Positions 1-22,585 of a DNA stretch of 22,585 nucleotides are shown piece by piece. The notes beneath the pieces were generated by a model. That model was not told where the DNA came from. It ran no database searches and was given only the letters and a program-made list of their open reading frames with translations. Position 1 is the stretch's first letter. Each line of letters starts with the position of its first letter. The stretch comes from a virus. The stretch spans positions 1 to 22,585 of the IMG/VR virus record IMGVR_UViG_3300029952_001682; one strand, written 5' to 3'. Both the position numbers and the translations under genes were made by a program.

Positions 1-3000
1 TCAGGCATCCGCGCCTCCGGAGTTTTCCGCGTAGCTGGAGTTTACGGCGGCGCGAATCACATGTTTGTTGGCCATCAGCCATTGCATGCCCGACTTCGTA
101 TCGAGCGAGTGAACGTGCAAATGCACATCTCCTCCTGTTTCGCTGGAGGCTGGCATCTTAGTGCTATCAGCGCCGTAATACTTGGCCATATCGGAGTGAG
201 TCGCGCCAGAACGAATAGCCTCAAGTGCGCCCGCATGCTCCGCCGCAGGCTGTTCGTTCACGACAAACTCATTTGCCCGCATGTGCATCCATCCAGTGTC
301 CGGACCTGTTGCCATGCTGCCAAAGTTTTCAGTCCATCCCCCTTGATGGCCTTGCGCGACCGTCGCTGTGAAATGACTACGCCCCGCTTTCTGCTCGGCT
401 GTGAATTTTTGCCCAGCCTCGCGAAGTTCTTTTTTCATGGTGTCTTGGTAGTAGCTAGAGGCGGCTGGTCCATAGGAACTGGTGGTTTTCTTGGCTTCCA
501 TGTCCAAGCTCTGGATGTCGCTATATGCGGACAAGTAATCCATCGAACCCTGCTGATAGCTTTGGTTGTCGTTAGCAATACGCGGACGCACTTGCTTCAG
601 ATCGTAAGCGCGCGCTTTCTCGCGCCCACCAAAACCAAATGCACCGAGCACCGCGCCGCCAACCGCGCCAACTACCGCGCCCACCGGACCAGCAACCGCC
701 ATGCCGAGTTCCATGCCGCTCATTGCGCCACTCATTGCTCCGCCCACGCCGCCGTTGCCCTCGAAGGCGGAGTACACCCCAATGGCTCCTTGAGCACCGC
801 TCATGGCGGTTTGCATCTTGCCCGCGCCACTGGCCATGCCTGCTGTGCCAGATGCGGAACTCAGATCACCCGATGCGGAGCTGGCGGCACTCGGACTGCC
901 GTCGCCGATAGAAGTGCTGGAGTCTCCTGCCACGCCGCCAGCTACCATATGAGGTCCAGATCCCATTCCCGTTCCGTCGCTTGCGGAGGGATTGGATGAA
1001 TCCGTTGTGTTGCTCGCGGGCGTTTTCTTCGAAGCGCCGAAATCAGCTTTGGCCTGTTTGGAGAAACCTATTCCCTGACTCACATAGTTCAGTGCTGTGC
1101 CGAATACATTCCTATGTGTGGGCACTATGCCAGGAGTGCCGGTAGTGCCCACCGGACCGCTGCTCGTGGACTCCGGATCTCCAGCGCCGCCGCTGGCACC
1201 CACACCAAGGCCAGTGTCGCGGCCGCTTGAGGATTGTGGACTGGCGAAAGAGCTACCGCCAAGTCCAGCTTCGCTGCTGCCTCCGGTCGGCGACCCAGAG
1301 AAGCTGCCACCGCCGTGGCCGAACCCCATGATAGAGGGCATACTGCTGACATCGGTGCCACCGTCCACACCAAGGCTCGCATCGCTGCTCACAGTGCCGC
1401 TTCCGCGAGAGGACGAATACACAGGTCTGAAAGATGAACCGGAGGCCACGCCGCCAGTTGCGCCGCTGCTGCCCGATGCGATCAGCCCCGTGCTACCGCC
1501 TGACGTCGACCATGTCTGTCCTGCGCCGCCAGCCGTCGAGGGTACGCCGCCCATGCCAATGTTGGCGCTCTGGATGTGGATCTCGGCGGTGCTGAGAGAA
1601 ATCGCCTTCAACGAAGAAACAGAAGAGGCAAGATCCGGATGCGTAGACGCATGGTTTGAGCCAACGCCTTTTGGATGGCCAGCCATGCGATCAAACAAAC
1701 CACTCAGCATCGAGCCGCCCCCCAGCGGTTCATTCGCGCTGGCACCTTTGCCGCCGTAGTGATTCTGAATGCGCTGGGTCATGGCTGCCGCGGCCTCACC
1801 GGCAAACTTGTCGCCTACATCTTGCAAATACTTCAGCGGATGATCCATCCCCTTGAAGAAACTCGTGTACTCGCTGGCCATCTTTTCGCGCGCCTGCCGG
1901 GCGGAGTCCACGAGCTGAGCGTCACGAAGCTGCCCCGCAGCAACTGCACGTCGGTCGTAATCCTGCTGGGAAATCTCCTGCTGCTTCAGTTCTTCATTGT
2001 ATTTATGCAGTCGCTCCTCATATTCCGATTCGATCGCAGCCGTCTGATTCTTCTCAGCCGACATCAATTTTGCCCGCGCCTGTGATTCGATCTGCTCGGT
2101 CTCTTCAGCGTTCTTGCGCGAAAGCTCTGACGATTGCCGACCTGCCCCACTATCGATCGCAGTTAATCCGCGCCCAAATTGGTCCGTATCCTTGTCGAGT
2201 AGAGTCTGCGCGCCAGGTGCGCTCAAATCCATCAGTTCATGCATAGTATCGAACCGCTTTTGCAGATCATCTTTCGCTTTTTGCGCCTCCGCTTGAATGC
2301 GCGCAAATCCTCCCAACTCGCGCTCCTGAGATTGCTCGACGATCCGATCAACCTCTTCGGCGAATCCTTTCTGAACGGTCCCAATCTCGGCAGTTGTATC
2401 CCGTCCGGCGGCGGCAACACGCTTCGCGCGTTCCTCTGGCAAAAGTTCGTTGTGTGGATCAATTTCAGCTACATGGGCCGCTCCTTCGGCCTGAACCTTG
2501 GCAATTCCCGTCAGCCCGGCCATTCCAGAAGCGCGCTCGATCTTTTCGGTTTCGCGCCGTTGATCGTCCAGCATCCGCTTCTCTTCAGAGAAATACTTTG
2601 CGTCAATTTGCTTGCGGGCCTCCGCTGAACTTCCGTGTTGGCGGGTCCATTCCGCGTCAGCCGATTTCCGCTTATCTTCAAGCAGCGCAATCCCATGCAG
2701 TTCTGCTTGTCGCGCTTCATCTCTTAGGTGAGCGATTTCATTCGATGTGGTACGTTCCATGTTGAAACTTTCAGCGTTTGCTTTTTGGTCCGCGATCGCA
2801 TCAAGGGTTTTTTGCCGCGACATCCCGGCATCAGGGCTTACTTTGTCTCCCCTCATCCCTTCTTCCGCTGCCATGTATTTACGATTTTCCTCATTAATCG
2901 CATGTTGTTTATTCTTTTCTGCGGTGATCTTCTGTTCGCCGCGTAGGCGTCCGTCTGAGGCGTAACTGAGGTCGATGGCATCGAGAATTGCCTGGTGATT

Positions 3001-3696
3001 CTCCGAAGCAAGCTTTGGTGTCATGGCATCGACCTGTCCTTGCTTTTTATAGCCAGCGTCGGCCATCTTCCGAGCGCCATAGGTATCCATAATTCCTGCC
3101 TGGAGACCTCCCTGTGGGCCGCCCATAAGCATCCCATTTGCAATATCACTCCAGAGACTCTGATGCATTTGCTGTGCTGTTTGCTGAAATCCTTGGGCAG
3201 CAGAAGTCGCTTCTTTGATGCGCTCAGTGGCTGTCTCTATATCGCGAACGTTGATGAAATCTTCGTCCTTAGCTTTGTCTACTTGTTTTTGGTATGCCTC
3301 TGCGGCAGCGGTCAGCGAAAGGTAATTTTCCCAGAGTTTCTTCGTGCCTTCATAGAGTTGCTCGAATACCATCGCACCGATCTGGATTGCGCCCAGCCCG
3401 ATCATCGCCGAACCCAGAGCACCCAGCGCGGCCTGCGCAACTTTGCTTTCGGCGACGATGCCGCGGAATGCGCGCGGCAGGCGGATGCCGAATTCCTCGG
3501 TAAGCAGATGGACTTTTTCCTTGGCGCTCATTGCCCCAGTGCCAGCCTCCTCCATACCTTGCTTCATGCGCTGGCCGGTGGTCGCGCCGGCCGCGCCGAG
3601 CTGATTGATGTTCTGGACGACCTTCGCCACCGTCTCGCCGGAGTTGCCGTCGACGACATTGATCGAGATTTGAACCGCAGAGGTTTCTACCGCCAT
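1..3696 (-). CDS. Phage tail tape measure protein
   Basis: A 1231-residue protein, complete: its stop codon occupies bases 1-3. It would set tail length and be threaded through the tail tube; at roughly 0.15 nm per residue this suggests a tail near 185 nm (inference). Seen in order: a mixed N-terminus, a hydrophobic stretch at about residues 86-115, a long charged, Glu/Lys/Gln-rich probable coiled-coil part (about 130-640), a Gly/Ser/Ala-rich low-complexity part (about 650-970), a glycine-zipper-like hydrophobic stretch (about 990-1025) and a short C-terminal domain. Length, composition and position after the tail tube and chaperone-position genes identify it; no single catalytic motif is involved, and I see no lysozyme or peptidase domain. 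It starts 3 nt after the stop of the upstream zinc-ribbon gene, so the two are co-translated or nearly so. Plus-strand reading frames within it are shadows. Confidence 0.88.
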   Translation of the reverse strand: MAVETSAVQISINVVDGNSGETVAKVVQNINQLGAAGATTGQRMKQGMEEAGTGAMSAKEKVHLLTEEFGIRLPRAFRGIVAESKVAQAALGALGSAMIGLGAIQIGAMVFEQLYEGTKKLWENYLSLTAAAEAYQKQVDKAKDEDFINVRDIETATERIKEATSAAQGFQQTAQQMHQSLWSDIANGMLMGGPQGGLQAGIMDTYGARKMADAGYKKQGQVDAMTPKLASENHQAILDAIDLSYASDGRLRGEQKITAEKNKQHAINEENRKYMAAEEGMRGDKVSPDAGMSRQKTLDAIADQKANAESFNMERTTSNEIAHLRDEARQAELHGIALLEDKRKSADAEWTRQHGSSAEARKQIDAKYFSEEKRMLDDQRRETEKIERASGMAGLTGIAKVQAEGAAHVAEIDPHNELLPEERAKRVAAAGRDTTAEIGTVQKGFAEEVDRIVEQSQERELGGFARIQAEAQKAKDDLQKRFDTMHELMDLSAPGAQTLLDKDTDQFGRGLTAIDSGAGRQSSELSRKNAEETEQIESQARAKLMSAEKNQTAAIESEYEERLHKYNEELKQQEISQQDYDRRAVAAGQLRDAQLVDSARQAREKMASEYTSFFKGMDHPLKYLQDVGDKFAGEAAAAMTQRIQNHYGGKGASANEPLGGGSMLSGLFDRMAGHPKGVGSNHASTHPDLASSVSSLKAISLSTAEIHIQSANIGMGGVPSTAGGAGQTWSTSGGSTGLIASGSSGATGGVASGSSFRPVYSSSRGSGTVSSDASLGVDGGTDVSSMPSIMGFGHGGGSFSGSPTGGSSEAGLGGSSFASPQSSSGRDTGLGVGASGGAGDPESTSSGPVGTTGTPGIVPTHRNVFGTALNYVSQGIGFSKQAKADFGASKKTPASNTTDSSNPSASDGTGMGSGPHMVAGGVAGDSSTSIGDGSPSAASSASGDLSSASGTAGMASGAGKMQTAMSGAQGAIGVYSAFEGNGGVGGAMSGAMSGMELGMAVAGPVGAVVGAVGGAVLGAFGFGGREKARAYDLKQVRPRIANDNQSYQQGSMDYLSAYSDIQSLDMEAKKTTSSYGPAASSYYQDTMKKELREAGQKFTAEQKAGRSHFTATVAQGHQGGWTENFGSMATGPDTGWMHMRANEFVVNEQPAAEHAGALEAIRSGATHSDMAKYYGADSTKMPASSETGGDVHLHVHSLDTKSGMQWLMANKHVIRAAVNSSYAENSGGADA

Positions 3697-3699
3697 GCG

Positions 3700-4146
3700 T
3701 CACTTCCTTTTGCGGAACTTGACCCCGCATCCGCTGCATTCGACTCCAAAACGGTTAAGCTGACGAGCGCCGCAAGCTGAGCAAGCTGGATGACGGCCCT
3801 CAAATGCGCTTCGAGCCTCCCCCAGCGCCACAAGTCCCTTGATCTCAAAGGCTGCAACGTCGTGTCTTGAAAGAGGCAATCCGATCTTTTGCTCGGCATC
3901 CAGGCGAAGTAGATGAGAACCAAACTCGTAATAGCCAGGCGAGAGGGTGCGTGGAGGAATCTGAAAAGCCATCCGTTCGCGCGTCTCCTCGTTTGCCCCG
4001 GCTGATTCGCGCTCGATGCGGAAGCGCACGAAGTCCTGCTCGAAGATCTCTTCGAGAGCCATTCGCACGCCTTCCGCATCTTGAACAACATCAATTACCT
4101 CGGGGCCCCCGCGAAACGATCTTTGTTTCGTGGGGTGGTCAATCAT
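3700..4146 (-). CDS. Small tail-module protein with C-terminal zinc ribbon
   Basis: A 148-residue protein between the chaperone-position gene and the tape measure gene. The start is the ATG at 4146, which overlaps the upstream stop by 8 nt; the frame stays open further upstream, but that DNA codes for the neighbouring gene. The N-terminal part is charged and unrecognised. The C-terminus has two CxxC pairs (Cys122/125 and Cys137/140) followed by a basic tail, a clear zinc-ribbon pattern. In tailed phages this position usually holds the tail assembly chaperone (G/GT type), so a role in loading the tape measure protein is possible, but the zinc ribbon is not typical of those proteins. I see no similarity that settles the function. 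Confidence 0.72.
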   Translation of the reverse strand: MIDHPTKQRSFRGGPEVIDVVQDAEGVRMALEEIFEQDFVRFRIERESAGANEETRERMAFQIPPRTLSPGYYEFGSHLLRLDAEQKIGLPLSRHDVAAFEIKGLVALGEARSAFEGRHPACSACGARQLNRFGVECSGCGVKFRKRK

Positions 4147-4876
4147 TGTCCTCACTGAAGTTGGCGGCGGCCGGGGAGAAGAGAATGTCGGCGGCGGCAA
4201 CCTTGTGGTAGGTGTCCATTTCGGCGACGATGGCGTCGCGATCCGCGTCCAACTCCACGCCATTCACCTGATAGCCGTCCACGCTCACGATCAGCTCGTC
4301 GTAGAGTTCCACCAGCGTCGGCTGCGGCCCAATCCACAGCGTTTTGCCTTTACGCGATCCGCCCACGATGCGTGAGCGGCTAGAGTCACGCGAGAAGCGG
4401 TGCTGCTGCTCGCCGTTGGGAGTCTTGAACCGGTGGCAGAGGCCGCGATATTTCTGCATGATGCCTTTGTCGTCGGCGCTCCACACCGCGTTGAGATAGA
4501 CAGCCTCCGCGCCAAGCACGATCGGCTCATCGTCGCTGGGCTCGGCGCGCTCGACGGACACGATGGCATTGGCGGCTCCGAGGCGGTGCGAGAGTGGCAG
4601 CAGCGATTGCCAGTCAGCCGTGGCCGTCACCGGCGAACCGTCCACCGTGACGTAGCCCTGCGCGTCGATCAGGCTTTTTTCTACCAGCTCGATGCGAGCA
4701 GAGCTGGAGTCGAAACTATCGACGCGTTTGCCGCCCTGATTTTCAGAGGCAGAGACAATGCCGTCGAAGTAGTGCATCCACTGATTTTTGGTGATGCGCG
4801 AGAGGGTGAGGGTAAACTGCTTTCCGCGTTCTTCGATCACGATGACGCGGGGCGTTGCAAGCTCGATAGCTGACAT
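4139..4876 (-). CDS. Putative tail-module protein (tail assembly chaperone position)
   Basis: A 245-residue protein. I chose the ATG at 4876 because an AAGGA ribosome-binding site lies just upstream and the earlier open frame runs through intergenic DNA and the terminator of the tail tube gene. The protein begins with a beta-rich segment and is acidic overall, with an Asp-rich C-terminus. No family is recognised. Its place between the tail tube and tape measure genes suggests a tail assembly role. The leader (AGAAAGAAGGA) closely resembles that of the gene starting at 8364, so both genes after the two most abundant structural proteins carry the same kind of initiation signal. Confidence 0.65.
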   Translation of the reverse strand: MSAIELATPRVIVIEERGKQFTLTLSRITKNQWMHYFDGIVSASENQGGKRVDSFDSSSARIELVEKSLIDAQGYVTVDGSPVTATADWQSLLPLSHRLGAANAIVSVERAEPSDDEPIVLGAEAVYLNAVWSADDKGIMQKYRGLCHRFKTPNGEQQHRFSRDSSRSRIVGGSRKGKTLWIGPQPTLVELYDELIVSVDGYQVNGVELDADRDAIVAEMDTYHKVAAADILFSPAAANFSEDND

Positions 4877-5010
4877 AGAGAGTCCTTCTTTCTGGAATGG
4901 GATTGAGATTTGCGATTCTGCCGGTACCAGGGTGAAGAACCCTGTCTTGCATGAGGTTCGCGGAGTGGGGCGAAGCCTCACCGCGGCGAAGGGGTGCCAC
5001 GGCTGTTGCG
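4877..5010. other. Leader between tail tube terminator and next tail gene
   Basis: About 135 bases without a convincing gene. It holds a short possible hairpin (GGTGAAG... with ...CTTCACC-like arms near 4930-4980) and, next to the downstream gene, its ribosome-binding site. A new promoter could lie here to restart transcription after the terminator, but I cannot point to convincing -35 and -10 boxes. Confidence 0.3.
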
Positions 5011-5049
5011 GAAAAAAGAGGGCGCGCCGCCCTTGATCCAACGCGCCCT
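5011..5049 (-). terminator. Rho-independent terminator after the tail tube gene
   Basis: Read on the minus strand, an 8-bp perfect G+C stem (5042-5049 pairing with 5019-5026, arms AGGGCGCG and CGCGCCCT) with a 15-nt loop is followed by CT and a run of six T (bases 5012-5017 of the plus strand are A). It lies 24 nt after the tail tube stop codon. It would partly uncouple the tail tube gene, whose product is needed in many copies, from the genes downstream. No tail-tube coding sequence crosses it. Confidence 0.7.
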
Positions 5050-5072
5050 TTGGAGAAACTTGAAAAATCTGT

Positions 5073-6089
5073 TTACGCACCCACCAGATACGCAGGCACG
5101 GCGTTGACGACGCTGACCGAAACCGCAGGAACGCCCGCCACGCTGTAGCAGGTGGTCTCATCCGCTTCAATCTGCCAGATGATCATGTCGCCGTCGAAGC
5201 CCACCTTGGTGGTTTTCAAATGCGCCTGTGGAATCGAGATCACCAGTTGCGCAGCCGCGCCCGAGTTGGCGGTCAGCGTATACGCCGAGGCGGTATCGTT
5301 CTCGAAGAGCGTAAAGATGTCGTCCACGTCTTTGGCTGCGATCGTCGTCGTGATCGAGAACTTCGGATTGCCCTTGCGAACGTAGATGCCGTACTGGCCA
5401 CCCCCCGGAGCCTTGTGCACCGTGAGCTGATTTTCAGCCTTGAATGTCGTGCTCATGTGGCGGCCGACCATTGAAGCCGGAGCGCCGACCGGGCCAAGAG
5501 TGAGAACGGCGTCGGAGCCCAAGATATAGGAGTCCGAGGGCAGCGCGGGAAGTGGCGCAATCGCGCCCATCACCTGGCGGCCGGTTCCCATCAGCGTGGA
5601 CTCGGCCATGATGGCGCCGATGTCGTTGATGGTGAGCGTCACATCGTTGACGCACATATCCGGGCACTTGTATCTCACGTCCTCGGTGTCTTCGAGATAG
5701 ATCGTTGTGGCCACTGCGGTACGTGTGCTCTCATCGAAGGCGAAGGTGTGCGTGTAGGGCGACGCCGCGCCCACTACCGTGTCTTTGCCCATCAGGAAGC
5801 CCAACAGCCATCCGGCCAGCCATGGAGTCAATTCAGCCTTGAAGCCAGAGAACTTGGTGTCATAGCTGGTGACCTGTCCGTTGGTGGCGAATGCCGTTTG
5901 CTTGCCGGCATAGTCGATGTCGGAGCGTCGCGTCTCGGTCACCTCCAACACTGCGCCACCATCAAAGCGCTGTGCGCGCGTGAGAGCTGCGGAAGCGAGC
6001 GGAGTATTCCACGCGAGCTGCGAATTGACGCTGAGCAGCAGGTTGCGTGCGCTTTTCCATTGGGAATTGAAATTGAACGGTCCGGCCAT
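5073..6089 (-). CDS. Major tail tube protein (siphovirus type)
   Basis: A 338-residue beta-rich protein with many Thr, Ala, Val and Gly and few charged clusters, as usual for tail tube subunits. The ATG at 6089 directly follows the stop of the upstream small tail gene. It follows the gp36, gpG and gp37-type genes, where a Mu-like myovirus would have its sheath (gpL) and then tube (gpM). There is no sheath-like gene here, which argues for a long non-contractile tail. It is followed at once by a strong terminator, fitting a highly expressed product. The call rests on composition, position and size rather than on a diagnostic motif. Confidence 0.7.
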   Translation of the reverse strand: MAGPFNFNSQWKSARNLLLSVNSQLAWNTPLASAALTRAQRFDGGAVLEVTETRRSDIDYAGKQTAFATNGQVTSYDTKFSGFKAELTPWLAGWLLGFLMGKDTVVGAASPYTHTFAFDESTRTAVATTIYLEDTEDVRYKCPDMCVNDVTLTINDIGAIMAESTLMGTGRQVMGAIAPLPALPSDSYILGSDAVLTLGPVGAPASMVGRHMSTTFKAENQLTVHKAPGGGQYGIYVRKGNPKFSITTTIAAKDVDDIFTLFENDTASAYTLTANSGAAAQLVISIPQAHLKTTKVGFDGDMIIWQIEADETTCYSVAGVPAVSVSVVNAVPAYLVGA

Positions 6090-6090
6090 A

Positions 6091-6432
6091 TTACTTGCTC
6101 CCCTTTACTGCTGCGGATTTTGGTTGAGTTTCGACCTGCGCATCGAGCGAGGCTTCTTCGGTTTTGAGCGTGCTCGGTTGATCGGCGACGCTTGCGCCCT
6201 GCGCCACGTTGACGACGACGGCGGGCGTCAGTTCGAGAATCTTCTGGCCATTGACCGTCTCTTTCGAGAGCGTTTTAGCCCATTCGCTGGTCAGCACGCG
6301 CGTGCCTCCAGCCGCCGTGAATGCGTAGCTGAAGTGCTGCGTGGTGACCGTGATGGTTCCGCTTGCGCCCGCGACCTGGACGCCGGCGGCGCTGAGCTGT
6401 ACATCGACGAAATCGGATTGAGCGGTTGCCAT
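6091..6432 (-). CDS. Small tail-module protein (Mu gp38 position)
   Basis: A 113-residue protein counted from the ATG at 6432, which has AGGAAC 5 nt upstream. A GTG at 6444 overlapping the upstream stop would add four residues. The first two thirds are Thr/Val/Ala-rich and probably beta-stranded; the C-terminus is acidic then basic and probably disordered. It lies between the gp37-like gene and the tail tube gene, where Mu has the small gp38. No function can be read from the sequence. Confidence 0.6.
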   Translation of the reverse strand: MATAQSDFVDVQLSAAGVQVAGASGTITVTTQHFSYAFTAAGGTRVLTSEWAKTLSKETVNGQKILELTPAVVVNVAQGASVADQPSTLKTEEASLDAQVETQPKSAAVKGSK

Positions 6433-6440
6433 ATTGTTCC

Positions 6441-6938
6441 TCACTGCCCCGGTTGGGCATTCGCGCCGCTGAATTGGGCGATGCCTTTGACGAGCACCAC
6501 GATTGAAAACAGTTGATCCACCGGCCCCTCTTCCGATGCCACGAGGGAAACGCTCTTCATCTCGATCGGCATCGTCCGCGACCCGTCGGCCAGCGCCAGG
6601 CGTGCGCCGGCAAGTTGATCCTGCACCGTTGCCACCAGCACCAAAGTCTGCCTGCGCTCGTCAGCCTTGGAGCGGAGCGAAGACTCGAAGCACAACAACT
6701 CAAACGGCAAGCCACCCTCGTAAGTCAGGCGCTGGTTATCATGCAGATTTTCGTAATCCGCAGCGGCAAAACGCACACGGACCGATGGCGGCTGCAACAC
6801 CAAACGCCCATCGTCATCGAAATCCTTGTCGCCCAGGGAGTCGATGTTGACCTTGGCGCCATAGGCCGTGGCCAGCTTGGAATTCAGAACCGCCAATAGG
6901 GCGGCTTCGACATAATCGATGCGGAAGGTCGAACTCAC
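6441..6938 (-). CDS. Mu gp37-like protein (DUF1834 type)
   Basis: A 165-residue protein starting at a GTG (6938) that overlaps the gpG-like stop codon in a GTGA. The N-terminus, with a short helix and then a segment ending in LPFELLCFESS, followed by an Arg/Lys-rich helix and a beta-rich C-terminus, fits the gp37/DUF1834 family that follows the gpG gene in Mu-like phages. Such proteins are thought to be involved in the tail terminator or head-tail joining region. Order and size agree with the family; the identification is by pattern, not by a catalytic motif. Confidence 0.65.
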   Translation of the reverse strand: MSSTFRIDYVEAALLAVLNSKLATAYGAKVNIDSLGDKDFDDDGRLVLQPPSVRVRFAAADYENLHDNQRLTYEGGLPFELLCFESSLRSKADERRQTLVLVATVQDQLAGARLALADGSRTMPIEMKSVSLVASEEGPVDQLFSIVVLVKGIAQFSGANAQPGQ

Positions 6939-7675
6939 TGTGCGCCTCCCAGTCCGGCATCGTGCTTAGCCTTGTTCACGTACTGCACGACGATGCCGCG
7001 AATCCGTTGCGGATCTTCTGGCCGGAAGACAAGATAAGGACGCGGCGGAATATTCTGGTGGCGCTCATGCGCGCTCACGCTGGTCATGTTGCGCGGTCCA
7101 ATGCGTCTGATTCTCTCTGTCACCAGGTTGCGAGGCCCGGTAAGCCTGGTCCGGAGTGTTGGGCGTCGTTTGCCTTCTAACGCTGGACCTTCCAACCGCG
7201 TGGCCGCGTAGCCCGGCCCTGCAAGCCGTGTGCGGCTACCGGAAAACTGAGTCTCCAAGCGTCCGTGCTCACCGACCTTGATCGTGGCCTCGATCTGCTC
7301 TTTGGTCTGCGGACCGATTGCTACGCCGCGATCGCGCGAGCCAAATTGATGTACGGGCGCGTATTTCAGTACGGTCCCAATCACCACGCCGTTTCCCTGG
7401 ACGGCGTAGGTAATCGAATTCAACAGCGTTCCTTTGCCGATCAGCAGCTTGTGACCAGGCCCGTAGCGCTTCGGATCGCGCTTGATGGTGTTCGGCGAAA
7501 GCGGCACCCAGGAGTTGGCCGGCGATCCCTGCTCGCGGAAGGTGCGACGAACCGAGACGAGCTGCGACGCTCCGATCTCACGCATCAGCTCGTAGTGCTG
7601 CTGAAGCGACAAGCGGAACTTGCCCAGCGCCACCACCACGCTGCTGTCATCGACTTGGATTACTTCCGTCGCCAT
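6935..7675 (-). CDS. Virion morphogenesis protein, Mu gpG / P2 gpS-like, with basic repeat insertion
   Basis: A 246-residue protein from the ATG at 7675. Family signs are the early helical part, the YAPVHQFGS segment (about residues 105-113) and the C-terminal PPRPYLVF motif (210-217), typical of the phage virion morphogenesis family that completes tails. Between these landmarks the protein carries a basic stretch with four loose repeats of the form (R/T)xR(L/I)xGP at about residues 148-154, 158-164, 175-181 and 188-194. That makes it clearly longer than usual members, which are around 150-190 residues. It starts 3 nt after the stop of the gp36-like gene and overlaps the next gene by 4 nt. 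Confidence 0.82.
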   Translation of the reverse strand: MATEVIQVDDSSVVVALGKFRLSLQQHYELMREIGASQLVSVRRTFREQGSPANSWVPLSPNTIKRDPKRYGPGHKLLIGKGTLLNSITYAVQGNGVVIGTVLKYAPVHQFGSRDRGVAIGPQTKEQIEATIKVGEHGRLETQFSGSRTRLAGPGYAATRLEGPALEGKRRPTLRTRLTGPRNLVTERIRRIGPRNMTSVSAHERHQNIPPRPYLVFRPEDPQRIRGIVVQYVNKAKHDAGLGGAQ

Positions 7676-7678
7676 CGC

Positions 7679-8167
7679 TTACATCCCATACCAGTTCGGA
7701 AAATAGCCGCCACGCTGATCGTGATCGCTGCCCGTGTATCCGTCCAGGTTGCGATCACTGAAGCGCTCCGGCTTGCGTGTTACTACAGCCTCGCCTGATG
7801 CTGATTGAGCCTGCTGCGCCGTTACCGGCTGGTCGAGCGAAGCCCTCCCAGCCGAAATGTCTTTCAGAAACGCAATCGCCTGGTCAAAGCGCTGCTGGAC
7901 CGTGTCGCTGATGCGTGTCTCGCGGCGACGGCCGAACAACAGGTAGATAGTGATGTCAAGCGTGAGTGCCTTCACATCGTCGGATTGCTGCAGCGGAGTG
8001 ATATACCGCTGTCGGCAGTAGCTTTCCACGCGACCTGACGCCTCTTCGAGCGCAGCGCTAACCACGTCCGTGTTCACCTCCCCGGTGGACTCGTCGTCAG
8101 TCAGCTCAACAAGATCCTTCTGCGTAAGCCGTAGGGGGACAAGATCGTCTTGGGTCGCGTAGGCCAT
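7679..8167 (-). CDS. Mu gp36-like protein (DUF1320)
   Basis: A 162-residue protein with the usual DUF1320 opening (MAYATxDDL), a helical segment with a conserved RVESYCRQRY-like part at about residues 45-55, then a VKALTLDITIYLLFGRR helix and a Gln/Ala-rich, mobile C-terminus. DUF1320 proteins are head-tail joining proteins of Mu-like phages and normally follow the capsid region. Here the gene is separated from the capsid remnant only by one small gene. Start ATG at 8167, two bases after the upstream stop. Confidence 0.85.
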   Translation of the reverse strand: MAYATQDDLVPLRLTQKDLVELTDDESTGEVNTDVVSAALEEASGRVESYCRQRYITPLQQSDDVKALTLDITIYLLFGRRRETRISDTVQQRFDQAIAFLKDISAGRASLDQPVTAQQAQSASGEAVVTRKPERFSDRNLDGYTGSDHDQRGGYFPNWYGM

Positions 8168-8169
8168 GG

Positions 8170-8364
8170 TTACTTCGCTTCCTCGGGAGCGGGAGCGGGT
8201 GCAACGTAGGGGGCAATCACTTTCAGCGCCAGCAAAGGCTGTGCTTGCGATGGAGTGAGGTCGATCTGCTCACCACGTTTGTAGATTTCGTTATCGTGAG
8301 AAATCGGATGCAGCGCGGTATAGGTCGCCGGTACACCATCGTCAACTTTCTTTTTGCCTGCCAT
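8170..8364 (-). CDS. Small head/connector-region protein (Mu gp35 position)
   Basis: A 64-residue protein with a Lys-rich start, a compact middle of the form (xxHDxxxYxxGExIxLTxxQAxxLLxxxVI) and an Ala/Pro-rich C-terminus. Small proteins of this kind, in which a short beta-rich segment is followed by a helix, commonly sit directly after the major capsid gene in Mu-like phages. The AAGAAGGAG ribosome-binding site at about 8368-8376 is strong. Function not known. Confidence 0.65.
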   Translation of the reverse strand: MAGKKKVDDGVPATYTALHPISHDNEIYKRGEQIDLTPSQAQPLLALKVIAPYVAPAPAPEEAK

Positions 8365-8395
8365 GACTCCTTCTTTCTCTGTGTGAAAGGTGAAG

Positions 8396-8434
8396 TGCGC
8401 CGCCCATCCGCTGCTGAAGCTTCCAGACGGCGCA
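8396..8434 (-). other. Hairpin between capsid remnant and next gene
   Basis: A 7-bp perfect inverted repeat (TGCGCCG at 8396-8402 and CGGCGCA at 8428-8434) encloses a 25-nt loop that itself holds a near-palindrome around AAGCTT. No T-run follows, so a terminator is not supported. It may stabilise the mRNA end of the capsid gene. The flanks also carry a short direct repeat GTGAAGTGC (8390s and 8439-8447). Confidence 0.35.
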
Positions 8435-8450
8435 TTCTGTGAAGTGCAAC

Positions 8451-8984
8451 TTAGGCGACCGCGTTGGCGAACAGGTAGCCAGCTTCAGGCGCGGTGATGT
8501 TTTCCGTCGAGTACCAGTCCACGCCCAGCAGATCAGCCTTGGCCGTCGCGTCCGGATGCCGCGCGATAATCACGCCGTAGCCGTCGATGGTCAACGGACC
8601 ATCCGTCCAGACAAAGCTCTTGCCAAAGCTGATGTCCTTCGGCCCCACTTGACCTTCCGCCCCGATCACGCCCGCGTTCATCACCGAAGGCGCAACGTAA
8701 GCCAGAATGGCGTTCTTGCCCCAGAGGAAGCTCTGAGTTCCGTCGCCGTTGTCCTTGATGCTGGCAGCCACAACGACCTTATCCACGCCAAAGACTGTCG
8801 CCAGTTCCTGCGGTCCGATGACGCCCACCTGGGTGTACTTGATGCGCGCCAATGCTGAGCACCCCCAGCCCGATTCGAAAATTGCCTGGGCGATGGTGAT
8901 CGAGGCAGGCACGCCCGTCGCGCTCTGTGAGGCAATCGCCGCTGGTACCGCTTCATGGAAAAATGTCGATTGAATTTCGTTCAT
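8451..8984 (-). CDS. Chimeric ORF: FlgJ-type glucosaminidase N-terminus fused to major capsid protein C-terminus
   Basis: A 177-residue protein from the ATG at 8984; a TTG at 9002 in the same frame would add six residues. Residues about 8-47 match the start of the bacterial and phage glucosaminidase domain: FFxEAVPAAIASQxxTGVPASITIAQAIxESGWG, followed by SALA. Homology stops near residue 47. From there (IKYTQVGVIGPQELATVFGVDKVVVA, then WGKNAILAYVAPS and a C-terminal PEAGYLFANAVA-like end) it reads like the last about 130 residues of the major capsid protein of Mu-like siphoviruses. The join lies near 8840-8850. Neither half is complete: the lysin lacks most of its domain and the capsid lacks roughly its first half. 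I infer an in-frame deletion that removed the DNA between a lysis gene and the capsid gene. The product is unlikely to work as either protein. Confidence 0.72.
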   Translation of the reverse strand: MNEIQSTFFHEAVPAAIASQSATGVPASITIAQAIFESGWGCSALARIKYTQVGVIGPQELATVFGVDKVVVAASIKDNGDGTQSFLWGKNAILAYVAPSVMNAGVIGAEGQVGPKDISFGKSFVWTDGPLTIDGYGVIIARHPDATAKADLLGVDWYSTENITAPEAGYLFANAVA

Positions 8985-9013
8985 CGCCGTCCCCGCCTTC
9001 AATCAGGAGGCCG

Positions 9014-9048
9014 GGCGCAACAGGTGGTTACAAAGCACCTGTTGCGCC
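9014..9048. repeat. 13-bp perfect hairpin upstream of the lysin/capsid ORF
   Basis: GGCGCAACAGGTG at 9014-9026 pairs perfectly with 9036-9048 around a 9-nt loop. It is enclosed by a second inverted repeat (AGGAGGCCGG at 9005-9014 and its complement at 9077-9086). No T-run follows on either strand, so this is not a standard terminator. Its place in the 5' leader of the leftward structural mRNA suggests control of translation or mRNA stability, or a protein-binding site. Confidence 0.6.
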
Positions 9049-9066
9049 ACGGACACTCTGCTCTGG

Positions 9067-9105
9067 TTACTTCACACCGGCCTCCTTTCGGATGGACTCG
9101 GTCAT
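9067..9105 (-). pseudogene. Possible C-terminal remnant of a phage gene
   Basis: The minus strand has an open frame ending in TAA at 9067-9069 whose last residues (from an internal ATG at 9105: MTESIRKEAGVK) look like a natural protein end. The frame continues upstream without a stop into the terminator hairpin of the next gene, where coding looks unlikely. It may be what is left of a gene that preceded the lysin gene before the moron block was inserted. It is too short to be sure. Confidence 0.25.
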
Positions 9106-9185
9106 GCGTTCAGATGCCAGAGTAAGGCGCGGCAATGCCACACTGGGGAGCAGTGGGAAGAGACGAAATAGATGCAATAAAAGCA

Positions 9186-9212
9186 ATCGCCGCTCGTGAT
9201 TCGAGCGGCGAT
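9186..9212 (-). terminator. Rho-independent terminator of the repressor/moron operon
   Basis: TCGCCGCTCG at 9187-9196 pairs perfectly with 9202-9211 around a 5-nt loop, with one further A-T pair outside. On the minus strand the stem is followed by TTGCTTTTATT, a T-rich tail. It lies about 37 nt after the stop of the membrane protein gene, the last gene of the leftward repressor operon. Confidence 0.7.
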
Positions 9213-9248
9213 AAGAGGATTAAGAAATCTTCAGCTAAAGGCGAATAC

Positions 9249-9830
9249 TTATAGCTTATGATTCCAGATTACAGTGGGGGCCTTAGTTCCTTCAAAAGGA
9301 GATCTCGCCCCTTTATTCAGACGAAGTTCTGAAATAGGGGAAGAAATATCCCTTTCGTCATTCATCGTGAAAAATATCAGATCGCCAGTTTTCGCACCCG
9401 CCGGAGCGATAATCAGCCCGTTAAATCCGACTGCCCCAGCGCAAGAATAAGGACATACACTGGAAGTTTCAGGAAGGTCAGCAAGGACTTCCACTATCGG
9501 GCGCGGATGATCCAATTCAAAACGGATATAAGACACCCGGTCTACCGGATGAAGTTTAGAATTCGTAAAATCAGGGTCATAAGTAATCGATATTCTATAT
9601 TCGTTCGTTGCTGTTTTTCGCCAATAAATATCCCACCCAACACCTGAGTCTGAATTCAATTGGGATGCTGGTGGTCCCGCCATTTCACGCACCTCCGCTC
9701 TCGTGCTCCCAACGCTAAACTTGATGGTCTTTGGGGGCGGAATCGATGATTTGCTGTGCAGTCTTACATAAGAAAAAACGAGGACTGCTCCTATTAGAAG
9801 AAAGATCAATAGGACCAAGATGCGCTTCAT
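9249..9830 (-). CDS. Membrane-anchored hypothetical protein (moron candidate)
   Basis: A 193-residue protein with one N-terminal hydrophobic segment (about residues 4-21, after MKR) and the rest presumably outside the cytoplasm. The segment IKFSVGSTRAEVREMAGPP (about 36-54) resembles the start of BamE/SmpA-type folds (VGxTxxEVxxxxGxP), but this is a weak likeness. The DNA is richer in A+T than the flanking phage genes. It is the last of three leftward genes after the repressor, so it should be expressed in the lysogen; a role in superinfection exclusion or another change to the host envelope is possible but unproven. A terminator follows. Confidence 0.6.
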   Translation of the reverse strand: MKRILVLLIFLLIGAVLVFSYVRLHSKSSIPPPKTIKFSVGSTRAEVREMAGPPASQLNSDSGVGWDIYWRKTATNEYRISITYDPDFTNSKLHPVDRVSYIRFELDHPRPIVEVLADLPETSSVCPYSCAGAVGFNGLIIAPAGAKTGDLIFFTMNDERDISSPISELRLNKGARSPFEGTKAPTVIWNHKL

Positions 9831-9856
9831 GCCTTCTCACTTTCCGATAGGTGGTT

Positions 9857-10477
9857 TCATCTTTTGCTCATAACCGAACGGTAGAGTAGCTCAAGATCAG
9901 CATCGCATAGATTTATCATCGACACCTCGTTGAATTTCTCTTTCATGTATTTAATCCGCCATTCTTCCCACCCGCGTTGTTTGCAGCGTGCGTGAATAGC
10001 AGCAATGCGTTTACTGCGCCAAGCAGGATTTTTCTTCGGAGCCGAAACCATCCCTAAAAAGATAGCCTCCCGTTTCTTCAGATACTTGCATGCCCCGTCG
10101 AAATCCTCCTTAAGGATTTCATCGTACTTATTCACGCTCATATGGATGTCCAGTTGTTTCCACACGACCTTATGCGTCAGAGGAGTCCGCTTTGTGGCCG
10201 AAGCCTGTACCACGCTATCGACCAGCGTGTGAATCTTTGCTTTCTGCTGGGCGGTAAGTACACCATCGCCCGTCTTCACGATCACATTCGGCGGAGCTAT
10301 TTTTTCGATACGAATACTCTGGTCGTAGAAATTCCCGCCCACAATTCTATTCGAGCTGCCACCATTGATGGTGACGGACCTTCCCGTTTTTGTGGCGCAC
10401 TCCTCGTCAGTTGGCTCAGCTTCACCTAAAATATCCCTTACCTTCTTAACAACACGCAACTTCCCCTCATCGTTCAA
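9857..10477 (-). CDS. ORF6C-domain-like regulatory protein
   Basis: A 206-residue protein. Residues about 78-140 (helix, then VVWKQLDIHMSVNKYDEIL, then a helix ending in YLKKREA) resemble the ORF6C domain found at the C-terminus of phage antirepressors and related regulators (pattern WxxLxxxxxVxxYxxI...). The N-terminal part carries an NGGSSNRIVGGNF segment like the Gly/Asn repeats that link domains in some phage regulators. The basic C-terminal part (about 150-206) is not recognised. It lies 39 nt downstream of the repressor gene on the same strand, so a role in immunity or its relief is likely. Confidence 0.6.
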   Translation of the reverse strand: MNDEGKLRVVKKVRDILGEAEPTDEECATKTGRSVTINGGSSNRIVGGNFYDQSIRIEKIAPPNVIVKTGDGVLTAQQKAKIHTLVDSVVQASATKRTPLTHKVVWKQLDIHMSVNKYDEILKEDFDGACKYLKKREAIFLGMVSAPKKNPAWRSKRIAAIHARCKQRGWEEWRIKYMKEKFNEVSMINLCDADLELLYRSVMSKR

Positions 10478-10516
10478 TTTCCGGTCTCCGTAAAACGCTT
10501 GTCGATGCGTTCCAGC

Positions 10517-11011
10517 TCAGGCAATTTTCAGCAACCTACCAACTATTGACGAGTCACGCCGACCCGACTCCTGACAGAACTCATAGAAAAGGACCACCAA
10601 TTCCGCATACTTTTGAATGGGAAGCTGCCGCTTCCTTTTTTTGAGTTCCAGATCTAGCGCCTCGATCACATAAACCAGCAGATCTCGATTTAAAGTGCCA
10701 CCTGCGGAAGGAACATATTCAGTTGAGCTTGATTCCTCCTCCGCTGCTTTGAGACGCGCAGCAAATTCCGGACCGGCTTGTTCATACCACCAATGTTTGT
10801 CATCGACCGATATGTCTCCGATCTTCATCAAGGCCAATGGCGGAGGACGGTATTCCCCCCTCTCCCATTTAGACAGGACAGATTGAGAAATCCCTACGAG
10901 CCCTGCGAAAGTTCGCTGATCGAGGCGCAGCTTCTCTTTTCTGAGGGCAAGTAGCCGTTCAGAGACAGAAATCGAGTCAATATGAATATTTTCCTTGACG
11001 ATGTGAGTCAT
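10517..11011 (-). CDS. XRE-family phage repressor
   Basis: A 164-residue protein with a helix-turn-helix of the lambda/Cro (XRE) type at about residues 33-57 (RTFAGLVGISQSVLSKWERGEYRPP, with the WERG recognition-helix end), followed by a helical segment and a charged C-terminal half that may serve oligomerisation. No LexA-type Ser/Lys peptidase motif is seen, so induction by RecA-driven cleavage is not supported. It is divergent from the early operon with only 26 bp between the two start codons, as expected for a Mu c-type lysogeny repressor. It probably binds the palindrome at 11021-11047. Confidence 0.82.
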   Translation of the reverse strand: MTHIVKENIHIDSISVSERLLALRKEKLRLDQRTFAGLVGISQSVLSKWERGEYRPPPLALMKIGDISVDDKHWWYEQAGPEFAARLKAAEEESSSTEYVPSAGGTLNRDLLVYVIEALDLELKKRKRQLPIQKYAELVVLFYEFCQESGRRDSSIVGRLLKIA

Positions 11012-11023
11012 TTTGACTAATCT
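10995..11023 (+). promoter_or_regulatory. Possible early promoter
   Basis: TTGACG at 10995-11000 (5 of 6 to the -35 consensus) is followed after 17 nt by TAATCT at 11018-11023, a poor -10 box. Transcription would begin near 11030, giving a nearly leaderless mRNA for the gene at 11038, and the -10 region would overlap the palindrome. Spacing is ideal but the -10 match is weak. Confidence 0.35.
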
Positions 11024-11047
11024 TGCTCTTAACCGTTATGAGCAAGA
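11021..11047. promoter_or_regulatory. 27-bp near-perfect palindrome, probable repressor operator
   Basis: Arms TCTTGCTC (11021-11028) and GAGCAAGA (11040-11047) are perfect complements. Inside them TAAC (11030-11033) and GTTA (11035-11038) pair around a central C at 11034. Only the pair 11029/11039 is mismatched. The site fills the gap between the divergent repressor and early genes and covers the start codon of the first early gene, so a bound dimer could block both transcription and, through position, access to the start site. Confidence 0.72.
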
Positions 11048-11271
11048 ATTTTTCGCGACAAAAAACGTGCCTCAAGAATAGCAGTTCGAGCCCTGAGCTG
11101 CTCAGGGCTTTGGCCTATGTTGGCCTCTTCACACGGGTCGCCGACAGAGAATCCCTATCTATTGGCCATGTGGTTCAAGTTGCCAAAGGTCGGCGCACCT
11201 CCAAGCGAGTCATCGATGCCATCGTCCGCGAGGTACGCCGGATCGAACAGAGCACGGAGCGCGCGGCATGA
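11038..11271 (+). CDS. Small HTH protein, first early gene (Ner/Cro position)
   Basis: A 77-residue basic protein from the ATG at 11038; a TTG at 11023 would lie inside the operator and adds nothing recognisable. The C-terminal half (LSIGHVVQVAKGRRTSKRVIDAIVREVRRIE) has the shape of a small helix-turn-helix domain and is clearly related to the one in the gene at 11696: both have HVxxVAxGxxTSxRV followed by ExRRI. As first gene opposite the repressor it occupies the place of Mu ner or lambda cro and may turn down both promoters. Confidence 0.65.
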   Translation: MSKNFSRQKTCLKNSSSSPELLRALAYVGLFTRVADRESLSIGHVVQVAKGRRTSKRVIDAIVREVRRIEQSTERAA

Positions 11272-11699
11272 CTGAAGACTTTGCCAGAAAGATGCTCCCG
11301 CATATACGACAAGGAACGGCAGATTACGTGTGCCTGAACCCTTTCTACAACTGGGGTCGCCTTACAGCAGACAGACGGATAGAGCCGTTTCTTTACCGGA
11401 GTTTGGTCGAGAAAGTTGCGCTCCGGACTGGGCGTCCCATGCGCCGAATCCGCGCCCTTATTTGTTTTCGCAATCCCTTTCAATCTCCGGCAGCTTCCGT
11501 TGTCGTTCGATACACAGACGAAACCTCCCATAGAGTGCCTCTCTTCTGGGGGCCAGTCTGGTTTTCCACATCGAGCGATTGGCTGATCTGCCGCGCGGCC
11601 TGCGAGGTTTTGGCTGAGATGGAAGCGGAATATAAGCGCGAACATCGGCAAAAATCGCCAGCCAGGAAAAATCAGCGGAAATCGGAGCGCGCGGCATGA
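11268..11699 (+). CDS. Hypothetical early protein
   Basis: A 143-residue protein joined to its neighbours by ATGA overlaps at both ends. It has a compact, aromatic-rich middle (several Trp, Phe and Tyr) with RYTDETSHRVPLFWGPVWF at about 80-98, then an amphipathic helix and a Lys/Arg-rich tail. No family recognised. It is placed between two genes with related small HTH domains, which suggests a regulatory or DNA-associated role at most. Confidence 0.6.
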   Translation: MTEDFARKMLPHIRQGTADYVCLNPFYNWGRLTADRRIEPFLYRSLVEKVALRTGRPMRRIRALICFRNPFQSPAASVVVRYTDETSHRVPLFWGPVWFSTSSDWLICRAACEVLAEMEAEYKREHRQKSPARKNQRKSERAA

Positions 11700-12025
11700 C
11701 GAATCTGAACGCATCACGTCTTCCTGAGTTCTTCTGCGCGCTGGGGCAGTTGCTGGGTGAAACTACTTTGCCAACGCCCCCCAATGAAGCGCAGGAGGAA
11801 CTGTCTGATTTCCTTGCTGACCTGCGACGGATGCAGAAGTTTTATGGAATCTTTTCCAGCGTAGGTCGCCTCACCGGAACAACTCCGCAGCATGTGCGCC
11901 ACGTTGCGCTTGGCCTTACCACTTCTTCCCGAGTTATGGCGGTACTCGAACAGGAGTACCGGCGAATTCAGCAGGAACTCGGGGAGAGCGAGCAACTGGA
12001 CCAGAAGAACGGCAACGCGGCATGA
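11696..12025 (+). CDS. Small HTH protein, paralogue of the first early gene product
   Basis: A 109-residue protein. Residues about 45-95 (FSSVGRLTGTTPQHVRHVALGLTTSSRVMAVLEQEYRRI) align with the C-terminal half of the 77-residue protein encoded at 11038-11271, sharing the HVxxVAxG and TSxRV landmarks. The N-terminal half is helical and unrelated. ATGA overlaps with both neighbours. Probably a DNA-binding regulator. Confidence 0.6.
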   Translation: MTNLNASRLPEFFCALGQLLGETTLPTPPNEAQEELSDFLADLRRMQKFYGIFSSVGRLTGTTPQHVRHVALGLTTSSRVMAVLEQEYRRIQQELGESEQLDQKNGNAA

Positions 12026-12528
12026 GCAAATCGTTTTCATCACGTACCCAGTCTCCCGCCAGAGCCTCCGGTGTGTCACCGGCTAATTTTGGAGGGATTT
12101 CGACCGTCCAGACCCAGCCTTCTCTCTTCGAGAACCATCTGGATGCACTTCCTGGCAGTCTGAACGATTCCGCTATGGTCCGTGCGGTCCTCATTCAGTC
12201 CATCCGCAATTGCGACAAAAGCCGCGCCCAGATTGCGGAAGACATCACTTTTTACTCTGGCCGCGAGGTCACGGAAATTTCCCTAAACAAATTTACCGCC
12301 GAGAGCCGGACAGACTACCGCTGGCCCGCTGAACTCGACCGCGCCTTCTGCCGCGCCGTCGGCGACGATACGCTGCTGCGCTGCCGCGCCGAGTTGGCCG
12401 GATACCACGTCATTGACTCCACCGAAGCTGAACTACTTGACCTGGGTCGTGAATATCTCCGCCAGAAGCGCGCCAGCGAAAAGGTAGCACTTCTAGAAAA
12501 AAGACTCGCGGGGGTGGAACTAGCATGA
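12022..12528 (+). CDS. Conserved protein upstream of Mu-type transposase, function unknown
   Basis: A 168-residue protein. After a Ser/Pro-rich mobile start (1-45) comes a compact segment: a helix with SIRNCDKSRAQIAEDI, then EVTEISLNKFTAESR, YRWPAELDRAFCRAVGDDTLLRCRAELAGY and an EAELLDLGREYLRQKR helix (about 130-150), ending in a short coiled coil. The combination of a cell-wide HTH-like first part and a WPAELxRAFCxAxGDxxLLRC motif is of the kind found directly upstream of MuA-type transposases in other transposable prophages; its biochemical role is not known to me. Overlaps both neighbours by 4 nt. Confidence 0.6.
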   Translation: MSKSFSSRTQSPARASGVSPANFGGISTVQTQPSLFENHLDALPGSLNDSAMVRAVLIQSIRNCDKSRAQIAEDITFYSGREVTEISLNKFTAESRTDYRWPAELDRAFCRAVGDDTLLRCRAELAGYHVIDSTEAELLDLGREYLRQKRASEKVALLEKRLAGVELA

Positions 12529-14579
12529 GTGCCGCCGCTGCATCTCCCCAATTCTCTTTGGTAGTCAGCTCTGCTGAAAAATGGCTTTCGCCATCAGAAG
12601 CAATAGCCGCAACTGGTTGGACTGAACGCTGGCTGCGCATCAAGGCTCAACTGGGCGAAGTCGTCAGCCGCTCGTCTCCAAAGAAATCCGCGAATGGCCG
12701 CCCCGTCCGTGAATATCTTGCCAGTTCGCTGCCTCAAGCCGCGACGCAAACTCAACTTGCAGTGGTTCCCCCATCCGGCGCGCAGTTCGGTCCCCTCTTT
12801 GCCGGCGTCCCGACCATCACCGGGCAGCGCATCACGTTGCCCGATCCCGATGCCCAGGCACAGGCCGAGCATCGTCTGGCCATGATCGAACCACTACTGC
12901 ATTACGCCGAGAACGCCACGCGGCTTGCGCATCTGCAGTTGCCTGACGGCCGGTATGTCACATCACTCACCCGGCTGATTGAGCACATCTCCATTTGCAG
13001 TCCCAAGCCCGTCAGCGTGCGCACCCTGAAAGATTGGCTGGGGCGCTACCGCAAAGGCGGATTTGCCGCCCTGGCTGATCGCGTTCGCGCCGACAAGGGC
13101 GTTGCGCGCTGGGCCACTCAGAGCCCCCAGCACGCCGAGCTAGCTGACTTGGCCGCCTACGCCTACCTCAACGAGCAACTCAACAAGCGCACCGCTTGGG
13201 AGATTGTCGATTGCCGGGCCAAGCAACTTCAGATTGAGCCGCCCAGCTACGAATCCCTGCGTACCTACCTGGAAAAGCTGCCCCCGGCCGTCAAGACGCT
13301 GGCTCTCAAAGGCCGCGACAAATACGACGATCTCTTCGCGCCTTACGTCCGGCGCGGCTACACCGACTTCGAGGCGGGCGAGATCCTCGTCAGCGATCAC
13401 GCCTGGCACGACGTGCTGGTGCAAAACGATCTCTTCGACGCTAAAGACCGACAGCACCTACGTCTCCGGTTTACCGGCCTTCAGGACATGCGCAGCCGCA
13501 AGTTTGTCGCCTATGCCTGGTCGCAGGATGGCTCCTCGCGGTCGATCAATACTTGCCTGCGCCACATGCTCGAAACCTATGGCACCTTCCGCGAGTTCTA
13601 CTGCGACAACGGCAAGGATTATCTGAAGGTCGGCAAAGGCGCACGTGGACCTGAAGTGGAATATCTGCCACCAGAAGCGCAGGGCGTTTTGGCTCGGCTG
13701 GGTTGCAGGGTCACTTTCTGCCAGCCCTATCATGGCCAGTCAAAGCTGATTGAATCCGCCAATCACATCATCCACCAGAGCTTCGATCGCCGCTGGGCGA
13801 CCTATTGCGGCCCAACCTTCGAACAGCGCCCCGACCGCTGCTCAGCCGCGCTGGAGCGGCACAAAAAGCTGCTTGCCCAGGGCCGCGCCGACGAATCCGA
13901 ACTGCCCCTGGCCAGCGAGTTCATCCGCGCAGCCATCTTGTGGATCGAGCAGGAATACAACTTGCGTCCGAAAAATGTGCCGGGCATGGAAGGCCTCAGC
14001 CCCAACGAGGCATTCGAAAAGTTTCGCTGGCACGGCTCGAAGCCTGCTCCTGAGCCGCACATCCTGGCCGCGCTGCTGGCCGAGCGTGCCCTGCGCATCG
14101 TCCACGAGTGCGCCGTGAAAATGGATAACCGCCGTTTCGTCGGCGTGGACGAGCCCAGCCAGCGGGCGCTACATGACCGCACCGGGCAACAGATCATCGT
14201 GGCCTACGACCCGCTCGACCTCAACGCACTGGCAGCTATCGACGAAGACGGTTGTGTCTTCGCCTACCTGGAGCCGGAGACTTTCCTGCGCCAATCCCGA
14301 GACAACGAAACCCAGGAAGCCATCGCCGCCAGTATGCGCGAGCGCCAGCACCGCTACCACGAAACGCGCGATCAGCTCAACGACCTGGGCCGCCGCGTGC
14401 TCGGTACCGGCTACATGCCGCAGCACAATCAAATGCTTCAGCTTGGCCGCCTGCCTATCGATATTGAGCAGCTTGTCGTCCACCGCCCGCAGCCCACCAA
14501 ACTCCAACCCACCACCATCACAGCGCCGGCCACACCGGCGGAAGCTGCTCGACTCTTCAGGGAGGGACTCAAAAAGTGA
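12525..14579 (+). CDS. Mu-type DDE transposase (MuA-like)
   Basis: A 684-residue transposase that would cut phage ends and join them to target DNA. Domains in order: an N-terminal HTH/winged-helix DNA-binding part (about 15-75), further helix-turn-helix DNA-binding segments (about 150-260, with SVRTLKDWLGRYRKGGFAAL), the RNase H-like catalytic core and a C-terminal beta-barrel (about 535-590, QQIIVAYDPLDLNALAAI). Catalytic residues can be placed at Asp291 (in SDHAWHDV), Asp361 (in YCDNGKDY) and Glu410 (in SKLIESANH); the spacings of 70 and 49 residues are close to those of MuA. The C-terminal tail would contact the ATPase encoded next. It begins in an ATGA overlap and its stop overlaps the GTG of the ATPase gene, so the two are made together. 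Confidence 0.95.
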   Translation: MSAAAASPQFSLVVSSAEKWLSPSEAIAATGWTERWLRIKAQLGEVVSRSSPKKSANGRPVREYLASSLPQAATQTQLAVVPPSGAQFGPLFAGVPTITGQRITLPDPDAQAQAEHRLAMIEPLLHYAENATRLAHLQLPDGRYVTSLTRLIEHISICSPKPVSVRTLKDWLGRYRKGGFAALADRVRADKGVARWATQSPQHAELADLAAYAYLNEQLNKRTAWEIVDCRAKQLQIEPPSYESLRTYLEKLPPAVKTLALKGRDKYDDLFAPYVRRGYTDFEAGEILVSDHAWHDVLVQNDLFDAKDRQHLRLRFTGLQDMRSRKFVAYAWSQDGSSRSINTCLRHMLETYGTFREFYCDNGKDYLKVGKGARGPEVEYLPPEAQGVLARLGCRVTFCQPYHGQSKLIESANHIIHQSFDRRWATYCGPTFEQRPDRCSAALERHKKLLAQGRADESELPLASEFIRAAILWIEQEYNLRPKNVPGMEGLSPNEAFEKFRWHGSKPAPEPHILAALLAERALRIVHECAVKMDNRRFVGVDEPSQRALHDRTGQQIIVAYDPLDLNALAAIDEDGCVFAYLEPETFLRQSRDNETQEAIAASMRERQHRYHETRDQLNDLGRRVLGTGYMPQHNQMLQLGRLPIDIEQLVVHRPQPTKLQPTTITAPATPAEAARLFREGLKK

Positions 14580-15523
14580 CCCAACTCGCCAACAACACCA
14601 CGGATCTTCGCCCGCTCGTAACTGATTACCTGCGCCGCTCTGGCATGTCGTCGGAAGATTTTGCGATCCGCATCGGCTACAACTACAGCACCGTGGCGCA
14701 ATACCTTTGCGGTCGCTACAGCCGCATAGCCAAAGCCGACCAGATCAATGCCGCGATTCTTGCCTTCATCACAGGCAACCCAATCACCTCAGATCAACTC
14801 ACGACCAAGATCTACGAAACCAGCGCCGTCCGAACAATGCGCAGCCTCTTTCATAAAGCCTTGGAACGGCCCCAGGTCTACATGGTCTATGCGCCTCCGG
14901 GTTCGGGTAAAACCGACGTGGCGCGCCACCTGATCGCCGAGCACAACGCCCAGAGCGCGGGGCAGCCCAGCTACATCTTCCGCGTCTACTGCCGCGCCCG
15001 CATCTGCCCTCGCGACTTGATGAAGCGCGTGGCCACGGCATGCGGCGCGCACTCCAGCACCGCCATCGACCGCGCCATCCATAATCTGCGCTGGGATTTT
15101 CGCGGTGCGCGCGTAGTGCTCTACTTCGACGAGTCGCAGCATCTGAGTATTCCCGCCTTCGAGACGGTACGCGAGCTGCTCGACGAAGAGCCACGCTTCT
15201 CGCTGATCTTTGCTGGATCGCACGAACTGGAAAAGACCTTCACCGATTTCTCGGGAACACTGGAGCAGCTTCAGCGCCGCATCACTGACAAGGTCCATCT
15301 GCCCGCGCTCACCGCCGACGAAGCCGCTGGCATTCTGCGCACCGAGCTGGCCGAATTCTCACTCGATGCCGCAACCATCCGCCAGCAGATTGAATTGGCC
15401 ACCATCACCGTGCGCGTGGACAAGCGCAATCAGCGTTACATCTCCATCGGCCGCCTCATGGCCGCAATCCGCGAGATCCGCGACGGCTTGGCCGCCACTC
15501 CCGAACCCGCTTTGCAGAACTAG
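14576..15523 (+). CDS. MuB-like AAA+ ATPase (target-capture protein)
   Basis: A 315-residue protein starting at GTG 14576, overlapping the transposase stop, with GGGAGGG upstream. Residues about 20-60 form an XRE-like helix-turn-helix (DFAIRIGYNYSTVAQYLCGRYSR). Walker A is PPGSGKT (Lys112, Thr113), Walker B is VVLYFDE (Asp185, Glu186), and FAGSHEL near 210-217 fits sensor 1. This is the arrangement of MuB: an N-terminal DNA-binding domain plus an AAA+ ATPase that polymerises on target DNA and stimulates the transposase. Length matches the family. Confidence 0.92.
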   Translation: MTQLANNTTDLRPLVTDYLRRSGMSSEDFAIRIGYNYSTVAQYLCGRYSRIAKADQINAAILAFITGNPITSDQLTTKIYETSAVRTMRSLFHKALERPQVYMVYAPPGSGKTDVARHLIAEHNAQSAGQPSYIFRVYCRARICPRDLMKRVATACGAHSSTAIDRAIHNLRWDFRGARVVLYFDESQHLSIPAFETVRELLDEEPRFSLIFAGSHELEKTFTDFSGTLEQLQRRITDKVHLPALTADEAAGILRTELAEFSLDAATIRQQIELATITVRVDKRNQRYISIGRLMAAIREIRDGLAATPEPALQN

Positions 15524-15532
15524 GAGGCAATC

Positions 15533-15823
15533 GTGAATCAGATTCCGCTTGAAGAGGAATGCACCAGCCTGCGCCAGATGCTCGATTTGGATTTCAGTGA
15601 GCCGCTGGAAGCGCGTGAGAGCCGCTGGCAACGGCTCATGCGCTGGACGCCCACCGACGCGCAGCTCCGCCAGGTGGCCGACTGGATGCGCAGCGCTGGC
15701 AGCATCCTCGACAACGCGGTCAAGGTGGTCGTGGTCCTTATCGCCTGCTATCTGATCGGCGAAATCATCTGGGCATTCTGGCCCGGTCACATCGTTTCAC
15801 GAGTAATTGGAGGTTTGCGATGA
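15533..15823 (+). CDS. Small membrane protein
   Basis: A 96-residue protein starting at GTG 15533 with AGGAGG just upstream, 9 nt after the ATPase stop. The first 60 residues are soluble, acidic then Trp/Arg-rich, and a single hydrophobic segment (about 62-83, VKVVVVLIACYLIGEIIWAF) follows. Possible roles such as a Kil-like or lysis-related function cannot be shown. Confidence 0.6.
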   Translation: MNQIPLEEECTSLRQMLDLDFSEPLEARESRWQRLMRWTPTDAQLRQVADWMRSAGSILDNAVKVVVVLIACYLIGEIIWAFWPGHIVSRVIGGLR

Positions 15824-16070
15824 CTGAAAAATCTGCTATTACCTGCGATGTCTGCGGACGCACCACTGGTTTCTGGCGGTGACGCCCATAGACGCCTCCG
15901 ACCCGCGCTCCAACGGCATCGCCTTTGGAACATCGGCGGCGGTGCTCAATGAGCCGGAGAGCCTCATCCTTCAGCACATCTGTGGCGAGGCGTGCCTGCA
16001 CAAACGGCTCTCCCACTGGCTCGCCGCTTCAACCTCAATCACCACCACCCCAGAAAGCGTGAACGCATGA
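15820..16070 (+). pseudogene. Small zinc-binding protein split by a -1 frameshift
   Basis: Two pieces of one protein lie in adjacent frames. The first, from the ATG at 15820 (ATGA overlap with the membrane protein gene), reads MTEKSAITCDVCGRTTGFWR and stops at TGA 15880-15882. The second, in the -1 frame from GTG 15879 to 16070, continues VTPIDASDPRSNGIAFGT and ends with HICGEACLHKRL. Joined, they give an 83-residue protein with Cys9/Cys12 and Cys55/Cys59 plus His53/His61, a complete zinc-binding set that neither half has alone. One extra G in the GG of CGGTGA would restore the frame. Alternatives are re-initiation at the GTG that overlaps the stop, or programmed frameshifting, though no slippery heptamer is visible. 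Confidence 0.65.
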
Positions 16071-16612
16071 CCACCGACAAGAAAACCAAGCCCACCCCGA
16101 CCGAGATAGATGATCTTTGCCAAAAATTCGACGCGGCGAAGATCGCGGCAGATAAAGCCGGCCAGCAGCTCTCCACTGCCAAAGGCGACCTGCTCGAAGT
16201 AGTGCAAGATTTTGGATACACGCCCAGCCACGCCGAGAAGACTACGCGGCTGGAAGGCACGCTCTACATCGCGGACGCGACGGTTGCGACCACCGTAGCT
16301 GTGAATGAGGCACCGGTGGGTGAGTTGCAGAGTGAGTTGTCCAGACTAGCGAAGCCGAAAGTCTTCGGCCTGCTCTTCGAGCGGAAAGTGAAACACACGC
16401 TCAAGAAAGACGCCGCGAGCAACCTCAAGGTGCAGATAGGCGGTTTTGATCTGGACACGCAAAAGCGCCTGCTCGGGCTCTTCGCAACGTGCTTCACTGC
16501 GGAGTCCAAAGCCCCGGCCCTCAGCGTAGATCTGGCGGCCGCCCTGCGCCAGAAAGAAGCTGAGGCGCAAGCCAAGGCCGCGAAGGCTGCAAAGAAAGGT
16601 GGCCGCAAATGA
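16067..16612 (+). CDS. Early protein of unknown function (Mu gam position)
   Basis: A 181-residue protein from the ATG at 16067 in an ATGA overlap; the frame is open 25 codons further upstream but that DNA codes for the zinc protein. It starts with a charged helical segment (about 10-55), continues with a beta-rich middle, then KPKVFGLLFERKVKHTLKKDA, and ends in an Ala/Lys/Glu-rich helix with a basic tail. In Mu the corresponding place holds the host-nuclease inhibitor Gam, which has a similar size and helical start, but I see no convincing Gam signature. Confidence 0.6.
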   Translation: MTTDKKTKPTPTEIDDLCQKFDAAKIAADKAGQQLSTAKGDLLEVVQDFGYTPSHAEKTTRLEGTLYIADATVATTVAVNEAPVGELQSELSRLAKPKVFGLLFERKVKHTLKKDAASNLKVQIGGFDLDTQKRLLGLFATCFTAESKAPALSVDLAAALRQKEAEAQAKAAKAAKKGGRK

Positions 16613-16818
16613 CGCCTCTCGAACGCCGCATCGATCGCATGAAAAAGACTCTTGATTTGGCATCGATGCGTCTGGCTGCACTCGAAGATTGCCCGGATAC
16701 TTTCGAAGGAGCGAACCTTTGCGACGCCATAAAGCAATCGCAAAAGCTCGCCAGCGAGATCCAGGCCGTGATAGTTCGCAACACTTTTTCTGCTGCCAAG
16801 AAAGGTGGCAAGAAATGA
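16609..16818 (+). CDS. Small hypothetical early protein
   Basis: A 69-residue, mainly helical, basic protein with ATGA overlaps at both ends. Its AAKKGGKK tail resembles the AAKKGGRK tail of the preceding protein, which may point to a shared function or simply to repeat exchange between neighbouring gene ends. No family recognised. Confidence 0.5.
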   Translation: MTPLERRIDRMKKTLDLASMRLAALEDCPDTFEGANLCDAIKQSQKLASEIQAVIVRNTFSAAKKGGKK

Positions 16819-17039
16819 GCAAATCCTCCCTCATTGCCGCGCGCAATAGCGCGTACAGCAAACTCAACGCACTTGTGGACGCTTGGACTCCTTCATATGA
16901 GGATTGGCCGGAACCAGAGGCCATTATCGCCATGGCCGACGCCCTCGACGCGCGGATCGCCGCGCTTCAGACCAGCGTTGCGTTTCTCCGCCATGAAGCT
17001 CTGCGCGCCATAGGAGCGCGGAAAGGCGTGGCGGCGTGA
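16815..17039 (+). CDS. Small hypothetical early protein
   Basis: A 74-residue protein from the ATG at 16815 (ATGA overlap); the open frame upstream belongs to the preceding gene's DNA. Two helices with a YEDWPEPEAI linker. No family recognised; real by its overlapped start and stop within the operon. Confidence 0.5.
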   Translation: MSKSSLIAARNSAYSKLNALVDAWTPSYEDWPEPEAIIAMADALDARIAALQTSVAFLRHEALRAIGARKGVAA

Positions 17040-17353
17040 GAACGCGCAGAGCGATCGACAAAAAGCAGCTCGACAAGGTCATCGCCAAATCCAAGCAGGC
17101 GACGGCCGACCTGATGACCGTCCGGCGTGAGTTGGAAGGTCTGGTCTCCAAAAGCTCAAGTGACAGGCGTCTCGGGTTGGCGGCGGATCGCCTCTCTCTA
17201 GTGATGAGCGAGTGCCATGAAATGGGCAACGACCTGCATAACCTTTGGATGGGTGCAGTAGGGCTCGCGGACGATGAACCTGAGATTCTATCGCCGCGCC
17301 CGCTCTCTCTCACCAACGGCCAGTTCAGGCTCACCGCTGGGGGCCGCTCATGA
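17036..17353 (+). CDS. Small hypothetical early protein
   Basis: A 105-residue protein starting at GTG 17036, which overlaps the upstream stop in a GTGA. The first 70 residues are helical and basic, like a short coiled coil; the C-terminal 30 residues are loosely structured. No function can be assigned. Confidence 0.5.
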   Translation: MRTRRAIDKKQLDKVIAKSKQATADLMTVRRELEGLVSKSSSDRRLGLAADRLSLVMSECHEMGNDLHNLWMGAVGLADDEPEILSPRPLSLTNGQFRLTAGGRS

Positions 17354-17628
17354 CTTGCGAAATCGTTCATGACAGCCAGCGCGGAATCAATACGTTTTTC
17401 TGCGGTCGCAATCGGCGCAGCACCTGCAAATTCTGCCACCAGAGTTATGTGAGCAAGCTCTGCGATTTTCCCGTGGCCAAAGGCAAAACCTGCGACGCCG
17501 GCATGTGCGGATCTTGCGCCACCAACATCGGCCCTGACCAGGACTATTGCCCAACGCACAAGGATCAGAAACCCGCCGCGCAACAGGGGGTGCTGTTTTT
17601 GATGCCTCTGGAGAAAGGGGAACAATGA
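17350..17628 (+). CDS. Cys-rich zinc-binding protein of Mu-like phages
   Basis: A 92-residue protein with Cys26/Cys29, Cys38, Cys48, Cys53/Cys56, Cys67 and His70 in the pattern CKFC...LCDFPV...KTCDAxMCxxCA...YCPxH. This treble pattern of small zinc knuckles recurs in a protein found in early regions of transposable prophages. The function is not established; it could bind DNA, RNA or a host protein. ATGA overlaps at both ends. Confidence 0.65.
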   Translation: MTCEIVHDSQRGINTFFCGRNRRSTCKFCHQSYVSKLCDFPVAKGKTCDAGMCGSCATNIGPDQDYCPTHKDQKPAAQQGVLFLMPLEKGEQ

Positions 17629-17873
17629 CCGAGCAACAGATCGAAATCGATGCGATGTTGGCGACGGCTGTGAGCAGGCTGATGTCCGCTGGTGCTGTGG
17701 TGAATCTGATGCGCGAACTGAATCGGCAGGAACAGCCACTCGCCTACTGGAGAGCGGCCGTGGATCTGGGCGAGCACCTGACGGTTGCCGGGCACACGCT
17801 GACCGAAGCGCACCGGATGCTGATGGCTCGGCAAGGCATCGCGGTGCAGACGGATGGAGGGCTAATCAATTGA
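17625..17873 (+). CDS. Small hypothetical early protein
   Basis: An 82-residue helical protein from the ATG at 17625 (ATGA overlap, GGAGAAAGGGG upstream). Short Met/Leu/Ala-rich helices without membrane segments or motifs. Function unknown. Confidence 0.5.
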   Translation: MTEQQIEIDAMLATAVSRLMSAGAVVNLMRELNRQEQPLAYWRAAVDLGEHLTVAGHTLTEAHRMLMARQGIAVQTDGGLIN

Positions 17874-18343
17874 GCACACTGCCAAACACGCAAACCTCAC
17901 TCTTCGCGGAGCCGCAAGAGACCGCGATTGCGCGTCTCGACTCCACGATTCTTGCCCTGATCATGGGCTACTCGGGTGGACCGCTCGGCCTGAAGATCGA
18001 AGAGCGCGAAAAGTGCGTCTTGCGCGCTATCCGCTACCGGCGCGGACAGGCCAACGCCATCACCATCGCGGAGCTTTCGCAGCAAATCAGGCTGGATGCG
18101 CGGGCAATCAAATCGGCAATTCGCGCTCTGCGCATCAACTTCCATCTACCCATCGGCAGCTCGAAAAATGGAACCGAGGGCGGATATTTTCTGATGATCA
18201 CGGAAGACGATCGCGCCGTGTGGGCCAAAGATGTTCTCGACCAGGTTCGCGCGGAGATTGCCGTACTGCGCGCCGGTGCCGGGCAGCAGGCCACGCTGGA
18301 ACTGCTCGGCCAATTGCAACTGGAGGTGCGGCCATGCGCCTGA
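17870..18343 (+). CDS. Putative winged-helix DNA-binding protein
   Basis: A 157-residue protein starting at TTG 17870, overlapping the upstream stop in a TTGA. Residues about 45-110 look like a winged helix: a helix with KCVLRAIRYR, then AITIAELSQQI, then DARAIKSAIRALRINFHLPIG and a GGYFLM wing strand. The rest is a helical tail. Likely a regulator or a replication-related DNA-binding protein; this is inferred from fold-like pattern only. Confidence 0.55.
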   Translation: MSTLPNTQTSLFAEPQETAIARLDSTILALIMGYSGGPLGLKIEEREKCVLRAIRYRRGQANAITIAELSQQIRLDARAIKSAIRALRINFHLPIGSSKNGTEGGYFLMITEDDRAVWAKDVLDQVRAEIAVLRAGAGQQATLELLGQLQLEVRPCA

Positions 18344-18447
18344 AAGAAAGTAATCCGCCAACCATGCTGGTGTTTGCGATTGCCTACATGGCGATCCTTA
18401 CTCTCTGTGCCATCGTCGGCACAATCCTATGGAGGCTCTCGCGATGA
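18334..18447 (+). CDS. Very small single-span membrane protein
   Basis: A 37-residue protein with one hydrophobic segment (about 10-33) and a TrpArg-Leu-Ser-Arg end. It has GGAGGTGCGGCC upstream, overlaps the previous gene by 10 nt, and its stop overlaps the next ATG. Size and layout are like holin-type or small regulatory membrane peptides, but no function can be claimed. Confidence 0.5.
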   Translation: MRLKESNPPTMLVFAIAYMAILTLCAIVGTILWRLSR

Positions 18448-18679
18448 TCTGGGGCGACTCAAAAAATGCTTTGCCGAAGGCTGCGAAACCCGAATCTCGC
18501 GCCGCTTGCTGATGTGTAAGCCGCATTGGAGCCTGGTGCCGAAGCAGCTGCAAATCAAAGTTTGCAGCACATTGGCTGCATGGCAGGTCGGGGATAGTCC
18601 CGTCGCCTATATCAACGCCATCAAGCGCGCACGAATCGCCGTTGCCGAAGCGCACGGCAATCAAGGGAGGATTGCATGA
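18444..18679 (+). pseudogene. Small Cys/His protein interrupted by a -1 frameshift at an A6 run
   Basis: The ATG at 18444 overlaps the upstream stop as elsewhere in the operon, but its frame ends after 22 codons (TGA 18510-18512). The -1 frame, open to 18679, has the real-looking protein: CFAEGCETRISRRLLMCKPHWSLVP and a helical remainder. The frames meet at six A (18461-18466). With one more A the protein would read MIWGDSKKCFAEGC and have 78 residues with Cys9, Cys14, Cys25 and His28. The sequence A AAA AAT around the run also fits a -1 slippery heptamer, and an A6 run can slip in transcription. So this is either a one-base loss, a sequencing error, or a programmed shift. No ATG, GTG or TTG starts the second frame near the operon junction. 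Confidence 0.6.
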
Positions 18680-19113
18680 ACAACACCGCTATTGTTCGAA
18701 GGCTCTGCAAGGGAGGTTGCGGCCAATGGTTTACGCCGCCTCCATCGCGCCCAGGGCAGGAATACGTGCATGGGCATAAAAACGGATGCGCGGCGGCAGC
18801 GGATCACAGCAAGCCCAGCGATCACGATGAAGCTGCGCGACGGATTCTCGACTACCGCATGGCGCTGGCATCGGTTCGGCGCGAGCTGGCCGACGTCGAA
18901 CAACAGATCGACAAAACCGATGATGCGATAGAGTTGCTACGCCGCGAGTTGCATGCGCAGGACAGCCAAAAAGAAAAGCTGACCGAGCGGCATCTCAATC
19001 TGAGTTCGTCGGCCATGGCGCTTGAAGCGCTCACCACAGGGAAAAGCCTAGTGCGTCAAATCGCCGTTGCCGAAGCTGCACAAAGGGAGGCTGGCTATGA
19101 CCGAAATCAATAA
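18676..19113 (+). CDS. Zinc-finger/coiled-coil early protein
   Basis: A 145-residue protein with AGGGAGG ahead of its ATG and an ATGA overlap. N-terminus: Cys11, Cys15, His32, His34 and Cys38 (CKGGCGQWFTPPPSR...YVHGHKNGC), a small zinc-binding fold. Residues about 50-115 form a coiled coil rich in Arg, Glu, Leu and Gln. The form, a zinc head with a coiled-coil tail, suggests a dimeric nucleic acid or protein binder. Function unknown. Confidence 0.6.
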   Translation: MNNTAIVRRLCKGGCGQWFTPPPSRPGQEYVHGHKNGCAAAADHSKPSDHDEAARRILDYRMALASVRRELADVEQQIDKTDDAIELLRRELHAQDSQKEKLTERHLNLSSSAMALEALTTGKSLVRQIAVAEAAQREAGYDRNQ

Positions 19114-19339
19114 GCTGGCGCACTCCATCGCTCTTGAAGCGGCGGCGGCGGTGCTCGACTCCAATACGGTCACCGTTGAAGCCAACGGCGAAAAGTGGCA
19201 CGACGTAAACACCAGCATTGAGGGCGTGCCGCTCGGCATTCAACTGAAGGACGAGCTGCGCTATCTCACCCTGCGCGGCGCTCTCGTCTGGCACTCCACG
19301 CTCCCCAACCTGGTGCGCGTTGTCGAGGTGTGGCGATGA
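19097..19339 (+). CDS. Small hypothetical early protein
   Basis: An 80-residue protein from the ATG at 19097, which has AAAGGGAGG upstream and lies 17 nt inside the end of the preceding gene. Mixed helix and strand, no Cys. Its stop overlaps the next ATG. No family recognised. Confidence 0.5.
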   Translation: MTEINKLAHSIALEAAAAVLDSNTVTVEANGEKWHDVNTSIEGVPLGIQLKDELRYLTLRGALVWHSTLPNLVRVVEVWR

Positions 19340-19863
19340 GCCGCTTTCTTCCCATCGCGCAACAGATCGGTGAACTGGTCGAGCGCAAGAACGCGGCCTA
19401 TGGCAGCAGCTTCGAAAAGTCGGGCCCAGCACTGCGCCTCCTCTTTCCCGCAGGCATTCCTTCGGCACAGATGGAGGATGCGCTTTTGCTGGCGCGGATC
19501 TGGGACAAGATGCAGCGGATCGCAACGGATCGCGACGCCCTGGGCGAGAGCCCGTACCGCGACATCGCAGGTTATGGAATCCTGGGCGCGGCACTTCATG
19601 AATCACGGAAAGAGAGCCAGAACATTGAAAGAGGAAGCAGCAGATCCGAGTTATCAAAGGCAGTGTCAGTATCCGGGGTGCACCCAGCCGGTGGACGGCG
19701 CAAAACGCTTTTGCACGACAGCGCACCGCACGGCAGACTGGAAAGCTCGGCACAAAAAGGCAGAAATAAAGAGGTGCCCGGCGTGCGGAGCGAATTTAGG
19801 AAAGAAGCGCGGGCGGCCACACAAAGAAACGTAGGAGGACGCGATGGAAAATCTCATCAGTAG
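19336..19863 (+). CDS. Conserved early protein, probably frameshifted near its end
   Basis: The frame from the ATG at 19336 runs to 19863, but only the first about 89 residues look natural (ERKNAAYGSSFEKSG, then MEDALLLARIWDKMQRIATDRDA and GESPYRDIAGYGILGAALHE). The remainder would overlap a whole zinc-finger gene and the start of the GemA-like gene and has an out-of-frame composition. One extra A in the GAA at 19600-19602 would continue with ITEREPEH and stop at TGA 19626-19628, exactly overlapping the TTG of the next gene in a TTGA. I therefore think the intended gene is 19336-19628, about 97 residues. The segment with conserved Tyr-Gly-Ser-Ser-Phe and RIxxDRDAxGESPYRDIAGY recalls a family of small phage proteins next to such zinc-finger genes; its reaction is not known to me. 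Confidence 0.6.
   Translation: MSRFLPIAQQIGELVERKNAAYGSSFEKSGPALRLLFPAGIPSAQMEDALLLARIWDKMQRIATDRDALGESPYRDIAGYGILGAALHESRKESQNIERGSSRSELSKAVSVSGVHPAGGRRKTLLHDSAPHGRLESSAQKGRNKEVPGVRSEFRKEARAATQRNVGGRDGKSHQ
19625..19834 (+). CDS. Zinc-finger protein with AT-hook-like tail
   Basis: A 69-residue basic protein. Start chosen at TTG 19625, preceded by GGAAAGAGAG; an ATG at 19598 in the same frame is possible but has no ribosome-binding site. Cys14, Cys19, Cys30 and His34 (CQYPGCTQPVDGAKRFCTTAH) form one zinc site like those in small prokaryotic zinc fingers; Cys51 and Cys54 form a second pair. The C-terminus carries KKRGRPHK, with the RGRP core of an AT-hook. Together this suggests a DNA-binding protein. 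TAGGAGG links it to the next gene. Confidence 0.62.
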   Translation: MKEEAADPSYQRQCQYPGCTQPVDGAKRFCTTAHRTADWKARHKKAEIKRCPACGANLGKKRGRPHKET

Positions 19864-20362
19864 TGGACAGATGAAGCGCCTGCAAGTTCTCTACGGGCAG
19901 ATGGCGCGCCACACGATGCAGGACTCTGATCGCGCCGCGCGGCTGGCCTGGGCATCGCAGCTTGTGTGCAGGCCGGTCACGAGCTTCAGCGACCTCACCA
20001 GCAACGACGCAACCCATTTGATCGACACGCTGCAAGCTCAGCTCGGTGTGCAGGCGCCCGCGCGGCCGCGCCGCAGGCTTGATCGCCGCGCCGCGCAGAA
20101 AGCTGGCACCGAAGGACGCCGTGGCCATGCCAGCGATGAAATCACGTTGGCCGGGCCATCCGAGTTCGCACGCATCCGTTATGTGCTCGACCTGATTGGA
20201 TGGAGCCAGGCCCAGCTCGAAGGCTGGCTGCGCTCTTCGCGCTCGCCGCTCCGCAGCAAAGCAACGCCATCCATCCGCACGTTGGCTGATGCCAACCGCG
20301 TGTACTGGGCGCTGAAGGGCATGGCTACGGCACAAGGCAAATGGAAAGGGAGCAGGAAATGA
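19844..20362 (+). CDS. GemA-like regulatory protein (DUF1018 type)
   Basis: A 172-residue protein with AGGAGG before its ATG. The first half (ISSGQMKRLQVLYGQMARHTM...SFSDLTSNDATHLIDTLQ) follows the GemA/DUF1018 pattern of a helix opening, then a LTxxxAxxLIDxL end. After a basic linker (about 74-95) the second half (FARIRYVLDLIGWSQAQLEGWLRS...TLADANRVYWALKGM) repeats the same logic. GemA of Mu alters expression of host DNA-metabolism genes. Position late in the early operon fits. Overlaps the next gene by 4 nt. Confidence 0.6.
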   Translation: MENLISSGQMKRLQVLYGQMARHTMQDSDRAARLAWASQLVCRPVTSFSDLTSNDATHLIDTLQAQLGVQAPARPRRRLDRRAAQKAGTEGRRGHASDEITLAGPSEFARIRYVLDLIGWSQAQLEGWLRSSRSPLRSKATPSIRTLADANRVYWALKGMATAQGKWKGSRK

Positions 20363-20631
20363 ACAAGGCGAAGCTACTTGATGAACTCATCGCAACGCTT
20401 ATCGGTGCACTGAATCAATCTTCCGAATGCGGAGAAAAACGCGCCGCTCTGGAACGCGCCGGCGTGCATCTCGATCACATCGAAGTCACGGTTCACGTAG
20501 CAGGTTTCGATGAGGACGCGCCTGAAGGGGCACAGGATCAGGATGCGCCTGAAGGAATGCGGCGTGCTGATGTCGAGTTTCTACGCACCCTGCGCATTGC
20601 TCCCGATTTGGTTCCTGAGGAGGAGTCATGA
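20359..20631 (+). CDS. Small acidic hypothetical protein
   Basis: A 90-residue protein from the ATG at 20359 in an ATGA overlap. A helical first half is followed by an acidic part that contains an exact short repeat (DAPEG at two places, in DEDAPEGAQDQDAPEGM). Function unknown; acidic small phage proteins sometimes mimic DNA, but there is no evidence for that here. Confidence 0.5.
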   Translation: MNKAKLLDELIATLIGALNQSSECGEKRAALERAGVHLDHIEVTVHVAGFDEDAPEGAQDQDAPEGMRRADVEFLRTLRIAPDLVPEEES

Positions 20632-20882
20632 GTTTTCGTGTGCCAGATGACCAGCTTCTGCCGTGGCCTCCACGCGAGTCGATCACTGTGCCACGCGCTG
20701 CTAGGATACTTGGATGCTCGCAAAAAACGGTGCATATCCTGATTTATGAAGGAGCGATCCGGGCCTATAAAATCCGTCCGAACGTACGCACGAGCCACTA
20801 TCGAATCCAGTACGAATCGGTAATCGCCTATATCGAACAAATCCGCAGAAAGGCCTTACTGGACAGCGAGAAAACCAGATGA
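20628..20882 (+). CDS. Excisionase/MerR-type HTH protein
   Basis: An 84-residue protein. After DQLLPWPPRE comes a complete excisionase-like winged HTH: ITVPRAARILGCSQKTVHILIYEGAIRAYKIRPN, a strand pair and a closing helix with YESVIAYIEQIRRK. ATGA overlaps at both ends. It is related to the next gene, including the N-terminal PW(P/S)PR motif. A transposable phage does not need an excisionase, so a transcriptional role is more likely, for example as a middle or late activator. Confidence 0.68.
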   Translation: MSFRVPDDQLLPWPPRESITVPRAARILGCSQKTVHILIYEGAIRAYKIRPNVRTSHYRIQYESVIAYIEQIRRKALLDSEKTR

Positions 20883-21331
20883 AGCGCGACGACAACATGG
20901 ATTTCCGCCAAATGCTCTTTCCCTGGAGTCCGCGTTACACTGTCTCCACCAGGAGGGCCGCGTCCATGTTGCAGGTATCGATCGGGACCGTGTGCCGCAT
21001 GATCGCCGACGGGACTCTCGATGCGGAAAAGTGCAGCCCGGATAAGCGCAACAGCGCTTGGCGTGTAAATCTGGAATCGGTAGAAAAACGAATGTGCGGA
21101 TTTACCGACACAATTTCTGCCGAACAGGCTGCGGATATTCTGGATGTATCGCAGGCGATGATCAGCCGAATGTACAAAGCTGGCGAATTGGTTGGATATA
21201 AGATAGGGAACGGTGGATCGAGGTTGCGCGTGAGCTTTGGCAGCGTGATGGTCCATCTCGAACTTCTCCGTAGTATTGCATCCTATGCAACTAAGTCCAG
21301 TGAGGTAGATTCCAGCGACCGCATGGCCTAG
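20879..21331 (+). CDS. Protein with two tandem excisionase-type HTH domains
   Basis: A 150-residue protein. Domain 1 (about 20-70): YTVSTRRAASMLQVSIGTVCRMIADGTLDAEKC with a wing and the ending VNLESVEKRM. Domain 2 (about 75-132): TISAEQAADILDVSQAMISRMYKAGELVGYKIG with VSFGSVMVHLELL. The N-terminal FRQMLFPWSPR resembles the start of the preceding protein. It is the last gene of the overlapped early operon, the position where Mu has its middle-gene activator. It probably binds DNA as a multi-domain regulator; the target is unknown. Confidence 0.68.
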   Translation: MKRDDNMDFRQMLFPWSPRYTVSTRRAASMLQVSIGTVCRMIADGTLDAEKCSPDKRNSAWRVNLESVEKRMCGFTDTISAEQAADILDVSQAMISRMYKAGELVGYKIGNGGSRLRVSFGSVMVHLELLRSIASYATKSSEVDSSDRMA

Positions 21332-21340
21332 CCTCGTACC

Positions 21341-22585
21341 ATGCATGCGCGTATCTTGGCACTAATTCCGCTCCTTGCTTCCTCTCTCCTCTGCGCTCAG
21401 TCGCAGTACGCTCAGTTCACGGCTACAAAAATCCAAGATGCCGCGGGTAACAAGCTGCTGTCCGGCACCATCACCTTCGTACCGGTGAATATCGCAGGCA
21501 CGGCAATCGCTCCGCAGGCAAGCGGTGGCGGCCGCATCGTGCCGAGGCCAATCGTGTTTACCGTGGTCTCTGGAGTGCCCACTGCGAGCTACGGCTCGAC
21601 CCAGTTGGTCGATGTGACGCAGGCCTCTCCCTCGAATTTTTGCTACCTGACGTCGGTGCATGACAATGACAGCGGCGAGACCTGGACATTGGATCCATGC
21701 CTCCAGCCAGCCTACAACGCGAGTTGGTGCAGTGTCACCAGCGGCGTCACGACGTGCAATTACGACAACTACGCACCGGCGCTCACGGCCGGCGTCCCGG
21801 TGATGGCACCCACACTATCCACCGGTACATTCACAACCGGTGCGGCGGGCAGTTCCGTAGCATGCACCGTCAACTTGCTGAACTACGCCCCAAATTACCA
21901 GATGTCCTGCTCGATTCCGCAAGGCGTACAGGGCATCCAGGGGCAGGCCGCATTGATGGGCACGGAACGCGGCGCGTATAGTGCGACGACGACTTATGCC
22001 GTCGGCGATGTGATCGCCTATAGCGGGCAGAGCTACGCATCGCTGATGGCAAGCAATACCGGCAATGAGCCTGACATCAGCATCGGTAAGTGGGGGCTGC
22101 TGGCGAACCTTTCTAACCTGCCGCAAGCCTTCGCCTCGCAGAGCCAAGCCAATCCGCAACCGGTCTATGCAAGTAACGTCGTGGCTGGTACTCCGATAGC
22201 AAACACAAGCGGCGGTACAGGCTGCTCTGGTGTCAACTGTTATTTCAATATGCCGCGCTGGCGCTCGAAAGTCGCCAACGTGATAAATGGGACCGGATAC
22301 GCTCGTATCATGTTCCCTGGCGATTCAACGCTCTTTGGCATAAACGCATCGGTGGCCACTTCCGTGGGTGTCGATTTTTGCGCGGACCTGACCACTTATT
22401 ACAGCATCCCCTGCCATGCCGATAGCTGGATGGGTGGCGGCAATAGCGGCAACGGAACTTATTGGCAATCCGACACTCGCATTAGCGCGGGAACGGGATG
22501 GGGTGAAGGCGGGTTGGCCACGATTGGTGTTCAGAGTTTGACTCAATCCGCCTCGGGTGGAGCACTGACTTTTACCCCGACCGGC
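21341..22585 (+). CDS. Secreted fibre-like protein with CBM-like segment and SGNH hydrolase start (partial)
   Basis: The frame from the ATG at 21341 stays open to the window end (415 codons, no stop). Residues 1-20 form a good signal peptide: Arg, a Leu/Ile/Ala core, then SSLLCAQ. Next comes a beta-rich part (about 25-130) that looks like a fibre shaft domain, a short GVQGIQGQ collagen-like piece (about 195-203), a segment like carbohydrate-binding modules of chitin-binding type (about 210-256: Y...YAVGDVIAYSGQSYAS...N.GN.P......W) and then IMFPGDSTLFG with Gly327-Asp328-Ser329, the block I motif of SGNH/GDSL hydrolases. The rest of the catalytic domain lies beyond the window. It may be a receptor-binding or deacetylating tail fibre, or a host or cargo gene at the prophage edge. 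A signal peptide is unusual for a fibre. It starts 9 nt after the operon's last stop, without a clear ribosome-binding site. Confidence 0.65.
   Translation, partial: MHARILALIPLLASSLLCAQSQYAQFTATKIQDAAGNKLLSGTITFVPVNIAGTAIAPQASGGGRIVPRPIVFTVVSGVPTASYGSTQLVDVTQASPSNFCYLTSVHDNDSGETWTLDPCLQPAYNASWCSVTSGVTTCNYDNYAPALTAGVPVMAPTLSTGTFTTGAAGSSVACTVNLLNYAPNYQMSCSIPQGVQGIQGQAALMGTERGAYSATTTYAVGDVIAYSGQSYASLMASNTGNEPDISIGKWGLLANLSNLPQAFASQSQANPQPVYASNVVAGTPIANTSGGTGCSGVNCYFNMPRWRSKVANVINGTGYARIMFPGDSTLFGINASVATSVGVDFCADLTTYYSIPCHADSWMGGGNSGNGTYWQSDTRISAGTGWGEGGLATIGVQSLTQSASGGALTFTPTG

Follow-up and report, generated by a model that had tools for sequence, protein, structure and literature searches.

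An in-frame endolysin–capsid hybrid gene as the probable scar of a deletion in a Mu-like phage of Acidobacteriota

Introduction

Illegitimate recombination in E. coli is independent of RecA and relies on short homologies (PMC11372144). Defective prophages and lambda bio-type deletions produced in this way in E. coli are joined inside genes, at short or no homology (PMC11372144), and in this respect they resemble the locus described here, although the microhomologies cited for the E. coli events are about 9 bp (PMC11372144) and the present join shares at most 3 nt. This locus lies in a 22,585-nt IMG/VR virus record, the whole of which was analyzed and is referred to as the window. Among described phages, D3112 and MP29 have a related transposase A and RcapMu and RR1-B have a related major head protein, but all four are distant (22–35% identity over the four phages).

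Two close relatives provide the reference for the window. The first is a phage in a Terracidiphilus sp. MAG (JARLFZ010000028.1, 41,162 bp; Acidobacteriota), which has the gene order of the whole window, with divergent early and late blocks and the same lysin and capsid families. Unlike the window, it encodes a complete lysin and a complete capsid protein, 9.8 kb apart, with the packaging genes in between. The second is IMG/VR contig 3300047661_000048, with tail proteins 81–95% and an ATPase 98% identical in amino acids to those of the window. It likewise differs in having a complete lysin and capsid, with 10.7 kb between the positions of the breakpoints, and its capsid protein is more distant (70%). 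All three have the late genes running one way, with the genes for the transposase, the ATPase and repressor-type proteins on the other side.

Results

A Reading Frame Assembled from Two Unrelated Genes

The open reading frame of interest (table 1) can also be read from an alternative TTG start at 9002, which gives a frame of 183 amino acids at 8451–9002 (minus strand). Residues 20–61 of this longer form match positions 2–43 of the 123 positions of the Glucosaminidase profile (PF01832, E 7.4e-9), and the N-terminal 53 residues by themselves match it with E 1.5e-8. The C-terminal 131 residues by themselves match positions 197–315 of 315 in the 'major head protein' family phrog_1005 (E 3.3e-17) and no family in Pfam. 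The two matches meet at one place, at about residue 47, the lysin part comprising the first 46–47 residues in ATG numbering, and a two-family match of this kind is far beyond chance. A sequence-only reading of this DNA had proposed that a lysin N-terminus is fused in frame to a major capsid C-terminus at about residue 48, at 8840–8850, and had suggested separate searches of the halves; these searches bear out the fusion, and the location was accurate.

Neither parental protein is complete. The hybrid lacks the full Glucosaminidase domain of about 123 positions (the lysin of the relative matches 2–122) and, of a Mu-like major head protein with about 315–326 amino acids, retains just the C-terminal ~130 residues, so that roughly 60% of the capsid protein is absent. 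AlphaFold2 models were too poor to use, both for a full-length capsid relative (pLDDT 38.5) and for the hybrid (pLDDT 32.9). The hybrid protein holds fragments of both folds and is most likely non-functional.

Table 1. Features of the window around and beyond the hybrid gene, with leader copies in relatives
Feature	Coordinates	Strand	Basis
Chimeric ORF	8451..8984	minus	177 aa from ATG; two unrelated family matches
Endolysin gene 5' remnant	8843..8984	minus	PF01832; Glucosaminidase start including ESGWG motif, remainder of domain gone
Major capsid gene 3' remnant	8451..8842	minus	phrog_1005; covers residues ~197–326 and the stop codon
Deletion junction, GCG CGC A/TC AAG	8841..8847	minus	CGC common to both parents; A from lysin, TC from capsid
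Retained lysin-gene leader	8985..9090	minus	Hairpin and outer pairing, upstream GGAGGCCGG able to pair with CCGGCCTCC; 94% identical to L077
Leader copies in relatives	L077 6968-7078; L157 481-591; L082 9898-10000; L085 9890-9990; L087 9876-9975		
DUF7210 small gene after capsid gene, intact and in place	8170..8364	minus	PF23843; syntenic in both intact relatives
Mu gp36-like head-tail adaptor, intact	7679..8167	minus	PF07030, phrog_195; synteny
Tail completion / virion morphogenesis protein, intact	6935..7675	minus	PF05069, phrog_26; synteny
Tail tube protein, intact	5073..6089	minus	PF18906; synteny
Long ORF at tape-measure position, reaching window end	1..3696	minus	Syntenic; putative tape-measure role from length and position
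MuA-type transposase, intact	12525..14579	plus	rve and Mu-transpos_C, both below curated cut-off; tblastn to D3112 and MP29 transposase A
AAA ATPase at MuB position, intact	14576..15523	plus	PF13401; 98% aa identity to relative
L077 and L157 are lysin loci of contig 3300047661_000048 (also L008, L009) and of the MAG contig (also L169, L170), respectively.

The Junction at Base Resolution

Homology to the two parents runs out within a few bases. On the lysin side, the window is 94% identical in nucleotides to contig 3300047661_000048 over 8843–9212, which spans the lysin start and its leader, and this identity ends at 8843; on the capsid side, DNA homology to the capsid relatives (the nearest one and the Terracidiphilus MAG) ends at 8846–8847. 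The residues at the join are Ala 46 (GCG, 8849–8847), Arg 47 (CGC, 8846–8844) and Ile 48 (ATC, 8843–8841). Past the same site, the lysin gene of contig 3300047661_000048 reads CGC AAA GCC AAC AAC TAT TTT GGC and encodes a complete protein of 168 residues, and the capsid genes read CGC TTC AAG TAC where the window reads CGC ATC AAG TAC. In the capsid relatives aligned across the site, the codon after Arg is mostly TTC and in none of them ATC. Given these capsid codons and the CGC AAA of the lysin relative, the Ile codon of the window is best read as a hybrid codon.

The join requires at most 3 nt of homology. Random joins of the same two genes share at least 3 nt in 6% of cases, and the join therefore gives little sign of homology. 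The longest exact word common across the join in any examined locus is 13 nt; such words occur in unrelated genes and were rejected as a source of homology. A two-step origin, with ATCAAG supplied by a GGCATCAAG that the lysin itself carries seven codons further on, was set aside, as a single breakpoint is simpler. The window sequence contains no Ns at the join. An open frame across such a join is a one-in-three chance.

One Interval Is Missing from an Otherwise Colinear Genome

The window is colinear with both relatives, protein by protein, and the sole large gap falls at 8842–8847; with the MAG contig the colinearity runs end to end, a diverged lysogeny region excepted. The breakpoints correspond to sites 10,710 bp apart in contig 3300047661_000048 and about 9.8 kb apart in the MAG contig. 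In the relatives, the missing interval holds a Gp27-like TerS, a TerL with Terminase_6N/6C, Portal_Mu, Phage_Mu_F, the rest of the lysin and capsid residues 1–196, as well as a 371–382-amino-acid protein that has no Pfam match and is, from its position, presumed to be the protease/scaffold. None of TerS, TerL, portal, MuF, protease/scaffold or the remaining parts of lysin and capsid occurs elsewhere in the 22,585-nt window. The terminase, Mu-type portal and MuF of an intact Mu-like phage are thus lacking in the window and found in the relatives, and with order and orientation preserved on both sides and one interval absent, the window has the structure of a deletion derivative. It retains a MuA transposase and a MuB-type ATPase beside a Mu-type head/tail cluster, the features of a Mu-like (transposable) phage, and its remaining late and early genes are free of frame breaks. 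The window is itself a fragment, and the lost genes could sit outside it, but the gap in synteny is internal to the window.

The lysogeny region (9249–12015; repressor-type genes and small open reading frames) is unlike that of both close relatives, with matching flanks, as in a mosaic cassette. Just upstream of the lysin, contig 3300047661_000048 carries a gene (L077 6239–6814, plus strand) that ends MuF-like (ESIYPPNGWACGCGVV), though this contig has another MuF gene at the usual position; its counterpart in the window is a set of unrelated genes (9249–10477). The capsid side is also mosaic (7296–8846): positions 3399–7072 are 90% identical to contig 3300047661_000048, which at the capsid end shows 70% amino acid identity, and the window's capsid end is 97% identical in amino acids to L003 and L004. 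After the early block, an open gene (21332–22585, plus strand) runs off the window end, with a signal-peptide-like start MHARILALIPLLASSLLCAQ, a collagen-like QGVQGIQGQ and, further on, GDSTLFG. The gene is conserved at the same place in the MAG phage; it resembles a fibre or SGNH-type protein, which is odd among early genes.

Relatives Carry the Two Parts Separately

The close relatives of the capsid part are six IMG/VR contigs with 70–97% amino acid identity, in every one of which the capsid protein is full-length (324–326 residues). The nearest of them, L003, is identical to the remnant at 97% of amino acids and 91% of nucleotides, up to 8846. In each of the five records that were searched over their full length (contig 3300047661_000048 and the MAG contig included), about 10 kb separates the lysin part from the capsid part, and four other host-family genomes show the same spacing. 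This makes nine genomes or contigs with 9–11 kb between the parts, in the order and orientation of the window, and it is what the sequence-only reading had suggested looking for, namely related prophages with the two ends several kb apart. That reading had taken loss of the region between lysis and capsid genes as the simplest account; the colinear relatives now support that account and give its size. In host-family genomes G052 and G124, both parts are placed deep within a long contig, where integrated prophages would be expected.

Full-length homologs with the same architecture, which would have spoken against a deletion, were sought in IMG/VR, in the lysin and capsid loci and in host-family genomes. 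No fusion was found in 80 lysin-relative loci, 66 capsid-relative loci or 300 host-family genomes, and the hybrid is not a conserved multidomain fusion among them. The lysin continues past the breakpoint in 76 of the 80 loci, and in the remaining four it runs to, or nearly to, the end of a contig or locus. Of the 66 capsid loci, 60 encode a full-length protein; the others are truncated by the end of a contig or locus or, in one case (L064), too distant for full alignment. An exact scan of IMG/VR with the junction 36-mer found no other contig. Four BLAST alignments that seemed to cross the join were rejected: L007 and L010 both encode a full capsid, L080 runs on into an ordinary lysin, and L156 was judged in the same way from its 38% match. 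Separately, one host-family locus (G259:C239:28958–29104) has a lysin match in a frame of 80 amino acids, where 150–290 is usual, and is possibly another broken lysin.

Substitution Patterns of the Remnants Resemble Those of Intact Genes

Between the capsid remnant and L003, dN is 0.010 and dS is 0.472, the differences being almost only synonymous, and the intact capsid pair L003–L005 gives similar values (dN 0.014, dS 0.579). The dN/dS of the lysin remnant, 0.27, falls inside the spread among intact lysins. Substitution rates equal to those of intact genes, the lack of decay and the absence of frame breaks in the remaining genes indicate that the deletion is recent. There is no sign of new selection, and nothing points to a new function.

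The Lysin Leader

Upstream of the hybrid gene, the leader of the lysin gene is retained. Its motif, CCAGAGC..GAGTGTC..GGCG-stem-CGCCCGGCCTCC, is found ahead of the lysin in six sequences, the window and five relatives, and a search of IMG/VR with the pattern returned five contigs only, all also among the retrieved lysin loci. The stems vary in sequence yet pair, with two-sided changes in 8 of 21 predicted pairs and a covariation term of only -0.25 kcal/mol. The window leader folds far better than shuffled sequences (z -4.5), the other copies less clearly so, and no Rfam family matched. The leader may represent a cis-acting RNA that is new and belongs to these phages.

Discussion

We propose that the hybrid frame is very probably a scar, left when a Mu-like phage or prophage of soil Acidobacteriota (a Terracidiphilus-like host) recently lost about 10 kb in one deletion. 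In such phages, the late genes are ordered lysin, regulator, TerS, TerL, portal, MuF, protease/scaffold, capsid, head-tail and tail genes. The lysin gene is broken between the first and second bases of codon 48, and the capsid gene at the same point of codon 197, whose last two bases remain. The ends would have been joined, in a prophage or in a replicating phage, by what we infer to have been illegitimate (homology-poor) recombination, with the frame staying open by the one-in-three chance noted above. The resulting element retains transposition and tail genes, but its packaging and portal genes are gone, as are a complete lysin and the greater part of the capsid gene. It should therefore be unable to build heads, package DNA or produce virions by itself.

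Against this reading, the junction occurs in one contig only, and an assembly or library artefact, that is, a chimeric read or a misjoin within one phage or of two related phages that produced a molecule that does not exist, is the alternative with most in its favor. The join is a single instance in IMG/VR, the window is an IMG/VR virus record, related intact phages occur in several samples, and the window is a mosaic whose lysin side is closest to contig 3300047661_000048 and whose capsid is closest to L003. However, an assembler k-mer would need a longer exact word across the join than the 13 nt found in the examined loci, no Ns mark the join, and order and orientation fit a simple deletion and not a random chimera. 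Since no long word is shared at the join, and genes on both sides keep their order and orientation, we favor a real deletion and consider an artefact unlikely; the deletion, we infer, is present in a living genome.

We consider it highly unlikely that the deletion is maintained in a helper-dependent or tail-only Mu-like derivative that has lost head and lysis, with the hybrid frame as a by-product. It is even less probable that the deletion was beneficial and that the element is a transposon with a tail module, on its way to becoming a tailocin, or a satellite that intact relatives would package. The tail-side genes and the transposase are indeed without frame breaks, and the losses are exactly the head and packaging genes, but the lysin, needed for release, was lost too, only one instance is known, and a recent deletion accounts for intact genes without selection.

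With the join in frame and the leader intact, the hybrid might in principle be expressed. A new role for the hybrid, for example as a capsid-derived segment carrying a wall-binding piece, nevertheless appears scarcely credible, and the sequence-only reading had held it possible but unlikely because both domains are cut. The frame is open and start and leader are retained, but the Glucosaminidase domain is truncated at position 43 of 123, some 60% of the capsid protein has been lost, the fusion is absent from every lysin or capsid relative checked, the substitution pattern is unshifted, and a one-in-three chance is enough to explain the open frame.

Automatic annotation may label the hybrid frame 'endolysin' or 'major capsid protein'. 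Read as a deletion scar, the hybrid gene should not be catalogued as a new capsid–lysin protein, and it would provide a base-resolved example of an environmental Mu-like phage turning defective.

Follow-up and report, generated by a model that had tools for sequence, protein, structure and literature searches.

A 27-bp palindrome over the early start codon as the probable operator of a lysogeny switch in a Mu-like phage

Given a near-perfect palindrome that lies between two divergent regulatory genes and reaches over the start codon of one of them, we asked whether it is the operator of a lysogeny switch and, if so, which of the two gene products reads it. The DNA analysed here (the window, 22,585 bases long in full) is an IMG/VR virus record that carries MuA- and MuB-type genes. 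The genes that concern us are the following:

9857-10477, minus strand: ORF6C/antirepressor-like gene adjoining the repressor (weak Pfam match at the cutoff; PHROG)
10517-11011, minus strand: XRE (HTH_3) repressor, 164 aa (Pfam HTH_3; all-helical model, no S24 peptidase domain)
11038-11271, plus strand: small HTH (lambda-repressor-like) early gene, 77 aa, in a Cro/Ner-like position (fold model, family scan)
12525-14579, plus strand: MuA-type transposase (phrog_310, E 9e-71)
14576-15523, plus strand: MuB-type transposition ATPase (phrog_296, E 1.5e-30)

A near-perfect palindrome in the divergent control region

The palindrome, TCTTGCTCTTAACCGTTATGAGCAAGA, occupies positions 11021-11047; its centre is the single base pair 11034, and 12 of 13 pairs match, which confirms an earlier note on this DNA that had counted all but one of the 13 pairs. 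Among dyads of at least 12/13 pairs with a 0-1 bp centre it is the sole example in the 22,585 bases of the window, against an average of 0.047 per simulated window (300 dinucleotide Markov simulations). Under looser scoring, with central gaps of 0-8, 0.35 sites as good as the palindrome are expected per window, and at a score of at least 10 we observed four sites against 0.7 expected. Because looser scoring makes such sites commoner, the placement of the palindrome carries much of the weight: its local P within the 50 nt after the −35 is 0.003, the lowest value that the test could yield.

The repressor ATG stands at 11011 on the minus strand and the early ATG at 11038 on the plus strand, which leaves a gap of 26 bp (11012-11037). 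Contrary to the note, the palindrome does not fill this gap; it overlaps 17 of the 26 bp (11021-11037) and ends 10 bp inside the early ORF. The early ATG (11038-11040) does fall within the palindrome, as claimed, and is likely the true early start, the only in-frame competitors being TTG 11023 and TTG 11110. Matches to the half-site within the control region number only two, both inside the palindrome itself. In a shuffled window, 0.10 half-site matches at one mismatch or fewer are expected, and one such copy was found:

9862-9874, plus strand: one-mismatch copy of the palindrome’s 13-base half-site, at the 3′ end of the ORF6C-like gene, 1.2 kb away

In many of the homologous switches a TTGAC −35 is closely followed by a dyad, whose centre lies either about 10.5-14.5 nt (slot 1) or about 33.5-36.5 nt (slot 2) downstream of the −35. 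On this scale, the control region of the window reads as follows:

10995-11000, plus strand: TTGACG, candidate early −35 in a conserved TTTTCCTTGAC context
11006-11018, no strand: weak dyad AGTCA-TTT-TGACT, centred on 11012, exactly 12 nt after the −35 (slot 1)
11013-11018, plus strand: TTGACT, alternative −35 read from the sequence, with TATGAG as its −10 18 nt on
11018-11023, plus strand: TAATCT, weak candidate −10 (3/6 letters), 17 nt after the −35
11021-11047, no strand: the palindrome, proposed from dyad statistics as a slot-2 operator over the putative early transcription start and the early ATG
11089-11109, no strand: AGCCCTGAGCTGCTCAGGGCT, a further palindrome of 21 bp within the early small HTH ORF, perfect at 10/10 pairs around a 1-bp centre

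We infer an early promoter TTGACG-N17-TAATCT with a start near 11030; its −10 is weak, and the consensus promoter scan did not list it. The TTGACT at 11013 was provisionally set aside as the early −35, since the start site would then fall past the only suitable ATG. The palindrome, centred 34 nt after the −35, sits in slot 2, and the weak dyad at 11006-11018 keeps 6/8 pairs at offset 12 (P=0.047) and is a candidate second operator or a vestige. The two have no half-site in common. The palindrome is probably not the only operator, as the weaker dyad stands at the usual place of the family. The AGCCCTGAGCTGCTCAGGGCT palindrome, 65 bp from the first, also forms a strong RNA hairpin and is possibly an attenuator or a third site.

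The two regulators and their relatives

Pfam and PHROG assign the repressor to the HTH_3/XRE transcriptional regulators, and its AlphaFold model is wholly helical (mean pLDDT 85.8, 13-row alignment), with no S24 fold. Its N-terminal helices resemble those of P22 c2 (rmsd 1.2 over 50 columns, 34% identity, Foldseek E 0.04), in a search that returned no E-value below 0.001, and its recognition helix reads SQSVLSKWE. A simple motif search found an S24-like C-terminus on the repressors of L007, L010, L011, L012, and L015. The short helical repressors that lack S24 suggest a route of induction other than RecA-triggered self-cleavage, and the inducer may perhaps be encoded by the neighbouring ORF6C-like gene (phrog_17822, of unknown function, E 3.5e-23; phrog_245, “anti-repressor,” 0.0005).

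The small HTH protein models as a four-helix HTH (mean pLDDT 81.4), and its PDB matches are weak, mainly to XRE and lambda-repressor-like proteins, the best being Aca7 at E 1.4. Genes of this kind form a family and often stand in tandem: the window carries two, and larger early proteins of the relatives hold two or three copies of the module. The small HTH protein of the window is 62% identical to the product of the second, not the first, small gene of L101, a prophage-like region in genome G259, and by this alignment the switch is a mosaic. As an observation in its own right, the modules appear to duplicate in tandem both within and between early genes (11038-12025 of the window; L005, L013, L015, L029, L030, L032, and L101).

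Searches with MuA or MuB led to viral contigs and to three Acidobacteriaceae MAGs of bog and fen origin; by MuA, the closest relatives are L002/L004 (87% identity) and L003/L005 (84%). The 12 distinct loci first examined, the window among them, share one layout: the XRE repressor gene is on the minus strand, and opposite it, on the plus strand, a small HTH gene comes before MuA. A small HTH gene was found in all 25 larger loci scanned as well as in the window. In IMG/VR neither the repressor nor the small HTH protein had a close relative; we found no match to the repressor in INPHARED, none to MuA in the genome contigs with a single-sequence query, and, among the literature matches listed, no work on Mu-like phages of Acidobacteria. 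The arms of the palindrome, whose conservation in relatives the note had made a test, failed that test literally: they are matched nowhere in L002 and L003 or, at up to three mismatches, in 398 family genomes, and the 20-base core has no match in IMG/VR, in a search from which records very near the window were possibly left out. Cognate arms are expected to differ, since the short repressors in the alignment are only 22-42% identical to that of the window.

Dyads after the −35 in many homologous switches

A TTGAC hexamer, usually CTTGACA, precedes the small HTH gene in 19 of 20 distinct control regions, window included. Averaged over 18 relatives, with the window excluded, dyad pairing peaks 12 nt after the −35 at 3.61/8, against an overall mean of 2.05 and a value of 2.08 (sd 0.30) for random positions; values of up to 3.50 are reached at offsets −2 to −5 too, and these we ascribe to the letters that the −35 elements have in common.

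The comparison was enlarged to 43 switches: the window and 42 relatives, made up of the first set, 22 of L070-L099, L100, and L101. Left out of L070-L099 were L070 and L071 (duplicates of L015 and L024), L077 (replaced by L101), L080, L083, L094, and L097 (no TTGAC within 200 nt upstream), and L093 (TTGAC only 12 nt from the HTH gene); copies were removed from the first set (L008, L018, L022, L023, L026, and L027), and L030, which lacks TTGAC, was left out of the dyad profiles. Among the 43, several are near-duplicates. Dyads spread more widely here than in the first set, and in the mean over the 42 relatives offset −3.5, at the −35 itself, ranks highest (3.05/8) and offset 12, in slot 1, second (2.83). 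Slot 1 (offsets 10-15) reaches P≤0.05 in 18/43 switches and slot 2 (30-46) in 2/43. If each switch is represented by its best dyad in the 50 nt after the −35 and tested against shuffles of its own sequence, 11/43 switches reach P≤0.05, versus 6/119 control stretches, and 23/43 reach P≤0.1, versus 12/119.

Long palindromes like that of the window also occur in L096, L095, L010, and L006. In L096, a perfect 26-bp palindrome (13/13) is centred on a TATATA −10 and reaches a leaderless-type ATG. L015, L033, and L095 have a dyad at offset 43, and L016 a weaker one; this dyad overlaps probable coding sequence, and as an operator of the small protein it is only a lead, because part of it may be coding. 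In L004, L028, L031, and L101 the distance from the −10 (TATTAT or TATTCT) to the early ATG is 6-7 nt, which makes a leaderless early mRNA probable there; in the window such spacing is not clear. Inspection by eye showed the right operator arm once more, as a third half-site 13-14 nt downstream, in L006 (CGCATAT), L012 (GCTGTAT), L013 (TCATATT), and L005 (CGTATATTC), a hint of possible cooperative binding.

The recognition helix of the repressor and the sequence of the dyad

We then compared the recognition helices with the control sequences in 42 of the 43 switches, the repressor helix of L090 being unreadable. The site TAAC-N6-GTTA is present in 13/13 loci whose repressor has an S[APS]M[AS][VP]SRWE helix and in 0/29 others (Fisher 4e-11); after dereplication, nine of the 13 remain. 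The helix QGT[IL]SEWE goes with ATCGA-N3-TCGAT in 4/4 loci and in none of the rest, and the two loci with QVSVSKWE have one common site (2/2). DQG[TS]VS[KR]WE goes with ATATG in 3/4, but that motif is present in four others too. The similarity of helices correlates with that of the sequences 2-22 nt after the −35 at r=0.48 (0/2000 permutations as high), compared with r=0.11 at 24-44 nt (1/2000) and r=0.10 at 44-64 nt (16/2000); part of this correlation is common descent.

The coded site is centred 33.5-36.5 nt after TTGACA in five of the 13 loci (L078, L079, L081, L082, and L086), so repressor operators do use slot 2, where the palindrome lies at 34. A fixed slot 1 for all switches was rejected, the coded sites ranging from 10.5 to 36.5. 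Most of the TAAC-N6-GTTA loci come from genomes or contigs in which no MuB was found, and this group may for that reason not be Mu-like. Dyads follow the helix at the level of the family. The helix of the window is a singleton and fits no coded group, so the code cannot directly identify the palindrome.

A proposed reading and its alternatives

The palindrome lies between and over the divergent starts, and its dyad symmetry exceeds chance. Since homologous switches show dyads that track the repressor helix and make use of slot 2, it is very probably a protein operator of this lysogeny switch; its placement in the region that controls the diverging repressor and early genes of this Mu-like phage, as proposed beforehand, is supported by the same comparison. 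For the main reader, the chances that it is the XRE repressor are about even. In the lysogen, a dimer of the repressor (10517-11011, minus strand) would bind the palindrome and cover the early transcription start and start codon, turning off the early operon, that is, the small HTH gene followed by MuA and MuB. The bound protein would hold down repressor synthesis as well, because leftward transcription of the repressor gene probably begins inside these 27 bp or right next to them. A second site may be provided by the weaker dyad (11006-11018), which lies two helical turns from the palindrome. What we see directly is the dyad, the layout of the genes and, among relatives, a dyad in one of two slots with a sequence that varies with the repressor helix; protein binding, the position of the promoters, and the choice of the repressor over the small HTH protein are deduced from these. 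We give the whole reading, a dyad operator at which a repressor dimer, as the probable reader, blocks the early operon, a probability of roughly 0.58. Against it stand the arms found in no relative searched, the repressor helix of the window outside every coded group, the poor −10, a slot-2 group mostly from genomes in which MuB was not found, a mean pairing peak at the −35 itself that is higher than the one in slot 1, and the significance of slot 2 in only 2/43 switches.

The small HTH (Cro/Ner-like) protein is a less probable reader than the repressor, and we regard as unlikely, though worth serious weighing, an arrangement in which it uses the palindrome to repress the early and repressor promoters and leaves 11006-11018 to the XRE repressor. 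Such a division of labour would fit slot 1 (offset 12) as the usual repressor slot of the family, in which the window keeps 6/8 pairs, as well as the lack of a common half-site in the two dyads. In addition, the slot-1 stretch of the window, TTGACTAATCTT, resembles TTGACTGATATT of L014 in register, and the repressor helix of L014, GQSAV, is fairly close to SQSVL in the window, a likeness that would favour the weak dyad as the site of the repressor. The small protein itself models as a lambda-repressor-like HTH with Aca7 as its top, if weak, fold match (E 1.4), and the promoters that Aca proteins autorepress contain one inverted repeat or two (PMC9410906). Yet in five relatives the site in slot 2 is itself coded by the repressor, and no downstream dyad was demonstrated to follow the recognition helix of the small protein.

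Three further explanations fare worse. The same letters could act in RNA, as an 8-bp stem followed by AATTTTTC on the plus strand (a terminator or attenuator) or as a hairpin just upstream of the repressor start on the minus strand, and the folding energies agree with this (minus-strand stem, −10.8 kcal/mol, z −4.4; plus-strand stretch, −13.6, z −3.5). However, any DNA dyad folds in this way, and if the early start lies near 11030, inside the dyad, the stem would not be whole in the transcript. A T run is present, but the loop measures 11 nt and the stem has four GC pairs, which does not make an intrinsic terminator; the terminator scan did not report the palindrome, and Rfam had no match in 10400-11800. 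We therefore hold an RNA element to be improbable, and a chance dyad without function equally so: the 0.35 sites of such score expected under loose scoring and the unconserved arms (L002, L003, the 398 family genomes, and the IMG/VR core) would be in keeping with chance, but the placement in the control region with its local P of 0.003 and the enrichment of homologous switches in dyads are not. In Mu, the operator region is also a site for the N-terminal domain of MuA. MuA of the window has some 70 N-terminal residues absent from MuA of L010-L016, perhaps an enhancer-binding domain, so the palindrome might be part of a transposition enhancer; but these residues gave no match to the Pfam Mu N-terminal DNA-binding domain, and the arms are not conserved in L002/L003 despite MuA identities of 84-87%, which renders this the least credible of the explanations.

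As a tentative and rather doubtful extension, the immunity operator of these Acidobacteria phages and prophages could be a swappable cassette that travels with its repressor and fits one of two slots two helical turns apart, at the promoter spacer/−10 or at the transcription start/start codon. The window would then be a recombinant in which the small-HTH array is missing its first gene, the second has come to stand beside the switch, and there is a newly gained long slot-2 operator controlling start codon, start site, and both promoters at once.

Comparison with known switches

The site belongs to a well-known class of control sites and is a new case of it. Like Mu with its c and Ner, this is a transposable phage in which A and B follow a repressor gene and an early gene that diverge from each other. 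Mu has several operators spread over a longer region; in the window the repressor is of XRE type, the control region is short, and we saw no spread set of similar operators. By its Pfam and PHROG matches, the repressor is not a member of the Mu c family. The likeness to P22 c2 and lambda CI lies in the modelled N-terminal domain and in a dyad between divergent genes; P22 and lambda have three similar operators, whereas the window has one long and one weak dyad and a repressor without the S24 cleavage domain.

Phage PY54 likewise pairs a divergent repressor with a Cro-like gene and one clear palindromic operator, and its start codons stand at the transcription starts, giving leaderless cI and cro mRNAs (PMC4488713). 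Superposition of operator, promoter, and start codon, which had been thought unusual, is therefore not so, the L096 palindrome and PY54 being alike in this respect. The PY54 site differs in being 16 bp long, bound by Cro, and upstream of cI in a telomere phage, unlike the 27-bp candidate over the early start of a Mu-like phage. The resemblance to the CI/MOR switch of TP901-1 (PMC7250872) is one of arrangement: two promoters stand back to back around a central operator, another operator covers the lytic promoter, and there is a second regulator on the lytic side. Aca autorepressors offer a small HTH protein with one inverted repeat inside the core promoter and sometimes a second; the Aca model (PMC9410906) holds no divergent repressor gene, and the fold match of the small HTH protein to Aca stands only at E 1.4.

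With this site, the little-known Mu-like phages of peat and soil Acidobacteria gain a defined immunity switch, and the code between repressor helix and operator (13/13 versus 0/29) makes immunity groups predictable from sequence. Elsewhere in the window, inverted repeats at 9014-9048 (15/16 pairs, 3-bp centre) and 9186-9212 (11/11, 5-bp gap) lie between late genes and are probably terminators.
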